Assembly: GCA_944324865.1 (NCBI GenBank)
Contig: CALUXW010000005.1
Coordinates: forward strand, 1 to 64,000
Length of the DNA: 64,000 nt
Source: Candidatus Gastranaerophilales bacterium
Lineage (GTDB): Bacteria; Cyanobacteriota; Vampirovibrionia; Gastranaerophilales; Gastranaerophilaceae
Direction: 5' to 3'
The stretch's first letter is position 1. The number at the start of each line of letters is the position of its first letter. Made by a program: the position numbers and the translations under genes. Shown here in pieces: positions 1-64,000 of the stretch. The notes below the pieces were generated by a model. It did not search any database. It saw nothing but the letters and a program-made list of their open reading frames with translations, and had not been told where the DNA came from.

Positions 1-484
1 TGTTTGGCCCCTTGTTTGGACCGTTTATATCAACAAATATCCAGTGATAAGAACCTATCAAAACTAACATTCCATCATTTAGCATAAATGCCTTTGAGGC
101 AGATATAGCTCCCACGTGGGCACCTGTTTTTCCTGTTAAATTTTTCCAATTTCCACCGCATTTTTGGTTTCTATCGGGGCAAATTGTTCCTAACATGATT
201 TTTGAATATGCATCTGTCTGATTTAGCAAAAGTTGGGATGTTGGAACGGTTGTATTTCCTGCACTTGAAAAATCATAGTAAGGCGATATATCTTGCTCAA
301 CTAACATTTTTGTCGCATTTTGAACACTTGAATATGCCTTTTTAAATTGTGATTCAAAAACCTGTGCACGATATTTTGAAATTAATACAGGCATAGTAAT
401 CGCCGCTACTACACCTATTATACCAAGTGTAATAAGAACTTCAGCAAGGGTGAATGCACTATTTTTGCCATTGCGATGTTTCAT
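1..484 (-). CDS. Type IV prepilin-like / pseudopilin protein, 3' end outside window
   Basis: Read on the minus strand from the ATG at 484, the protein starts with a short basic leader, then FTLAEVLITLGIIGVVAA, the class III prepilin cleavage/methylation motif with the conserved Glu five residues after the cleavage point and a hydrophobic helix. The rest is a pseudopilin-like globular part with paired Cys and a WIFVDINGPNKGPN stretch near the window edge. It is a paralogue of the genes at 22660-23085 and 23112-23810. Such proteins are processed by prepilin peptidase and assembled into pilus or type II secretion-like fibres. The C terminus is cut by the window start. A run of ten C lies 66-75 nt upstream of the start. 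Confidence 0.85.
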   Translation of the reverse strand, partial: MKHRNGKNSAFTLAEVLITLGIIGVVAAITMPVLISKYRAQVFESQFKKAYSSVQNATKMLVEQDISPYYDFSSAGNTTVPTSQLLLNQTDAYSKIMLGTICPDRNQKCGGNWKNLTGKTGAHVGAISASKAFMLNDGMLVLIGSYHWIFVDINGPNKGPN

Positions 485-549
485 GTCAACATTATAGCAT
501 ATTTTCATTTTTTTACAACTAACAAATAAGGAGATTAAGCCTAAAAGTG

Positions 550-559
550 CCCCCCCCCC
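550..559. repeat. Homopolymer tract C10 (G10 on the prepilin strand)
   Basis: Ten consecutive C residues lie between the leftward prepilin-like gene (start 484) and the rightward phosphoesterase gene (start 713). Such a long G/C run stands out in this AT-rich sequence. Its place upstream of the prepilin gene would allow slipped-strand changes in promoter or leader length. Confidence 0.8.
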
Positions 560-700
560 GAAGCTATTTTTCGTAAATCTTTCATACCAAAACTCTCCTT
601 TCTTGACTACATTTTTATTATAACAGAAATTTGAAATTTTTTCATGAATATTTATTCTACAAATTTTTTATACGTTTTAATCCGAATATTTTTCTTTGTG

Positions 701-706
701 TATAAT
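701..706 (+). promoter_or_regulatory. -10 box TATAAT, leaderless geometry
   Basis: TATAAT ends 6 nt before the ATG at 713, so transcription should begin at or beside the start codon. No Shine-Dalgarno is present. Confidence 0.6.
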
Positions 707-712
707 ACTTTT

Positions 713-1477
713 ATGAAATATTTAATACTTATTGTTTTAATTTTATTTATTTGGTCTTTTTTTATTGAGCCAAACATCTTAACAGTTAAGAATATTAAAA
801 TTAAAGAACCATCGCTTAAGGGTCTGAAAATAGTTTTTGCCAGTGATTTTCATATAAAATCTTACGAGATGTTCAGGCTAAAAAAAATCGTAAGAACAAT
901 CAACTCCCAAAATGCCGATATCATAATTCTTGGCGGAGATTATGTTAATGGACATAAAAAAGGCTCATCAATGCCAATAAAAGACATATCAAAAGAGTTT
1001 TCTAATTTCAAATCCAAACTTGGCGTTTATGCAGTTGTTGGAAACCATGACGGCTGGCAAGGAAAAGAAGAAGTTATAAAAGAACTTGAAAATAATAATA
1101 TAAATATTCTTTTTAACAGCAACAAATGTTTTGAAAAGTTTTGTATAGCAGGTGTGGATGATCTGCAAACCGGCACTCCTGAGATAACAAAAGCTCTAGA
1201 AAACGTCAAAAATCCTGTTATTTTGGTTTCACATACACCTGATATTATGCCTGATGTTCCTCAAAATGTAAATTTGACACTTGCAGGACACCTGCACGGC
1301 GGTCAAATAAGGTTAAATCAAGCAATAATAACCCCCTCAAAATACGGCAAAAAATACGCAAACGGATACCTTGAAGAAAACGGAAAAAAAATCTACACAA
1401 CTAAAGGTCTTGGAACAAGTATTTTGCCCATAAGATTTAACTGTTTTCCGGAAATTGCAGTCATAACATTTTACTAA
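713..1477 (+). CDS. Membrane-anchored metallophosphoesterase (YkuE-like)
   Basis: Calcineurin-like phosphoesterase of about 254 residues. An N-terminal hydrophobic segment (about residues 2-20) should anchor it in the inner membrane with the catalytic domain outside. The metal-binding signatures are in order: DFH at 45-47, GGDYVNG at 74-80, GNHD at 110-113, SH at 173-174 and GHLHGG at 192-197. Relatives include YkuE/LpxH-like phosphoesterases; the substrate cannot be read from sequence. I chose the ATG at 713 over an in-frame ATG at 644 because TATAAT sits 6 nt before it and no ribosome site precedes 644. Its 3' end overlaps the convergent regulator gene by 4 nt. Confidence 0.85.
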   Translation: MKYLILIVLILFIWSFFIEPNILTVKNIKIKEPSLKGLKIVFASDFHIKSYEMFRLKKIVRTINSQNADIIILGGDYVNGHKKGSSMPIKDISKEFSNFKSKLGVYAVVGNHDGWQGKEEVIKELENNNINILFNSNKCFEKFCIAGVDDLQTGTPEITKALENVKNPVILVSHTPDIMPDVPQNVNLTLAGHLHGGQIRLNQAIITPSKYGKKYANGYLEENGKKIYTTKGLGTSILPIRFNCFPEIAVITFY

Positions 1478-1689
1478 TCAAAATCCAGCAATTCTTTTAA
1501 ATTTACCCCTAAAACGTCTGCTATTATTTTTAATTTGGAAAGTGTAATATCCGTTTTTGCAGTTTCAACCATAGCGATTGTAGAACGAGAAATTCCTTCT
1601 ACATCTAGAAAATCGTCCTGTTTAATATTTTTCTCTTTTCTGATTTTTTTCAGTTGTCGTGCAAACTTTTTCAGATATTCGCTATCCAT
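1474..1689 (-). CDS. XRE/Cro-family transcriptional regulator
   Basis: A small protein (71 residues from the ATG at 1689) that is almost entirely one helix-turn-helix domain of the Cro/CI type: LKKIRKEKNIKQDDF, then a recognition helix ISRSTIAMVE, then LSKLKIIADVLGVNLKELL. An upstream in-frame start at 1716 would add nine residues not typical of the family. It is convergent with the phosphoesterase gene. A 51-codon gene lies on the other strand upstream. No target is evident. Confidence 0.75.
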   Translation of the reverse strand: MDSEYLKKFARQLKKIRKEKNIKQDDFLDVEGISRSTIAMVETAKTDITLSKLKIIADVLGVNLKELLDFD

Positions 1690-1834
1690 GTAAGTTATTA
1701 TCAACCATATTGACACGTCTGAAAATCAGTCTTATTGACATTTTTGCTGTATATTTTTTAATTATATTTCCTTTTTTCTTGATTTTTTATGTTTTTTATT
1801 TTATTATCTAACCTGTAAAAATGAGGATAGGTTT

Positions 1835-1990
1835 ATGGAAAAAAATGTAAAAAAAGAAATGCTTGCATCTATTGAAGTTACTCGAGAAAGTATTAAAAAT
1901 TCTCTGGAAATAGCTCTTGAAAGCTATACAGAGGCTTTTTCCAGACTTGACTTTCTTACATATCTTCTGACAAATAATGAAAAAAAATAA
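1835..1990 (+). CDS. Small helical protein, 51 residues, unknown
   Basis: ATG at 1835 to TAA at 1990, with GAGGA about 7 nt before the start. The product begins MEKNVKKEMLASIEVTRES and ends in NNEKK; it is charged and should be largely alpha-helical. It lies between a divergent XRE regulator and the protease gene. I do not recognise a family. The ribosome site and its place in an otherwise empty gap support it as a real small gene. Confidence 0.5.
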   Translation: MEKNVKKEMLASIEVTRESIKNSLEIALESYTEAFSRLDFLTYLLTNNEKK

Positions 1991-2152
1991 CTTTTTCTCT
2001 CATAATGTGGCATTTTTAAAGAATTATGTTATTATATAGTTAAAAATATTTTTATCCAAAAAATTTTTTCGGAAACTTTTTGAAAAAAATAACATCTTAT
2101 AAATAAGTTGTGCAACAAATGGGTAGAAGTATTTGGAGGAAATATCTTAAGA

Positions 2153-3376
2153 ATGAGAAACATTATGAAAAAAAGTCTTATATTTTTTGGAGCATTTTTG
2201 CTTTTATCGGGCTGGGTGATTAGAGATAATGTCTTTGCTTACAGTCCTGTTGATTTATATGACAATGTCTGGCGTCTTATTAATACAAAATTCGTTGATC
2301 AGTCAAACAATGCTCAAGATTGGTCAAAATGGCGTCACAAATATGACAATCAAATAAAAACCAACGAAGATGCTTATGTCGCAATAAATACAATGATTGC
2401 AAGTTTGAATGATCCTTATACGAAATTTTTGGATCCAAAAGAATTTGCAGAGGAAACAAGCTCTATTAAGGGTTCTTTAAAAGGTATTGGAATTCAAATA
2501 GGTGTTAAAGACGGAAAGTTGATGGTAATTGCACCTATTGAAGACACTCCTGCCGAAAGAGCCGGATTAAAAGCAGACGATGAAATATTAGAAATTGACG
2601 GAGTCAGTACAAAGGGTATAACTGTTGATAAAGCTGCTGACAAAATCAGAGGAAAAGAAGGAACACAAGTTACACTACTTGTAAAACGTGCAGGGATGGA
2701 ACCAAAATCTTATACCATTACACGTGCTGAAATTGAAGTAAAATCTATTTCACAAAAAATTCCTACAGAAAATATCAAAGTTCCTGATGACTTATGCTAC
2801 ATAAGACTAAGCTCTTTTATAAGCAGAAATGCAACAAGTGAATTTGGTACAATTTTAAACAACAACAGAAATAAAAAAGGCTTCATCATTGATTTACGTT
2901 CAAACCCTGGAGGACTTTTAACCAATGCCATTTATATATCAGACATGTTTCTTGATGGCGGAACAATAGTTAGTACAGTTGACAGAGACGGTTATAAAGA
3001 AACTCAAAGAGCATCTGCCGGAGTTTATACAAACAAGCCTGTTGTAGTTTTGATTAACAAAGGTTCAGCATCAGCTTCAGAAATTTTTTCAGGGGCAATG
3101 AAAGACAACCACAGAGCCATAATTATTGGAGAACAATCTTTTGGAAAAGGTCTTGTTCAAGAAATTAATAAACTTCCATACGAATCCGGTATTAATATCA
3201 CTATTCAAAAATACTTAACTCCAAACGGAACAGATATTAATAAAAAAGGTATTACACCTGATATAGAAGTAAAATTAACAGAAGAAGACGTAAAAAATAA
3301 AAATGATGTTCAGCTGAAAAAAGCAATTGAAGTCTTGAGTAAGATGACAAACGGACAAGAAATTGCAGCTCAATAA
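2153..3376 (+). CDS. ctpA: C-terminal processing protease, S41 family (CtpA-like)
   Basis: Exported serine protease of about 407 residues. After a hydrophobic N-terminal signal/anchor comes a substrate-recognition segment, a PDZ domain (GIGIQIGVKDGKL through AGLKADDEILEIDG) and an S41 core with FIIDLRSNPGGLL. The catalytic Ser lies in GSASASE (about residue 307) and the Lys in FGKG (about 330). The family trims C termini of envelope proteins; in Cyanobacteria CtpA matures D1, a role that cannot apply without photosystems. GGAGGA lies upstream of the ATG at 2153; a second ATG at 2165 is possible. A strong terminator follows. Confidence 0.9.
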   Translation: MRNIMKKSLIFFGAFLLLSGWVIRDNVFAYSPVDLYDNVWRLINTKFVDQSNNAQDWSKWRHKYDNQIKTNEDAYVAINTMIASLNDPYTKFLDPKEFAEETSSIKGSLKGIGIQIGVKDGKLMVIAPIEDTPAERAGLKADDEILEIDGVSTKGITVDKAADKIRGKEGTQVTLLVKRAGMEPKSYTITRAEIEVKSISQKIPTENIKVPDDLCYIRLSSFISRNATSEFGTILNNNRNKKGFIIDLRSNPGGLLTNAIYISDMFLDGGTIVSTVDRDGYKETQRASAGVYTNKPVVVLINKGSASASEIFSGAMKDNHRAIIIGEQSFGKGLVQEINKLPYESGINITIQKYLTPNGTDINKKGITPDIEVKLTEEDVKNKNDVQLKKAIEVLSKMTNGQEIAAQ

Positions 3377-3395
3377 AAAGATTTATATTCACGAT

Positions 3396-3428
3396 AAAAA
3401 TACCTGTAATATATACAGGTATTTTTTT
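3396..3428 (+). terminator. Rho-independent terminator after the S41 protease
   Basis: TACCTGTA (3401-3408) pairs with TACAGGTA (3414-3421) around a 5-nt loop. It is flanked by an A run and a T run, and the aroK promoter follows directly. Confidence 0.9.
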
Positions 3429-3432
3429 ATTG

Positions 3433-3438
3433 TAAAAT
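3433..3438 (+). promoter_or_regulatory. -10 box TAAAAT of aroK, leaderless geometry
   Basis: TAAAAT ends 6 nt before the aroK ATG (3445), right after the upstream terminator. No Shine-Dalgarno is seen. Confidence 0.55.
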
Positions 3439-3444
3439 AATTTT

Positions 3445-3954
3445 ATGAGTAAGAATATAATATTAATAGGCATGATGGGGAGCGGTAAAACAACAGTAAG
3501 TAAAGAGCTTTCTAAAGTATTACCGGATTACAAACTTGTCGATATAGATAATGAAATTGAAAAAAGTACGCAGAAAAAAATTTCAGAAATTTTTCTTAAA
3601 CACGGCGAACACTTCTTTAGAATGCTGGAATCCGATAAAATAAGAAAATTTTCTCAAAACACAAACCAAATAATAAGTGCCGGCGGAGGAGCATTTGAAG
3701 ATGAGCAAAACCGCAAAATTCTTTTTGAATGCGGCACGGTTATTTATTTAAAAGCAACAGCGGAAGAAATATACAACAGAATAAAAAATGAAACACACAG
3801 GCCTCTTTTAAAGCGAAATTTTTCTCTTGAAAAAATTCAAAATATTATGGAAAAAAGAGAAAAAAACTACCAAAAGGCAAACCATATAATTGACACAACC
3901 GGCAAAACTCCTTATAATATCGTAAAAGAAATTCTCGGAGTAATAAATGATTAA
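3445..3954 (+). CDS. aroK: Shikimate kinase
   Basis: Cytoplasmic kinase that phosphorylates shikimate at O3 with ATP, the fifth step of the chorismate pathway. The 169-residue length is normal. The Walker A motif GMMGSGKT is at residues 9-16, the DxD of VDID at 33-35, SAGGGAF is the shikimate-binding glycine segment, and R of RPLL lies in the lid. The start has no ribosome site but a -10 box 6 nt upstream. The 3' end overlaps aroB by 8 nt, so the two are one transcription unit with likely translational coupling. Confidence 0.95.
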   Translation: MSKNIILIGMMGSGKTTVSKELSKVLPDYKLVDIDNEIEKSTQKKISEIFLKHGEHFFRMLESDKIRKFSQNTNQIISAGGGAFEDEQNRKILFECGTVIYLKATAEEIYNRIKNETHRPLLKRNFSLEKIQNIMEKREKNYQKANHIIDTTGKTPYNIVKEILGVIND

Positions 3955-5014
3955 TCTTTCCGTTAATATTAAAAGCGAAAACAAGAGCTATCCTATATCT
4001 ATTGAAAATCAATCTATTAGCACAATGAGAGAAAAAATTTTTTCATTTCTAAACGGAAAAAATTTTTTGGTTGTAATATCTGAAAAAGTTGAGAAACTTT
4101 ATGGCAAGGAATTAGGGTTTGAGAAATCTCAAAAGTTTATTTTAAAAGACGGTGAAAAAGAGAAAAATTTTAAAAATTATAAAAAAATTCTTGAAAAAGC
4201 TCTAAAATTAAAACTTACAAGACAAGATGCCATAATTGCCATAGGAGGGGGAGTTGTAGGAGATTTGGCAGGTTTTGCGGCTTCCACCTACATGAGGGGT
4301 ATTAGCTATATTCAGGTTCCAACTACACTATTAGCTTGTGTTGACAGTTCAGTCGGAGGTAAAACAGCCATTGATACAAGTTTTGGGAAAAATCTTGTGG
4401 GAACATTTTATCAGCCCGATATTGTTTTTATCAATCCGAATTTCTTAAAAACTCTTGATGAAAGACAATTTAAAAGCGGTATGGGAGAAGTTATAAAATA
4501 TTCTTTTATAGAAAAGAGTTGCAAGTGTGATGAAGAATTAAATCTAACAAATTTTTTAAGCGATAATGTTCAAAAAATTCTCGAAAGAGAAGAAAAAACT
4601 CTTGCAAAACTTATTGAAATTTGTATAAAATTGAAAATCTCTGTCGTTGAAAAGGATGAAAAAGAAAGTAATTTAAGAAAAATTTTAAATCTTGGTCATA
4701 CATACGGCCACGCTGTTGAAAAAATTACTAATTATAAAAAATATACGCACGGGGAAGCCGTTGTTGAAGGTTTGCGGTTTGCTTTTAATTTAGCTGTCAA
4801 AAAAAATCTAATTGATAAAAATTATAAATATTTCGCCGATGATGTGATAAAAAAATTCAAATTCTGTGAAATTCCTAAATTTGATTTGCCAAAAATGATA
4901 AAATTAATGCAAATGGACAAAAAATCAACATCAAAGTATATTATTTTTATACTTCCAAAAGATTACTCGGTTGTTGAGGAATTCTCTTTTCTACCTGAAG
5001 AAATTCTTTTATAA
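3947..5014 (+). CDS. aroB: 3-dehydroquinate synthase
   Basis: NAD- and metal-dependent enzyme that converts DAHP to 3-dehydroquinate, the second step of the shikimate pathway. Signatures: IGGGVVGDLAGFAAS (NAD binding), VPTTLLACVDSSVGGKTAID, the metal ligands in KSGMGEVIKY, LGHTYGHA and THGEAV. The length (355 aa) matches the family. It starts inside the last codons of aroK. The partner gene aroC lies 10 kb away at 14859-15917. Confidence 0.96.
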   Translation: MINLSVNIKSENKSYPISIENQSISTMREKIFSFLNGKNFLVVISEKVEKLYGKELGFEKSQKFILKDGEKEKNFKNYKKILEKALKLKLTRQDAIIAIGGGVVGDLAGFAASTYMRGISYIQVPTTLLACVDSSVGGKTAIDTSFGKNLVGTFYQPDIVFINPNFLKTLDERQFKSGMGEVIKYSFIEKSCKCDEELNLTNFLSDNVQKILEREEKTLAKLIEICIKLKISVVEKDEKESNLRKILNLGHTYGHAVEKITNYKKYTHGEAVVEGLRFAFNLAVKKNLIDKNYKYFADDVIKKFKFCEIPKFDLPKMIKLMQMDKKSTSKYIIFILPKDYSVVEEFSFLPEEILL

Positions 5015-5030
5015 AAAATTTTATTAAAAT

Positions 5031-5423
5031 TTATGGTTTTTTCTTGAATACGTTTTTTAATTTATCCCAGGCTTTGGTAAAGAAATCAGAGACCTTTGTC
5101 GGTATTTTCTTTGCAATTGGGATTAACTTCGATTTAAATTTGAATCCGGTAAAGATTAGAGCTCCTGCTGTCAAAAGTCCAAATACCCATTTTTTCCAAG
5201 CCGGAGTTTTAACAAGATTATTTTTTGTCTGAGAAGGTTTAAATTCATCAACTTTTGGCTGTTCAAATCCGGGAACTCTTGGGGGATTGTCAAGAAGGGG
5301 AGTTATTGCCGCAGGATTACCTACATACCTTGGAGGCTGTCCCAAAACATAAGATGGTGCATCAAAATCCAATACACCGCTTTGTGCTAACATATCTAAG
5401 TTATCTGCCCAACCAATTGCCAT
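5031..5423 (-). CDS. Small proline-rich protein with one membrane segment, unknown
   Basis: 130 residues, no family recognised. The first 70 are polar and proline-rich with no signal peptide. About residues 80-97 form one hydrophobic helix (WVFGLLTAGALIFTGF). The last 35 are strongly basic and amphipathic, ending in NVFKKKP. This suggests a membrane-attached protein with a basic tail. A weak ribosome site (GGTGG) precedes the ATG. It is convergent with aroB. Confidence 0.6.
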   Translation of the reverse strand: MAIGWADNLDMLAQSGVLDFDAPSYVLGQPPRYVGNPAAITPLLDNPPRVPGFEQPKVDEFKPSQTKNNLVKTPAWKKWVFGLLTAGALIFTGFKFKSKLIPIAKKIPTKVSDFFTKAWDKLKNVFKKKP

Positions 5424-5515
5424 AATACCACCTTTTTATCTATACACTTACTTTTATAAAAAAATTTTTTACTTAAAAATTGCTTTTTAGTCTTTTATTT
5501 GTTAAATTTTGTAAT

Positions 5516-7135
5516 ATGAAAGGGATTATAAAAGACAACAAATATCTTATTTTTCTTTGGTTATTTTGTATTTTAGGGCTTTTGTTTTTTTGCGGACATT
5601 ATCAAGGGATATTAATTGATTTTGGGAGAGAAGTTTACTATCCTCAAAGAATTTTGCAAGGAAAAATTTTATATAAGGATTTATTCAATATATACGGCCC
5701 GCTTGCTTATCAAATAAATGCTGTTTTGTACAAGTTTTTTGGAGCAAAACTTTCCACCCTTTACGGGGCCGGAGTTTTATGTTCTTTATTAACTGTAAGC
5801 GGAATTTTTTTGATTGCCAAAAAATTTTTATCTGAATTTTTGAGTTTTGGAATTGGTTTGTTTTCATTAGCTGTCGGGGTAACCACTTCTGTTATTTTTA
5901 ATCTTCATTTCCCTTATTCTTGGGCTGTTTTGTATGGTTTAGTTGCTTTTTTGTTTTCTCTGTATTTTTTATTAAACTTTTGCGATGATAAAAATTCGAC
6001 AAATCTTTGCATCAGTTCTTTTTTGGCAGGAATTTGCATAACTTGTAAATATGATTTTATTTTATATGGAATTATTGTTTTGTTTCTTATTATCAAAGAG
6101 AAAAACTTTAAAGCTTTATTATCTTTTTTAAGTGTTCCTTTCATTAGTTTCGGGATTTTGTTTATTCAGGGTTTAAGATTTTCTGATCTGGCAAATTTTT
6201 TAATCGTTATAAAAGCAATGGCAAAAAGTAAAACTTTGACATACTTTTATCAAAACAGCGGAATTTATTTTCATCCAAAAGCTTTGGTAACGGATTTTTT
6301 ATTATTTTTAAAGTTTGTTATTCCTTTTTCTGCCATACTTGCCGGCGTTTGTCTGTTTAATAGAAACAAAATCGGATCAATTTCTCTCCAGATTTTTGGA
6401 TGGGTTACTTTTTTGTGGTTTTTTACCGAGAAATATCAAATTGCTTTCGGTTTTTTGCCGTTGGTATTACTGATTTTTGCATTATTCAGTTATAAAAAAT
6501 TTGATTTTAAGCTTTTTATTCTGGTTTTGTCTGCATTAGCTGCGGGGGCGAAAGTTTTTTGGGTGCTTATTTTACAAAGTTACGGAAATTATTACGTTCC
6601 AATTATTTTAATTGCATTTCTGGCTTTGCTTTTTACTTATTTACCTAAAAGACTCGAAAAGGTCGTGGCAATTTATGTTATTATTGCAGGATTATTTATT
6701 TTTATTTCGAACTTTTCTACTCTTAGTTTGCCACAGTATAAAATTACAACAGAGAGAGGAACCATTTATACTCAAAAATATATTGCAGACAGTACAAATC
6801 AACTTATTAATTTTTTGAAAAATCAAAATGGAAATGCAGTTATTTTTCCGGAAGGTATGAGTGTTAATTTTCTCAGTAATACAATTTCTGATGATTATTA
6901 TAACTCCCTTTTACCATTGTATGTTGAAACATTTACGGAAGAAAAAATTATTAATCATTACAGAGAAAATCTTCCTGAATACGTTATTTTTAATAACCTT
7001 AATATGAAAGATTATTATTTCAAATACATTTGCGAAGACTATGCTTTAGATTTTTGCCGTTTTGTAAAAGATAATTATGAAATGGACAAAATAATTGATA
7101 ACGGTTTTCGCTACGTTATTTTTAAACGTAAATAA
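5516..7135 (+). CDS. Polytopic GT-C fold glycosyltransferase-like membrane protein
   Basis: About 539 residues with roughly 11 hydrophobic helices and a soluble C-terminal part. Early residues DFGREVYYPQRILQG and DLFNIYGPLAYQINA resemble the first extracytoplasmic loop of GT39/GT83-type lipid-linked sugar transferases, where an Asp or Glu is catalytic. The usual role is transfer of a sugar from a polyprenyl carrier onto lipid or protein outside the membrane. Substrate is unknown. The ATG at 5516 is preferred because the 12 codons before it add nothing typical; no clear ribosome site is present. Confidence 0.7.
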   Translation: MKGIIKDNKYLIFLWLFCILGLLFFCGHYQGILIDFGREVYYPQRILQGKILYKDLFNIYGPLAYQINAVLYKFFGAKLSTLYGAGVLCSLLTVSGIFLIAKKFLSEFLSFGIGLFSLAVGVTTSVIFNLHFPYSWAVLYGLVAFLFSLYFLLNFCDDKNSTNLCISSFLAGICITCKYDFILYGIIVLFLIIKEKNFKALLSFLSVPFISFGILFIQGLRFSDLANFLIVIKAMAKSKTLTYFYQNSGIYFHPKALVTDFLLFLKFVIPFSAILAGVCLFNRNKIGSISLQIFGWVTFLWFFTEKYQIAFGFLPLVLLIFALFSYKKFDFKLFILVLSALAAGAKVFWVLILQSYGNYYVPIILIAFLALLFTYLPKRLEKVVAIYVIIAGLFIFISNFSTLSLPQYKITTERGTIYTQKYIADSTNQLINFLKNQNGNAVIFPEGMSVNFLSNTISDDYYNSLLPLYVETFTEEKIINHYRENLPEYVIFNNLNMKDYYFKYICEDYALDFCRFVKDNYEMDKIIDNGFRYVIFKRK

Positions 7136-7180
7136 TTTTTATGCTAAAATTGGAAAGAAATAAAAACGAAGAGATAGGAT

Positions 7181-8746
7181 ATGGAAATGGAAAAATTTTA
7201 CATTACAACAGCAATTGATTACGTTAACGGAGCCCCGCATATTGGACATGCATACGAAAAGATTTTAACAGATATAATAGCAAGACATTATTCTCAAAGA
7301 TGTGATGATGTTTATTTTTTGACCGGAACTGATGAACACGGTATAAAAATTCAAAAAACCGCTGCTTCTCAAGGTATTAGTCCACAAGAACTTTGTGATA
7401 TGAATTCACAAAAATTCAAAGATGCATGGAAAGCTCTCGATATTGATTATACAAAATTTATCAGAACAACGGATGAAGAACATGAAAAAATTGTTCAAAA
7501 AATCTTTGATAAATTATTGAAACAAGGAGATATTTACAAACATTCCTACGAAGGTTTGTACTGCCAAGGCTGTGAATGTTTTTTGAATGCTAAGGATTTA
7601 ACAGAAGACGGACTTTGCCCTGATCATTTGAAAAAACCTGAGGTTGTAAGAGAAGAAAATTATTTCTTTAGACTAACAAAGTACAAAGATATTTTGATAA
7701 AATATATAAAAGAACATCCAGACTTTATTGTTCCGGAATTCAGAGCAAATGAAGTTCTAAATCAGCTTGAAGATATTCAAGATATTTCTGTTTCTCGAGC
7801 AAAATCAAACGTTCAATGGGGTATTGATGTTTTAAGCGACAGTGAACAATCTATTTATGTATGGATTGATGCGTTGTCAAATTATATAACAGCAATTGGT
7901 TTTGATACTGAAAAACCTTCTGAAAAATTTGAAAAATATTGGCCGGCTGACGTTCATGTTATCGGGAAGGATATATTAAAATTCCATAGTATTTATTGGC
8001 CGGCATTTTTAATGGCTTTGAATTTACCTTTGCCAAAACATATTTTTGCTCACGGTTGGATAACTATAGATGAGTCTAAGATGTCAAAATCTTTGGGAAA
8101 TGTAATTTCTCCAACATCTGTTCTTGAAAGTTTTAATCTTGAACATTCGGATGCTTTCAGATATTACATGGCATCATCTGCTCCTTGCGGACGTGACGGA
8201 AATTATTCTGATGATGATTTCAAAGAAAAAGTTAATGCACATCTTGCAAACAGTATGGGAAATCTTTTAAACAGAACCTTATCAATGCTTGTAAAATATT
8301 TTGACGGAGAAGTAAAACCCGAATTTAAGGGAGAAAATCCTTTGGCGAAAAAGGCTTTAGGAACTGTACAAATAGTAAAAAATCATTTTGACAATTTTGA
8401 AATAGCTGAAGCTTCACAAGAAATAATTTCTCTTGTAGATGTTACAAATAAATATGTTCAGGATAATGCACCTTGGACACTTGCCAAAGAAGAAAAAATA
8501 GTTGAATGCGGACAAGTTTTGACAAATGTTCTTGATATTATGTGCGTAATTTGTGCACTTATTTATCCTTATTGTCCAAACATTGCAAAAGATATGGCTC
8601 GTCAGCTTTCTTTTGACTTAAAAATTAAACTTGATGATTTGACAGCTGATAATATTAAATTCGGAAAATTAATTTCAAAAGAAGATATCAAACCTGTATT
8701 TTTAAGGGTTGATTCTGAGTTAGCTGACAAATCCGTAAAAAAATAA
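7181..8746 (+). CDS. metG: Methionyl-tRNA synthetase
   Basis: Class I aminoacyl-tRNA synthetase that charges tRNA-Met. HIGH is exact at residues 20-23 (APHIGHAYE). The KMSKS loop is at about 300-304 (SKMSKSLGN). A Cys-rich knuckle (CQGCECF...CPDH) lies in the connective insertion. At 521 residues it is the short form without the C-terminal tRNA-binding domain. Either the ATG at 7181 or 7187 could be the start. A cognate elongator tRNA-Met lies at 43899-43972. A strong terminator follows. Confidence 0.96.
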   Translation: MEMEKFYITTAIDYVNGAPHIGHAYEKILTDIIARHYSQRCDDVYFLTGTDEHGIKIQKTAASQGISPQELCDMNSQKFKDAWKALDIDYTKFIRTTDEEHEKIVQKIFDKLLKQGDIYKHSYEGLYCQGCECFLNAKDLTEDGLCPDHLKKPEVVREENYFFRLTKYKDILIKYIKEHPDFIVPEFRANEVLNQLEDIQDISVSRAKSNVQWGIDVLSDSEQSIYVWIDALSNYITAIGFDTEKPSEKFEKYWPADVHVIGKDILKFHSIYWPAFLMALNLPLPKHIFAHGWITIDESKMSKSLGNVISPTSVLESFNLEHSDAFRYYMASSAPCGRDGNYSDDDFKEKVNAHLANSMGNLLNRTLSMLVKYFDGEVKPEFKGENPLAKKALGTVQIVKNHFDNFEIAEASQEIISLVDVTNKYVQDNAPWTLAKEEKIVECGQVLTNVLDIMCVICALIYPYCPNIAKDMARQLSFDLKIKLDDLTADNIKFGKLISKEDIKPVFLRVDSELADKSVKK

Positions 8747-8762
8747 GAAATTTTTTCTATAC

Positions 8763-8793
8763 AAAAAGCGGCTCACAAAAAGCCGCTTTTTTA
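8763..8793 (+). terminator. Rho-independent terminator after metG
   Basis: AGCGGCT (8767-8773) pairs with AGCCGCT (8781-8787), flanked by A and T runs. Confidence 0.9.
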
Positions 8794-8821
8794 CTTTTTT
8801 ATTTTTTTTTATTGTTTAAGA

Positions 8822-9208
8822 TTATTCATCTTGCTGTTGTTTAATCAAACTCCCGACAGCTGCATACATTGCTGCTGAAATTTCTGATGTTGATGTAAAC
8901 GGTCCGTAATCTTTCATAAATTTTGCTACGTCAAATGTGTTTAAATAATTTTGTAATGCTGCTTCAGATGCTTCTGTTAAGCCGCCAACAAATAATATAT
9001 TTTTTAAATAATTTTCGGCTTTTTCTTCAACATCCGCTTCATCATAATCAGAAGAAGAAAATTCTGTTGTATCTTTTTCTTCTTTTTCTTTTACTGAAAC
9101 ACCGTATTCTTTTGCTTCTTGTTCTTGTGTTTCCTGCGTTTCTTCATCTTCTTCGACTGATGCTGAGGCTGATGTGTAAGCCTTTGAATTTACTCCTGTA
9201 ATTTCCAT
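8822..9208 (-). CDS. Acidic protein with C-terminal FDVxKFMK domain, unknown
   Basis: 128 residues. The N-terminal half is acidic, low-complexity and probably disordered (many E, S, T, Q). The C-terminal 45 residues are ordered and match the C terminus of the divergently transcribed protein at 9388-9756: both carry L-x2-YL-x2-FDV-x-KFMK, then TS, then MY, then L-I/V-K. No signal peptide or membrane helix. I do not recognise the family. A ribosome-site-like AAAGGATAGG lies upstream of the ATG. Confidence 0.65.
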   Translation of the reverse strand: MEITGVNSKAYTSASASVEEDEETQETQEQEAKEYGVSVKEKEEKDTTEFSSSDYDEADVEEKAENYLKNILFVGGLTEASEAALQNYLNTFDVAKFMKDYGPFTSTSEISAAMYAAVGSLIKQQQDE

Positions 9209-9387
9209 ATACCTATCCTTTCTGTAAAATTTTTTACATTACGTATGACGGAAACTATTTTTTTTTTCTTTAATTTTTTGTAAAAAAATATTAACTTGCT
9301 ATTTTTCCTTCATATAGATGATATTATTAAAGTTTTTTTATATTTATCCGTCATCGTTAGAGCAAATTAGCAACTTTGAGGCATCCT

Positions 9388-9756
9388 ATGTTTAACAATG
9401 TAAACAATCCTTTTGGAAATCGTGCGGTTTCGTCTTCTACATCATCCGATAGTCACGGGAGAAGACAAAAAGAAGACCCTAAAGAAGAGTTAAAAAAATA
9501 TATTGATGAAGATGAACCCGATGAAGTTTTAATCGGCGGTCTGCCTATTTTAACAGAAGATGAAATCCTTGCAATGACCAAACAATATATTGCAAAACTC
9601 AAATCTGAACATGAAGACAATGAAAAAATTCAAAAAAAATTAGACAAGTACCTTGAAAATTTCGATGTTAAAAAGTTTATGAAAAAAAATCCAAATATGA
9701 CAAGCCCTGATTTTTATATGGTTATGTACAATGAGACAGAAAATCTTGTTAAATAA
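9388..9756 (+). CDS. Paralogue of the neighbouring FDVxKFMK protein, unknown
   Basis: 122 residues from the ATG at 9388, chosen because TTGAGG lies 6 nt before it; an in-frame TTG at 9376 is inside that ribosome site. An N-terminal low-complexity Ser/Asn part is followed by a charged helical segment and a C-terminal domain with YLENFDVKKFMK, TS and MY, as in the divergent gene at 8822-9208. The pair look like a local duplication followed by inversion. No known function. Confidence 0.65.
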   Translation: MFNNVNNPFGNRAVSSSTSSDSHGRRQKEDPKEELKKYIDEDEPDEVLIGGLPILTEDEILAMTKQYIAKLKSEHEDNEKIQKKLDKYLENFDVKKFMKKNPNMTSPDFYMVMYNETENLVK

Positions 9757-9759
9757 GTT

Positions 9760-10602
9760 TTATAAAGATTGGTAATAGTCTTTCAATAATTTGCAATCAT
9801 CTTCTATATTTGGACTTTCGCAAACTAAGGCTCCTTTTACATTAAATTCTTTCATTACTTTTATCAAATCTTTGTAGTTCATATCCGAATCTTGCAAGTT
9901 CAAATGTTGTCTTTCGCCTTTTGCTGTGTATTCTATGCCAGCAAGATGACCATGAAAGTTATCCAGTGCGTATTGTCCCAATTCGTTTCCTATTTTTTCC
10001 AATACTTTTGAAAATTCATCGTATGTATTATATTCACCGGCTGACCTTGCATGAAGATGTGAAAAATCTATACATGGAAGAACTTGTTCAAACTCTTTTG
10101 ATAATCTTATTATTTCATCTTCATCGCCCCATTGTGTTGCTTTTCCTGTTGTTTCAGGGCGAACCCAAACTTTTATTTTTTCTCTTTCCAAAACATCTAC
10201 AATTCTTTTTGTTTGTTCTTTTACTCGATTATAAACTGTTTCCTTGTCTGCTCCCATATAAAATGCAGCATGATAAGTTATACTAAATGCTCCGGCTTGA
10301 GATGCAACTGATGCCGTATCTATTATTCTTTGAACACTTGCATCAATCTTTTCTTCTTCTTTTGAATTCAGATTTATATAAAAAGGCCCATGGGCTGTCA
10401 CAACAAAGTCTTTTGATTGTTCTTTTACAAATTTTCTATGCTCCTCACTCATTCGAACACCATGGACAAATTCCAATTCCATTCCATCAAGATTCATCTC
10501 TCCCAAAACATTAAAAGCTTGAGGATAACTGCCTTTACCTGTTCTTAATGGCATTCCGGCTGTTATGAAATTTAATTTATCAAAGTTAAATAAGTTTTGC
10601 AA
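9760..10602 (-). CDS. TIM-barrel protein of the AP endonuclease IV / xylose isomerase-like family
   Basis: 280 residues. The order of candidate metal ligands fits the endonuclease IV / sugar isomerase barrel: ELEFVHG, VTAHGPFYIN, TYHAAFY, VRPETTGK, CIDFSHLHAR, DNFHGHLAG and VCESPN. It is closer in layout to the short archaeal-type endonuclease IV relatives than to E. coli Nfo. AP-site DNA repair is possible but a sugar-phosphate isomerase role is not excluded. The start is TTG at 10602 with AGGAG about 8 nt before it, inside the 3' end of crcB, which it overlaps by 17 nt. Confidence 0.65.
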   Translation of the reverse strand: MQNLFNFDKLNFITAGMPLRTGKGSYPQAFNVLGEMNLDGMELEFVHGVRMSEEHRKFVKEQSKDFVVTAHGPFYINLNSKEEEKIDASVQRIIDTASVASQAGAFSITYHAAFYMGADKETVYNRVKEQTKRIVDVLEREKIKVWVRPETTGKATQWGDEDEIIRLSKEFEQVLPCIDFSHLHARSAGEYNTYDEFSKVLEKIGNELGQYALDNFHGHLAGIEYTAKGERQHLNLQDSDMNYKDLIKVMKEFNVKGALVCESPNIEDDCKLLKDYYQSL

Positions 10603-10960
10603 AATACGCTCCTATCGCTGTCATTATAAGACATATTATAACACTTAATATTATATATGAAAAAGCATGGAAAAACTGGTGGTTTCCAACCATTTCAAAA
10701 AGTTCAAGAGAAAATGTGCTAAATGTTGTTAATCCTCCGCAAAAACCTACTGTTAATGAAAGTTTTAACGCAGGGCTTATATCTGATTTTTCTATAAATA
10801 AAAAGTACAAAAAGCCTATCACAAAACATCCTATAATATTTACCAAAAAAGTTGCAAATGGCAAATTAGCTTGTATATGTTTTGCCATATTTACACTAAT
10901 TAAATATCTTGTGACAGTTCCTATGCCGCCGCCTAAAAATATTGAAATTATATTTAGCAT
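10586..10960 (-). CDS. crcB: Fluoride channel CrcB (Fluc)
   Basis: Small four-helix membrane protein of 124 residues that exports fluoride as a dual-topology dimer. Signatures: GGGIGTVTRYL, the Asn in FATFLVNIIGCF, and GFCGGLTTFSTFSLE, with the Phe-box/TFSTF segment of the pore. A TATAAT box ends 6 nt before the ATG, so there is no leader and no room for a fluoride riboswitch. Expression is thus probably constitutive. A single copy implies a homodimer. The downstream gene overlaps by 17 nt. Confidence 0.93.
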   Translation of the reverse strand: MLNIISIFLGGGIGTVTRYLISVNMAKHIQANLPFATFLVNIIGCFVIGFLYFLFIEKSDISPALKLSLTVGFCGGLTTFSTFSLELFEMVGNHQFFHAFSYIILSVIICLIMTAIGAYFAKLI

Positions 10961-10966
10961 AGGCAG

Positions 10967-10972
10967 ATTATA
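10967..10972 (-). promoter_or_regulatory. -10 box TATAAT of crcB, leaderless geometry
   Basis: On the minus strand TATAAT is preceded by TGT (extended -10) and followed by exactly 6 nt before the crcB ATG. Confidence 0.6.
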
Positions 10973-11030
10973 ACATAAAGCCGGTATTTATCCAAAATCT
11001 TTCGCAGTTTTACATCAGCTCGTTTTGTGC

Positions 11031-11036
11031 TATCAT
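11031..11036 (+). promoter_or_regulatory. -10-like box TATCAT of recJ, leaderless geometry
   Basis: TGC-TATCAT (extended -10) ends 6 nt before the ATG at 11043. The 70-bp gap to the divergent crcB promoter holds both promoters. Confidence 0.55.
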
Positions 11037-11042
11037 GAAATT

Positions 11043-13388
11043 ATGGTAATGAGAGAGTGGATTTTTAATAAAAACGATAGTCACGAAAAAAACTTAATAA
11101 CTAGACTTTTACATTCCAGAGGGGTTACTTCTGATGAAGATATTAAAGAATTTTTAAATCCGCTTGAAATGAAACTTACACACCCGAATGTTTTTTGTGA
11201 TATGCAAAAATGCATAGACAGATTGTCTTTTGCTATTGATAATGGTGAAAAAATTGTTGTTCACGGCGATTTTGATGCTGATGGAGTAACTTCAACTTCT
11301 CTATTATACAAAACTTTCAAACACTTGGGGGCAGATGTTAATTATTTTATTCCGGATAGAGATAAAGAAGGACACGGGTTTGATACAAAAGCTTTAGTTC
11401 AAATTATGACTAAGGTTAAACCAAAGGTTATTATTTCTTGTGATTGTGGAATTTCTGATGTTGATGCTGTTAATTTTTTGAATAGCTTTAAAATAGATGT
11501 CATAATAACCGATCACCACGAAGCTCCTGATATATTACCTAATGCTTTTGGAATTATTAATCCAAAGGCTCCAAATGCATTAGATGAGAACTTGTCTGCA
11601 AAACAAATAAATTCACTTGCTTCTCTTGCTGGTGTAGGGGTTGCCTTCAAGGTTGCACAAGCTCTTTTGGAAAAATATCAAAAATTGGATTTTATCTCTG
11701 ATATTTTACCATTTGTTGCTGTCGGAACCGTTGCAGATATTGTTCCACTTATCGGCGAAAACAGATATTTTGTTACCAAAGGACTAGATTTAATTTCCCA
11801 AGAAAAGCATTATGGAATTTCAAGATTACTTGAAAGTGCCGGATACAAAGGTCAAATTACTTCTGAACAGATTGCTTTTGGTATTGCACCAAGAATAAAT
11901 GCGTCCGGAAGACTAGACACCGTTGATGCTGCCATAAAAGTTCTTATTTCAGAGAACAAACAGGAAATTGAGATGGCAATACAAACATTGAATGAATTCA
12001 ACAGAATTCGTCAAGAACTTTGTCAAGAAACTTTTGCACTTGCCGATGAAATGGTCAAAGCCGAAAAAAATAAATTCCCGGCAATTGTTCTTTTTAATAA
12101 AGATTGGCATGTCGGAATTATTGGTATTGTTGCATCTATGCTTGTTGAAAAATATTATAAACCAACATTTTTGATGACATATTCTGAGGAAACTAAACTT
12201 TTCAGATGTTCTGCAAGAAGTATTGACGGTATCAACCTTTATGATGTTATTTCCGGTAATGCAGAACTTTTTGACAACTTTGGAGGACATGCAATGGCTG
12301 CAGGTCTTTCATTTAACGAAGAAAAAGCTTCTTTTGATAAGGTAAAAAATGCTCTTTGTAAAACAGTTAAAGAAATGTCACAGGGTAAAGATTTAAAACC
12401 TTTTATTAATATTGATTTAGAACTTGTTCCTGAAGATATTACAATTGATCTGGTAGAACAAATTTCGCAGTTGGAACCTTTTGGAGCTTGCAATCCAAAT
12501 CCTATTTTTGCTTTAAAAAATCTTAAAATAAAAGAAAAACGTTTGATGGGTGAAAGAAAAAACCACCTAAGATTAACTTGCACTGCGGGAAATTCAGAAT
12601 TTAATTGTATCAGATGGAAAGATGGAGATATCTCTCTTGTAAACGGTGATACTTTAGACATTGCTTTCCATCCGCAAAAAAATGAATTTAACGGAGTAAC
12701 CAGTGTTCAGCTGATTATTGATGATATACATTCTGAGTATCTCAAAGAGGAAGAAGAAGAAAATCAGCAAAAACAAAAAATATATGATCACAGAAAAAAA
12801 ACAGACATTCTTCCACAAGTTAATGATTACGTAAAAAATTCAAAACAAAATATCCTTATTTTTGCAGAAAGCAAAACTGTTTTAGATAAATTGAAACCAT
12901 TTGGAGAACTTTGTGCAAGAATTATTACTCGAGAAAATCTCAGACCTTGTGATTCTTTGATGTTTTTTGACTATCCTGCAGATAGAGAAACTTTTGATTT
13001 TATTCTTAATCAAACAACACCGTTGTCTATTCATTTTATGAATTACGATATGAAAATATTGGATGAAGAAGAGTTTTTAAAAACGGTTTGGAAAATGTTA
13101 AAATACGCATCTCATAATAACGGTGGAAAGGTAGAATTGAACAGATTTGCAAGTTTTCTTGGAAAATCTTACGAAGTGTTTAAACTATTATTTTCTATTT
13201 TTGAAGATACAAACCTGATAAAAATAAAGGAAAAAGCAGAAAATTATTATATCATCGATTTTACACAAGAAGATGATTTGGCAAAAGTTTTACACTCTCC
13301 AAAATATGCCATTCTTACAGATTTGATTGCAGAATGCGAAGAGTTTCAAAAATCTCTGCTTGAAGAAGATTTATACACAATAGTCTAA
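11043..13388 (+). CDS. recJ: Single-stranded-DNA-specific exonuclease RecJ
   Basis: 5'-3' ssDNA exonuclease of recombination and repair, DHH phosphoesterase superfamily. The N-terminal DHH domain holds HGDFDADGVTS (about residue 75), CDCGISD and TDHHEAP (about residue 157). The DHHA1 domain holds RCSARSIDG and GGHAMAAGLSF, and an OB-fold part follows (LEPFGACNPNP). At 781 residues it is longer than E. coli RecJ, with about 200 extra C-terminal residues, as often seen outside proteobacteria. The ATG at 11043 is favoured by the -10 box 6 nt before it; ATG 11049 is an alternative. Confidence 0.93.
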   Translation: MVMREWIFNKNDSHEKNLITRLLHSRGVTSDEDIKEFLNPLEMKLTHPNVFCDMQKCIDRLSFAIDNGEKIVVHGDFDADGVTSTSLLYKTFKHLGADVNYFIPDRDKEGHGFDTKALVQIMTKVKPKVIISCDCGISDVDAVNFLNSFKIDVIITDHHEAPDILPNAFGIINPKAPNALDENLSAKQINSLASLAGVGVAFKVAQALLEKYQKLDFISDILPFVAVGTVADIVPLIGENRYFVTKGLDLISQEKHYGISRLLESAGYKGQITSEQIAFGIAPRINASGRLDTVDAAIKVLISENKQEIEMAIQTLNEFNRIRQELCQETFALADEMVKAEKNKFPAIVLFNKDWHVGIIGIVASMLVEKYYKPTFLMTYSEETKLFRCSARSIDGINLYDVISGNAELFDNFGGHAMAAGLSFNEEKASFDKVKNALCKTVKEMSQGKDLKPFINIDLELVPEDITIDLVEQISQLEPFGACNPNPIFALKNLKIKEKRLMGERKNHLRLTCTAGNSEFNCIRWKDGDISLVNGDTLDIAFHPQKNEFNGVTSVQLIIDDIHSEYLKEEEEENQQKQKIYDHRKKTDILPQVNDYVKNSKQNILIFAESKTVLDKLKPFGELCARIITRENLRPCDSLMFFDYPADRETFDFILNQTTPLSIHFMNYDMKILDEEEFLKTVWKMLKYASHNNGGKVELNRFASFLGKSYEVFKLLFSIFEDTNLIKIKEKAENYYIIDFTQEDDLAKVLHSPKYAILTDLIAECEEFQKSLLEEDLYTIV

Positions 13389-13407
13389 ATTTTACTAATT
13401 ATCTAAA

Positions 13408-14529
13408 TTATCTGATTTGAACAGGCATAATCAAGCAAACATAGTCCTCTTCATTATTTGGCTTGAACATCGTTGCTGAAAGCGGTGTATTTAACCCAAT
13501 TTTAACCTCGTCAGAATCAATATTTTTCAATGCTTCCAAAACAAATTTGTAATTGAATGCAATTGTTAAATCATCGCCTGCATAATCTATATCTATACTT
13601 TCTTCAGATTTTCCGGAATCAGGAGTATCTGCTGTTAATTTTAGTGTGTTATGGCTGAATTCAAGTTTTACAATACTTGTTTTTTCATTTACCATAATTG
13701 ATACACGTTCAAGAGCAGAAATCATTTGTTGAACATTTACCAGAGCTTCTTTTGGACTTTCTTTCGGAATAAGCTGATTGTATTTTGGAAATTGACCTTC
13801 AAGAAGTCTTGATATTGTTGTTGTTTTTTCGGATTTTATAATAATTTTTGATTTTTCTGTATATATTTTTACTGAATCTTCATCTATAAAACCGCTCATT
13901 TTAATAAATTCATTTAGGGTTTTTGAAGGAATAATCAATTGTTTTGAGCGATTGTCTTTATTATCAATAGTTTCTCTTACTCTTGCAAGACGATTTCCAT
14001 CTGTTGATGCAATCTCTAAAATATTATCAGAAATATTACAAACAATACCGGATAAAAGATTGCTTGTTTCATAGCTTGCTGCAGCAAATCCGGCTTGTTT
14101 TACCGCTTTTACAAACGGTCTTATTTCTATTTCAAAACCTTCAGCTTCATCCACTTGTATATTCGTAAATTCTGGCGGAAACTCAGATGCCGGAATTCCA
14201 ATAATATCAAATTTTGAATTTTGACAAGTTATATTAACAGATGTTTGTCCTTCTGTCATTTCAAAAGTTATAAGCTTATCACCGAGTTTGGAAACTATTT
14301 CATTTAATGTCTTAGATGGAAGAGTAATTTTTCCGTCTTCTTCAACCTGTGCATCAACAAGAGCTGTAACGGTAAAATCCAAGTCTGTTGCCACTAATTT
14401 TATTGTAGATTTATCAATTGTTTCAATTAAAATGTTTAAAAGTACCGGTTGAAGAGCTTTCATAGAAGTAGCTCTTTCTACAATCTTAATCCCGTTATAC
14501 AAGTCTTCTTTTTTTACAAGAAATTTCAT
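13408..14529 (-). CDS. dnaN: DNA polymerase III beta sliding clamp
   Basis: Ring-shaped dimeric processivity factor for replication. The 373-residue length is normal, with three clamp folds: MKFLVKKEDLYNGIKIVERA at the start, LLSGIVCNI and DGNRLARVRE in the middle, and the C-terminal VCLIMPVQIR that forms part of the hydrophobic partner-binding pocket. The start is the ATG at 14529 with GAGGAG before it. It is transcribed away from the gap at 14545-14858, which carries origin-like repeats. No dnaA is in the window. Confidence 0.96.
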   Translation of the reverse strand: MKFLVKKEDLYNGIKIVERATSMKALQPVLLNILIETIDKSTIKLVATDLDFTVTALVDAQVEEDGKITLPSKTLNEIVSKLGDKLITFEMTEGQTSVNITCQNSKFDIIGIPASEFPPEFTNIQVDEAEGFEIEIRPFVKAVKQAGFAAASYETSNLLSGIVCNISDNILEIASTDGNRLARVRETIDNKDNRSKQLIIPSKTLNEFIKMSGFIDEDSVKIYTEKSKIIIKSEKTTTISRLLEGQFPKYNQLIPKESPKEALVNVQQMISALERVSIMVNEKTSIVKLEFSHNTLKLTADTPDSGKSEESIDIDYAGDDLTIAFNYKFVLEALKNIDSDEVKIGLNTPLSATMFKPNNEEDYVCLIMPVQIR

Positions 14530-14544
14530 TTCCTTACTCCTCAA

Positions 14545-14892
14545 ATTATCCCTCTTTGCTAATTCAATTATATCCTAATAAAAATGTAAATAAAATAAAT
14601 ATTAAACAAAAGTTAAGTACATTTTATCTTTCATAGTTTTGAACAAAAATTTTTATACTATATATTATATTAATAATTATATATATAAATATAATAGTAA
14701 TAATAAGCATCAATTATTTGTAGAAAACCTATTGAAACCATTATTATATAAGGCTTTTTATTGTATAAAAAATTGTAGAAAAAAAGTATAAAAAATATAA
14801 AAATTGTAGAAAACAACAAAAATAATAAAAACCCTGTAGAAAACTCATGAGTTTTCTACTATAAAGAACTAAGTTTTCTACTGATTTCTACA
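14545..14892. other. Candidate chromosomal replication origin (oriC) beside dnaN
   Basis: The 329-bp gap between the dnaN start and the aroC stop, plus the last aroC codons, holds four exact TGTAGAAAA sites (14719, 14774, 14805, 14835; complement TTTTCTACA) and three 8-of-9 matches in the opposite orientation (14852, 14874, 14884). TTTTCTACA differs by one base from TTTTCCACA, a DnaA-box form described for Cyanobacteria. Beside the boxes, 14659-14696 is a 38-nt stretch of only A and T, suited to unwinding. A perfect 24-bp palindrome (14836-14859) joins two boxes head to head. In several cyanobacteria the origin lies next to dnaN. The function is inferred. Confidence 0.65.
14836..14859. repeat. 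Perfect 24-bp palindrome in the origin-like region
   Basis: GTAGAAAACTCA is followed directly by its exact reverse complement. It contains one TGTAGAAAA site and one inverted TTTTCTACT site and touches the aroC stop codon. It could also act as a weak bidirectional stem. Confidence 0.85.
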
Positions 14893-15917
14893 AAAGAATC
14901 TCCGCCAAATTTTAACAAAAATTCATCTGCCAAAACACAAGCAATTCTGTTTTCTGCAATGACAGAACAAGCTTCAACAGCACAAGTATCAGAACGTTCA
15001 AAATGGGCTTTGCATTCTTGTTTGGTTTTTAAATCTACTGTATTTAACGGTTTAGGTATAGTTGGAATAGGTTTCATATAAACTTTTATAACAAGAGTTT
15101 CTCCGTTTGTCATTCCGCCTTCTATACCGCCGGCATTATTTGATTTTCTTACAACTTTTCCATTTTCAATAAACATTTCATCATGGTATTCACTTCCATA
15201 CATTTCAGAAGCATTACTGTTTCCGATAAAAACTCCCTTAACTGCAGGTATACTCATTACAGTTTGTGCAATTTTTCCGTCCAGCATCCTGTCCCATTGA
15301 ACATAAGAGCCCAAACCAACCGGAAGATTTTCGAAAGTTACCTCAAAAACTCCTCCGACACTATCGCCTGATTCTTTTGCTCTATCAATTTCTTCATGGA
15401 AATTTTCTTCTGTTTTACCAATTTGAATAATTTTTGAAGAACAGTTTATTCCAAACGGTTTCAATATCTGTTTTGCAACAGCACCAACAGCAACTTCTAT
15501 TGCTGTTTTACGAGCACTGGAACGCTCAAGAACATTTCTTAAATCTGTATGATTATATTTTATACTGCCTGCATAATCTGCATGTCCCGGTCGACATTGA
15601 CTAAAAGATTTTTCATCGGTATTATCTTGAGGAAAAACACTCATTATTTTTTCCCAGTTTTCAAAATCTTTGTTTTGAATTACAAGAGAAACGGGCGAAC
15701 CGATTGTTTTTCCAAAACGTACGCCGGATGTTATTTCAACTTTATCGGTTTCTATTTTCATTCTTCCACCGCGGCCATAACCTTTTTGGCGTCTTGATAA
15801 TTCATTGTTTATATAGTCAACATCAATATCAAAACCTGACGGTATTCCATCTATTATTGCGGTTAGACATTTTCCATGACTTTCTCCCGCTGTTAAAAAC
15901 CTGAATTTATTTAGCAT
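14859..15917 (-). CDS. aroC: Chorismate synthase
   Basis: FMN-dependent last enzyme of the shikimate pathway, converting EPSP to chorismate. Signatures: TAGESHGKCL at the N terminus, RRQKGYGRGGRM, RPGHADYAGSIKY, ERSSARKTA, and GGIEGGMTNGE. The 352-residue length is usual. It starts inside the 3' end of the secreted NTF2-like gene (11-nt overlap). Its last codons carry two origin-type repeats, so coding and origin-like sequence overlap. Confidence 0.96.
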   Translation of the reverse strand: MLNKFRFLTAGESHGKCLTAIIDGIPSGFDIDVDYINNELSRRQKGYGRGGRMKIETDKVEITSGVRFGKTIGSPVSLVIQNKDFENWEKIMSVFPQDNTDEKSFSQCRPGHADYAGSIKYNHTDLRNVLERSSARKTAIEVAVGAVAKQILKPFGINCSSKIIQIGKTEENFHEEIDRAKESGDSVGGVFEVTFENLPVGLGSYVQWDRMLDGKIAQTVMSIPAVKGVFIGNSNASEMYGSEYHDEMFIENGKVVRKSNNAGGIEGGMTNGETLVIKVYMKPIPTIPKPLNTVDLKTKQECKAHFERSDTCAVEACSVIAENRIACVLADEFLLKFGGDSFVEISRKLSSL

Positions 15918-16383
15918 ATTTCAAAAATATTTGTTCCTTTGTTTGCATTAATTCTTCTGTTATTTGCCATTTTCCGTTTATTTTCTTAACAATCATATAT
16001 GTTTTAAGTTTGTATGTTTCACCTTTTGGCTGTCTTAAAGAACTAATTTTATATGCACCGTTTCCAAGCGGTGTTACTTTTACATTTGTATAAGTGTTTT
16101 TATATCCTCTCATTCTGGCTCCGGCTTGACCAATTTTCATTTGTTTAATATATGTTGCTGTATTTGTATGTACATCAACAAGCCCGCCATCAGGTTTTAC
16201 AACTTGTCTTATAATTTTTGCATCCGGTGAATACATAGTCGCAACTGTCGGACTATAAGTATTGGCTGCATTTACATAACTGTTGAAAAAGTTTAAAGCT
16301 TCTTGAGAATCGTCTGCGAATGCTTTTAACCCTAATGTAAAAAACATTGTAAATACAAAGATTATAGATAATAATTTTTTCAT
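15907..16383 (-). CDS. Secreted NTF2/SnoaL-like protein, unknown role
   Basis: 158 residues. A signal peptide (MKKLLSIIFVFTMFFTLGLKAFA, cleavage after about residue 23) precedes a domain beginning DDSQEALNFFNSYVNAANTY with TVATMYSPDAKI, and ending in a beta-rich part with YMIVKKINGKWQITEE. This layout fits the NTF2-like cone fold, where the cavity may bind a small ligand. It is probably periplasmic. It overlaps aroC by 11 nt, but a functional link is not obvious. Confidence 0.65.
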   Translation of the reverse strand: MKKLLSIIFVFTMFFTLGLKAFADDSQEALNFFNSYVNAANTYSPTVATMYSPDAKIIRQVVKPDGGLVDVHTNTATYIKQMKIGQAGARMRGYKNTYTNVKVTPLGNGAYKISSLRQPKGETYKLKTYMIVKKINGKWQITEELMQTKEQIFLKYAK

Positions 16384-16506
16384 TGTTTATACCCTTTACT
16401 TAACTCTACACAATATTATAACGATTTATATTTTAATTTGTTCATTCTAATTATATCATATAAACCCCTGATGTCATTAAACAAAATATGTAGTATAAGT
16501 AAATAT

Positions 16507-17364
16507 ATGAATTTGCAAATATTATCTGAATATTTAGATTATTTAGAAATAGAAAAAGGATTGGCTCAAAATACTCTTGATGCATATAGAAGAGATTTGG
16601 AAGATTTTTTTGACTTTTGCGGAAATATAGAAGTTAATGAAATTCAAAGAAATAAAATAAACAATTATGTCAGAAATCTTCATGAAAAACATTTTTACCC
16701 TACAAGTATAATGAGAAAAATAGCATCAATACGAGGGTTTTTTAAATGGGCTTGTACAAACGGTATTTTAAAGATAAATCCTGCACTTACACTTGAACAA
16801 CCAAAAGTTCCTCAAAGATTGCCAAAAGTTATGACAATTGAAGAAATTAATAATCTTTTGAACCAAAACCTGAATAAACAGCAAAGAGTGATTGTAGAAC
16901 TCTTGTATGGCTGTGGTTTGAGGGTTTCGGAATTGGTTAATTTAAAAATAACGGATTATGACTTGAAGGGAAAATTTTTAGAATGCACAGGAAAGGGTTC
17001 AAAAGACAGAATTGTGCCATTAGGGAAAAAAGCAATAGAAGCAATAAAAAATTATTTACCTGAACGAGATTACCTAACAACGAAATACAACCTTCAAACC
17101 AAAACATTATTAATCAATGAAAAAGGAAAAAAAATAAATAGACAAGAGGTCTATACATTTATCCATGAACAGGGCAAACGACTCCATAAATCTATATCTC
17201 CTCACACTCTTCGACATTCCTTTGCAACCCATTTGATAGAAAACGGTGCCGATTTAAGAGTGGTACAAGAACTTTTGGGGCATAGTAATGTATCAACAAC
17301 ACAACTCTACACTCATATAAGCAAAAAGCGATTAAAAGAAGTCTATTTTGCGATAAACGGGTAA
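16507..17364 (+). CDS. Tyrosine recombinase of the XerC/XerD type
   Basis: 285-residue site-specific recombinase, normal Xer length. The N-terminal core-binding domain (about 1-90) is followed by the catalytic domain with Arg in GCGLRVSEL, Lys in GKGSKDR, HTLRHSFATH, the second His in LLGHSNVSTTQ and Tyr in LYTHIS. The Xer pair resolves chromosome dimers at dif; the second Xer here is at 34681-35595. The ATG at 16507 has TATAAG about 7 nt upstream. Which of the two is XerC or XerD cannot be settled by eye. Confidence 0.9.
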   Translation: MNLQILSEYLDYLEIEKGLAQNTLDAYRRDLEDFFDFCGNIEVNEIQRNKINNYVRNLHEKHFYPTSIMRKIASIRGFFKWACTNGILKINPALTLEQPKVPQRLPKVMTIEEINNLLNQNLNKQQRVIVELLYGCGLRVSELVNLKITDYDLKGKFLECTGKGSKDRIVPLGKKAIEAIKNYLPERDYLTTKYNLQTKTLLINEKGKKINRQEVYTFIHEQGKRLHKSISPHTLRHSFATHLIENGADLRVVQELLGHSNVSTTQLYTHISKKRLKEVYFAING

Positions 17365-17373
17365 TATTAAAAG

Positions 17374-17577
17374 TTAATCTTTAACTTCTTCTAAAATATC
17401 AAGTACACTGCATCCAAAAAACTTAGCAATTTTTTCTAAAGTACTCAACTTTAAATCAACATGTTCCCCTCTGGTTAATTTTGTAATTGTTGTAGTACTC
17501 AGACCGGACATACTTGCAAGCTCTTTATTCGTATATCTTTTTTTCCATTTGACATTATAAAGATTAACAATAACCAT
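17374..17577 (-). CDS. XRE-family transcriptional regulator, short
   Basis: 67 residues, one helix-turn-helix domain: YTNKELASMSGLSTTTITKLTRG is the HTH and LSTLEKIAKFFGCSVLDILEE the C-terminal helices. It resembles short Cro-like proteins from phage or toxin-antitoxin loci, but no partner is adjacent. It is convergent with the Xer gene and divergent from der. The 214-bp gap upstream to der holds only the promoters of both. Confidence 0.8.
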   Translation of the reverse strand: MVIVNLYNVKWKKRYTNKELASMSGLSTTTITKLTRGEHVDLKLSTLEKIAKFFGCSVLDILEEVKD

Positions 17578-17779
17578 AACAACATTATAATTTATGTAAT
17601 TACAACAGTCTTTTATCAGTTGATAATACTATAAAATTATACAACAATACGATTTTTGAAACAATTAGTAATAACCAAAAATATGGAAAGTAAAAACAAT
17701 AAATGCCCAAATAACAGTTCAAAAATTAAAACATTCATTAAATGATTTACAAGTTTAATTTCTTTTACTTTTTTCATGA

Positions 17780-17785
17780 TATAAT
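17780..17785 (+). promoter_or_regulatory. -10 box TATAAT of der, leaderless geometry
   Basis: TGA-TATAAT (extended -10) ends 6 nt before the ATG at 17792. No ribosome site. Confidence 0.6.
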
Positions 17786-17791
17786 TCCTTT

Positions 17792-19123
17792 ATGAGAAAA
17801 CCAGTTGTAGCAATAGTCGGACGCCCAAATGTAGGCAAATCAACTTTTGTAAACCGTCTTGTAGGATCAAGAAATTCTATAGTAGATGATTTACCGGGGG
17901 TAACTCGTGATAGAATTTATTTTGATGTCGAATGGCAAAACAAAGAATTTACTGTAATCGATACAGGCGGGATAATTCCGGGTGATGAAGATGAAATTAT
18001 GATATCTATTTTTGATCAAGCAAAAATTGCTTGTGAAGAAGCAGATAAAATAATTTTTATTGTAGACGGAAAAGAGGGTGTAAACCCTGTTGATTATGAT
18101 ATTGCAAATATATTAAGGCAATCTAAAAAACCGATTTTTCTTGCCGTAAACAAATCGGACAATCCGGAATCATTAATGATGGTTAATGATTTTTATTCTC
18201 TGGCTATTGGTGATCCAATCGGAATATCAGCACTTCACGGCTCAGGTGGTGTTGGTGATTTACTGGATTTAGTGACGGAGGATTTTTCGAGAGAAACGGA
18301 ACAAAAAGATGAAAGCACAATAAGAATTGCAATAGTCGGCCGTCCAAATGCCGGAAAATCTTCTATAGTAAATGCTTTATTAAACGAAAACAGAGTAATA
18401 GTTTCAGACATTTCTGGAACAACTCGAGATAGTATTGACAGTACAGTTACTTATAATAACAGAGAATTTGTAATAGTTGATACAGCAGGAATAAGGAAAA
18501 AATCAAAAGTTGACTGGGGTGTAGAAAAATTTGCCGTAGACAGAGCAATTCGCTCAATAAGGGATTGCGATGTTGCACTTCTTGTAATAGATGCAACTCA
18601 AGGAATTTCTGATCAGGATAAAAAAATTGCATCAATAATTACAGAAGCAGGAAAAGGTTTGATAATTGCGATAAATAAATGGGATTTAGTAGAAGATAAA
18701 AAATCGAATACCATAAATGTTTATAATAAAAAACTTTCAAATGATATTCCATTTTTAGAATACGCACCAAAAATATATATCTCAGCAGTTACGAAACAGC
18801 GTCTTCATCAAATTTATACAGAAGCGGAAAAAGTTTACGAACAATGCACCAAAAGAATATCAACAGGCTTGTTGAATAAAATAATTAAAGAAGCATACAT
18901 GCTTAACCCACCAGCATCATCGAAAGGTAAACGATTAAAAATTATGTATGTTACACAAACAGGTATTCAACCGCCACATATTGTTATTTTTGCAAACAAT
19001 GCGGATTTAATGAAAGATCATTACAAGCGTTATATAGAAAACAAACTTCGTGAAGCTTTTGGTTTCTTTGGAACACCAATCAAACTTTCAGTGAGAGAAA
19101 GATCAGATAAAGATAAAAAATAA
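17792..19123 (+). CDS. der: Ribosome-assembly GTPase Der (EngA)
   Basis: Essential GTPase for 50S subunit maturation with two tandem G domains, a unique family mark. Domain 1: GRPNVGKS at about 10-17, PGVTRDR, DTGGI, NKSD. Domain 2: GRPNAGKS, SGTTRDS, DTAGIRKKSKV, NKWD. A C-terminal KH-like domain ends in FFGTPIKLSVRERSDK. The 443-residue length is typical. The mRNA is predicted leaderless. A terminator follows directly. Confidence 0.96.
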   Translation: MRKPVVAIVGRPNVGKSTFVNRLVGSRNSIVDDLPGVTRDRIYFDVEWQNKEFTVIDTGGIIPGDEDEIMISIFDQAKIACEEADKIIFIVDGKEGVNPVDYDIANILRQSKKPIFLAVNKSDNPESLMMVNDFYSLAIGDPIGISALHGSGGVGDLLDLVTEDFSRETEQKDESTIRIAIVGRPNAGKSSIVNALLNENRVIVSDISGTTRDSIDSTVTYNNREFVIVDTAGIRKKSKVDWGVEKFAVDRAIRSIRDCDVALLVIDATQGISDQDKKIASIITEAGKGLIIAINKWDLVEDKKSNTINVYNKKLSNDIPFLEYAPKIYISAVTKQRLHQIYTEAEKVYEQCTKRISTGLLNKIIKEAYMLNPPASSKGKRLKIMYVTQTGIQPPHIVIFANNADLMKDHYKRYIENKLREAFGFFGTPIKLSVRERSDKDKK

Positions 19124-19151
19124 AAAAGAGGATTTTTTTAATCCTCTTTTT
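19123..19151 (+). terminator. Rho-independent terminator after der
   Basis: AAAAAGAGGAT (19123-19133) pairs with ATCCTCTTTTT (19141-19151). It is U-rich on both strands and could also end the leftward unit at 19158. Confidence 0.88.
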
Positions 19152-19157
19152 TATAAT

Positions 19158-19448
19158 CTAAAATTTACTTACAAAACATAAAACGTCATCAAATAAATTT
19201 TTAATCGGTTCAGTTACATCATATGCAAGAATTTTTCTAACATATTCAAGTTTTTCTTCAAACGTTAATGTATGACGTTGTTCTTCCGGAATTTCTGCAA
19301 TAATTTGCTCAATCTTGCTTTCATCAATGATAATTTCATACTTTTTCAACAATTCTTCTGACAACATGATTGTTTCACATACATCATTGATGGGGGTGAT
19401 TTTGGAATAATCAATTTCCAAATCGTTGGGGTTGCTTAATTCATTCAT
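19158..19448 (-). CDS. Small acidic protein with C-terminal DxTxPxxxxFD motif, unknown
   Basis: 96 residues, acidic, mostly helical by composition, no signal or membrane segment. Its last 22 residues (AYDVTEPIKNLFDDVLCFVSKF) align with the end of the protein encoded just upstream (IIDITKPLEKMFDEMAGFVS). The two share D-V/I-T-x-P-x-x-x-x-FD and FVS. AAGGAG precedes the ATG. It is the second gene of a two-gene leftward unit. Confidence 0.6.
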   Translation of the reverse strand: MNELSNPNDLEIDYSKITPINDVCETIMLSEELLKKYEIIIDESKIEQIIAEIPEEQRHTLTFEEKLEYVRKILAYDVTEPIKNLFDDVLCFVSKF

Positions 19449-19476
19449 CTTTCTACTCCTTATGATTTAAAACTTT

Positions 19477-19839
19477 TTAAATAAACGCTTCTGAGACAAA
19501 ACCTGCCATTTCATCAAACATTTTCTCAAGCGGTTTTGTAATATCTATAATCGCCTCTTGTTGAATATTTGAAACAGTATCTTCAAAAGATCTTTTTGGT
19601 GGTTTAACGGCAATTGATTCAAATTTGCCGGATTCTAACTGCTCTAACAAATCCCTTGAAAAATCGCTAGTGTTCCTTAGAGAAGATAAAATAGCACAAT
19701 CTATTTTAAACAAGTCTGCCGAACTCAATTCACTGCTAAGCATTCTCTCCATTTTGTCAATGTCATTAATGTCTTTCAAAATGCCATTGGCAATTGTGTT
19801 ACAGTCTGTGACCATAACATTATCAGTTTTTGAATTCAT
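19477..19839 (-). CDS. Small protein sharing a C-terminal motif with its downstream neighbour, unknown
   Basis: 120 residues starting at an ATG with TTGGAGG before it. The middle is helical and charged. The C terminus (DITKPLEKMFDEMAGFVSEAF) matches the motif of the 96-residue protein encoded 28 nt downstream, suggesting a shared short domain or binding tail. No family recognised. The 293-bp gap upstream (19840-20132) holds AT-rich sequence and one imperfect 11-bp hairpin near 20008-20031, but no gene I can support. Confidence 0.6.
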   Translation of the reverse strand: MNSKTDNVMVTDCNTIANGILKDINDIDKMERMLSSELSSADLFKIDCAILSSLRNTSDFSRDLLEQLESGKFESIAVKPPKRSFEDTVSNIQQEAIIDITKPLEKMFDEMAGFVSEAFI

Positions 19840-20132
19840 TAAAAATTTACCTCCAATTAACTATTGCTCTGTCCGTAATTTTTATCTCGGTAAATTTATA
19901 GAAAATCTTTAATAAAAAAAATGAATTGTTAAATTATGTTTACAAAAACATGAAAAAACAGACATAAAAAGGGTTTTTATCAAAATTCGTTGTAGCGAAA
20001 AAGAAAGTCTCGTCATTTGACAAGACTTATAAATATACATTTACCCCACACTTTTTATAACATGAAAAAAATGTTTTGTCAACATGTTTAGAAAAAAATT
20101 TTTTTAATAAGAAATTTAAAAATAAAAAACAT

Positions 20133-20771
20133 TTAATGAGCTTCTTTTAAAACAACAATAGTATCTTCTATTTCTGTTTTTAAGTATTCAAGCTGCTGGT
20201 CTATAACATTGTCATTATACAAATATCCGGCTCCTGTATAGGCCAAATATGGTCTGTATTTTTCAGCTTCTGCCCTTAATGTTGCTACAGATTGCGTGTG
20301 GACAGACAGTTCCAATAACTTTTGGAAAGATATGTAACTGCTTTCCGGTGTGTTTTGATATTTGTTTCGCAAGTATTCGACAGTTTTTGTAAAAAAGAAT
20401 GCTTTTGCATTAAAAAGTTGAACATTACATTTATCTTCAATACAGCTTAACAAATTTTCTAATTGCGGTAAAAGCTCATTAATATCGTTTAGATATGGTG
20501 AAGTTTTATTGTCTTTTAAAATAATATTTACAAAAGCCGGATTGTCTCTTGGTACAGGTTTTATTTCTTCTGCGGAATTAAAGTTTTTTGATTCCTCAAA
20601 GAGTGGTTTAGTTGTTTTGGGTTCGTTAACATTAAAACTCTTTGAAATATCAGGCAAAGTGCCTACATAACCTTTACCTTCATTATTTTGAGTATCCTTT
20701 TTAAACCCCCAACCAAAACAGGTGTTACAGCTAAGTATAAATACAAATAATAAGACGGTAAACTTCCTCAT
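20133..20771 (-). CDS. Secreted or lipid-anchored protein, unknown
   Basis: 212 residues. The N terminus MRKFTVLLFVFILSCNTC is a signal peptide; ILSC could be a lipobox, though a second Cys and FGWG follow and ordinary cleavage is also possible. The next 60 residues are polar and likely flexible. The C-terminal part is helical with two Cys (CIEDKCNVQ) that may form a disulphide. It follows the other secreted gene at 20840-21520 with a 68-bp gap, probably in the same unit. No family recognised. Confidence 0.6.
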   Translation of the reverse strand: MRKFTVLLFVFILSCNTCFGWGFKKDTQNNEGKGYVGTLPDISKSFNVNEPKTTKPLFEESKNFNSAEEIKPVPRDNPAFVNIILKDNKTSPYLNDINELLPQLENLLSCIEDKCNVQLFNAKAFFFTKTVEYLRNKYQNTPESSYISFQKLLELSVHTQSVATLRAEAEKYRPYLAYTGAGYLYNDNVIDQQLEYLKTEIEDTIVVLKEAH

Positions 20772-20839
20772 ACAACAATTATAATGATTGTTTAATAAAA
20801 ATCATCCTATTTCTGAGTGAATTACTTTTATAATAATTT

Positions 20840-21520
20840 TTATTCTATTACTGAGCCTGTTGCGGGTTCAATTATAGGGGTTTGCGGCATTTGAGCGGGA
20901 GTTTCCGGTTTGTGTTTAAAACCAAATAAATGCCATTTTTTGTGAACAGGACACAGTACATTATTCTGTTCCCCGTAGTACATTTTTTGTCCAAAAGGTC
21001 TGAGTTTTGGGTCACGTTTATAAAAAGCTTTGTTATTCATACAATATTTAATTTCTTTACGTTTCATTTTTGTTACGGTATTGTATTTTGCTTTTTGTTC
21101 CGAATTCAGTATAGATTTAAATTCTTTATCATATTTATCGGCAGTTTTTTGCATTTCTTTTTTTAAATTTTTGATAATATTTTCTTGTTTTTTTACAGCT
21201 AATGTGGAAGCTCCATCATGTTCACACATTTTTGACAAAACATATTCTTCCTGCTGATATTGTTTAAAAAGCTTTCCAAGTTCTTCATAACGTTTTTCAT
21301 CAATGACATCTTTACATTTCTGCTGATCATTAGAAAGATTTAGAACATTGTAAAGCGTAGCTCTTTCATTGTACATTGAAGTCATTAAATCAATACATTT
21401 AGTTGTTTGATTGCATTTACAAGCTTGTTGATTATTTTCCATAACCCCAAGTTCCTGTGCGAAACAAGAAATTCCGCATAAAAACCAACAAAGTAAAGAA
21501 ACAAACAAAAATTTATACAT
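20840..21520 (-). CDS. Periplasmic Cys-containing helical protein, Spy/CpxP-like in layout
   Basis: 226 residues with a signal peptide (MYKFLFVSLLCWFLCGISCFA). The mature part begins with a CKC...C cluster and has a long charged helix with two LTxxQ-like stretches (LNLSNDQQKC and LNSEQKAKYN), as in the Spy/CpxP family of periplasmic chaperone/stress proteins. The C terminus is proline-rich. The resemblance rests on layout only. Several Cys may bind metal or form disulphides. It has an AGGGAGAGG ribosome site. Confidence 0.55.
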   Translation of the reverse strand: MYKFLFVSLLCWFLCGISCFAQELGVMENNQQACKCNQTTKCIDLMTSMYNERATLYNVLNLSNDQQKCKDVIDEKRYEELGKLFKQYQQEEYVLSKMCEHDGASTLAVKKQENIIKNLKKEMQKTADKYDKEFKSILNSEQKAKYNTVTKMKRKEIKYCMNNKAFYKRDPKLRPFGQKMYYGEQNNVLCPVHKKWHLFGFKHKPETPAQMPQTPIIEPATGSVIE

Positions 21521-21583
21521 TTTTACCTCTCCCTTATGAAAAAAATTATTACATAATAATAGGTTAAAAACAATCTTTTGTAG

Positions 21584-21589
21584 TACACT
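21584..21589 (+). promoter_or_regulatory. -10-like box TACACT of mrnC, leaderless geometry
   Basis: TACACT ends 6 nt before the ATG at 21596, and no ribosome site is present. Confidence 0.45.
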
Positions 21590-21595
21590 CTTTTT

Positions 21596-21958
21596 ATGGA
21601 AGAAATGAATTTACGAAATTATGCATATATTGGAGATGCAGTATGGGAATTGTACATTCGAGAAAAGACGGTAAAAAAAACAAACAATTCACAAAATTTG
21701 CATAAAATAACAACAGAAAAAGTAAAAATGGGTTTCCAGGCGGAATTATTGCACAAAATAGAAGATTGTTTAACATCAGAAGAGCAAGAAATTTCTCGTC
21801 GGGGCCGTAATTTACCAATACCAATAGGGCGACGCCAAAATCAAAGCGAATATCGTCAGGCAACAGCCTTTGAGACTTTAATTGGCTGGTGGTATCTGAC
21901 CAATCCAAATAGGTTAGAAGAGATATATAAATTGCTATTACCTGAATTAGGAATATAA
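21596..21958 (+). CDS. mrnC: Mini-ribonuclease III
   Basis: 120 residues: a lone RNase III catalytic domain without the double-stranded RNA-binding domain. Signatures are LRNYAYIGDAVWELYIRE, where the Asp and Glu are metal ligands, SRRGRN, and the second metal half YRQATAFETLIGWWYL. In Bacillus this dimeric enzyme trims 23S rRNA ends; homologues are known in Cyanobacteria and plants. It precedes tRNA-Ala. The start is supported by the -10 box 6 nt upstream. Confidence 0.93.
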   Translation: MEEMNLRNYAYIGDAVWELYIREKTVKKTNNSQNLHKITTEKVKMGFQAELLHKIEDCLTSEEQEISRRGRNLPIPIGRRQNQSEYRQATAFETLIGWWYLTNPNRLEEIYKLLLPELGI

Positions 21959-22041
21959 AAAAGTAAATAAAGTACTTTACAAAAAAAAATCAGCATGTAG
22001 AATAAAACTTGTGACAATAAAATAACAACGCAAGAAATTGT

Positions 22042-22117
22042 GGGGGTTTAGCTCAGCTGGTAGAGCACCTGCTTTGCACGCAGGGGGTCAGGAGTTCGAA
22101 TCTCCTAACCTCCACCA
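22042..22117 (+). tRNA. tRNA-Ala (anticodon TGC), CCA encoded
   Basis: Complete cloverleaf: acceptor GGGGGTT/AACCTCC with the G3-U70 pair that marks tRNA-Ala, D arm GCTC/GAGC, anticodon stem CCTGC/GCAGG with loop TTTGCAC (anticodon TGC), T arm AGGAG TTCGAAT CTCCT, and CCA at 22115-22117. This anticodon reads GCA and GCG and probably other GCN codons by modified wobble. Confidence 0.97.
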
Positions 22118-22118
22118 T

Positions 22119-22152
22119 AAAAGAGACGATGACATTTGTTATCGTCTCTTTT
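22119..22152 (+). terminator. Terminator after tRNA-Ala
   Basis: AAGAGACGAT (22121-22130) pairs with ATCGTCTCTT (22141-22150), then a T run. Its left arm and loop (22119-22140) recur at 22327-22348. Confidence 0.9.
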
Positions 22153-22209
22153 ATTATAAGTGTTAGTATTGATGAGCACTCCTAATGTAGGAAAGTACAT
22201 ATTAAAAGT

Positions 22210-22310
22210 TTGAGCGACCTGTGAGCAGAGTGCGGAGGATTTTTGCAAAAAGAACGTAAGTTCTTTGAAGTAAAATCCGTAGACACGTTTAACGCGAACA
22301 GGTCAAGACA
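22210..22310 (+). ncRNA. Candidate structured RNA behind tRNA-Ala
   Basis: Three nested helices are exact: GACCTGT (22216-22222) with ACAGGTC (22298-22304), GGATTTT (22237-22243) with AAAATCC (22272-22278), and AAAGAAC (22249-22255) with GTTCTTT (22260-22266), closed by the GNRA-type tetraloop GTAA. The internal loops between helices 1 and 2 are GC-richer than the surroundings. The GNRA loop favours the plus strand. No long frame covers it. I do not recognise the family. Confidence 0.5.
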
Positions 22311-22408
22311 ATCTACTTCTTCTACCAAAAGAGGTGATGACATTTGTTTTTATACAAATATAAAAACCTGAATTTCAAGAGATCATAATTTTTAAGGTTT
22401 TAAGAATT

Positions 22409-22714
22409 TTATGCCCCCATGTTTTTCTGCTTAAATTCTTTCACCTGTTTGTTTGCAAGCATTGTCAAACCGGGTTCTACAAATTTGTCGATCACAAATA
22501 GTTCTACAAATTTATCTATCGGCTTAACCATCAGGCCAAGGACAACAAAACCTCCAATGGTTTTTAACATTTTATTTCTAAATATTTGTTTCTCTTGAAA
22601 CATTTTTATTACATGTTTTGCAGCGTCTTCTTTTGCATCTCCGCAATAGCCGGCTGTGCTTAAAAATTCTCGCTCAACCTGTTTAAATTTTTTAAACAGC
22701 TTGTCGTTAACCAA
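22409..22714 (-). CDS. Small membrane-associated protein overlapping the prepilin 3' end, unknown
   Basis: 101 residues from a TTG at 22714 with GGGGGA before it. Contains a hydrophobic helix (IGGFVVLGLMV) and charged ends. It overlaps the upstream prepilin frame by 55 nt in another frame. It may be a separate gene with a TTG start, or the tail of the prepilin gene split by a one-base shift: one more G in the GGGGG run at 22722-22726 would join the frames. The product family is not recognised. Confidence 0.45.
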   Translation of the reverse strand: MVNDKLFKKFKQVEREFLSTAGYCGDAKEDAAKHVIKMFQEKQIFRNKMLKTIGGFVVLGLMVKPIDKFVELFVIDKFVEPGLTMLANKQVKEFKQKNMGA

Positions 22715-23085
22715 GAATTTCCCCCAGAACTATTTTTTGGCCACTTTGCTTCAAGAGCACGAACTTGCGCTGAAGTCTCCGATAATTGAAGCCCCTTAAA
22801 ATACTTTTTCAATATTTCTGCAGACTCTCTATCCCTATAAGGGACAAAGTATTCACCTTTCATATTTAAACAAAAAGGTGTTTCATTAAGTCCGACAGCA
22901 TTATTATCGTTTATCATACGAATAAATCCTTGCTGCAACAAAGAAACAGTCTGTTCAAGCTGAGTTACTACAACTTTTTTTTGGTGATTTACAACCAACG
23001 TAGGCATTGTAAGAGAAGCAACAACCCCAATAATTCCCAAAGTAACAAGAGTCTCTGCAAGAGTAAAGCCCAAAAATCTTTTCAT
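22660..23085 (-). CDS. Type IV prepilin-like protein, short
   Basis: 141 residues starting MKRFLGFTLAETLVTLGIIGVVA, the class III prepilin leader with cleavage before F or after G and Glu at +5. The globular part has C-x-N...Y-F-V-P-Y and ends early in a frame overlapping the next gene. It is about 90 residues shorter than the paralogue upstream. It follows that gene (23112-23810) with a 26-nt gap and GGGAG before the start, so both are one unit. Confidence 0.8.
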   Translation of the reverse strand: MKRFLGFTLAETLVTLGIIGVVASLTMPTLVVNHQKKVVVTQLEQTVSLLQQGFIRMINDNNAVGLNETPFCLNMKGEYFVPYRDRESAEILKKYFKGLQLSETSAQVRALEAKWPKNSSGGNSWLTTSCLKNLNRLSENF

Positions 23086-23111
23086 TTAGTAAACTCCCTC
23101 AGTATTTCAAA

Positions 23112-23810
23112 TTAGTAATCCATATTCCAACCATTGCTCAAAAGGTAGCCAAAAGCACCACTATTCGGTCCAGCAGTTTTATCAAAAGCACCTGTTTCTA
23201 TATAAGTAGGATCATATATACGTCCATTTGCTAACATTGAAAATGCAAAAAAGTCTCTATTAAATTGGTTTGGCCCCTTAGATCCATTAATATCAACTTC
23301 AAAAGAAATGACAGTATCCTGCCCCACAACCCCATTATTTGTGTGAGAATCATCCGGATCTCCTCCAGTTACTGTTCCACGTGCAACATCTGCACAAACA
23401 GATGTACCATTTGCTAAATTTACAACTACTGCACAAGAGTGACTCTGCATATTAACAGGAGTTCTATTACCACTTACAAATCTATAAGTTTTTGCAAAAC
23501 AACGGTGTTCTGCATCAGTATAATAACGTCCTTCACAGTCATTTACTACTTTCAAATAGTTATTGAAAAAATATTTAAGTTTTTCTTCATTTTCATTAAA
23601 ACCAACAAGAGTTAAATCATCGATTCCCTCATCTGCCATATATTTGGTAATTGCTTGAGAAAATAGGCTTACTGTCCCTTTCAACTGATTTACATATACT
23701 TGTTTTTTGTAGTTAGCTACTAATGTAGGCATTGTCAATGCTGCTACAACTCCGATTATACCTAAAGTAATCAATACTTCCGCCAAAGTAAATCCAAGAA
23801 ATCTTTTCAT
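23112..23810 (-). CDS. Type IV prepilin-like / pseudopilin protein
   Basis: 232 residues starting MKRFLGFTLAEVLITLGIIGVVAA, nearly the same leader as the other two prepilins in the window. The globular part contains four or more Cys, a VDINGSKGPNQFNRDFFAF segment also seen in the gene at the window start, and a Gly/Asn-rich C terminus. Such proteins are cleaved and N-methylated by prepilin peptidase and form pili or secretion pseudopili. GGGAG lies before the ATG. Upstream is a structured RNA on the same strand. Confidence 0.88.
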   Translation of the reverse strand: MKRFLGFTLAEVLITLGIIGVVAALTMPTLVANYKKQVYVNQLKGTVSLFSQAITKYMADEGIDDLTLVGFNENEEKLKYFFNNYLKVVNDCEGRYYTDAEHRCFAKTYRFVSGNRTPVNMQSHSCAVVVNLANGTSVCADVARGTVTGGDPDDSHTNNGVVGQDTVISFEVDINGSKGPNQFNRDFFAFSMLANGRIYDPTYIETGAFDKTAGPNSGAFGYLLSNGWNMDY

Positions 23811-23894
23811 TTGAACTCTCCCTATTATAAAAATGACTCTATATAAAAATTATAACTTATGGCGAATAACTTTGCAACCCTATTAATAAAACTT

Positions 23895-24070
23895 AGAAAG
23901 CCCTGTACAAATGTGATTTTGTTGCCTGCGTGGTCTCGCAGGTGGGTGAACGCCTCGGATTATCCGTTTCCCACTGGCGATAAAATCGGTGGGTATACTT
24001 CACATCCTGTCAGAGTCAATTCTCCCTTTTAAAATAAATGTAGGAACAAAATAAACATCCGTACAGAGCT
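23895..24070 (-). ncRNA. 6S-like structured RNA
   Basis: A perfect-spaced promoter (TTGAAT, 17 nt, TATAAT) points leftward into a gene-free stretch. The predicted RNA of about 175 nt is closed end to end: AAAGCTCTGTAC (complement of 24061-24072) pairs with GTACAGGGCTTT (complement of 23897-23908), then ATGT-ATTTTGTT pairs with AACAAAAT-ACAT. A 3' hairpin CCTGCG/CGCAGG (23934-23951) and an apical helix region follow. Length, long closing stem, open centre and 3'-side hairpin fit 6S RNA, which binds RNA polymerase. SRP RNA and tmRNA marks are absent. The family label is inferred. Confidence 0.55.
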
Positions 24071-24075
24071 TTTAC

Positions 24076-24104
24076 ATTATAACATGTTAAATTGTATTAT
24101 TCAA
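24076..24104 (-). promoter_or_regulatory. Strong promoter of the 6S-like RNA
   Basis: On the minus strand: TTGAAT (24099-24104), 17-nt spacer, TATAAT (24076-24081). Transcription should begin near 24069, at the outer arm of the closing stem. Confidence 0.8.
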
Positions 24105-24118
24105 TATTCAAAGGTTTA

Positions 24119-24658
24119 CTATTTTATTTTTGTATTAACACCAAAGTAAAAACCAACATACAATGAAAGAATAATAACTGATATAAAATTAAACACTGAA
24201 ATCCAAGAAAAATTTCCATACAAATTCATTCCAACAACAACTAATGCATATATCATTGCTGACAAGGTTAAGTAAAAAGTGGACTTTTCTTTACTTTCAT
24301 TTTTGTACTCCATAGAATCAATATTTGACAAACTAACAGCTTTATTAAAATCATCTTGAGTTATTCTGCCATTATCTAAAAGCTGCTTACAAGATTTTAC
24401 ATATACTTTTTTGAGCTGAATTTCAACTAACTTAAGCATCTCATCTTGAGATAAATTACTCAATGCAGATTCTTTAACCATTTCATAAGCAACATATGCC
24501 AACTTTTGCAATATACTTTCATGATATGTTTCAGGAATACTTGAACGAAGCAAATCAACATACTTATGGAAAGTCCATTCAGAAATAACTTGAGTAAGAA
24601 CCTTTGCAGTTGCAGAGCTATCTATTGCTTCATCAGTAGAAAAAGCCTCATAGGCCAT
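24119..24658 (-). CDS. Membrane protein with two C-terminal helices, likely 3' part of a frameshifted gene
   Basis: 179 residues: a long helical soluble part followed by two hydrophobic segments (LTLSAMIYALVVVGMNLYG and WISVFNFISVIILSLYVGF). No family recognised. The ATG at 24658 has no ribosome site or leaderless box. An upstream frame (24622-24774) with a good ribosome site overlaps it by 37 nt. Adding one C to the CCC at about 24662 would join them into one protein reading PLT-PMAYEAFSTDEAID. So this may be the body of one gene broken by a shift. Confidence 0.55.
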   Translation of the reverse strand: MAYEAFSTDEAIDSSATAKVLTQVISEWTFHKYVDLLRSSIPETYHESILQKLAYVAYEMVKESALSNLSQDEMLKLVEIQLKKVYVKSCKQLLDNGRITQDDFNKAVSLSNIDSMEYKNESKEKSTFYLTLSAMIYALVVVGMNLYGNFSWISVFNFISVIILSLYVGFYFGVNTKIK

Positions 24659-24774
24659 TGGGTTAGTGGATCATTATATTGTTTCTGAGAAGATTTTCCT
24701 TCATTAGAAATTGTTGTGTCTTTTACTTTTTCGGTATTTGTGTTCGCCGAAAAATGCTGAATACCCTGTATCAA
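24622..24774 (-). CDS. Short frame, probable N-terminal part of the 24119-24658 gene
   Basis: Starts at TTG 24774 with AGGAG 7 nt before it; the product begins MIQGIQHFSANTNTEKV and is polar. It ends after overlapping the next frame. A one-base insertion in the overlap would make a continuous protein of about 217 residues. Alone it has no recognisable domain. Either a sequencing or assembly slip, or a real broken gene, is possible. Confidence 0.4.
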   Translation of the reverse strand: MIQGIQHFSANTNTEKVKDTTISNEGKSSQKQYNDPLTQWPMRLFLLMKQ

Positions 24775-24987
24775 TCTTTTTCTCCTGATATATATAATTT
24801 GTTTAGCCAAAATATTAGCGAATTTTATTCGTTTATTAATAATAATTTGAAAATAATAAATTTTACCCTTTTTACTTAAATTTTTAAATATTGTTTACAA
24901 ATAAAAAAATAAAGTATTTAACTAAATAGGTTGTGCTAAGTTAGAAAAAAATTTTTATGTTATTCTTATGGAAAAAAGGAGAGTAAA

Positions 24988-25425
24988 ATGAAATTTTCTG
25001 GTATAGATATTGATGGGAATGAACTCGATTTTGATATAAAAGATTTTGAAGGACAAAGAATTGTGTTATATTTTTATCCGAAAGATAATACTTCCGGATG
25101 CACCCAAGAAGCTTGTGATTTCAGAGATAATATTAACCGAATAACAAAATATGCCACAGTTATCGGTGTTAGTCCTGATTCGATTAAAAGTCATAAATCT
25201 TTTAAGGAAAAACAAGGGTTAAATTTTATTTTGTTATCTGATCCGGATCATGTTTTAGCGGAAAAATACGGGGTTTGGAAAGAAAAATCAATGTATGGAC
25301 GAAAATATATGGGAATAGAGCGTTCTACATTCGTTCTTGATAAGTCCGGTAATATTGAAAAAGAATGGCGGAAAGTTAAAGTCAAAGGACATGTTGACGA
25401 AGTTATTGAATATTTAGTCAAGTAA
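24988..25425 (+). CDS. bcp: Thioredoxin-dependent peroxiredoxin (Bcp/PrxQ)
   Basis: 145-residue thiol peroxidase that reduces H2O2 and organic peroxides. The catalytic motif YPKDNTSGCTQEACDF holds the peroxidatic Cys with the conserved Pro and Thr, and a second Cys five residues later is the usual PrxQ resolving Cys. ILLSDPDHVLAEKYGVW and FVLDKSG are typical. AAGGAGAG precedes the ATG. It is likely cytoplasmic and fits oxygen protection in an anaerobe. Confidence 0.95.
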   Translation: MKFSGIDIDGNELDFDIKDFEGQRIVLYFYPKDNTSGCTQEACDFRDNINRITKYATVIGVSPDSIKSHKSFKEKQGLNFILLSDPDHVLAEKYGVWKEKSMYGRKYMGIERSTFVLDKSGNIEKEWRKVKVKGHVDEVIEYLVK

Positions 25426-25443
25426 TTTTGTTATCGCAGTTAT

Positions 25444-26403
25444 TTGAAAATGGATGTTAAACTATTAAAAACCGTAAGATTTGAAAGATATTTGTTTGGA
25501 ATTTTAATGGCCATATCAATGGTCTTACTCGCAGAAATAAGCGGCGAAAAAGAAATTATTTTTCCGGAAATTTGTGCATTAACAATTGGTGCCTGGATTT
25601 GTGAGCAGCAGCCTTGGGCAGTGAATAAACGCAGAATTTTTGCCCTAATGTCTGTTGCGGCTTTGTTTGGGGTTTTAATAGTTCGTTATTTCCCGCTTTC
25701 ACTTATTGCTCAGGTGTGTATTTGTTTCGGGTTTTGCGGATTTATATTGACGGTTTTTAAAACAAATTTTGTTCCAATTATCTCTGCTTGTATTTTGCCC
25801 GTTTATCTAAGAACTACGAGTTTTATATATCCTATTGCTGTTATGGTTATGGCTGGGATTATTATTTTTGCACAGTGGGTTATGGAAAAAAGGCATCTCC
25901 GGCCTGTAAATAGGTTTGTACCTTGTGATTTTGACTTGAAACTGCAATTTATAAAGTGGTTAAAATTATTGGTAGTATTTGGGTTGATAGCGTTAATTCC
26001 ATTTAAAACTCATCAGATATATTTTTTGGCTCCTCCATTAATAGTTATGTTCACAGAATTGTCGAACCCCCAAAGCCCTGCGAGGGAAAAACCTGCTTAT
26101 ATCGCCGGTTTAATGACATTTGGAGCTTTTGTTGGCAGTACTTTTAGATTGTTATTCAATATTTATTTACATATTCCTTTATCAATATGTACGGCATTAT
26201 CTTGTATAGTTTTGTTTATAGCATTGAACAAGGTAAAAATAAATTTTCCACCGGCAGGAGCTGTCTTGTTAATTCCTATGATATTAGACAAGGAATTGTT
26301 ATTGGCTTTTCCATTGGAAGTTTTGATTGGTTCTTTCGTATTAAGTTATATCGCAATGATTTTGTTTGCAGATAAAACATCTTCGATTAAAGCGAAGATA
26401 TGA
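25444..26403 (+). CDS. Polytopic membrane protein, HPP-like layout
   Basis: 319 residues with about ten hydrophobic helices in two similar halves, each starting with a short basic stretch then paired helices. The second half has PPLIVMFTELSNPQSPARE and FPPAGAVLLIPMIL, which recall HPP-family proteins, where a P-rich segment links helices. This is a weak resemblance. No ribosome site is clear; the ATG at 25444 or 25450 may be used. It begins 19 nt after the peroxiredoxin and may share its transcript. Confidence 0.5.
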   Translation: MKMDVKLLKTVRFERYLFGILMAISMVLLAEISGEKEIIFPEICALTIGAWICEQQPWAVNKRRIFALMSVAALFGVLIVRYFPLSLIAQVCICFGFCGFILTVFKTNFVPIISACILPVYLRTTSFIYPIAVMVMAGIIIFAQWVMEKRHLRPVNRFVPCDFDLKLQFIKWLKLLVVFGLIALIPFKTHQIYFLAPPLIVMFTELSNPQSPAREKPAYIAGLMTFGAFVGSTFRLLFNIYLHIPLSICTALSCIVLFIALNKVKINFPPAGAVLLIPMILDKELLLAFPLEVLIGSFVLSYIAMILFADKTSSIKAKI

Positions 26404-26497
26404 TTTTTTAAGATTACCTTTATGTTGGATTTTAATTATTTGTATTTATGAAATCAATATTTACTAAGTGATAAAAAATAAAGGAGAATTTATAATT

Positions 26498-28033
26498 ATG
26501 GAGAAAATGTTTTGTTTTCAATGCGAGCAAACTGCTCAGTCTAAGGGTTGTACTGTTCAAGGTGTGTGTGGAAAAACTTCTGACACGGCAAATTTACAGG
26601 ATGAATTGACATCAAAGACGATTGAATTTGCAAACTGTGCACAGTTCAATGAATGCAATACAAAACTTATTATTAAAGCACTATTCACAACTATAACAAA
26701 CGTAAATTTTGATGATGATTCAATAAAAAAGCTTATTAAAGAAATGTCTGACAAAATCTCTTGTGATATTAGTTTTGATATTAAATCAGTATGGGAATGC
26801 AATGAAGATATTAGAAGTTTAAAATCACTGATATTATTCGGTCTTAAGGGTATGGCTGCATACGCCTATCATGCAAAAATTTTAGGATTTAGTGACGAAG
26901 CTGTTGATAAATTTTTCTATGAAGCTTTGAAAGAAATTTCCAAAAATTCCTCTGCAGAAGAGCTTTTGTCTTTTGTTTTGAAAACGGGTGAAATAAATTT
27001 GAAATGCATGGAGCTTTTGGATAAAGCAAATACACAAACATATGGAAACCCCGTTGTTACAAAAGTTTCTACAAATATTGAACCAGGACCGTTTATTGTA
27101 GTTACAGGACATGATTTGCACGATTTGGCACATTTGCTTGAGCAGACAGAAGGTAAGGGTGTAAATGTTTATACACATGGAGAAATGTTGCCTTGTCATG
27201 CTTACCCGCAATTAAAGAAATATTCACATTTTAAAGGCAATTTTGGCACAGCTTGGCAAAACCAGCAAAAAGAATTTGCAAACCTTCCTGCACCTATTTT
27301 ATTTACAACAAATTGTATAATGCCTGTAAAAGATAGTTATGCAGATAGAGTTTTTACAACTTCAATTGTCAGATTCCCCGGGGTTCAGCATATTGGCGAA
27401 GACAAAGATTTTACCCCTGTAATAAATAAGGCAATAGAACTTGGCGGATATAAAGAACTGACAAAAATGACAGGTATAAACGGAGGTGACATCTTAACTG
27501 TAGGATTTGCTCACAATACGGTTTTATCAATTGCAGACAAATTAATTGCTGCAATTAAATCGGGAAGTGTAAAACATATATTTTTGGTAGGCGGTTGTGA
27601 TGGTGCAAAAGTTGGAAGAAATTATTATACGGAATTTGTAAAACAAACCCCGAAGGATTCTCTGATATTAACTCTTGCTTGTGGGAAATACAGATTTAAC
27701 GATTTGGATTTGGGTGAAATAGACGGAATCCCGAGAATTTTAGACATGGGGCAATGTAATGATGCATATTCCGCAATAAAAGTTGCCACTGAACTTGCAA
27801 AAGCTTTCAACTGTTCAGTAAATGAACTACCTCTATCTTTTGTATTATCTTGGTATGAACAAAAAGCTGTATGTATTTTACTAACTTTGTTATATTTAGG
27901 GATTGAAAATATAATGCTTGGTCCTACACTTCCGGCTTTTGTATCACCTAATGTCTTGAATATTTTGGTTGAAAAGTTTAAAATAAAACCTGTTACTACA
28001 CCGGAAAAAGACTTAAAGGAAATATTAGGATAA
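26498..28033 (+). CDS. hcp: Hybrid cluster protein (hydroxylamine / NO reductase)
   Basis: 511-residue iron-sulphur enzyme. The N-terminal Cys set CFQCEQTAQSKGC-x5-C binds the first cluster. The hybrid-cluster ligands lie in GHDLHDLAHLLEQT, THGEMLPCHAYP, FTTNCIMP, GGCDGAK and LACGKYRF. Hcp reduces nitric oxide and hydroxylamine in anaerobes under nitrosative stress. The ATG at 26498 has AAAGGAGA before it; the in-frame GTG at 26468 is upstream of that site. Its stop overlaps the cupin gene by 1 nt. The N-terminal Cys spacing should be compared to assign class. Confidence 0.95.
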   Translation: MEKMFCFQCEQTAQSKGCTVQGVCGKTSDTANLQDELTSKTIEFANCAQFNECNTKLIIKALFTTITNVNFDDDSIKKLIKEMSDKISCDISFDIKSVWECNEDIRSLKSLILFGLKGMAAYAYHAKILGFSDEAVDKFFYEALKEISKNSSAEELLSFVLKTGEINLKCMELLDKANTQTYGNPVVTKVSTNIEPGPFIVVTGHDLHDLAHLLEQTEGKGVNVYTHGEMLPCHAYPQLKKYSHFKGNFGTAWQNQQKEFANLPAPILFTTNCIMPVKDSYADRVFTTSIVRFPGVQHIGEDKDFTPVINKAIELGGYKELTKMTGINGGDILTVGFAHNTVLSIADKLIAAIKSGSVKHIFLVGGCDGAKVGRNYYTEFVKQTPKDSLILTLACGKYRFNDLDLGEIDGIPRILDMGQCNDAYSAIKVATELAKAFNCSVNELPLSFVLSWYEQKAVCILLTLLYLGIENIMLGPTLPAFVSPNVLNILVEKFKIKPVTTPEKDLKEILG

Positions 28034-28344
28034 TGTCAGAAGTTATAAACTTAAGAGATATAGAATACTTAGACACCATAAATAAAAAATTTATATTTGA
28101 CAACGAGCAGAGTTCACTAACTCTGTTCGCTTTTAAAGCAGGTATGGAAAGAACTTTACACACAGATGAAAAAGATGAGGTTGCACAAATTATTGAAGGT
28201 GTCGCAGATGTTACTGTTGGAAAAGATGTACATAGATTGAAGGCAGGAGAAATGATTGTTATGCCGGCGAGGGTTCCGCATGGGTTGAAAGCATTGGAAG
28301 ATACAAAAATGCTTCTGCTTCGTCCAAAGCATACGCACAATTAA
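28033..28344 (+). CDS. Small cupin protein coupled to hcp
   Basis: 103 residues, one cupin barrel: the first motif region TLHTDEKDEVAQIIEGVADVTVG and the second GEMIVMPARVPHGLKA. Metal ligands are H, E (or Q) and H, with the first motif partly degenerate. The start overlaps the hcp stop (TAATG), so it is translationally coupled and probably linked to nitrosative stress, possibly as a sensor or accessory protein. No catalytic role can be read. Confidence 0.8.
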   Translation: MSEVINLRDIEYLDTINKKFIFDNEQSSLTLFAFKAGMERTLHTDEKDEVAQIIEGVADVTVGKDVHRLKAGEMIVMPARVPHGLKALEDTKMLLLRPKHTHN

Positions 28345-28449
28345 AATCTATGCCTGCAAGGTATATTATGGTATTCAATATAAGTATTTGCTATTTTAGA
28401 AAAAAACGTAAATAATGAAAAAGTATGAAAATATTAAGAGGAGTTATTT

Positions 28450-29463
28450 ATGTTTAAACAGATTTTTATATTATTGTTGGTACTAATAATTGGAGGTGCA
28501 AATATTTGTATGGCAAGCGATTGGGATAAAACATTTGTAAAAAGTGACAAGGTTGAAGTCAAAAAAGTAAACTTTAAAAACAGATACGGAATAACTCTGG
28601 TTGGAGATTTGTATACGCCTAAGAAAAAAACCTCGGAAAAAATGTCTGCAATTGCTGTAGCCGGTCCTTTCGGGGCAGTGAAAGAACAGTCTTCCGGTTT
28701 GTATGCTCAAACGATGGCAGAAAGAGGTTTTATTACTCTTGCATTTGACCCATCTTATACTGGAGAAAGCGGTGGAGAACCCAGAAATGTATCTTCTCCT
28801 GAAATTAATACGGAAGATTTTAGTGCGGCTATAGATTTTTTAAGTAATCAAGACGATGTAGATCCTGACAAAATAGGAATTATAGGAATTTGCGGTTTTG
28901 GCGGGTTTGGTTTAAATGCTGCGGCTATTGACACAAGAATAAAAGCAACTGTTGCCGTAACAATGTATGATATGACAAGAGTAACAGCAAGGGGATATTT
29001 TGATTCAGTGGATGAAAATGCTCGTTATGCATTAAAAGAATCTTTAAATAAACAAAGAACAGAAGATTTTAAAAACGGAACATTTGCAAAAGCTCCAGGT
29101 TTACCTGAAAAACTTTCAGGAGATGAACCTCAGTTTGTGAAAGATTACTACGGTTATTACAAGACCAAAAGAGGTTTTCACAAACGTTCAATAAACTCTA
29201 ACGGAAACTGGAATACAACAGCGTCTTTGGCATTAATAAATATGCCGATACTGGCTTATAGTGATGAAATTCGAAGTGCAGTACTTGTAATCCATGGTGA
29301 AAAAGCTCATAGCAGATATTTTTCAGAAGATGCATTCAAAAAATTAAAAGGAGATAATAAAGAACTCTTAATTATAAAAGATGCAAATCACGTAGATTTG
29401 TACGACAATTTTGAAAAAATCCCATTTGATAAAATTGAGCAGTTTTTTAAAACGAATTTATAG
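28450..29463 (+). CDS. Exported alpha/beta hydrolase (dienelactone hydrolase-like)
   Basis: 337 residues with a signal peptide (MFKQIFILLLVLIIGGANICMA). The hydrolase core has FGAVKEQSSGLYAQ near the oxyanion side, a nucleophile elbow G-I-C-G-F with Cys in place of the usual Ser, and a His in DANHVDLY. Cys nucleophiles occur in the dienelactone hydrolase branch. The substrate is unknown. AGAGGAG precedes the ATG. A secreted cupin starts 8 nt after its stop. Confidence 0.8.
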   Translation: MFKQIFILLLVLIIGGANICMASDWDKTFVKSDKVEVKKVNFKNRYGITLVGDLYTPKKKTSEKMSAIAVAGPFGAVKEQSSGLYAQTMAERGFITLAFDPSYTGESGGEPRNVSSPEINTEDFSAAIDFLSNQDDVDPDKIGIIGICGFGGFGLNAAAIDTRIKATVAVTMYDMTRVTARGYFDSVDENARYALKESLNKQRTEDFKNGTFAKAPGLPEKLSGDEPQFVKDYYGYYKTKRGFHKRSINSNGNWNTTASLALINMPILAYSDEIRSAVLVIHGEKAHSRYFSEDAFKKLKGDNKELLIIKDANHVDLYDNFEKIPFDKIEQFFKTNL

Positions 29464-29471
29464 GAGTTAAG

Positions 29472-29936
29472 ATGATAAAAAAAATATTATTGAGCACATT
29501 GTTAGTTACAATGATAGTAATAGGAGGCAGTTTTGTTATGGCAGAAGAATTTCAACAGTCTTTTGCAAAAGGTGAAATAAACCCGTACAGCAAATTTTTT
29601 ACAGGCAGGACTTACCTAAATATGCTTGTAACCCGTGATGATACATTTAATTCATCAATAGGTAACGTTACATTTGAACCTGGTGCCAGAACAAATTGGC
29701 ATAAACATTCTGGCGGACAAATTTTGCTTGTAACCTCAGGAGAAGGCAGATATCAAGAAAAAGGTAAAGAAGTTCAAATCTTAAAAAAAGGTGATGTTGT
29801 GAAAATACCTCCAAATGTTGAACACTGGCATGGAGCATCTCCTAACAGCGAATTTTCGCACATTTCAATTGAGCCGAATTTACCAAACAATCAAACAACT
29901 TGGCTTGATGCTGTAAGTGATAAAGAATATAAATAG
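29472..29936 (+). CDS. Exported cupin protein
   Basis: 154 residues with a signal peptide (MIKKILLSTLLVTMIVIGGSFVMA). The cupin motifs are well kept: NWHKHSGGQILLVTSGEG and GDVVKIPPNVEHWHGA, with two His, Gln and a final His as metal ligands. This layout matches cupins related to carboxymuconolactone decarboxylase-linked families. It is coupled to the exported hydrolase upstream (GGAG in the gap). The pair may act on one extracellular substrate. Confidence 0.82.
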   Translation: MIKKILLSTLLVTMIVIGGSFVMAEEFQQSFAKGEINPYSKFFTGRTYLNMLVTRDDTFNSSIGNVTFEPGARTNWHKHSGGQILLVTSGEGRYQEKGKEVQILKKGDVVKIPPNVEHWHGASPNSEFSHISIEPNLPNNQTTWLDAVSDKEYK

Positions 29937-29966
29937 GTGCAGATATTAAAAAATAAATAAAAATTT

Positions 29967-30746
29967 TTAATTAATTATCTGCCATTTTTCAAGCATTCTG
30001 TTAAGTTTACCTGTTTTTTTGAGGTTATCCATTACATAATTGACCTGAGTCAGAAGTCTTTCTGACTCGGGTTCTTTTCTGAATACGACAGCATAGGGCT
30101 CTTTTGAATATCTTTTTTTAAGTATTTTTAGGGATTTGTCTTTCAAAAAGTAGCGTAAAAGTATCGAATCATCAGCAATCATCCCGTCTGCTTGGTTATT
30201 TTTTAAAGCTTTGTATGCATCATCGTAGTTTCTGAATCCTAAAATCGAAATTTCCGGAACATTCGAACGAATATTTCTTTCACTTGTGGAACCAAAAACT
30301 ATTATAAGTTTTTTATTTTGAAAATCTCTCAAACCGGTTGCTTTGCTATTATTATTAACCATTATCGCTTGGCCGGCAACATAATACGGGATTGAAAAAT
30401 CTAAGATTTGTTGTCTTTGTGGGGTTATTGACATTGTCGCAATAAGCATATCAACTTCACCTGAAGCAAGTTTCATTATGCGGTTAGACGCATTCACGAT
30501 AACAAAATCCAATTTCTTGTCATCCCCGAGAATAGATTTGGCAATAGTTTTTGCAAGATCAATATCAAACCCTTGCAAATTTCCATTGTTATCTCTGTAT
30601 CCAAAAGGAGCAGCATCTTCTCTCACACCGACAATAATTTTATCTCTTTTGTAAATTTCGGATAATACATCAGATTTAGGTTGTTTTTTTCCACACCCGC
30701 AGCATATCAAGCATAAAAATAAAATAATTAAAAAAATCTTTTTCAT
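29967..30746 (-). CDS. Solute-binding lipoprotein, amino-acid type (SBP family 3)
   Basis: 259 residues. The lipoprotein signal ends LICCGCGKK, so it is probably lipid-anchored. The mature domain has DKIIVGVREDAAPFGYRDNNG, GFDIDLAKTIAK, SGEVDMLIATMSITPQRQQ, DFSIPYYVAGQAIMV and ADGMIADDS, the marks of type II periplasmic binding proteins for polar amino acids such as Glu, Gln or Arg. No permease or ATPase gene is adjacent, so it is an orphan component, or its transporter lies elsewhere. Confidence 0.88.
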   Translation of the reverse strand: MKKIFLIILFLCLICCGCGKKQPKSDVLSEIYKRDKIIVGVREDAAPFGYRDNNGNLQGFDIDLAKTIAKSILGDDKKLDFVIVNASNRIMKLASGEVDMLIATMSITPQRQQILDFSIPYYVAGQAIMVNNNSKATGLRDFQNKKLIIVFGSTSERNIRSNVPEISILGFRNYDDAYKALKNNQADGMIADDSILLRYFLKDKSLKILKKRYSKEPYAVVFRKEPESERLLTQVNYVMDNLKKTGKLNRMLEKWQIIN

Positions 30747-30902
30747 AATAAAAAATGATATCCAAATAAATGCTGAAAGTCAATTATAAAAAGGTTTGGC
30801 AATATTCAAATAGCCTGCGTGGATAACCGCTTTTGGCAATGTTTCTTATAACAAATGAAGTACATAATCTAGTATTAGTTTGTTTTTTAAAAAAAATTTT
30901 TT

Positions 30903-30922
30903 GGGTTTTTCGTAAAAAACCC
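30903..30922 (+). promoter_or_regulatory. Leader hairpin before the SLH protein gene
   Basis: GGGTTTTT (30903-30910) pairs with AAAAACCC (30915-30922) around a 4-nt loop, just 10 nt before the AAGGAGGT ribosome site. There is no T run after it, so it is not a terminator. Such 5' hairpins often protect highly expressed mRNAs. Confidence 0.6.
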
Positions 30923-30941
30923 GCAACACAAGGAGGTAAAA

Positions 30942-32984
30942 ATGACTATTAAAAAACTTACTGTGGCAGCTGCAATTGCCGTTGGAATAGCAACGTGTTC
31001 CTTGAATCAAGCAATGGCGGCTTGTCCTTGCGAGACTCCGGAAACTCCGGCACCTTGCGCAGAACCTTTACCTGTTGTAACAGGTCCAGCTTGTCCATGT
31101 GAGACAGCAAAACCAAATACTTGCTCAAAATGCAAAAAAGCATTACCAGACTGTGATTGTCAAAAAGAAGATCCATGTGCACAACCATGTGATCCTTGTG
31201 AAACAGAAAAAAAATCAGACTGCGGATGTCCAGATGAAATAAGCTGTGACGATCCACCAGAACCAGCTTGTGCAGTTTGCCCTCAAACAGGTAAACCTGA
31301 CAGAAAAGATATGAAACAAGTATATGGTTATCCAAATGCCATTTATGGTACAAATAACTATGTAGGACAACCTGCAAATTCAATATTCTCAACAGATACA
31401 CCACTTGCAGGCACTCCAAGAACTCTTTCTTCTAACGTAAACGGAACAACTATTTCTTCTCAAGGTCAAGTAACAGGTGCTGCTACTCAAATGCCTTGTC
31501 TTAACGAAGCACCTACAAGACACAATGGTATTCCAATTGATAGAAATGAAAGATTAATGGACGGAAATAATTGTCCTATTGATTTCCAATCTTCAAACTC
31601 TATTGATGCAGTAAGAAAATCATTTGTTCCCTATGAAATTCCAAACCAAATGATGCAAACAACAGGTGCTGCCGCAAACTTAGGCGGATGCCAATTCCCA
31701 GACGTACCTAACGGTTTTTGGGCAGCATGTGATATTGATAAATTAGCTATAAATGACGTAGTAGTAGGTTACCCTGACGGATATTTCAAACCAAACAGAC
31801 ATATCTCTCGTGCAGAATTTGCAACAATGTTAGTAAAAGGTTTCAATCTTGATCAATGCGATATGCCAAGAGAAGGATTATTCAAAGACGTACCAAAAAG
31901 CAACTGGGCTAACGCTGCAATTGCAAAAGCTGTTGATGAAGACTTGTTAAAAGGTTACCCTGACGGAAACTTCAAACCAAACCACCCTGTAACAAGAGTA
32001 GAAGCTTTAACTACAATTGCAAAAGGGATGACTTGCGATATCGACCAATGCAAAGCTGATGAAATCTTAAGCAAATACGCAGACGGTGCATCTATTCCTA
32101 ACTGGGCAAGAATTCCTGTTGCAAAATCTTTGGAAAACGGTGCTTTAAAAGATTCACCTAACCCAAATATGATTATGCCTAACAAAGAAGCAACTCGTGC
32201 AGAAGTAGCTTCAATGATGCAAACAGTTCGTGTAGCATTAGGCTACGATACAAACCCAAAAACTGCTAACAATATCTGCCCTGCTTGTCCTGTAAACAAA
32301 AATGCTTTTGTAGAACAAGAAGAAATTGTTAAAATTCCTACATTACAAGTTAAAATGATCGACCAATTAACAGCAAAATCATCTCACGTAGGTCAATACT
32401 TCAGAGCTAAAACTCTTGAAGATGTAACAATTAACGGTGTTACATATCCTTGCGGATCTACAGTAACAGGTCAAGTTGTTGAAGTAATAAGACCTTCAGG
32501 CTGTGATAAAGGTGCTTTAAAATTGTCATTCACTGAAATTAAAAACGGTGATTGCAAAACTAAATTACCAAAACAAATTTTACAAGCACAAGTAAACAAA
32601 TCAAAACAAGTAAACCCAGTAGCAAGATTAGTTGAAATGCCATTCACATTAGCAGGTTCAATGATTGGTATTGTAGGTAGAACTGCAGGCGGTATCTTGA
32701 CTAACGTTGGTAACGCTGCTGAAAATATCTCTAATGATGCAGGTTACATGCTAGGTCACGCATTCCAAGGACAATTTGGTGCAGCTGCTCGTAACTTAGG
32801 TGATGGTCTATGGGAAACAGTTAAAGCTCCTGTTGATGTAACAAGAACTGCCCTATCTGGTACAATGGGCTTATTCCAAACTACAGGCGACGAATTTGCT
32901 TACCTTGTTGACCCACGCGGATACAAAATCTCCGCTGTAAATCCAAGAGAACACATTACTATTGCATTCGGTTGTTCAGAATAA
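30942..32984 (+). CDS. Exported Cys-rich S-layer homology (SLH) protein
   Basis: 680 residues with a signal peptide ending NQAMA (about residue 26). Residues about 27-120 hold 17 Cys, mostly as CPC, CDC, CGC and PC pairs among Pro and Glu. A polar linker follows. Residues about 250-430 are three SLH-type repeats (FPDVP..FWA..., LFKDVPKSNWA..., LSKYADGASIPNWA...) with GYPDG and TRAEF/TRVEA/TRAEV motifs, which bind cell-wall polymers. The C-terminal part is a beta-rich domain followed by Gly/Ala-rich helices. A strong ribosome site and uniform preferred codons suggest high expression. It is probably a major envelope protein. Confidence 0.85.
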   Translation: MTIKKLTVAAAIAVGIATCSLNQAMAACPCETPETPAPCAEPLPVVTGPACPCETAKPNTCSKCKKALPDCDCQKEDPCAQPCDPCETEKKSDCGCPDEISCDDPPEPACAVCPQTGKPDRKDMKQVYGYPNAIYGTNNYVGQPANSIFSTDTPLAGTPRTLSSNVNGTTISSQGQVTGAATQMPCLNEAPTRHNGIPIDRNERLMDGNNCPIDFQSSNSIDAVRKSFVPYEIPNQMMQTTGAAANLGGCQFPDVPNGFWAACDIDKLAINDVVVGYPDGYFKPNRHISRAEFATMLVKGFNLDQCDMPREGLFKDVPKSNWANAAIAKAVDEDLLKGYPDGNFKPNHPVTRVEALTTIAKGMTCDIDQCKADEILSKYADGASIPNWARIPVAKSLENGALKDSPNPNMIMPNKEATRAEVASMMQTVRVALGYDTNPKTANNICPACPVNKNAFVEQEEIVKIPTLQVKMIDQLTAKSSHVGQYFRAKTLEDVTINGVTYPCGSTVTGQVVEVIRPSGCDKGALKLSFTEIKNGDCKTKLPKQILQAQVNKSKQVNPVARLVEMPFTLAGSMIGIVGRTAGGILTNVGNAAENISNDAGYMLGHAFQGQFGAAARNLGDGLWETVKAPVDVTRTALSGTMGLFQTTGDEFAYLVDPRGYKISAVNPREHITIAFGCSE

Positions 32985-33100
32985 CGTGAGCTTGAAAGAC
33001 AAACTTGAAAAATTTTATTAATAAAAATAAAGTTTAAAAGTACAACTCTTTTATAGCAAGCGTCTAAGAAACAAACAGTAATTAATTTATTCGAAGCCTG

Positions 33101-33141
33101 AGAGAACTGATATCTAAAAATAAGATGTCAGTTCTCTTTTT
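33101..33141 (+). terminator. Terminator after the SLH protein gene
   Basis: AGAGAACTGATATCT (33101-33115) pairs over 15 bp, with one G-U, with AGATGTCAGTTCTCT (33123-33137), then a T run. It ends the rightward unit just before the convergent tdk gene. Confidence 0.9.
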
Positions 33142-33147
33142 AAAATT

Positions 33148-33768
33148 TTATATTTTTTCAAAATTGAGTAATTTAAATCCGCGTTTTTTCTTTTCAAGTT
33201 CAACGTCCGGAAGTTCGTAACATTTTACGCATCTTGCCTCATAAGTTTCATCTCCACCTATCATAATGAGAGGTGAATTCTTATCAGCAGGTTTTCCATC
33301 AATCAACCTTTGAGTACGCGTAGCATTTTCGCAGCCGCACTTCATACAAACAGCATGCAACTTATCAACTTTTGTTGCTATACACATCAATTCCGGCATG
33401 CTCCCAAAAGGTTCTGCTTTAAAATCAAGCTCCAAACCTGTTCCGATTACTTTTTTGCCCTCTTCCATCAGTTTGGTAATAACTTTTACAATGTTACTGT
33501 CAAAAAATTGTAATTCATCTATTGCAATAACTTCATCTTCCGGTTTTACAACACTCATAATCTGTATTGAATGTTTAACCTTTATAGCATCAAGCCATAA
33601 TCCGTTTCTTGATTCTATATAGTCACCTTTTGCTCTTGTATCTATGTCAGGTGAGATTACTTTAACCTTTTTTTTAGCAATAATTGAGCGTCTGATTCTG
33701 CGTAAAAGCTCTTCTGTTTTCCCGCAGCTCATTGGGCCTGTGATTAATTCAAAACTATACCCGTACAT
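33148..33768 (-). CDS. tdk: Thymidine kinase (type II, TK1-like)
   Basis: Salvage enzyme that phosphorylates thymidine with ATP. The P-loop GPMSCGKTEELLRR lies at about residues 10-17, the Walker B/DxxQ motif is VIAIDELQFFD, and the lasso/zinc part has CMKCG and CVKC with GGDETYEARCVKC near the C terminus. The 206-residue length is usual. The ATG at 33768 is preferred over 33774: AAGGAG lies 8 nt before the former and only 2 nt before the latter. Confidence 0.95.
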   Translation of the reverse strand: MYGYSFELITGPMSCGKTEELLRRIRRSIIAKKKVKVISPDIDTRAKGDYIESRNGLWLDAIKVKHSIQIMSVVKPEDEVIAIDELQFFDSNIVKVITKLMEEGKKVIGTGLELDFKAEPFGSMPELMCIATKVDKLHAVCMKCGCENATRTQRLIDGKPADKNSPLIMIGGDETYEARCVKCYELPDVELEKKKRGFKLLNFEKI

Positions 33769-33824
33769 CCACATATCTCCTTACAGGAAAATTATACATC
33801 TTTCAAAAAATATTTAAAAGTAAA

Positions 33825-34622
33825 TTAATGTAAAATTTTATCCCGCAACTTTTTTAGGCCTGCCCCGTAAAAGTATCTCAACTGTTCCGGGAAGTTGTCT
33901 TCAATATCAATAAGGTACATGCTAAAAACGCTAAAAGCCTTTATTAAAAATACAATTTCAATATTTTTAGTCCAAGTTACTTGAGGTTGAATATTTCTTA
34001 TGGATTTTGTTATTCCGAAAATCCCCTCAACATTATCAGCCGTCATAAAGATGAACTTGTCATTTTTGTAATGATCAAGCATTGAAATTCCACTATGCTC
34101 AAAGACTGTACCAAAATTACAAACAAAATTATCATATTTCACGATTTTAACATCAAGGCCTCTATTGTATGCGTCTAACAGATGAGGTTCCAGATATTTA
34201 AAATCGTTTGCCCATAATGCTATAAAAATATTGTTATTTGCGTTTTTTATAATTTCCGTTAATTTATCGTAAATTTTTGTGCTGCCAAAAATTGTCAAAA
34301 CAGGTTCTGTATAGCTGTCTTCTTTTAAATCAGGAAGTTTTTTTTCAAGAAAATTTATTGTCGAATCAATTTTTCGTTTGTATCGTTTGGTTAATTCTTT
34401 TGGTTTAATCGGGGTGTATGTTATTGGTTTTTGAGTTGATGCAATAACGATATGCATTGATTCTAAGGCTTTTAAAGTGTCATAAGTTCTTGATTGGGGT
34501 ATGTTTGCGAGTTTGCTTATTTCGTAACCGGTTGACGGAAATTTTTTTAAAAGAGCAACATAAACCTTTGATTGATACTCATTAAGCCCTAATTCTTTTA
34601 ATTTTTCAATAATCTCATCCAT
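33825..34622 (-). CDS. TrmB-family transcriptional regulator
   Basis: 265 residues. The N-terminal winged HTH (LGLNEYQSKVYVALL, TGYEISKLANIPQSRTYDTLKAL) is that of the TrmB family, first known as archaeal sugar-responsive regulators. The C-terminal part (from about residue 100) has a PLD-like fold, with FIALWANDF and FMTADNVEG segments that would bind the effector. Its target is unknown. The mRNA is predicted leaderless (TAAACT ends 6 nt before the ATG). Confidence 0.85.
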   Translation of the reverse strand: MDEIIEKLKELGLNEYQSKVYVALLKKFPSTGYEISKLANIPQSRTYDTLKALESMHIVIASTQKPITYTPIKPKELTKRYKRKIDSTINFLEKKLPDLKEDSYTEPVLTIFGSTKIYDKLTEIIKNANNNIFIALWANDFKYLEPHLLDAYNRGLDVKIVKYDNFVCNFGTVFEHSGISMLDHYKNDKFIFMTADNVEGIFGITKSIRNIQPQVTWTKNIEIVFLIKAFSVFSMYLIDIEDNFPEQLRYFYGAGLKKLRDKILH

Positions 34623-34628
34623 AAAACG

Positions 34629-34634
34629 AGTTTA
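34629..34634 (-). promoter_or_regulatory. -10-like box TAAACT of the TrmB gene, leaderless geometry
   Basis: On the minus strand TAAACT ends 6 nt before the ATG at 34622. Confidence 0.45.
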
Positions 34635-34680
34635 ACGGATTTTTTAATTTTGGGCAAGTTAAGTACAAAATTTATAAAAA

Positions 34681-35595
34681 TTATGCTCTCGGGTGAGTGG
34701 CATTATAAACTTCTTTTAAATGTTGAGTTGATACGTGAGTATAAATTTGCGTATTAGAAATACTTGCATGTCCCAATAACTCTTGTACTACCCTTAAGTC
34801 TGCACCGTTTTCAATTAAGTGTGTTGCAAAACTGTGACGAAAAACGTGTGGAGTTACATGTTTTGGTAAATTAATTTTTTCAACAACTTCGTTTATAACA
34901 TTCCTTATAGTCTTTGTTTGAAGACGATAACCGGTATTGTTTATAAAAACAGGGGAATCTTCATCTTGCAAAGGTACCGGAAACCCTTTTGGAATAAGAG
35001 CTCTTGCACTTTCAATATAGCGTTCGAGATAATTTTTAGCTCTGTCTGTAATAAGTATTATTCGTTCCTTTGAGCCCTTTCCAAAAACTCTTATCTCATT
35101 ATTTTCTAAGTTTAAATCCCCAAAGTTCAGCCCCGAAAGTTCGGAAATACGCATTCCGCTTGCCCATAAAAGCTCCAATATAGTTCGGTTTCTGTATCCT
35201 GCAGGAGTTTCAATCTTTGTGTTATTCAAAATCTGTTCCACTTCATCAGGGGTTAAAAATTTAGGTAATGATTTTGGACGCTTTGGATTTGTCAGGCTCA
35301 TTGCAGGGTTTGATTCAACCTTTCTTTCACGGTACAGGTATTTATAAAAAGTTCTCAATGAAGCTATTTTTCTGGCAAGTGTGGTTTTTTTGTAATTGAA
35401 TTTTTGTATAAAATGCAAATACTCCCTAATTTTTGGAAGATCAATATCTTCACAAGAGGTTTCATCCATCCAGACAAGAAAACTTAAAATGTCCGAACAA
35501 TAGGCTTTTGCAGTGTGTTTTGAAAAATTCTTTTCTGCAATGATGTATGATTTAAAATCTTCTAAATCCTGTTTTGAAGTTGCGTTAATCCCCAT
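34681..35595 (-). CDS. Tyrosine recombinase of the XerC/XerD type, second copy
   Basis: 304 residues with N-terminal core-binding domain and catalytic domain: Arg in ASGMRISEL, Lys in GKGSKER, HVFRHSFATH, LLGHASISNTQ and Tyr in IYTHVS. With the gene at 16507-17364 it makes the two-recombinase set expected for dif/XerCD chromosome-dimer resolution. The ATG at 35595 lacks an AGGAG site. A single TTTTCTACA, the origin-type sequence, lies directly before the start (35596-35604). Confidence 0.9.
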   Translation of the reverse strand: MGINATSKQDLEDFKSYIIAEKNFSKHTAKAYCSDILSFLVWMDETSCEDIDLPKIREYLHFIQKFNYKKTTLARKIASLRTFYKYLYRERKVESNPAMSLTNPKRPKSLPKFLTPDEVEQILNNTKIETPAGYRNRTILELLWASGMRISELSGLNFGDLNLENNEIRVFGKGSKERIILITDRAKNYLERYIESARALIPKGFPVPLQDEDSPVFINNTGYRLQTKTIRNVINEVVEKINLPKHVTPHVFRHSFATHLIENGADLRVVQELLGHASISNTQIYTHVSTQHLKEVYNATHPRA

Positions 35596-35696
35596 TTTTC
35601 TACACCGTTTACATTATTGCTTTTTTACGGATACTATTATACAATATTTTTATAATAATTAAAATAGTCAATTTATAATCGGTTGCAGGAGAAAAC

Positions 35697-37550
35697 ATGA
35701 ATTATAAAAAATTATTGATATCATCAATTGTCGTTATGGCTGCTTTATCCTCACAGGTTTTTGCAAAAGAACTTCAGGCTCAAGTACAAAAAAATACTGC
35801 AAATTCAGTTAAACAAACTTCTGTTGCACCTTCTCAGTCAGCAACACAAGTTTATCCGGAAATTGCAAGACTTATCGAATATAATCATTGCACTGAAGCT
35901 GATCAGAAAATTCGTGAATTGCTCAATTTAAAACCAAATGATGTTAATTTGTTGGCCTTAAGAACAGTTTCAATGGCAAAACAACATAAATTGGATCCTG
36001 CACAAAAAGAACTTGATAAACTGTTGAAACAGTATCCTAAAAATCCGACTTTGCACTATGCTCAAGGTTTGGTTTATTTACAGAGAACTACATCTTCGGA
36101 TGTTGACTATATCAAGAACACAAAAGAACTTATAAATTCATCACTAAGAGAATTTGTGGCAGCGGTTAATTTAAATCCTAAATATTACGAAGCATACAAC
36201 GCAATGGGTGTTGCTACTTTAAAATTAGGTAATACTAACGATGCTATGGATTTATTTAATACAGCAATAAAAATTAATTCATCATTTGCAACAGCTTACG
36301 ATAACATAGGTGTTGTTGAAATGATGAATGGAAATTTAGATTCTGCAGAGAATTATTTTAATAAGGCAATGAAATATAATTCCCATAACCCTACAGCTTG
36401 GTATCATATGGCTCAGGTAGAAACTCGCAGAGGAAATTATTCAAAAGCATTAACATGGGTTAACCACTCAGTGCATGTTAATCCAAATTCTTCTCCTGCT
36501 TTAACTTTACAGGGTGAATTATATTTGAAACAAGGCAATCAGGCAGCAGCTATAAATTCTTTCAGAAAAGCTCAAATTGTAAAACCTGAAAATGCAAGAC
36601 CTTATTTGAATTTAGCAACGATTTATGAAAATCGTGCGGATGAAGAATTTGCTATGGAGCAGTTAAAGACTGCTATTGCAATTAATCCTGGATATAATGA
36701 AGGACGTTTAAAGATTGCAAATATGGCTCTTCATATCAAGAAATATGATCAGGCTCTCGATTATTATTCAAAACTCGTTGGTGATGCAGAATATAATGAT
36801 GATGCTATAATCGGACTTGCTAATACTTACTATGAAATGGCTAAGGAAAGAGGAGCAAACGAAGGTATAGCAACTAATAAAGAAGTTTATCTTGCATACG
36901 ATTATGTTAACAAAGCAATTGAACAGTGCCCTGATGATTTGAAGTTGCATCTTGCAAAATTAAAACTTGCAAGATTGGTTCACCAGGCACCTTTAGCTAA
37001 AGATAGTCTTAATTATATTATTCAAGCTGCGGGTAACAACCTTATGGACAGTGTAATTAAGGGTGAAGCTTACCTTGCTATGGGCAGAGAAAAAGATGCT
37101 GTTTATACATTTGAAAATGCAATTAATTTCTCAACTTCAGTAGACGATGATTTGTATCTTGCAGAAATTCTTGTACATAATAAGCAATTTAGAACGGCAA
37201 GACAGGCATTGCAAAAGGCATTAATGAAAGACCCAGATAACGTTATTGCTAAAAACGGAATAGGTTATATTAATCTTTGTGAGATCAAATCAAATGAATT
37301 CTTTGATATTGCACAAAGACAATATCAGGAAAAGAATTATGCATCGGCAATTGAATACTGTAACCGTGCTATAGATTTTTATCATAACAGTTCACAGATA
37401 GCAAAATTGAAGGCTATGTCTTATGAAAAAGAATTAAACTATAGAGGTGCGGTAAAATATTATCAGCAATACTTGGCAATGAACCCGAATGCAGCTGATA
37501 AAGTTGATGTACAAAAGAAAATAGAAAAATATAAAGTAAAAGCCAAATAA
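35697..37550 (+). CDS. Exported TPR-repeat protein
   Basis: 617 residues with a signal peptide (MNYKKLLISSIVVMAALSSQVFA). From about residue 45 it is built almost wholly of tetratricopeptide repeats; at least six are clear between about 160 and 350 (for example YNAMGVATLKLGNTNDAM, YDNIGVVEMMNGNLDSAE), and more degenerate ones follow to the end. TPR arrays bind partner proteins; in the periplasm they often serve secretion or cell-wall machines. GCAGGAG precedes the ATG. A small gene follows after 19 nt. Confidence 0.88.
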   Translation: MNYKKLLISSIVVMAALSSQVFAKELQAQVQKNTANSVKQTSVAPSQSATQVYPEIARLIEYNHCTEADQKIRELLNLKPNDVNLLALRTVSMAKQHKLDPAQKELDKLLKQYPKNPTLHYAQGLVYLQRTTSSDVDYIKNTKELINSSLREFVAAVNLNPKYYEAYNAMGVATLKLGNTNDAMDLFNTAIKINSSFATAYDNIGVVEMMNGNLDSAENYFNKAMKYNSHNPTAWYHMAQVETRRGNYSKALTWVNHSVHVNPNSSPALTLQGELYLKQGNQAAAINSFRKAQIVKPENARPYLNLATIYENRADEEFAMEQLKTAIAINPGYNEGRLKIANMALHIKKYDQALDYYSKLVGDAEYNDDAIIGLANTYYEMAKERGANEGIATNKEVYLAYDYVNKAIEQCPDDLKLHLAKLKLARLVHQAPLAKDSLNYIIQAAGNNLMDSVIKGEAYLAMGREKDAVYTFENAINFSTSVDDDLYLAEILVHNKQFRTARQALQKALMKDPDNVIAKNGIGYINLCEIKSNEFFDIAQRQYQEKNYASAIEYCNRAIDFYHNSSQIAKLKAMSYEKELNYRGAVKYYQQYLAMNPNAADKVDVQKKIEKYKVKAK

Positions 37551-37569
37551 TTAAACCACTAACCGGGAT

Positions 37570-37827
37570 ATGAAAAAATTCGATATAAGGAAAACATTTG
37601 AAATATTTCTGAGAGAGCCCATCAGCGTATTAACTGAGGGGCTGTTTCAGCTTGTAAGTATTGAAAATAATATTTTTAATAAAAAGCCTTATGTAAACGT
37701 GGATTTTGTAAATAAGAAAACTCAAATCACAGTTGTTAACAGTGAAAAAATGTACAATTTGTTCCAGAAAATTTTGTTTAAGAAGAAGCTAGAAGAACAG
37801 AAGGAAAAAATCTTAAATACAAAATAA
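37570..37827 (+). CDS. Small basic protein downstream of the TPR gene, unknown
   Basis: 85 residues, basic, no signal or membrane helix: MKKFDIRKTFEIFLREPIS then a beta-like central part (YVNVDFVNKKTQITVV) and a Lys/Glu-rich C-terminal helix. GGGA lies 7 nt before the ATG. It is probably co-transcribed with the TPR gene. No family recognised. Confidence 0.55.
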   Translation: MKKFDIRKTFEIFLREPISVLTEGLFQLVSIENNIFNKKPYVNVDFVNKKTQITVVNSEKMYNLFQKILFKKKLEEQKEKILNTK

Positions 37828-37828
37828 C

Positions 37829-38458
37829 TTAAATATCGAAGAAAATTTCGTGTTCCCCGACATTTGTCATTTTACATTGATTAGGATTTTTTGTATCAAA
37901 TTGAAAAATATTTGCGGTTGAAAACCCGGCAGGTCTGTTTTGTCTTTGATAGGGAATAATTTGTTCTTCATAATTATGTTTGAAAAATTTGTCAAAAACA
38001 GTTCTTATTTTGCTGAAGAGATTGTTGACGCAAGGCTTTAATCCTTCTTCACTCATATATCCCGGAACATTGTAGAAAACCTTTGCTTTATATTTTTTGT
38101 CAAAATACGCACCGTATGTTTTAAGTTGTTTTTCCATTGTTTTTATTTGTTCTACCTGTGAAAACTCAGAAGGGCCGTAATGTGAAAGCATTACAATAGG
38201 ATATCCGTCTTTATTTCTGGATATCAAAGCCACTGAATTGCAGCTTGCCAATCCGTCAGTGAAGATGGTATTAACTCCATCAGGCAATATTTGTGCTGTT
38301 TTACATTCATTCATCCCGACATAAATAACACCTTCAGGATTATCAAACTTCATTTTATGCAAAACCATTTCGGGCATTTTCATAATATTTTCTCTGGTTT
38401 TGACTATAGATTTTGTTAGAGGAGGAATGTTTGGTCTTGTTAAATTTAAAATGCTCAT
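37829..38458 (-). CDS. CheD-like Cys/His hydrolase candidate
   Basis: 209 residues, no signal peptide. The central part has YVGMNECKTAQILPDGV, then T-D-G-L-A-S-C-N, and 20 residues after that Cys MLSHYGP. The spacing and GLxSC resemble CheD chemoreceptor deamidases (GLGSC then His), which share a fold with CNF1-type toxin deamidases. No chemotaxis gene is in the window. The extra ends differ from CheD. So this may be a CheD-fold deamidase acting on another protein. Inference from motif only. Confidence 0.45.
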   Translation of the reverse strand: MSILNLTRPNIPPLTKSIVKTRENIMKMPEMVLHKMKFDNPEGVIYVGMNECKTAQILPDGVNTIFTDGLASCNSVALISRNKDGYPIVMLSHYGPSEFSQVEQIKTMEKQLKTYGAYFDKKYKAKVFYNVPGYMSEEGLKPCVNNLFSKIRTVFDKFFKHNYEEQIIPYQRQNRPAGFSTANIFQFDTKNPNQCKMTNVGEHEIFFDI

Positions 38459-38566
38459 AATTTTTCCCTTTGTCTACAGAAAATAAAATTAAAAATATAA
38501 AAAATTGCCTAAATTTTAAAAATTTGTTTTACAAAGTTTACAAATTAAATCTCAGAAATTTTATGT

Positions 38567-38572
38567 TACTAT
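38567..38572 (+). promoter_or_regulatory. -10-like box TACTAT of engB, leaderless geometry
   Basis: TGT-TACTAT (extended -10) ends 6 nt before the ATG at 38579. Confidence 0.5.
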
Positions 38573-38578
38573 AAATTT

Positions 38579-39148
38579 ATGACTAAATATATGCAGGCAA
38601 AATTTTTAATAAGTGCAGAAAAACTCTCTCAGTGTCCGAATTATACACTGCCTGAATACCCGCTTTTAGGTCGTTCGAATGTCGGGAAGTCTTCTTTTAT
38701 CAATGCACTTGCCAATCAAAAAAAGTTAGCAAAAACCTCGAATACTCCTGGTAAAACAAGACTGATAAATTTCTTTCAATTTTCAGATAAATTCATGATA
38801 GCAGATTTGCCGGGTTACGGTTATGCAAAGGTCTCTAAAGAAGCCCAAGATAAATGGCAGAAGTATTTGGAAGAATATCTTTTGAAAAGAGAACAAATAT
38901 CATCTTTGATACAGTTAATTGATGGCAGACATGAAATTCAAAAAAATGATTATCAAATGAGAGAATGGGTTGAAGCTTATAATTTACCTATTTTTACCAT
39001 TGTGACAAAAATGGATTATGTCCCAAAATCTAAAACATTAAATGTAATCAAATATGTAGAAAAAGAATTTGGCGGAACTGTTTTACCCTTTAGTGCCGAA
39101 GATCATAGGTACAATGAAAAAATATTTGAACATATATTGGGAAACTAA
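38579..39148 (+). CDS. engB: GTP-binding protein EngB (YihA/YsxC)
   Basis: Ribosome-assembly GTPase of 189 residues, normal length. G1 GRSNVGKS at about 31-38, G2 TSNTPGKT, G3 DLPGYGYA, G4 TKMD, G5 FSAED. It works in maturation of the large ribosomal subunit, as does Der. The mRNA is predicted leaderless. Confidence 0.95.
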   Translation: MTKYMQAKFLISAEKLSQCPNYTLPEYPLLGRSNVGKSSFINALANQKKLAKTSNTPGKTRLINFFQFSDKFMIADLPGYGYAKVSKEAQDKWQKYLEEYLLKREQISSLIQLIDGRHEIQKNDYQMREWVEAYNLPIFTIVTKMDYVPKSKTLNVIKYVEKEFGGTVLPFSAEDHRYNEKIFEHILGN

Positions 39149-39252
39149 AAATTCTTATTTTGAAATAATTTCCACTAAATAGAGGATTAAACCTTATTAA
39201 CGTTAAGTTAAAATGTAAATGGGTTAAGTAATATCTTTTAGGAGTGGCTTTT

Positions 39253-39465
39253 ATGGAGGAAATTTTTTATCCGCAAAATAACGGTGAGATTTCAAGTTCT
39301 ATTACTCAAAGCTGGACTGAACAGGCTATGGAATGCTATTCCATAAAGTGTGATTGTACAAAATGTTCATTAAAAAACGGAAACTATTCCTTTAAATGTC
39401 AGATGCCGAAGGTTATTGATATTCTAATCGGCTCTGTTGGAAAACCGCATACCAACCCCGCATAA
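39253..39465 (+). CDS. Small Cys-rich protein, unknown
   Basis: 70 residues from ATG 39253 (AGGAG 8 nt before it; a GTG at 39244 is too close to that site). It contains CYSIKCDCTKC and, 13 residues on, KCQMPKVI, a CxC-x2-C...C set that may bind zinc or form an iron-sulphur site. The C terminus ends GKPHTNPA. It is acidic at the start. No family recognised. A terminator follows. Confidence 0.6.
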   Translation: MEEIFYPQNNGEISSSITQSWTEQAMECYSIKCDCTKCSLKNGNYSFKCQMPKVIDILIGSVGKPHTNPA

Positions 39466-39504
39466 TGTATGGCTCCTTTTATTTGAAGACCAAATGTAAT
39501 TCTC

Positions 39505-39535
39505 AGACGGATTTTTTTTAATCCGTCTTATTTTT
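39505..39535 (+). terminator. Terminator after the small Cys-rich gene
   Basis: AGACGGAT (39505-39512) pairs with ATCCGTCT (39521-39528), then TATTTTT. Confidence 0.85.
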
Positions 39536-39538
39536 CGC

Positions 39539-39566
39539 AAAAAAAACGCCGATTTTCGGCCGGCGT
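39539..39566 (-). terminator. Terminator for the leftward unit at 39641-40123
   Basis: On the minus strand ACGCCG and CGGCGT form a stem around GCCGAAAAT, followed by a run of eight T. It is the partner of the rightward terminator next to it. Confidence 0.85.
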
Positions 39567-39640
39567 AAATGTATATATATGTATTGTTATGAAATTTTAC
39601 TATCCCAAATCTCGGTAGCTGTTCTTCTTAACAGTAGGTT

Positions 39641-39853
39641 TTATTTTGAAAAACCATTGTTGTAAAAATTTACAAGTTTTGCAAGATGCCATTCTTTTGC
39701 ATCGAGTTCATCTATTTTATTTTTAATGTCTTCAAGCTCTGCAAGTAAAGTTGTTAAATCCTTACGTTGTGGAGTTTGTGGGACAAAATGTTCCTCATCT
39801 TCGCACCACGAAATAGGAAAACAATTGTTTTCAAAAAGTTCTTTGCTATTCAT
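39641..39853 (-). CDS. Small coiled-coil protein, unknown
   Basis: 70 residues. The N-terminal part is acidic with CFPISWCEDEEHF; the C-terminal 45 residues are a probable coiled coil (LLAELEDIKNKIDELDAKEW). GGAG precedes the ATG. It is the second gene of a leftward pair ended by a clear terminator. No family recognised. Confidence 0.55.
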   Translation of the reverse strand: MNSKELFENNCFPISWCEDEEHFVPQTPQRKDLTTLLAELEDIKNKIDELDAKEWHLAKLVNFYNNGFSK

Positions 39854-39901
39854 TGCACACTCCTTTTTTAATAGGGAATTAGTGACATGTAGTTTTTAAA
39901 T

Positions 39902-40123
39902 TTAAACATTCTTCTTTTGATATTGAGTGATAAAAGAATGAATCATATCAACCAAATCAAAGTTTCCGTATTTAAACGCATAGGGTTTATTTGAATATTC
40001 GCTGTCAGTTATTCTTTGCAGCTCTCTAACTTGTTGATAATCAAGTGAATTAAAATCAAAACTTGTCATTTCACCATAATCTACCATCAAATCTTCAACA
40101 TCTGTAAAGTTTTTGTCTTCCAT
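39902..40123 (-). CDS. Small acidic protein, unknown
   Basis: 73 residues, acidic, with no signal or membrane segment. DYQQVRELQRITDSEY and FDLVDMIHSFITQYQ look helical. AAGGAG lies 8 nt before the ATG. It probably shares a transcript with the 70-residue gene 48 nt downstream. Confidence 0.55.
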   Translation of the reverse strand: MEDKNFTDVEDLMVDYGEMTSFDFNSLDYQQVRELQRITDSEYSNKPYAFKYGNFDLVDMIHSFITQYQKKNV

Positions 40124-40297
40124 GAGTACACACTCCTTATAAATCTATCAACAAATTCTTTATCGGAATTTTTTTTGCAAACTTTAAATATTTTGATTGT
40201 TTCGTTACATATTTTTACAAATCATTCATTTAGAGGTTTGACTTTTTAATCAAAATCATTAACATAGAACCAGAGAGGTAGAATTTGAGGGCGTAGT

Positions 40298-40846
40298 ATG
40301 GCTAATAATAATCTTCTTGCCGGAGTTTATGCCGGATTAACAAATACATATTCTTATCTTGCATCACAATATCCAAACGGTTTGACTTTGGAAAATTTAA
40401 CTGAAGCAAGAACAAATACTTCAAATTTGGGTGCTTTAAATCAAACTTTTGCATCGTATTTGCAAAACAATTTTGCATCTATTGACAATGATGGTGATGG
40501 GGTTATAACTTCTGATGAAATGAGTAATCTCTCAAACAGAATATCAACCCAGGGCTTGACAAGAGCTGAACTTACACAACTTTATGCATCGGGTTGTTCG
40601 GGGCTTTCTGAAAGTACAATGTCAAAAATTCTTGAACATTTCGATGAAATGGATACTAACCATGACGGAAGAATTACAAGTGCAGAGATTTCAGCTTACG
40701 ATGTTAATTGTGCAAGAATGGAAGTCGAGGATGAATTTAACAATCGTCGTGCTACTGACATGTCTGTTTTTTATGGTGATAGTTCGTCTTCTTCATCTGA
40801 CACGTACAGTTTGTTAAGCTATAAGTATAAATCAAATAATGATTAA
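40298..40846 (+). CDS. EF-hand calcium-binding protein
   Basis: 182 residues, no evident signal peptide. Two canonical EF-hand loops are present: DNDGDGVITSDE (about residues 68-79) and DTNHDGRITSAE (about 117-128), each with D at 1, D/N at 3, D at 5, G at 6, I at 8 and E at 12. The C terminus is Ser-rich (DSSSSSSDTYSLL). It should bind two Ca2+ ions and may act as a calcium buffer or sensor. It is a single-gene unit closed by a terminator. Confidence 0.85.
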   Translation: MANNNLLAGVYAGLTNTYSYLASQYPNGLTLENLTEARTNTSNLGALNQTFASYLQNNFASIDNDGDGVITSDEMSNLSNRISTQGLTRAELTQLYASGCSGLSESTMSKILEHFDEMDTNHDGRITSAEISAYDVNCARMEVEDEFNNRRATDMSVFYGDSSSSSSDTYSLLSYKYKSNND

Positions 40847-40884
40847 CTAAACACACACTTTAACTTAGTAACGTTTTGGAAAGG

Positions 40885-40916
40885 AAATGACTCCCAAAAA
40901 GGAGTCATTTATTTTA
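40885..40916 (+). terminator. Terminator after the EF-hand gene
   Basis: AAATGACTCC (40885-40894) pairs with GGAGTCATTT (40901-40910), then ATTTTATT. It sits between convergent genes. Confidence 0.88.
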
Positions 40917-40937
40917 TTGTTTAATAACAAATTATAT

Positions 40938-42275
<1,338 letters not shown>

Positions 42276-42348
42276 TTAACTTTGCAAGTGGTTATATGGT
42301 GAAAACAAATAATTAGAAAATATTGAGAATAATCTTTTAAGTTATTTT

Positions 42349-43731
42349 TTAATTGTTTGTTAAATAGCTGTGAATTTTATTTTTAACTTTGTATATAACA
42401 TGTTTAATACTTCCAAAATATCCGAAAAACATTATTGCAGAAGCACTAATCCAAGCAATTGGACCTGCATAAAATATCCCGATATAACCAAATTTTATTG
42501 CAAGGAAAACAGCCGCAAAGATTCTCATAACAAGTTCTGCTATGCAAGCCAATAATGGGAAAATGGTTTCCCCCATACCTTGCAGGGCATTCCTGTAAAT
42601 GAAGATTTGTCCCAGAAAGAAGTAAAATATAGTGCTTATTAAAAGATATTTATGTGCAATATCAATAACCTCTTTTACTTTTGTTCCGATAAAAGCTTCA
42701 ATAATATCCGTACCCCATATTCTCATGATAAAAGCCATTAAAATGCTTATAATTATATTAATTGTAGAAGTTTTTATAACACCTAATCTAATCCTTTTGA
42801 ATTTTCTTGCACCGAAGTTTTGAGCAACATAAGCCGCCAAAGCAACCCCGAAAGACATCATAGGCATTGTCGCAATTTGTTCAATTCTTAATGCTGCGGT
42901 GAAAGCTGCAATTACGTTGGATCCAAAAGAATTACATACACTTTGTATTACAAGGACGCTTAATCCTATTATAGAAAATTGGATTGCCATAGGTACTCCA
43001 ACCTGTAAATGTTCATAAACAGAATTATAAAAATCTTTGTCAAATTTTATATACCATTCATTTCTTCTTATGTGTAGTATTGGAAACTTGTATTTAATAA
43101 AGAACAAACAAAGTATAACAGACACAGCTTGTGATAAAATTACGGCAATGGCTGAGCCCGGAACTCCAAGATGAAAAATTTGTATAAAAACTAGTGCAAG
43201 TATAATATTTATTAAAGACGCAACAATTAGAAAATACAAAGGTGTTTTGCTATCTCCAAGTGCCCTAATGATACTGGATAACATATTATACATTGTAGTT
43301 ACAATCAAGCCAATTATAATAATTTCAACGTACCAAAAAGCATTTTGATAAATGTTATCAGGAACATTCATTAAGTGCAAAATAGGGTTAATCAATACAC
43401 TGCAAACAACTGAAAAAATTAGTGTAACAACCGTACTCAATATAGTTGAAACAATGAAAGAGTTTTTGACCCCCTGAATATCCTTTGCCCCATATCTTTG
43501 TCCTGTAATTACAGCAAACCCGTTTGTCAAACCGACAATAATGAATGTAATTAGAAAAAATAAAGGAGCTACTGCCCCGACAGCAGCAAACGATTCAACC
43601 CCTAAAGTCCTTCCGACGATTACCAAATCTGCTATATTATACAATTGTTGGAAGATGTTTCCGATTAATAAAGGTACGGAAAATACAAGAATATGCTTTA
43701 AGGGGTCTCCTTTTGTCATGTCGGTAATCAT
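42349..43731 (-). CDS. MATE-family efflux transporter
   Basis: 460 residues with 12 hydrophobic helices in two halves. The N terminus MTKGDPLKHILVFSVPLLIGNIFQQLYNIADLVIVGRTLG is the MATE signature (given here in two parts: FSVPLLIGNIFQQLYN and DLVIVGRTLG). The second half has the matching GVPMAIQFSI and GVALAAYVAQNFGA. The family exports cationic compounds with Na+ or H+. Substrate is unknown. Confidence 0.92.
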   Translation of the reverse strand: MITDMTKGDPLKHILVFSVPLLIGNIFQQLYNIADLVIVGRTLGVESFAAVGAVAPLFFLITFIIVGLTNGFAVITGQRYGAKDIQGVKNSFIVSTILSTVVTLIFSVVCSVLINPILHLMNVPDNIYQNAFWYVEIIIIGLIVTTMYNMLSSIIRALGDSKTPLYFLIVASLINIILALVFIQIFHLGVPGSAIAVILSQAVSVILCLFFIKYKFPILHIRRNEWYIKFDKDFYNSVYEHLQVGVPMAIQFSIIGLSVLVIQSVCNSFGSNVIAAFTAALRIEQIATMPMMSFGVALAAYVAQNFGARKFKRIRLGVIKTSTINIIISILMAFIMRIWGTDIIEAFIGTKVKEVIDIAHKYLLISTIFYFFLGQIFIYRNALQGMGETIFPLLACIAELVMRIFAAVFLAIKFGYIGIFYAGPIAWISASAIMFFGYFGSIKHVIYKVKNKIHSYLTNN

Positions 43732-43898
43732 AAAAAATACCCTTTATCAAAATAACTCTCCAGAATTATTATAACTAAAAATCATTTCCAAATTCAACAA
43801 AAAATAAAAAAGGCTTGAAATTTAAAATTTTTTATGAGAACATGGGGCTTGTCGGTTGGCAATGTTTCTGATTGACCGATTTATAAAGTAAATAATAT

Positions 43899-43972
43899 GG
43901 CAAGGTAGCTCAGTTGGTGAGAGCGCACGGCTCATACCCGTGAGGTCGAGAGTTCGAATCTCTCCCTTGCTA
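43899..43972 (+). tRNA. tRNA-Met (anticodon CAT), elongator type
   Basis: Acceptor GGCAAGG/CCTTGCT (one G-U at the end), D arm GCTC/GAGC, anticodon stem CACGG/CCGTG with loop CTCATAC (CAT), T arm GAGAG TTCGAAT CTCTC, discriminator A. CCA is not encoded. The sequence around the anticodon matches bacterial elongator tRNA-Met rather than tRNA-Ile2 or initiator. The accessory region starts right after it. Confidence 0.93.
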
Positions 43973-44398
43973 TTTTTATTTATTAAGTATAGTAAGACTT
44001 TTGGATTTAATACTATTGTAAAAGAACACATGGTTTGATTATTTGTTACAGATGGTTTGTGTAATGTATTAGAGACTTTTGAATGGCAGTCAATATAAAC
44101 TAACCGCCCACACTGTCGCCCATAGAGGTGATTTTTTAGTGTTGAGATTTGTGGGGCAATTTTTGCACTTTTGTCTCCATTCTTGCACTCTTTTGCACCA
44201 AGTTTCAAAATTTTTTATTTCAAATCGCCCAAACACCCCACCACATCAACCTCTCTCCGAGTGCAAAACAGTTCAAGAAAGTGCAAAAATAATTTGTCTC
44301 ACAAATTAAGATGTGTCGAAATGTCTCTGAGATTGAGACTTAGGACTTGATATTTCCCTCAACAAGAGCGATTAATGTGTGTGTAAGGATTTTTAAAT
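43973..44398. other. Gene-free stretch with repeats upstream of the transposase gene
   Basis: No supportable gene in 426 bp. It contains TTTTGCAC-type octamers at 44161, 44191 and (7 of 8) 44182, and their inverse GTGCAAAA at 44261 and 44281. It also contains TGTGTCGAAATG at 44312, which recurs inverted at 48957-48968. Repeated short sites like these are usual at ends of Mu- and Tn7-like elements, where transposase binds. The stretch is also less AT-biased than the core chromosome. Confidence 0.55.
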
Positions 44399-46099
44399 AT
44401 GACATACGTACCAGAAAAAGCAAAGCAAATCGCACTTGCAAGGCTCGATTTAGTCCACAAATGGCTTGAGTTTCGCCGAAAATCGAATATCAAAATCCAA
44501 GCCGATTATGATTTTGTTAAATTGCACAACACGACGGATTCGCATTTGCGTCAGGTTTTGGGCAAAGTCTCCCGTGGTTCGCTTCATCGTTGGAACGCAA
44601 TGATTGACGGTTCCGAAGACTACGAAAAACTTCTCCCACAATACAGATATTCCAAAATCGGTGAGTTCAGAACCTCTTTGACTGACGAAGAAATAAAAAT
44701 CTTTATGAGCCTGCTTTTGCACCCAAATCGTATTTCTATCGGCAAAGCCACCACCCTCACTAAATACAAATTGAAAGAGCAGGGACAGGATTTTATCCCT
44801 GCCGATGCGACGTTTCGCCGGTACGCAAAATGGTTTAAGGCGAACAATTACGACAAATGGGTGCTTGCCAGAAACGGCGAAAAAGCCTTGTCCGATAAGG
44901 TTGAGCCTTATATCAAACGCGACGCAAGCTTGCTCAAAGTCGGCGATATTCTTGTAGCTGATGGGCATAAATTGGCGTTTCAGGTGATAAACCCGTTTAC
45001 AGGTAAGCCAAGTCGTGCGACTTTAGTCGGCTTTTTGGATTGGAAATCGACTGCACTTGTAGGTTATGAGATTATGCTTGAAGAAAACACACAGTGCATC
45101 GCATCCGCCCTTCGAAACGCAATAATAAACCTCGATATGGTGCCGAAAATCATTTATCAGGATAACGGCAGAGCTTTTAGGGCGAAATATTTCACCAAAG
45201 ACAAGGGTTTTAACGAACTTGGGTTTCAAGGCCTTTATTCAAAACTTGGGATTGAAACGGTTTTCGCCCGACCTTATAATGCCAGAGCAAAAGTCATCGA
45301 GCGATTTTTCAAAGAATTTCAAGAAGGCTTTGAAAAGCTTATGCAAAGCTACGTCGGAAGCAATATTGCAAACAAACCGGCTTACCTGATGCGAAACGAA
45401 AAACTGCATTCTGCTTGGCACAACGATTATGTGCCGACCATAGAAGAAACAATAAAAATGATTGATATGTGGCTGAACTTCAAAAACTCCCAAACCTGCC
45501 CCAATGCCCCAAACAAAACAATCGCAGAGGTTTTGGATGATAGAAAACGCCAAAATATAAACCCTGACACCCTTGACGATTTGATGCTTGCGACCGAGGT
45601 TAAAACAATTCAGCGAAACGGAGTCAGGTTTTTGGGTTGCGACTATTTTGACGAACGACTTTACGGGTTCAAAAACAAAGTGCTAATCAAATACAATCTC
45701 TTTGACCTCACAAAAATCAAAGTTTTTACCCCGAAAGGTGAATTTTTATGTACCGCTGAGCGTGTAACCGAAACCCACCCGATGGCGAAATTATTGGGCG
45801 ATGTCAAAGACTACGAGGACTACAAGCAAAAAATCGTTCGGCAAAAACAACTCAAAAAGAAAACCGTAAATGCAGTCAAAAACTACTTTTCGACCGAAGA
45901 AATAAAATATCTTGAAACTAAAATGGATGAAGAAATTTCACCACCTGTTCAAACCTCGTTCAAAGAGAGTTCAAAAGCCGTTCAAACTATTTTTAAAAAC
46001 AACTCACAAAAATATGAATACTTAATCAAACATGATCCAAACAACCCTTGGATTGCAGAATTTAAACAGACAAAGGAGTATAGGCTACTTTATGAATAA
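44399..46099 (+). CDS. Mu/TnsB-like DDE transposase
   Basis: 566 residues. An N-terminal region with HTH-like segments (HLRQVLGKVSRGSLHRWNA) precedes the RNase H-fold integrase core with Asp in VADGHK (about 188), Asp in YQDNGRAF (about 255) and Glu in ARAKVIERFF (about 300): the DDE triad. A Mu-type C-terminal domain follows. This family cuts element ends and joins them to target DNA. The last codons overlap the ATPase gene by 8 nt. Codon use is more G+C-rich than in core genes, which points to transfer. Confidence 0.88.
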   Translation: MTYVPEKAKQIALARLDLVHKWLEFRRKSNIKIQADYDFVKLHNTTDSHLRQVLGKVSRGSLHRWNAMIDGSEDYEKLLPQYRYSKIGEFRTSLTDEEIKIFMSLLLHPNRISIGKATTLTKYKLKEQGQDFIPADATFRRYAKWFKANNYDKWVLARNGEKALSDKVEPYIKRDASLLKVGDILVADGHKLAFQVINPFTGKPSRATLVGFLDWKSTALVGYEIMLEENTQCIASALRNAIINLDMVPKIIYQDNGRAFRAKYFTKDKGFNELGFQGLYSKLGIETVFARPYNARAKVIERFFKEFQEGFEKLMQSYVGSNIANKPAYLMRNEKLHSAWHNDYVPTIEETIKMIDMWLNFKNSQTCPNAPNKTIAEVLDDRKRQNINPDTLDDLMLATEVKTIQRNGVRFLGCDYFDERLYGFKNKVLIKYNLFDLTKIKVFTPKGEFLCTAERVTETHPMAKLLGDVKDYEDYKQKIVRQKQLKKKTVNAVKNYFSTEEIKYLETKMDEEISPPVQTSFKESSKAVQTIFKNNSQKYEYLIKHDPNNPWIAEFKQTKEYRLLYE

Positions 46100-46772
46100 G
46101 ACTTTTGTAAGGACGAACAACGTCAAAAATTTTATCGGACTTGTGGAAAATCTGGTCAACAAACCCAAAAACATTCCTAAAATGGGACTTGTGTATGGCG
46201 AACCGGGACTCGGCAAAACTCAAACTGCTCTGTGGCTTGCGTGCAAGTATGATGGAATTTATCTTAGAGCTTCAAATCTAATGACGGGTAGATGGCTGCT
46301 TGACGGGCTGATAAAAGAAATGGACGAGTTGCCGAGATATTTGACCTCGGACAACTTCAAACTTGTAGTTAAAAAACTCAAAGCCAACCCTAAAGTGATT
46401 TTTATTGATGAAATCGACTACTTGATGAACAATTTTAAAACTGTCGAAATCCTTAGGGATTTACACGACGAGACAGATTGTCCAATTATTATGATTGGAA
46501 TGGGTTTGGCACACAGGAAACTCGAACGATACAAGCACCTTTATGACAGGTTTTCTGAGGTTTTGAAATTTGAAACTTTTGGTGTAAATGATACCACTCA
46601 GATTGTAAACGAACTTTCACAAGTGCCAATTTCTGCCGATGCGATTGAATATATCCACCAAAAATACAACCGCTTCAGGCAAATTGTTCAACTTATAAAC
46701 AAACTTGAAACCTTAGCTAAAGAAAACAACTTGACAGAAATAAACTCGGAGGTGATTAGACAAATTATATGA
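46092..46772 (+). CDS. AAA+ ATPase of the MuB/TnsC type
   Basis: 226 residues from ATG 46092, with GGAG about 10 nt before it. Walker A is GEPGLGKT (about 36-43), Walker B VIFIDEID (about 102-109), then a sensor-like PIIMIGMG and a C-terminal helical lid. Such ATPases bind DNA, choose the target and activate the transposase. It overlaps the transposase by 8 nt and the next gene by 4 nt (ATGA), a coupled operon. Confidence 0.85.
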   Translation: MNKTFVRTNNVKNFIGLVENLVNKPKNIPKMGLVYGEPGLGKTQTALWLACKYDGIYLRASNLMTGRWLLDGLIKEMDELPRYLTSDNFKLVVKKLKANPKVIFIDEIDYLMNNFKTVEILRDLHDETDCPIIMIGMGLAHRKLERYKHLYDRFSEVLKFETFGVNDTTQIVNELSQVPISADAIEYIHQKYNRFRQIVQLINKLETLAKENNLTEINSEVIRQII

Positions 46773-47329
46773 ACATCGAAAAATTAGCAAAATATTTAAA
46801 AGAATTTACCCTTGATGAAATTGAGATGATTGCCGAATGCGACGTTGGGTTGGAACTTGAAAAACTTATTGCTGACGGTAAATTATCACTCGAAACCGGA
46901 ATTTACAAATATCAATATTTTGAAAATAAGGTCGAGTTTGCCGTTTTTACAAGTTCTGAAGCCGAAAATAAAAACATGACTTTTAAAACTGTTTCAGAAA
47001 TCTTTATGAAAGACTATGCTGCGAACTTCTGTAAACCCAATACAATAAAAACTTACACCTCGATTTTGAGAACAAATGTAATCCCGATTTTAGGAAACAA
47101 AAAAGTCCGAGAGATTTGCACCGAGGACATTAAAAGGTTTTACACGATTTGCAAACGGCGCGGAATGGGCGAAAGACGATTAAAAAATTCGCTCGCACTC
47201 TTGAACCAGATTTTAAAATACTGTAAACGTGAAAAACTTGCAAAGACCGACTGCGACTTTCAAGTGCGACGACTGACAGACAAAAACAAATTTAGTATTA
47301 ACAGAATAATCTTTGAGGAGAATATATAA
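46769..47329 (+). CDS. Lone core-binding (SAM-like) domain of a tyrosine integrase
   Basis: 186 residues. Residues about 70-165 form a phage-integrase N-terminal core-binding domain: FMKDYAANFCKPNTIKTY, TEDIKRFYTICKRRGMGER and ALLNQILKYCKREKL. The catalytic domain with R-H-R-Y is absent and the frame ends cleanly. So it cannot recombine alone and may be a DNA-binding helper of the transposition operon. It starts within the ATPase stop (ATGA overlap) and the next gene follows at once. Confidence 0.75.
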   Translation: MNIEKLAKYLKEFTLDEIEMIAECDVGLELEKLIADGKLSLETGIYKYQYFENKVEFAVFTSSEAENKNMTFKTVSEIFMKDYAANFCKPNTIKTYTSILRTNVIPILGNKKVREICTEDIKRFYTICKRRGMGERRLKNSLALLNQILKYCKREKLAKTDCDFQVRRLTDKNKFSINRIIFEENI

Positions 47330-47737
47330 ATGGCAAAATTTAATAAATTAAAACAGGCTCAAAAGCTTTATGTGCAAGAAAATAAAACACTTGGCGAAAT
47401 TGGAATAGAACTTGATTTGTCCCGCAGGACTTTGTTTTATTGGAAAAAGAAATACGACTGGAACAAACGGAAGTTTGAATACGAGTACGAAAAAGACGCG
47501 TTCAGCCAAGAATTGCTTGAACTTGCAAGGAAAATGATGCGAAAATTGAACAACGATTTGGATAAAAATTCGCACACAAACCAATCCGAAATTTATTCAT
47601 TCATGAACATCCTAAAAAACATCCCTCTGCTCAAAGAATACGAGGCTTCTATTGCTCCATCCAAACCAAAACAACAAAACTTTCTCACCCCCGAACAAGT
47701 CCGCAAAATCGAAAGAGAAGTCTTGGGGATGGAGTAA
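47330..47737 (+). CDS. HTH protein, Mu gp27 / terminase-small-subunit-like
   Basis: 135 residues. Residues about 5-50 are an HTH of the kind in small terminase subunits and Mu-type DUF1804 proteins: KQAQKLYVQENKTLGEIG, then LSRRTLFYWKKKYDW. A helical region and a C-terminal LTPEQVRKIEREVL segment follow. It begins directly after the stop of the previous gene. Role in the element is probably DNA binding; a phage-type packaging role is not supported by neighbours. Confidence 0.65.
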   Translation: MAKFNKLKQAQKLYVQENKTLGEIGIELDLSRRTLFYWKKKYDWNKRKFEYEYEKDAFSQELLELARKMMRKLNNDLDKNSHTNQSEIYSFMNILKNIPLLKEYEASIAPSKPKQQNFLTPEQVRKIEREVLGME

Positions 47738-47782
47738 TACGACACTCTTTTTTATGCTACTATCATAAAAAAGAGGTTTGTT

Positions 47783-48613
47783 ATGAATATTCATAGAAAA
47801 ATGTGTATAAGTTTAAGTGTAATATTTTTTCTTTCCATAATTGTGTTTTATATTGTTCGTTCAGCACATCCTACGATATCCAATATTTTAATTGCCATTC
47901 TGACCGGTGCTTTTTTGGCAATTTATACTGCATTCGTTAATTATTTGCATGAACGCGAAGAATTTTTCAATAATTTATTTTTTACAGGTATTTTTGTAGA
48001 TTTAAATTTTGAACAGATAAAACAACTAATTGCTAATCTTAACGGAAACTCTAACTTAAAATATGCAACAAAAGCTGTTGAAAATTACGCAAATACAATT
48101 AACAATATAATTATGAATGTCAATTTTACGCGATATGCGCCTTTCTTAAAAAACTCAAAAGAAGCAAAAATGGTTGAGCAAATTCAATCCATATATAATT
48201 TAGTACAAAAATCAATTATAATAGCATCAAGCTATATGGAATGTTCCAGTTTGAAAGCAGAAATGTTGGCATTAAAAATACATTCTAAAATCCATCCTTG
48301 TACTTCTTGCAATATTCCCGTGGGGCAGAGGCCTATTGCATCACAGTGCAGTGCTTATATCGAATACGAAAAAACCGTCAAGGAATTAGATGAGCAATTT
48401 AAACAACAAAATAATGTAACAGTAAATTGGATAAATGCCATATTTCAAAATACAACAAATTTGCAAGCTGAATATCTTGATATTATGAAATGCTTGCATT
48501 GCAAAACCAAAAATAAAACGAAATGGGAAGAAACAATAAAAGCAAATAAAGAGCATGTTGCTAAATCAATGCAAAGTTACGTTGAAAATTCTATTAACAG
48601 ACAAGAATATTAA
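47783..48613 (+). CDS. Two-helix membrane protein with Cys pairs, unknown
   Basis: 276 residues. Two N-terminal hydrophobic helices (about 8-27 and 32-52) precede a long helical cytoplasmic part with CTSC, C near QRPIASQC, and CLHC, which may bind metal. AAGAGG precedes the ATG. Codon use is AT-rich again, unlike the transposition genes just upstream, so it probably has a separate origin. No family recognised; its place in an island with defence genes is the only clue. Confidence 0.55.
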   Translation: MNIHRKMCISLSVIFFLSIIVFYIVRSAHPTISNILIAILTGAFLAIYTAFVNYLHEREEFFNNLFFTGIFVDLNFEQIKQLIANLNGNSNLKYATKAVENYANTINNIIMNVNFTRYAPFLKNSKEAKMVEQIQSIYNLVQKSIIIASSYMECSSLKAEMLALKIHSKIHPCTSCNIPVGQRPIASQCSAYIEYEKTVKELDEQFKQQNNVTVNWINAIFQNTTNLQAEYLDIMKCLHCKTKNKTKWEETIKANKEHVAKSMQSYVENSINRQEY

Positions 48614-48673
48614 TGAGATGTCAAAATTTAAAATTTATAGGTGGAGTTTCTTCTAAAGTTTCTCTGGTAAGTT

Positions 48674-48880
48674 CTATTCTTCAGAATCATTAACGTCTTC
48701 CATCGGCACTATTTCATCAAGTTCGATATGATAACGCTTTCCTTTTGCATCAACACAGGTTGCAAACCAAATGCTTCCATCTGCAAATTCGTTTTTCCAA
48801 GTTTTGATTAGCAATCCAATTTCATTTGTTTGGCGGTTTAAAATTTTTGTTCCGAATAATAAGTCTAATTTTTTAGTCAT
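48674..48880 (-). CDS. Small beta-rich protein, unknown
   Basis: 68 residues, acidic, with alternating beta-type segments (LFGTKILNRQTNEIGLLIKTW, SIWFATCVDAKGKRYHIELDEI). It looks like a small SH3/Tudor-like barrel, but this is a guess. AAAGGAA precedes the ATG. It lies 25 bp after the 111-residue gene, probably co-transcribed. Confidence 0.5.
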   Translation of the reverse strand: MTKKLDLLFGTKILNRQTNEIGLLIKTWKNEFADGSIWFATCVDAKGKRYHIELDEIVPMEDVNDSEE

Positions 48881-48905
48881 ATTATGTTCCTTTCAAGCTA
48901 CACAA

Positions 48906-49241
48906 TTAATCGCTCTTTTGACAAGAAACATCAACTGTATTTGTCTCAAATCGTATCATTTCGACACAAATATTTTTTGAACACCTTTTGAACAGCATTT
49001 GAATAAGATTTAAATGTTGTTTATTTTCAAGTTCTTTTTCGTGGTCAATGAAGAACGCATTCAATAAATCTGCATCGTATCTCAAATGCTTTACTACCGG
49101 TGCAAGATTGTAGCATTCTTCAATTTCCGGTTGGCTTGCAACAAAATAATCTATAACAACGACTGTGTTATAAACATTTTCTGCCCATTTGCTTAATTGC
49201 TTAAATTCTTTTTGTGTAATGTTTAATCCGATTTTTTCCAT
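48906..49241 (-). CDS. Small helical protein, unknown
   Basis: 111 residues, mostly helical, with no signal or membrane segment. AGGAGG lies 7 nt before the ATG. The last 20 codons run through the possible right end of the transposable element (48957-48968), so its C terminus may have been altered by insertion. No family recognised. Confidence 0.5.
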   Translation of the reverse strand: MEKIGLNITQKEFKQLSKWAENVYNTVVVIDYFVASQPEIEECYNLAPVVKHLRYDADLLNAFFIDHEKELENKQHLNLIQMLFKRCSKNICVEMIRFETNTVDVSCQKSD

Positions 49242-49310
49242 CTACGACCTCCTTTTCTTTTCAGGTGTCGTATTCATCACTCGAAGTTAAAATTAAATCA
49301 AGTCTTATGG

Positions 49311-52300
49311 TTATTCAATATCAAATCCACCATCTAATATAAAACGTTTGAGTAATTCGTTTGCTTTTACGTTTATCATTAACGGGGATAATTCTTTGCC
49401 TTCTGATTTTTTGAAAAATTCCTTTGCAATATCAATATTAATGGATTGTTTTAAATCATTAAACCTTCCATATGAATTCAAGTTTGATTCATTAAGACCA
49501 GCATCCATCATTCCTCTTAATTTGGATTCGTCAAGACCAAGGGCGGTTGCCATTTTATGTATCCTATCATTTTTTGCATTTGACATATATTCATTTACAT
49601 AATCTTTAAAAGTTTTGCCTTCTTCCATTGTGGCTGCGCCACTTTCAATATCAAGCAAAAATGATTTAGCATATTTTTGTTCTTCTTGAGATAATGTAGC
49701 AAAGGATTTATGCAATTCTTGTTTTGTTGACTCTAATTCTTCCGGTGAAATATTTTCTTGTTTTAAATTGCGCAAGTACTTCTCAAAGCGAGAATTCATA
49801 TAATTGGCATCTATAACTCCTGTGTCAATTTCAGTTAAATATCCATCTATTTCATAAGGAACGTCGCCTGCGCCACCATTTCCTCCTCTAGGAAGTTCTT
49901 TGTACCTTTGTGCAAGAATTAAGTAGTCTTTTTCTGTGAAATTAATTTCAACGATTTCTATTTTTCCGTTATCTTTTTTATTGGTATAAGTGGTTTTATT
50001 CCAAACAAAGCCCTGTATTCTTGCAGCTTCTAAATGTTCTGTTAGTTTTTTAAATAACGAAGCAAATTTACCTCTTACGGGTTTTTCTTCCGGCAATTTA
50101 TCAAAGTTAGGGACTCCAGCATTATTAAATAAGTCAGATATATCACGAAATATTTCGTTCATTTTTGCAACATTATATACAATCTTATTAACAAACAAGC
50201 CAATTGGTTTGTCTCCGGAATACAATTTAACTGCACGATTTATATTTCTTTCCATTGTGTGAGGCTTGCGGTAATATCTAATATTACCAAATGGTTTTTC
50301 GTTTCCAAATAATCTATTTGTTCTTGAAAATGCCTGTATTATATCAGCATATTCCATAAGTTTATCCATATAAAGCGTATTAACCCATTTTGAGTCAAAA
50401 CCTGTGAGCATTTGGTTTACAACTATAAGCATGTGTAACTGTTTTTCAGGTTCTTTATGTATTCCTAAGTATGGTTTTTTATGTGCAAGTCTTGCTGAAA
50501 CATCTTTTTTAAATAAATCATAAGTTGGAATAGTAAATGTTGTACCATACATATCATTGTAGTCTTTTAACATTTCTACAATTCCATCTTCTTTATCAAG
50601 TGCAAAATAACTTTCATTGTCTATAGAAGGATCAAATAGTGCTGTTATTTTTAGTTCCGGTTTTAGTTTTCTAAATTTTCTATAATATTCTATAGCTTCG
50701 GGTATCCCACTTGTTGCAAATATTGCGTGGAATTTCCCACCGTGACTTAACCTTGTCCAATTATCTAATATATCCTTTATTACGTTGTCTTGATGAATAT
50801 CTGTTTGATATTGAACGGTAGGGATGTAATCTTCTATTCCTTTTTTATATTTACCAGCTTTGTCATAATCTCCTGCCATTGGAACATTATTCATAAATTC
50901 ATAATAAATTTCACTTTTTTTAGGATCGGCAATAGCTTCTTCTTCTGTTTTGCATTTTGCTTGTTCTAAAGCAACAATTTTTCTTAAATCTTTATCCTTA
51001 TATGTCATAATCTTATCAGGATCAAAGCCAAGAACATTTCCATCTCTAATACCATCGGCAATACTGTATCTATGTAATTCATCCCCAAATACAGCAGCAT
51101 TGGTTAAATCTTTTTTACTGTTTTCATCCATAATGGGAGTGCCGGTAAAGCCAAAGAATATAGCCTTAGGGAATGTTTGTTTAATTGTAATCAACATTTC
51201 GCCAAAGGTATCACGGTGACATTCATCAATGATAAAGACAATTCTTTTAGATTGTATTGTTTCTAAATCATGAGCTTTTAGCCCTTGCATATCCTGTGTT
51301 ATATTACTCATCTTTTGAATAGAGGTAACTATTAAAGTATCTTTTGTATCATCGCTTTTTAATTTTGAGACAAGCTCATTTGTATTTTCTGTCTCCTGAA
51401 CCTCATCGCATTCATCAGCAAATGCACGATACTCTTTTAATGATTGAACACATAATTCAATCCTATCCATTAAAAATACAACTTTATCAGCATCTTTTGA
51501 ATTAGCAATCAATTGTGCCGATTTAAAAGATGTCATTGTTTTGCCGGAACCTGTGGTATGCCATATATAACCACCTAATTGATTTTCTGAATCCCATTTT
51601 GTATTCTTGACTTTATCTGAGATTTTACTTGATGCATAGAATTGGTAGCTTCGCATAACTTTCAAAATGCCATCTGCATCATCTGCTACGGTATAGTATC
51701 CAATTAGCTCATGTGCCATTGGAATTGATAACAACGAAGATGCGATTTGCGACCAATCATTTATCGGTTCATTATTGAAATCGGCCCAATGAAAATAATA
51801 ATCTTTATTAAATTTGTCATAATGTCCTGGATTTGCAAAATACAAAGTTTCATCAGGATTCATAGCTACAAATATTTGTATTAAAGAAAATAATCCTGTA
51901 AATACGCCTTCTTTAGAATATTTCTGGATTTGATTACATGCTTGAGAAACATGAACCCCACTTCTCTTTAATTCTATATGTATAACAGGCATACCGTTAA
52001 TTAAGAGCATTAAATCGCCTCTGCGTTCCGGCAACATTTTTTCTAATGGTTTAAATTTTGGTTGCTTCACAATTTGATATCTACTTTGCCCTGCTGCAAT
52101 TTCTTGTCTATCATATATTTTCAAGCTGATTTCTTTACCAAAATGTAATTTATCATCAGGATTATCTCTTGTTATAGATATTGTCTTACCATTTATAAAG
52201 CCATTCAATTTTAAAGGAGATTTAAGTGTTTTTATTTGTTCAATAATCTGTTGCATTTCACTTTCAGTTAAAGGAAAATCACCCAGTCTATCTACACTTC

Positions 52301-52442
52301 TATTATTTTCATAGAGAATTTTTGCCCAATTTTCCAATAAATCATTTTCAGTCGGATATTTTATAATATCAGATTCCCAACCGTGCTTGGTTAATACACC
52401 TATTAATTTATTTTCAAATTCAGCTTCATTCTTAAATGTCAT
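49311..52442 (-). CDS. hsdR: Type I restriction enzyme R subunit
   Basis: 1043 residues, the motor and nuclease subunit. The N-terminal nuclease has PVIHIELKRSG with upstream Asp (GDLMLL), the PD-ExK core. The helicase has Walker A TGSGKT, DECHR (DEAD-type), FFGFTGTP and, in the second RecA domain, MLTGFDSKW and QAFSRTNR. A helical C terminus binds the methylase complex. It is third in the hsdM-hsdS-hsdR order, 26 nt after hsdS, and looks intact. Confidence 0.95.
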   Translation of the reverse strand: MTFKNEAEFENKLIGVLTKHGWESDIIKYPTENDLLENWAKILYENNRSVDRLGDFPLTESEMQQIIEQIKTLKSPLKLNGFINGKTISITRDNPDDKLHFGKEISLKIYDRQEIAAGQSRYQIVKQPKFKPLEKMLPERRGDLMLLINGMPVIHIELKRSGVHVSQACNQIQKYSKEGVFTGLFSLIQIFVAMNPDETLYFANPGHYDKFNKDYYFHWADFNNEPINDWSQIASSLLSIPMAHELIGYYTVADDADGILKVMRSYQFYASSKISDKVKNTKWDSENQLGGYIWHTTGSGKTMTSFKSAQLIANSKDADKVVFLMDRIELCVQSLKEYRAFADECDEVQETENTNELVSKLKSDDTKDTLIVTSIQKMSNITQDMQGLKAHDLETIQSKRIVFIIDECHRDTFGEMLITIKQTFPKAIFFGFTGTPIMDENSKKDLTNAAVFGDELHRYSIADGIRDGNVLGFDPDKIMTYKDKDLRKIVALEQAKCKTEEEAIADPKKSEIYYEFMNNVPMAGDYDKAGKYKKGIEDYIPTVQYQTDIHQDNVIKDILDNWTRLSHGGKFHAIFATSGIPEAIEYYRKFRKLKPELKITALFDPSIDNESYFALDKEDGIVEMLKDYNDMYGTTFTIPTYDLFKKDVSARLAHKKPYLGIHKEPEKQLHMLIVVNQMLTGFDSKWVNTLYMDKLMEYADIIQAFSRTNRLFGNEKPFGNIRYYRKPHTMERNINRAVKLYSGDKPIGLFVNKIVYNVAKMNEIFRDISDLFNNAGVPNFDKLPEEKPVRGKFASLFKKLTEHLEAARIQGFVWNKTTYTNKKDNGKIEIVEINFTEKDYLILAQRYKELPRGGNGGAGDVPYEIDGYLTEIDTGVIDANYMNSRFEKYLRNLKQENISPEELESTKQELHKSFATLSQEEQKYAKSFLLDIESGAATMEEGKTFKDYVNEYMSNAKNDRIHKMATALGLDESKLRGMMDAGLNESNLNSYGRFNDLKQSINIDIAKEFFKKSEGKELSPLMINVKANELLKRFILDGGFDIE

Positions 52443-52468
52443 TATATTGTTTCCTTAATTATTTTTTA

Positions 52469-53701
52469 TTATACAAACATTTTTTCCAGACAAGATTTCT
52501 TTATATTTTGGAGCATTTTTAACTTGCGTTGATGAAGAGCGATAAGATCGTCTAACTTGCTAAAAAATACGCCAATTTTAGTTTGTTCTTCATATGACGG
52601 ATGAATAACAGGAAAGTCGACAAGGATATTTTGGTTTAAATGTTTTATTGTTCCACCGGTTGCTCTTTTTACTACATAATCCATTAAAAACGGGGCTTTC
52701 AAGTATTGGAATAAATATTTATTTTCCATATTCTTATCGATAATAACAACATTAAAGACTCCGGCATTTAATGTTGCTGGTTTATCCAAACCCTCTACAT
52801 ATGCTACTTTTCCAAGAGTTCCATCTTTTGTAATAAGGATACTTCCATTTTTTATTTGAATATTTTTATCTTGGTCATATCGTTCTTTTTCAACAAAATG
52901 GCATGTTTTCAGATCTATTTTCCCATCAATAAAATCCGTTCCTGTTATTAAATAATAATTTCCACTATCTAAAAATTCCGAAGTCCTAAGATTTTGCCAA
53001 CCAATTCTTGCATGCATAGTAGCAACACTTGAGAGTTTATGTTCTTCCCAAGGGGCAGAAAATCCCTTAAATCTTATCTCTGGATTTTTATTCTTGTTTT
53101 TGGGAAACATTTTTTCTAACATAGATTTTTTTACATTTTTCAGTTTTTCATACTTACGCTGATAAAGTGTGATAAGACTGTCTATGTGCTCAAATAAAGT
53201 ACCTATTTTTATTTGTTCTTGGTACTTAGGTATATTTATTTGTATTGTTTTAAATTTATTGTGAGCTAAAACCTTCTGTCCAGTACCTTCTGCAGCCATA
53301 GAAAGCTGTCTTTTTATTCCGTAATTCAATCTTCTTAATAAAAAATTTGAATCAGAATTTTTAGATTTAAATACTGGATAGTAGTAGCTTATAATTCCTT
53401 TATCTATAATATTATTTCTGTTAAAAACAAATATATCGGTATCACTTCTACTACGATAGGTGAAATATCCTTTTGGTAAAACGTAATAACCAACATTATT
53501 ATTTGTAGTAACTTGTCTATCAGCAAAATATTCTGATTGAAGAACAATACCTTGCTGTTGAGATGACGTTAAAACAGGATATTGATTTTGTGCAACAGTT
53601 TTTTCTATATAATCTTCAATTACATCAGAAACCTTATTTTGTTCCCAAACATCAGAAAATCCTTTAAATCGTATTTGTGGTTTTTGCTCTCTTTCAGGCA
53701 T
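52469..53701 (-). CDS. hsdS: Type I restriction specificity subunit S
   Basis: 410 residues with two target-recognition domains, each begun by an IRFKGFS...WE segment and separated by a conserved helix (LITLYQRKYEKLKNVKKSMLEKMF), which recurs at the C terminus (LIALHQRKLKMLQNIKKSCLEKMF). Each domain reads half of a bipartite site. The start is ATG 53701 within the hsdM stop (TAATG). Both domains are intact; no partial second hsdS or inversion site is seen nearby. Confidence 0.94.
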   Translation of the reverse strand: MPEREQKPQIRFKGFSDVWEQNKVSDVIEDYIEKTVAQNQYPVLTSSQQQGIVLQSEYFADRQVTTNNNVGYYVLPKGYFTYRSRSDTDIFVFNRNNIIDKGIISYYYPVFKSKNSDSNFLLRRLNYGIKRQLSMAAEGTGQKVLAHNKFKTIQINIPKYQEQIKIGTLFEHIDSLITLYQRKYEKLKNVKKSMLEKMFPKNKNKNPEIRFKGFSAPWEEHKLSSVATMHARIGWQNLRTSEFLDSGNYYLITGTDFIDGKIDLKTCHFVEKERYDQDKNIQIKNGSILITKDGTLGKVAYVEGLDKPATLNAGVFNVVIIDKNMENKYLFQYLKAPFLMDYVVKRATGGTIKHLNQNILVDFPVIHPSYEEQTKIGVFFSKLDDLIALHQRKLKMLQNIKKSCLEKMFV

Positions 53702-56268
53702 TAATCTTCCCCTCCTAAAAGCAGTTGCCATTCCTTGAGGCCTTTCATATCATATTCATTCCCGGTTAATTCATCTATAAACGATGCTAACATCTTTTCT
53801 GTTTCGTTTATTTCTGTATCTAAATCAGTTAATGTTGTAGAATATTTTTCAGATAATTTCTGAATTTTATTTGATAACTCTGTTATAACCCCTATTGGCA
53901 AAGAATTTATTCCGTCAGTTATTGGTTTTATCCATTTTAACTTTAATAAATCATACACTTGTTCATCTAATAAATTTTCAATAGTTGTCTTTGTTTTGTC
54001 ATGCAATAAGTCAGAATCTTTTTTAATTTCAGCTTTTAAAGTCTTTTCTTTAGCAAGCAGTTCATTTACTTTTAATATGATTAACTCAAATTCAGAAGCA
54101 TCTTTTTTATCTATATCTTTCGCCATTTTCTTTACTTCTGCAGCAACAAAAGCTGTGCCATCTTCATTTATTGCCTCTGAATCTTTGTCATCTTCTGAAA
54201 TAGAATCTAAACATTCCGCATACTGTTCGATAATTTCAGATAGTAGCTCTTCTTTTTCTTTGAGTTTTTTTGTATCATCTTTTAATAAGGTTTGTTGTAC
54301 CAATTCAAACGGAATAATATGCCCTTTCCATCCTACTTGTACTTCAACCTCTTTATTATTTTTCTTTTTTGTTTCCATCAAAGGATCAACTTGTTTTGAA
54401 GCTTCAAAGCCCTCTGTATTTAGAATTTCCAAATCAACTGCAATTTTAGTTGTCCAAGCATCATCTAATAGCTGATATGCTTCGTATTTATTTATAAGGT
54501 CAGGGTATTTTAAACGTTTTTGAATTTCAAAATTTATAATTTCTTCTTCCATTGCTACATTAATATTTGACATATTATTTATAAGTTCTTGTTCTAAGTA
54601 TTTGTCAAAACCGGAGAATGACAAATTATATTCAGTAATAAATTTGTTTACATCAGTATTGTTTTTAATAGCATCTTTTATGTTATCAACAGCCATTTCA
54701 TAATATTCTTCATTGATATTTTTAAAAAGTGTAGACATTAATGACGGATAAGCATCCCAGTATTTTTGTAATTCTAATACTTCAGACTTCGGGATACCTC
54801 CAAACATAGAAGCATAAATATCCCAACTTTCTGATTTTTCAGAAGAATCAACATACCTAGGTATATTTAAGTTATACTCGTTATCCTGGATTTCTTGTTT
54901 TGAAACAAGCTTTGAAAATTTTGGAATGGCTGCTCTGCCAACAACAGCATCAACAATTTTCTTAATATCACATGCACGAAGTTTGTTGTTTTTACCTTCT
55001 TTTATATAACCCTTTGATGCATCTACAATTAAAACATCATTGTCCTTTCGTTTTTGCTGAAGAATCATAATAATTGTTGGAATACCAGTTCCAAAGAAAA
55101 TATTAGGAGGCAAACCAATAATTGCAACTATATTATTTTGCTCTATAAGATTTTTTCTTATAGTTAATTCCTCACCACCGCGGAACAATACTCCATGAGG
55201 CAAAACAATTGTCATAATGCCATCAGGTTTAAGGTGATATAAATCATGAAGCAAAAACGCATAATCAGCTTTTGTCTTTGGTGCTATACCATATCTTGTA
55301 TATCTTGGATCATTATCCTTGTTTGCGGGATCCCAATTTTGCGAATATGGGGGATTGGATACAACAGCATCAACATACAATGGAATATATGTACCGGCAG
55401 GGTCATTTTCTTCAAAATATGGCCAATCTTCTTCTAAGGTATCGCCATTGCGAGTTACAATATTATCCGGTGAAATATTCCTCATCACCAAATTCATACG
55501 AGTTAAGTTATAAGTGTTTTGTTTTAACTCTTGTGCGTAGTATTTTATTGCATCTTGATTATTGTTATATTTTGCTATTGAACGACCTATATTAATAAGC
55601 AAAGAACCGGAACCACTTGTAGGGTCATATATTTGTATTTCTTCTTTATTTCTCAAATGGTTTGCGATAATTTCACTCATTAGTAAAGAAACTTCATGAG
55701 GCGTGTAAAATTCCCCAGCTTTTTTTCCAGCATTGGCTGCAAAATTACTAATCAAATATTCATATATAAAACCAAGAACATCATAGCTTTGTTTACCGCT
55801 CATAGGGATATCCTTGATTAGGTATAATAAATCGCTAATAGCTTTAGTTTGTGAAGCTGCACTATCTCCTAATTTACTTAACCCAGTTTCAAGAGTATTA
55901 AAAATTCCGTCAAATACTTTTTTATGATTATCATTAATTAATCTACTGAATGCAGAAAGAGCATCCCTGACATTTGATACATCAAAATCTTTTCCCATTT
56001 CAAGCCAAGTTGAAAACAAATCGTTGTAGGATATAAAATAACCAATGTTAGTACGAATATGCTCAGTTAGGTCACCATCTTCTTTTAATAGCGTTCTTAT
56101 CTCATCGTCAGTAGCACCTTGACTTTTTAAAAAATCCAATTCTTTGTCAGACAAATACTTATAAAAAATAAAGCCTAAAATATAATCTTTATATTCATTT
56201 GCTTCAATTTTAGAACGCATTTTATTTGCTGATTCCCAAATTCTTGCAGCTAATTCTTGCTTATTCAA
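53701..56268 (-). CDS. hsdM: Type I restriction-modification methyltransferase M
   Basis: 855 residues. The N-terminal HsdM helical domain is followed by the N6-adenine methyltransferase core with DPTSGSGSLL (SAM site, about residue 215) and VSNPPYSQNW (about 300). The C-terminal 300 residues are an acidic, coiled-coil-rich extension beyond the usual 500-residue HsdM, as in some longer family members. It methylates host sites and forms the complex with HsdS and HsdR. It leads the operon, divergent from the DUF4365-like gene. Confidence 0.94.
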   Translation of the reverse strand: MNKQELAARIWESANKMRSKIEANEYKDYILGFIFYKYLSDKELDFLKSQGATDDEIRTLLKEDGDLTEHIRTNIGYFISYNDLFSTWLEMGKDFDVSNVRDALSAFSRLINDNHKKVFDGIFNTLETGLSKLGDSAASQTKAISDLLYLIKDIPMSGKQSYDVLGFIYEYLISNFAANAGKKAGEFYTPHEVSLLMSEIIANHLRNKEEIQIYDPTSGSGSLLINIGRSIAKYNNNQDAIKYYAQELKQNTYNLTRMNLVMRNISPDNIVTRNGDTLEEDWPYFEENDPAGTYIPLYVDAVVSNPPYSQNWDPANKDNDPRYTRYGIAPKTKADYAFLLHDLYHLKPDGIMTIVLPHGVLFRGGEELTIRKNLIEQNNIVAIIGLPPNIFFGTGIPTIIMILQQKRKDNDVLIVDASKGYIKEGKNNKLRACDIKKIVDAVVGRAAIPKFSKLVSKQEIQDNEYNLNIPRYVDSSEKSESWDIYASMFGGIPKSEVLELQKYWDAYPSLMSTLFKNINEEYYEMAVDNIKDAIKNNTDVNKFITEYNLSFSGFDKYLEQELINNMSNINVAMEEEIINFEIQKRLKYPDLINKYEAYQLLDDAWTTKIAVDLEILNTEGFEASKQVDPLMETKKKNNKEVEVQVGWKGHIIPFELVQQTLLKDDTKKLKEKEELLSEIIEQYAECLDSISEDDKDSEAINEDGTAFVAAEVKKMAKDIDKKDASEFELIILKVNELLAKEKTLKAEIKKDSDLLHDKTKTTIENLLDEQVYDLLKLKWIKPITDGINSLPIGVITELSNKIQKLSEKYSTTLTDLDTEINETEKMLASFIDELTGNEYDMKGLKEWQLLLGGED

Positions 56269-56381
56269 AATCTAACCCTCTCTCCCTCATATCCCTAAAA
56301 TTATAGTACCATAGAAGTTTTTATCTTGCATGTTTATTAATTATTGTAATAGTAAGGCAAAATAGTCTAAGATGTTTGTAA

Positions 56382-56387
56382 TATAAT
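56382..56387 (+). promoter_or_regulatory. -10 box TATAAT of the DUF4365-like gene, leaderless geometry
   Basis: TATAAT ends 6 nt before the ATG at 56394. The same geometry as in core genes shows that the island gene uses the host-type signal. Confidence 0.6.
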
Positions 56388-56393
56388 TTCCTT

Positions 56394-57500
56394 ATGACAC
56401 GCAGAACTAAAAATACAATAACAGAGAAAAAGGGAATCAACGTAGTTAAAACACTAGTGGAAGATAATGGATCAATATTTCGCGAAATATCAACCGTAGA
56501 TGATCTTGGGCATGATGCGAATATAGAGTTTTGTGAGTTGCATAATGATGAATATAGACCTTCGGGCATTGAAATAAAAGTTCAAATAAAATCAGGAGAG
56601 TCGTATTTTAATACAAATCAAGCTTTTATCAAAGGAGACAAAAATCATTTTGAATACTGGAAAAAACATATATTGCCTACAATTGGAATTGTTTATAATC
56701 CTAAAACAAGAATATTATATTGGGTTAATATCTCTGAATACATAGAACAACAAGAAGAATTTAATACTTATAATATACCTTGTAATAAAATCTTAAACGA
56801 AACAAATTTTAAAAATTTTGTAAATGAATGTTCAAATTATTGTAGAAATAATAAAAATAGAATTGATTCAGAAATGAGATTGGATACTTTATATTCTGAA
56901 AACTCAGAAGATGCTTGTAGTGCTTTAAAAACTCTATTCTTGTATTATAGAGATTCTCAATTATTCTGGAATACAATAATATCGTATTTAGCAATTTGCA
57001 AAGATAGATTTGTTCTAAAAATGATAGTTTATTATTTATCTATAGCAATAGGGCATCAGGGAGATGTATTTTGGCATAAAGATAATGAAATAAAGCAATC
57101 TATTAAAAGATGGCTAACAAAAAAATTTAACGATATTGTCGATGAAAATATATTATACAAGATATTATCTGTAATAAATGAAGATGAAGGAATAGATAGA
57201 GGAACTATAGGTAACTATATTATTCTTTTTATAAAAGAGATAAAAAACAAAAAAGAACTTCTTATTAAAGTATTTGAAAATACACAGTATGAATTTTACA
57301 TTAGAGATATTGCATTAATGTATTATTTAAGTGAATGTTCTTCAGATAAAGCATTAAACTGGCTACAACAAAATCTTAATTGGTTAAATAATGAACAATT
57401 ACCAATAAACTTAAATATAAAAAAATACCCTGAATTTAAACAACAATTTGAACTTTATAAAGATTGTATCGAAAAGTATGATGGCATATTTGTATACTAA
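56394..57500 (+). CDS. DUF4365-like protein with a PD-(D/E)xK-type N-terminal domain
   Basis: 368 residues. The N-terminal 150 have the DUF4365 layout: GSIFREISTVDDLGHDANIEF, then GIEIKVQIKSGESYF and WKKHILPTIGIVYNP. D in GHDANIEF and E-x-K in IEIKVQIKSG are arranged as in PD-(D/E)xK nucleases. The C-terminal 200 are helical, possibly a repeat scaffold, with no known domain. DUF4365 proteins often occur with restriction and defence genes. It stands alone between the type I system and the four-gene operon. Confidence 0.7.
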   Translation: MTRRTKNTITEKKGINVVKTLVEDNGSIFREISTVDDLGHDANIEFCELHNDEYRPSGIEIKVQIKSGESYFNTNQAFIKGDKNHFEYWKKHILPTIGIVYNPKTRILYWVNISEYIEQQEEFNTYNIPCNKILNETNFKNFVNECSNYCRNNKNRIDSEMRLDTLYSENSEDACSALKTLFLYYRDSQLFWNTIISYLAICKDRFVLKMIVYYLSIAIGHQGDVFWHKDNEIKQSIKRWLTKKFNDIVDENILYKILSVINEDEGIDRGTIGNYIILFIKEIKNKKELLIKVFENTQYEFYIRDIALMYYLSECSSDKALNWLQQNLNWLNNEQLPINLNIKKYPEFKQQFELYKDCIEKYDGIFVY

Positions 57501-57707
57501 TACTATTCTAAAATCTAATTCCAATCATTCTTCGTGTTTTCATCAAAAGATACAAATAGTATTATTTATTTGATTAAAGAAACAAATAATAGTGCAAAAT
57601 TGTTATAATTAATGCCACAAATATATCTCAATATTTTCCATCTTTATTTGTTTGCTCTATAACTATGTAATGGATGGTAATATAATTATTATAAAATTAT
57701 AAAAACT

Positions 57708-58268
57708 TTATTCATGCTTATCAAAAAATAAATCACAAAGTTCCTCCAGCTCCATATAAAGAGATTTAGGAATACTTGCATTTTCATCAATATTATTTAT
57801 TTTTTCATAAAGTACCATAGCTTGATGGATTTCTTTGATAGGTCTAGATTGGAACTGAAAAACATTGGCCATATACACACCTAAATTAGTTTTTGGAACT
57901 ATATTCCCGTTTTCATCTCTACTTAAGTGCTCATCAAACTCTTCTGATGTCGGATCAATAAAACCACAATCTCCATTATGACATACCAATGGATCTTCTG
58001 TAGGCCATTTCCCGCCTTTTTTACGATTACAGGTAAAACAAGAAAAAACAAGATTGTTATAATCGTTAATTCTAGTTTTTGAATATTTTTTAGGTACAAA
58101 ATGATCAGGCTCAAACATAGCTCTTGATATTTTATAATACTTCCCACAATATCCACATATGCCTTGAAAATCTTCTTTTAATTCTGGATAGTATTCTCTA
58201 TAATTGTTTTTTTCTTCTATGTTAGATCTTCTTCTTATTTTTTTACTTCCATGAACTCTATTATTCAT
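57708..58268 (-). CDS. HNH endonuclease, last gene of the MTase-kinase-receiver operon
   Basis: 186 residues. A basic N terminus (KKIRRRSN) precedes the HNH/zinc unit: C38-x2-C41, EPDHFVP (D55, H56), N71-N72 and C77-x2-C80-N81. All expected residues are present, so it should cleave DNA. The C-terminal half is helical and may bind partners. The start is 1 nt after the receiver gene stop, with AAGGAA as ribosome site, so it is coupled to it. It is probably the effector of the system. PtuB-like HNH proteins of Septu are a possible relative. Confidence 0.85.
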   Translation of the reverse strand: MNNRVHGSKKIRRRSNIEEKNNYREYYPELKEDFQGICGYCGKYYKISRAMFEPDHFVPKKYSKTRINDYNNLVFSCFTCNRKKGGKWPTEDPLVCHNGDCGFIDPTSEEFDEHLSRDENGNIVPKTNLGVYMANVFQFQSRPIKEIHQAMVLYEKINNIDENASIPKSLYMELEELCDLFFDKHE

Positions 58269-58269
58269 T

Positions 58270-58896
58270 TTAGCATTCCTTTTTTATAATTTTATCTAGT
58301 TTTTCAATTAAAGAATTTATTTTTATAGACATTTGTGAAGTTAATAATTCTGTTGGAATAATATCAATTTCTCCATATGCTTTTAAAAGATTGTATAACT
58401 GGCATAAATTTTCTTCTTCATCAGTGGTAATATCAGTTTCTTGTTTTTTCTGATATAGAACTGTAAATTCTTGTTTGCGTTGTTCCAATCTTTTTTTAAA
58501 TGTTCTACAAGCTTGAGCCAATGAATTGCCAAATTCGGTATATTTTAAATCTTCTCCTGGCAAGTCATCTCGATCTTTTATTAATAATTCAATAACCAAA
58601 TCTTCTGCGATGGAATCATTTTTAAAACTAGTAACAATTACACATGGTAAATCTGGAATTTTTTTATTGAAAAAGGTAATAACATCCGTTCCAACAAAAT
58701 CATATTTATTTACCAATTTATGATCAACCAAAAGGCATTGTACTTGATTATGTATAACCCAATCTAATATATCATTTAAGGTAGTACAATTTTCAATAGG
58801 TATCAAATTTACAAAGTCTTCCAGATTTTCTTTTAAGTCTTTGTAATCAGTATTATCATCTAAATATCCTACAATATACTCTTCCTGATTAGTCAT
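58270..58896 (-). CDS. Response-regulator receiver protein without classical DNA-binding domain
   Basis: 208 residues. The receiver residues are all in place: D13-D14 (YLDDN), phospho-acceptor D58 (LLVDHKL), T89/S90 (VIVTSF) and K107 (LLIKDRD). The insert between D58 and the switch region is longer than in CheY. The C-terminal 90 residues are helical (FKKRLEQRKQEF, LNSLIEKLDKII), with no HTH. So it may signal by protein contact, for instance with the HNH nuclease. The start at 58896 overlaps the kinase stop by 8 nt. Confidence 0.8.
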   Translation of the reverse strand: MTNQEEYIVGYLDDNTDYKDLKENLEDFVNLIPIENCTTLNDILDWVIHNQVQCLLVDHKLVNKYDFVGTDVITFFNKKIPDLPCVIVTSFKNDSIAEDLVIELLIKDRDDLPGEDLKYTEFGNSLAQACRTFKKRLEQRKQEFTVLYQKKQETDITTDEEENLCQLYNLLKAYGEIDIIPTELLTSQMSIKINSLIEKLDKIIKKEC

Positions 58897-61174
58897 GCTT
58901 AACATCCCCTTCTAATTTTATTAACGCAAAAAATCCATCTTTAGCTATAATGTTCCCCGATAAATCTATTGCCCCATTATATTCATTGATGGTTTTATTA
59001 ATTATCCACATTCCCATACCTGTTCCGATAAGTTCTCCTTGTGAGTTCCTGGAACTTGTTTCTAGTGCTTCTAATATCAAGTTAGGATCTTGTTTATATT
59101 TAGAGTCTAAGCCTTTACCATTATCAGAATAGTCTAAACTAATGGAATTTTCTTGTGATTTTATTTTTATATAAATTTCAGGTTTATTTACTCTTGCATT
59201 TTCAAAACTTTTTATACTGTTAGCAATTAGGTTACCTATGATGCTTTCTATATCATATAAAAAACATTTAAATTTAATATCTTCTATTTCAGCAATTATA
59301 TTTATATGTTTAGTTTGTAAAACAGTTTCCCATGATTCTAATATATTACCTAAAGAAAGTTTTAAAGGTATAAATTTCCTTTCTCTTTTGTCTTTTTTTA
59401 CCATATCTATTGTTACTTTAAACCAAGAATTAAGTGAATTTTGTATTGACAATGCTTCATTAATCTGTTCGGAAATATGTTCTATTGGTTTATTTTTATC
59501 AATAGCATTTCTTATTGTTATAATTTTTGTTCTCAATCTACTGGTTGCTTCTTTTATTTCATGAACATAAGTATTTGTAACTATTCCAGTGGTAGCTAAT
59601 GCCCTTAGCATATGGTTTTCTTCTTCTAGTATTTTAATTTTATCATTTTTATTATCTATTACTCTTCCTGCTATTTCAGCATCAACTTTCGGCTTATTAC
59701 TATTTTCATCAGCATCAACAGAAGTTGAAGGGTTGTTTATAGGATTCTTTGATTTTTTGTTTTTTGCTTGCTTGGCTTTATTTTTTATTTCATTTTCATA
59801 TAATTCATCATAATGAGAATCGTCATAATATTTTTTTAGGATGCGAGCTACATATTGTCTATCACGTTCCATTTCTCGTATTATATATATTAAAAAATCT
59901 CTCAAGAGTTTAAACTCTTTTGTTTCAACAATCCCTTCTCTGTTGGATTGGTCTGGAAGATTTATATTTAATCTTGATATATGAACAGATCCCAACATTT
60001 GATCTGAATTGACACGCCAGGAACCAGTTGGATGAGATGGTGCAGCTGGAGACTTTCTATAACGATTGGAAAGTAATAGCCAATCAAAAGCTGTAGTATT
60101 TGGTTCACCATAAGGACGTACTCTAAAATTATCTCTATATATCTTGATGCCACCAAAAGTACCTATAGTACTCTTTCGACCAGTTATATCTTTATAGTAA
60201 TATATTTCTTTATCTTGTTTCGACATTGATAATTTAGAAAAATAAAAACAACCATAAAAAGGTCCGATGTTGGCTATATTTAATCCAGAAATGGCTTCAT
60301 TTATTTGAATATTTTTTTCTATAGGTTTTCCTAAAAAATATTTTTTGTCATCATTAGTAAATGCTGTTTGTTGTATTATTTCATCCAATTTTAAGCCAAA
60401 ATCAAATTCTTCTCTAAATATTTTTATGTTTACGTTCCCATTTTCATTTACTTTAAAATCTATTTTATAATCATGAGAATATAAACCATCATTAACAACG
60501 ATCTGAGCATCTTCTAAATTGCTCTCTTCTGAAAATACATATATTTTAAATATATTTTCCATTTCAGGAGGTATTAATGTTGATAGTCCATTTTTTATTT
60601 GTGTAATTAATGTTTCATCCCATTCATCGTGTAAAAATGATAATTTAAATATTGTTCCACTTGTTACGAAGTGTTTTTTTACAAGATCCTTTAAATTATT
60701 ATTTTTTATTTCTGATATAAATTGATCAAAGCTTCTTTTGCTATCATATATCTCTGCTCCAACTTCTGTTATTTTTTTCCCAATGTTGAAATCTCTCCAA
60801 TCCACATACCATTCTATAGAAGAAGCTGAAGTTTTTGATATCATATTACAAATATCACCAATACGATCTAGGGCAAATCTTCCAATCCCTTTTGCTCCAG
60901 TTTGTATTCTACCAGATTTTAATTGGTAATCATTTTTTTTAGAAGAATATCCTATCGTCATCCAGTTGGAAATGATAGCATCATTATCCATGCCATAACC
61001 ATTATCCATTATATAAAATGTATTAGATGTTTTTTCGTAATATAACACGCAAATATTTGCATCTGCATCATAGGCATTTTTTACAAGTTCTAAAATAGCA
61101 CCGTCTATTTTTGCAACATTTTCTCTACCAATTAGCCTTGCGGTGTAAGCATCTACGTTAAAAGGAATTTTCAT
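58889..61174 (-). CDS. Dual GHKL protein: MORC/MutL-like ATPase joined to a histidine kinase core
   Basis: 761 residues, no membrane helix. The N-terminal GHKL ATPase has E29-L-V-K-N33, DNGYG at 57-61, GYSSKK and TGAKGIGRF at 92-100, the MORC/MutL/Hsp90 pattern. An S5-like middle and a charged linker follow. The C-terminal part is a kinase: H-box VHEIKEATSRL with H538, N-box NLIANSIKSF (about 646), DNGKG (about 681) and GTGMGMW (about 716). So it has two ATPase sites and one phospho-acceptor His. Start 61174 has GGAGG before it and overlaps the methyltransferase stop by 4 nt. Confidence 0.82.
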   Translation of the reverse strand: MKIPFNVDAYTARLIGRENVAKIDGAILELVKNAYDADANICVLYYEKTSNTFYIMDNGYGMDNDAIISNWMTIGYSSKKNDYQLKSGRIQTGAKGIGRFALDRIGDICNMISKTSASSIEWYVDWRDFNIGKKITEVGAEIYDSKRSFDQFISEIKNNNLKDLVKKHFVTSGTIFKLSFLHDEWDETLITQIKNGLSTLIPPEMENIFKIYVFSEESNLEDAQIVVNDGLYSHDYKIDFKVNENGNVNIKIFREEFDFGLKLDEIIQQTAFTNDDKKYFLGKPIEKNIQINEAISGLNIANIGPFYGCFYFSKLSMSKQDKEIYYYKDITGRKSTIGTFGGIKIYRDNFRVRPYGEPNTTAFDWLLLSNRYRKSPAAPSHPTGSWRVNSDQMLGSVHISRLNINLPDQSNREGIVETKEFKLLRDFLIYIIREMERDRQYVARILKKYYDDSHYDELYENEIKNKAKQAKNKKSKNPINNPSTSVDADENSNKPKVDAEIAGRVIDNKNDKIKILEEENHMLRALATTGIVTNTYVHEIKEATSRLRTKIITIRNAIDKNKPIEHISEQINEALSIQNSLNSWFKVTIDMVKKDKRERKFIPLKLSLGNILESWETVLQTKHINIIAEIEDIKFKCFLYDIESIIGNLIANSIKSFENARVNKPEIYIKIKSQENSISLDYSDNGKGLDSKYKQDPNLILEALETSSRNSQGELIGTGMGMWIINKTINEYNGAIDLSGNIIAKDGFFALIKLEGDVKHD

Positions 61175-62583
61175 AACATTTCCTCCATGCAAAATTCATA
61201 ATTATTTACATCTTTCGCTGTAATTCTTAATGAAGTTCCACTTGCTTGAATTCCAATATTATTCACGTATTCTAAAAAATTTTTGCTTTGCAATATTTCT
61301 TGTGCCTTGCCCAAGGGAGTCCCATTTTTTGAAATAATATATATTCCAGCATATGGAATATCCTCTTTTTTTAATTCATATACTTTTATGCTATCAGTCA
61401 CAACCGTGGACATTAATAGTTTTTTCTGATTCAAATGTGCCAAAGCTTGGCTTCTCCCATATTCAAACCATTTTGCGGAAGTATCACTATTTCTCCTATC
61501 TAAATCATCTTTATATTTGCTTAAGTGTGTTGCAGCATTAGGATAATTTTTATTAAAATCTTCCTCCGAGTATTTTTCAAGTTTATTTTTATTATAAAAA
61601 TATGGAAATATAATATTTTCATTTTTTGAATAAGCTAAGTTTCTTGGACTCTTAGCTGGTTTCAATATTTGTTTTTCAATTTTACTAGTTTGTGGGTTTT
61701 CATCTACAATAAAAGCTTTGTTTAATAATGTTGCAATGGAAATAGAAGCATGGAATAAGTCTCCAAATCGGATAAAATTTTTATCTTTATTTTCTATTGG
61801 AACTTTTGAAAATATCCATTTCCCGTGCAAATCACTTTTTTTTATTTTTCTTTTTAATCTAGTATCTTTATTTGTATATTCTATAGATTTTTCTTTTATA
61901 TTCTTTTCGCAAATTAAAATAGATGTTGCTACTAATGCCTTTTCAAAGACTTTTTCTGTTTTGAAATCTATAATTTTTGATATATGTGGAAGCATATATG
62001 TTCTCAGATTTTCAGCATAAACATTTTTAAATATGCTTGTAGGTATTAAATAAGCTAGTTTTCCGTTGTCCTCTAAACAATTAATACTCTTTTCTATAAA
62101 TGCATAACAATAATCAAATTTACCTTTTTTGCAGGTTGTAAAATTATTTTTCACATAATTTCTTACTTCTATAGATAAATCCCTATAGTTAAGATAGGGT
62201 GGATTTCCCGCAATAAATTGAAATTTATTGTTAAAAGCATACTTTAAAAAATCAGTTTTTAATATTTTCCATTTAACATTTGAAATATTGTATTTACTTA
62301 CCAAAATATTTAAATTATCAATACACTTTTGGTATCGGTCCTTATCAATTTCAAATCCCCAAATATCTTTTTCTAGACCACTTTTTATAGACTCTAATGG
62401 TAATTTTTGTTCTAAGCAGTCCCGTATGTATCTTTCCACGGCCATGCTTAATACGGCTCCTTCTCCACAAGAATTTTCGAGAAACGGTTTCCCGTATAAA
62501 TCATGCTTATAGCCAATTGCATTAAGCAATGTAGCAACTTTTTCTTCAGGTGTAAAAATTTGACATCTGCTTATATTTTCCAT
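61171..62583 (-). CDS. N6-adenine DNA methyltransferase, Eco57I/TaqI-like
   Basis: 470 residues. The N terminus FTPEEKVATLLNAIG and the SAM motif ENSCGEGAVL (36-45), then GFEID and the catalytic NPPY at 127-130, mark the gamma-class Eco57I/TaqI-like family. The C-terminal half (from about 240) is a target-recognition domain with ARGRSQAL-type residues (FEYGRSQALAHL). There is no fused nuclease, so cleavage must come from another gene, most simply the HNH at 57708. It leads the operon. Confidence 0.88.
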   Translation of the reverse strand: MENISRCQIFTPEEKVATLLNAIGYKHDLYGKPFLENSCGEGAVLSMAVERYIRDCLEQKLPLESIKSGLEKDIWGFEIDKDRYQKCIDNLNILVSKYNISNVKWKILKTDFLKYAFNNKFQFIAGNPPYLNYRDLSIEVRNYVKNNFTTCKKGKFDYCYAFIEKSINCLEDNGKLAYLIPTSIFKNVYAENLRTYMLPHISKIIDFKTEKVFEKALVATSILICEKNIKEKSIEYTNKDTRLKRKIKKSDLHGKWIFSKVPIENKDKNFIRFGDLFHASISIATLLNKAFIVDENPQTSKIEKQILKPAKSPRNLAYSKNENIIFPYFYNKNKLEKYSEEDFNKNYPNAATHLSKYKDDLDRRNSDTSAKWFEYGRSQALAHLNQKKLLMSTVVTDSIKVYELKKEDIPYAGIYIISKNGTPLGKAQEILQSKNFLEYVNNIGIQASGTSLRITAKDVNNYEFCMEEML

Positions 62584-62683
62584 ATGGACCTATTGATTAT
62601 AATTCTCCTATAATAGATACTAACACAAACAATCAAAATAAGAAATGTGGTTCAATCTCAGCAAACATGGGTATTAATAACCA

Positions 62684-63223
62684 TTATAAATAAAAATTCC
62701 TATAAACTTCATCGATGTCTTCTTGTTCGATGCCGATGTATTGGAGGGTGATGGAGGGGGAAGAGTGGTTAAAAATCTTTTGTAGCATTACTATATCGTC
62801 GTATTGTTGGTAGAAGTGGTAGCCGAAGGTTTTTCTTAGGGTATGTGTTCCGATTCTGCCTTTAATTCCTACCATTCGGGCGGCTTTGTTTATAATTCGG
62901 TAGGCTTGAGCTCTATCCAATCTATATCCTTTTTGTGTATAAAATAAAGGTCTTTCGTCGGGTTTGTCTTTTACGAATTCTTCAATTTCAACTTTCAAGT
63001 TTTCGTTAATTGGAAATTTCTTATATTTATTGGTTTTCTTTTCTCGAAGCTCTATATAGTCTTTTCCTTTTACGTCTTTGACGTCGAGTGAGAGGATATC
63101 GGCAATTCTTAGTCCGCTGTTTATTCCAAAGCTGAAAAGCAGAGCATTGCGTGGTTTCTTTGACAAAACTCTTTTAATATTTTGTATATCTTCTATGCTT
63201 TTTATCGGTTCGACGATGTTCAT
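62684..63223 (-). CDS. Tyrosine recombinase, catalytic domain only
   Basis: 179 residues. Catalytic residues are Arg in SGLRIADIL, Lys in REKKTNKYKKFP, HTLRKTFGYHF (Lys in place of the usual second-site His next to Arg), FNHSSPSITLQ and Tyr in LQYIGI. The N-terminal core-binding domain is missing. Stand-alone catalytic forms of this size are known in phages and plasmids. It lies 100 bp upstream of the methyltransferase on the same strand. A matching lone core-binding domain lies at 46769-47329. Confidence 0.82.
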   Translation of the reverse strand: MNIVEPIKSIEDIQNIKRVLSKKPRNALLFSFGINSGLRIADILSLDVKDVKGKDYIELREKKTNKYKKFPINENLKVEIEEFVKDKPDERPLFYTQKGYRLDRAQAYRIINKAARMVGIKGRIGTHTLRKTFGYHFYQQYDDIVMLQKIFNHSSPSITLQYIGIEQEDIDEVYRNFYL

Positions 63224-63405
63224 AAGTTGTCTTCAAGGTTTTGAGCCACAACATTAATGCCCTAAAAGACAGCAAAAATAATGCCTCGCAACAAAATAGA
63301 ACACAAGCACCCACTCTATTTACCCCTCTTCCATTTACCCACAATCTCAAAAAATACAACATATCATTCTAATGTTGTATTTTTACATTTTAAATAACAT
63401 TTGGG

Positions 63406-63462
63406 ATAATATATTGTCTATATATTGACTTTTTGGCAAAAATGGTATAATATATTATCTAT
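63406..63462 (+). promoter_or_regulatory. hipB operator: two 16-nt direct repeats over the promoter
   Basis: ATAATATATTGTCTAT (63406-63421) and ATAATATATTATCTAT (63447-63462) differ at one position and start 41 bp apart, about four helical turns. The second covers TATAAT (63446-63451) and the hipB ATG. TTGACT (63425-63430) is a possible -35. Binding of the antitoxin here would shut its own promoter. Confidence 0.7.
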
Positions 63463-63745
63463 GAATGAGTTTATTTTTAACCCAAGAACTCCCAATGATA
63501 TTGCAAATGAATTTGTTGAGAAAATCAAGCAACAGAGAAGAATGCTTAAAATTTCACAAGTTCAACTTGCTGCAAAATCAGGTGTTAGTCTGGGTTCTAT
63601 CAAAAGGTTTGAATCTAAATATGAAATTTCACTGACTTCATTGATAAAAATTCTAATTGCTCTTAATTTAGAAAAAGATTTTGAAAATTTGTTTACGCAA
63701 AAAAACTATAATTCCATTGACGAGGTTATAAATGGACAACTATAA
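63461..63745 (+). CDS. hipB: HipB-like antitoxin / XRE regulator
   Basis: 94 residues from ATG 63461. The HTH is IKQQRRMLKISQVQLAAKSGVSLGSIKRFE, given here as RMLKISQVQLAAKSG and VSLGSIKRFE, and a C-terminal tail follows. It overlaps the hipA-like gene by 14 nt, the usual antitoxin-toxin arrangement. HipB neutralises HipA and represses the operon by binding repeats in its promoter, which are visible at 63406-63462. Confidence 0.82.
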   Translation: MNEFIFNPRTPNDIANEFVEKIKQQRRMLKISQVQLAAKSGVSLGSIKRFESKYEISLTSLIKILIALNLEKDFENLFTQKNYNSIDEVINGQL

Positions 63746-64000
63746 ATATTTAAAAGTCTTTCATAATCATATTTTAGTTGGTACTCTTGCTAAAACTCCT
63801 GAAAGAGTTGTCGCATTTGAATATGATTCTGATTGGTTAAATAATGGGTTCAGCATATCGCCTTTTAGTTTGCCACTTATCAAAAAAGTTTTTATCCCCA
63901 AATATGAACCTTTTGACGGATTATTTGGCGTTTTTAATGATAGCTTACCTGATGGCTGGGGAAGATTACTTGTTGACAGGTTATTTTTGAAAAACAAAAT
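63732..64000 (+). CDS. hipA: HipA-like Ser/Thr kinase toxin, N-terminal part
   Basis: About 89 residues visible before the window ends. The start is ATG 63732, inside the end of hipB. FDGLFGVFNDSLPDGWGRLL is the HipA N-terminal subdomain signature, and the protein begins with YLKVFHNHILVGTLAK. The kinase core is outside the window. HipA phosphorylates glutamyl-tRNA synthetase in E. coli and causes dormancy; here the target is not known. Confidence 0.85.
   Translation, partial: MDNYKYLKVFHNHILVGTLAKTPERVVAFEYDSDWLNNGFSISPFSLPLIKKVFIPKYEPFDGLFGVFNDSLPDGWGRLLVDRLFLKNK

Follow-up and report, generated by a model that had tools for sequence, protein, structure and literature searches.

The locus considered here raises the question of why one soluble protein should carry two ATPase sites of the GHKL type together with the H-box of a histidine kinase, and what its neighbouring genes do with it. 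The protein is encoded at 58889..61174 on the reverse (-) strand of the window, by which we mean the whole stretch of 64,000 nucleotides analysed (positions 1 to 64,000 of contig CALUXW010000005.1 of a Candidatus Gastranaerophilales bacterium). The answer that we propose, and to which we give an even chance, is that this kinase is the sensor of a four-gene defence system resembling restriction-modification (R-M), in which a His-Asp phosphorelay would gate a nuclease. The preliminary description of the locus, made from the letters alone, saw a MORC/MutL/Hsp90-type ATPase fused to a kinase core. The fusion stands, while an HNH nuclease, a methylase and a description of related kinases from 2021 had been missed.

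Domain structure and conservation of the kinase

Translation from the ATG gives a protein of 761 aa, and an upstream TTG would extend the frame to 58889-61192(-); the residue numbers used below count from the ATG. Pfam recognises HATPase_c_3 (PF13589, E 7.9e-18) in the N-terminal part and HATPase_c (PF02518, E 1.5e-12) in the C-terminal part. Both matches exceed the curated cut-offs, so they are not due to chance, and both domains are present in all kinase relatives scanned (55 out of 55). Together with residue conservation, an AlphaFold2 model and matches to PDB structures, this divides the protein into a MORC/Hsp90/MutL-type ATPase with an S5-like transducer (aa 6-443), a coiled coil (aa 419-476), the DHp helices, H538 included (aa 499-593), and a HATPase_c kinase domain (aa 596-758). 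The highest 19-residue Kyte-Doolittle mean is 1.06 and there is no transmembrane-like stretch, which agrees with the earlier claim of two GHKL sites in one soluble protein.

The catalytic residues of both halves are strongly conserved. Conservation of H538 in homologues had been set beforehand as a test of the kinase assignment, and the residue is invariant, as are N648 and N652 (86 out of 86 homologues each); it is followed by E in 72 homologues and by D in 14. The N-terminal ATPase has E29 and N33 in 83, D57/G59/G61 in 84 and the GxKGxG lid (G93/K95/G96/G98) in all of the 86, and in the C-terminal ATPase D684/G686/G688 and G717/G719/G721 are found in 85. The non-conserved cases in this 86-row alignment are gaps, save for a single row with other residues at E29/N33.

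The AlphaFold2 model (mean pLDDT 83.5, 55 homologues in the input) shows that the second GHKL fold, whose absence would have spoken against the preliminary description, is present. Residues 6-443 match MORC3 with Z 22.2 and rmsd 3.7 over 307 residues, and the N-terminal half also matches solved structures of Hsp90 and MutL, as had been proposed. For residues 526-758 the matches are histidine-kinase cores (ZraS at Z 19.1), and for residues 535-758 HK853 gives a Z of about 18. The HK853 alignment ranges run at a constant offset of 278, which places H538 on H260 of HK853, the residue that we take to be its phospho-acceptor. The 761-aa protein is thus a combination of a MORC-type ATPase module and a histidine-kinase core: the features of a two-component histidine kinase (DHp helices, phospho-acceptor His, N, G1 and G2 boxes) and those of a MORC/paraMORC ATPase (GHKL and S5 fold, catalytic Glu/Asn, GxKGxG lid) are all there.

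In Foldseek, the top match of the kinase is DNA-bound MORC2. Hsp90 scores about as well as MORC, so that the fold alone gives no verdict on DNA; a protein with an Hsp90-like fold need not bind it, and this counts against an input that reads DNA.

Receiver, nuclease and methylase form one operon with the kinase

The gene next door encodes a receiver protein of 208 aa (58270..58896, reverse strand), identified by conservation, AlphaFold2 and comparison with receiver folds. It consists of a five-stranded domain with D13, D58 and T89 and of a helical C-terminal tail (116-207). The model has a pLDDT of 89 and its best receiver-fold matches reach Z 13.9, although the Pfam Response_reg match is sub-threshold only. 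D58, pointed out in the preliminary description, is present in 82 out of 82 homologues, and D13 and T89 in 78 each; the numbers count from the ATG at 58896, and an upstream start would turn D58, D13 and T89 into 61, 16 and 92. Neither Pfam nor the AlphaFold2 model reveals a DNA-binding or other recognisable output domain in this protein.

The receiver is followed by an HNH endonuclease of 186 aa (57708..58268, reverse strand; Pfam HNH, E 3.6e-9). H56 and N72 are found in 76 out of 76 homologues and N81 in 75. Its nearest known models are PtuB of Septu and of retron Ec78 (PADLOC PtuB, E 1.7e-12). Upstream of the kinase lies an Eco57I-type DNA methyltransferase of 470 aa with an NPPY motif (61171..62583, reverse strand; Pfam Eco57I, E 3e-23; PADLOC MTase_II, E 7.5e-57), in which N127/P128/P129 are conserved in 78 out of 79 homologues, and which by its family is predicted to be adenine-specific. 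The locus thus shares with type II R-M systems the pairing of a methyltransferase with a nearby endonuclease.

All four genes lie on one strand and abut or overlap, the ATG of the receiver being situated within the 3' end of the kinase gene; the median intergenic gap is 0. Promoter and terminator scans gave matches no more frequent than in shuffled sequences.

Distribution of the cassette

A profile of the kinase found 476 relatives in genome contigs, and the locus counts that follow cover the best 80 of these 476. As these are the best matches, linkage is measured in the nearer relatives, and the more distant ones bear other effectors. The hosts of the 80 loci belong to Bacillota, Bacteroidota, Pseudomonadota, Campylobacterota, Deferribacterota and Melainabacteria, and there is one archaeon (Methanolobus). 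The receiver is directly downstream of the kinase in 80 out of 80 loci. The HNH gene is present in 76, and the contigs of the other four stop within 173 bases past the receiver. The methylase is present in 74; five of the remaining six loci are cut by contig ends, which leaves L055 as the only true exception. The methylase may be the first gene of the cassette, as it is here, or the last. Two of the loci (L029 and L030) are identical to the one in this metagenome assembly, and plasmid relatives in Bacteroides, Salipiger and Deinococcus have the same operon make-up. This four-gene cassette of adenine methylase, kinase, receiver and HNH nuclease, found in several phyla and one archaeon, is new here.

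Searched with the kinase, viral contigs yielded no relatives and phage records only two partial matches, and we have rejected an origin as a phage system for this reason. Two single loci may be mentioned separately. A contig of 5.5 kb (L053:1-5550) holds only the four cassette genes and has a 22-base terminal overlap, so that it might be a circle, a tandem copy or an assembly artefact. We doubt the circle, since closure joins the kinase to the receiver without a stop codon, and an artefact is as likely. Within the order Gastranaerophilales, a truncated kinase N terminus (L010, G080:C69; 72% identical) stops after about 129 residues and is a decayed relic.

Exchange of the methylase

Kinase, receiver and HNH nuclease diverge in step: rho between their pairwise identities is 0.88-0.92 in loci with an upstream methylase and 0.70-0.79 in those with a downstream one. 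The methylase correlates with these three proteins only at rho 0.40-0.51 (upstream) or 0.21-0.29 (downstream), a weaker value that may partly stem from aligning several methylase subfamilies together. Kinase, receiver and HNH are co-inherited, and the methylase is freely exchanged.

A pair of loci illustrates this exchange. The DNA of L034:1187-6116 and L078:1180-6113 is 96.2% identical over 4.9 kb, a segment that spans the methylase and ends about 120 bases into the kinase gene. Past this point the kinases are 33%, the receivers 18% and the HNH proteins 26% identical, and beyond the cassette the homologous flank resumes at 83% identity. We conclude that the methylase stayed as it was while the three genes behind it, for kinase, receiver and HNH, were replaced together. 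The converse pairing also occurs, i.e. kinases that are 58-70% identical accompany methylases that are 15-18% identical. For an HNH with a site specificity of its own, such a block swap should be lethal or useless unless the two sites were the same; the simplest reading is that the methylase provides the specificity.

These pairings bear on the view that the locus is an ordinary type II R-M system, made of a methylase and a site-specific HNH enzyme, whose two-component pair only tunes expression or senses the NTP level. Methylase and HNH do resemble a minimal R-M pair, and an N-terminal ATPase that senses NTP concentration has been speculated upon for related kinases by Bellieny-Rabelo, Pretorius and Moleleki (2021, PMC8011034). 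A site-specific HNH must match its methylase, though, and this is hard to square with a 96%-identical methylase standing beside 26%-identical HNHs, or with the converse case. The exchange argues against an HNH that recognises the site of the methylase unaided, and we consider an ordinary type II system very improbable.

Sister branches and other effectors

The more distant double-GHKL kinases retain the kinase-receiver pair. One branch (Hymenobacter, Burkholderia, cyanobacteria) has a protein of the metallo-beta-lactamase (MBL) fold at the position of the HNH. In a second, fused-receiver branch (Campylobacter plasmids; L135, L136) a C5 methylase is found with a receiver of 340-383 aa. The third has the layout of the HEF_HK kinases discussed below, which at L134 comprises a C5 methylase, a kinase of ~1000 aa, a receiver protein of ~600 aa and Vsr. 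In the kinase tree each of these forms a single group (91/83 for the HNH branch; 100/100 each for MBL, fused-receiver and HEF), with the caveat that on the HEF side the tree joins long branches. The receivers of the C5-methylase branches (L134:7659-9512, L136:6610-7674 and L008:9168-10190) have a long fused C-terminal domain, which takes the effector position and is without a Pfam match. In both kinds an S/TPxCD motif occurs and the C-terminal ends are alike (hhalign E 1.7e-4 over 36 columns), and the domain may be a common output domain.

Effectors are interchangeable at the HNH position, as they are in abortive systems. In abortive infection, the relay would sense the loss or inhibition of methylation, or takeover by a phage, and would turn the HNH nuclease, which resembles PtuB, against the DNA or RNA of the host; the cell would be killed or arrested, in place of a cut in unmodified phage DNA. 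The kinship of the HNH models with Septu and retron Ec78 fits this scheme, and relay signalling suits an all-or-nothing switch. What speaks against it is the methylase, which is present in 74 of the 80 loci (again the best 80 of 476) and is not needed by abortive systems. We regard abortive infection as rather unlikely.

The cassette resides on a mobile island

The cassette is part of an island (43974..64000, no strand assigned) that continues to about 64897 on the contig (locus L151). The segment 43885-64897 is 99.05% identical over 21,024 bases to the genome of another Gastranaerophilales genus. The island begins directly after a tRNA-Met gene (43898-43973), and to the left of this gene, where enolase and MatE genes are situated, identity to the other genus is only about 75%. 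Besides the four-gene cassette and a type I R-M system it carries genes for Tn7-like transposition, of which a TnsB-like gene (44399-46099) and a TniB/AAA gene (46032-46772) stand at its start; it looks like a Tn7-related element. The kinase is absent from all 14 congeners examined. Judged by these identities, what we see is a recent transfer of a defence island between genera. We also considered misbinning as the cause of the 99% match and think it unlikely, since the two contigs have, next to the tRNA, chromosomal flanks that have diverged from one another.

Several other genes of the region deserve mention. The type I R-M system adjoining the cassette is complete (49311-56268; hsdM of 855 aa, hsdS, hsdR), and between the two R-M systems lies a DUF4365 protein on the opposite strand (56394-57500, +), for which PADLOC gives a weak match to the model of an Argonaute-associated nuclease. 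A short tyrosine recombinase of 179 aa, with the catalytic domain only, is encoded closely upstream of the methylase (62684-63223, -). An HTH and HipA-type pair, a hipBA-like toxin-antitoxin (63425-63745 and L151:3732-4838), stands at the right-hand end of the island. Beyond position 64,000 there follow a DUF4917/SIR2-like protein (L151:4943-6040) and a protein of 871 aa that has an ADP-ribosyltransferase domain at its C terminus (L151:6152-8767).

The mobility of the island favours one further explanation, namely that kinase and receiver are a brake that restrains the nuclease until the host DNA carries methylation, as control proteins do in some type II systems, and that no invader is sensed. 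A role in the control of R-M systems was also proposed for the related kinases (PMC8011034). An island that moves between genera makes establishment in a naive host a real problem. The receiver is without a recognisable DNA-binding domain, however, and the type II control proteins known to us are small transcription factors. We find a mere brake improbable.

A proposed mechanism

We return to the phosphorelay-gated nuclease. In this scheme the kinase would autophosphorylate on H538 and pass the phosphate to D58 of the adjoining receiver, which, via its helical tail, would release or recruit the HNH nuclease. The methyltransferase would shield self DNA and provide sequence specificity, so that one nuclease module could work with different methylases. 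The place of a sensor domain is taken by the MORC-like ATPase, which would read what state the DNA or a methylase-DNA complex is in.

What the analysis establishes are the folds, the conservation of the catalytic residues, the operon, the joint inheritance of kinase, receiver and nuclease, and the methylase exchange; the steps of the relay are inferred from these with differing strength. Phosphotransfer from H538 to D58 is likely because of the linkage in 80 out of 80 loci and the co-inheritance of the two proteins. It is moderately likely that the receiver controls the nuclease by contact, although co-inheritance of receiver and HNH does not prove that they touch each other. We also think it moderately likely that the methylase acts as specificity subunit. 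That DNA clamping by the MORC-like half is the input, so that clamp closure would drive phosphorylation as the preliminary description suggested, is plausible, with a low to moderate likelihood. Put together in full, the proposal is that a His-to-Asp relay licenses cleavage, that a MORC-type clamp-kinase reads the methylase-DNA complex, that a swappable methylase re-targets a fixed kinase-receiver-nuclease module, and that the sister branches plug in other effectors; this complete version is tentative and we are somewhat doubtful of it.

As a rule, restriction enzymes are controlled through their recognition of DNA and through movement driven by NTP. If a phosphorelay does govern a restriction-like system, the principle of control would be a different one. 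That the methylase is freely exchanged points to a nuclease that may be re-targetable. Double-ATPase kinases have been on record since 2021, and the compact cassette of about 5 kb makes the idea directly testable; culturable carriers include Haemophilus haemolyticus, Streptococcus taonis and Cohnella. The shared MORC fold also ties the cassette kinase to the origin of the eukaryotic MORC proteins.

Comparison with known systems

It is useful to compare the cassette with systems that share some of its parts. BbrUII/HgiDII restriction enzymes (NF050001) match only the N-terminal GHKL region of the kinase (aa 32-143, E 3e-14), with a score of 52.5 against a cut-off of 550, and the remainder of the kinase is unrelated to them. 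Detocs is a phage defence made of a histidine kinase, a receiver and an effector acting at the protein level, and in this it is similar to the cassette. Its receiver, however, carries a fused phosphorylase effector, and its kinase has TPRs; to our knowledge it has neither a MORC-like ATPase nor a methylase. As for Septu (PtuAB), the PADLOC matches of the nuclease to PtuA/PtuB models cover the HNH parts, and a PtuA-type ABC ATPase partner is absent from the cassette genes. DefensePredictor lists HATPase and REC, without details, among its unvalidated predicted domains.

MORC-like ATPases are known from related contexts. The paraMORCs have an ATPase of N-terminal GHKL and S5-like type and occur in R-M operons, paraMORC1 being near HNH nucleases (Iyer, Abhiman and Aravind 2008, PMC2292703). 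In contrast to the cassette kinase, they are described there without a kinase core, a receiver or mention of two-component systems (PMC2292703). The type I-D Shedu protein VcSduA, which is of paraMORC3 type, offers a precedent: mutation of the catalytic Glu of its ATPase (E27A) abolished phage defence (PMC12137116). Here, too, a nuclease is under the control of a MORC-like GHKL ATPase, but VcSduA is a single protein with a PD-(D/E)xK nuclease and has neither phosphorelay nor methylase.

The closest relatives are the HEF_HK kinases of Bellieny-Rabelo, Pretorius and Moleleki (2021, PMC8011034), who found the domain order HATPase_c_3+HEF_HK+HATPase_c in 174 out of 222 proteins and noted its association with a receiver gene (91.6%) as well as with R-M genes, HNH_2 and Vsr. 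These authors derived them from paraMORCs (PMC8011034). Among the papers found, theirs is the only one that describes the architecture, and a search of open-access journal papers gave no experimental study, biochemistry or phage assay on either branch. The likeness is extensive: both are soluble kinases made of HATPase_c_3, H-box and HATPase_c, with an H-box whose invariant His has Glu or Asp as the next residue, an adjoining receiver gene and R-M genes around, and the order methylase-kinase-receiver is common to both branches in the HEF members read. The homology of the kinases is full-length (hhalign E 1.5e-27 over 687 columns). The differences are equally clear. HEF members have a kinase of ~1000 aa, a C5 methylase and a receiver protein of 555-617 aa, with Vsr in the member scanned, whereas the HNH-cassette branch has a kinase of ~760 aa, an adenine methylase, a receiver of ~210 aa and a separate HNH. 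The H-box model PF19191 has no match in the 761-aa kinase at E<=1 and in none of 55 kinase relatives at E<=0.01, while a true HEF member matches it at E 6.3e-7. Response_reg_2 (PF19192) matches neither the receiver at 58270-58896 nor any protein of 14 cassette-bearing genomes, and members of it do occur in other genomes. Profile comparison of the short receivers with the HEF receiver proteins, represented by three sequences only, detected no homology (E 0.2). The kinase tree likewise sets the HNH-cassette branch apart from HEF. The kinase architecture itself is therefore not new; going by profiles and tree, the HNH-cassette branch is a homologous sister that lies outside both Pfam models. A phosphorelay-switched design was predicted for the sister family in 2021; here it probably recurs in a branch that has not been given a name, and its layout is easier to read.
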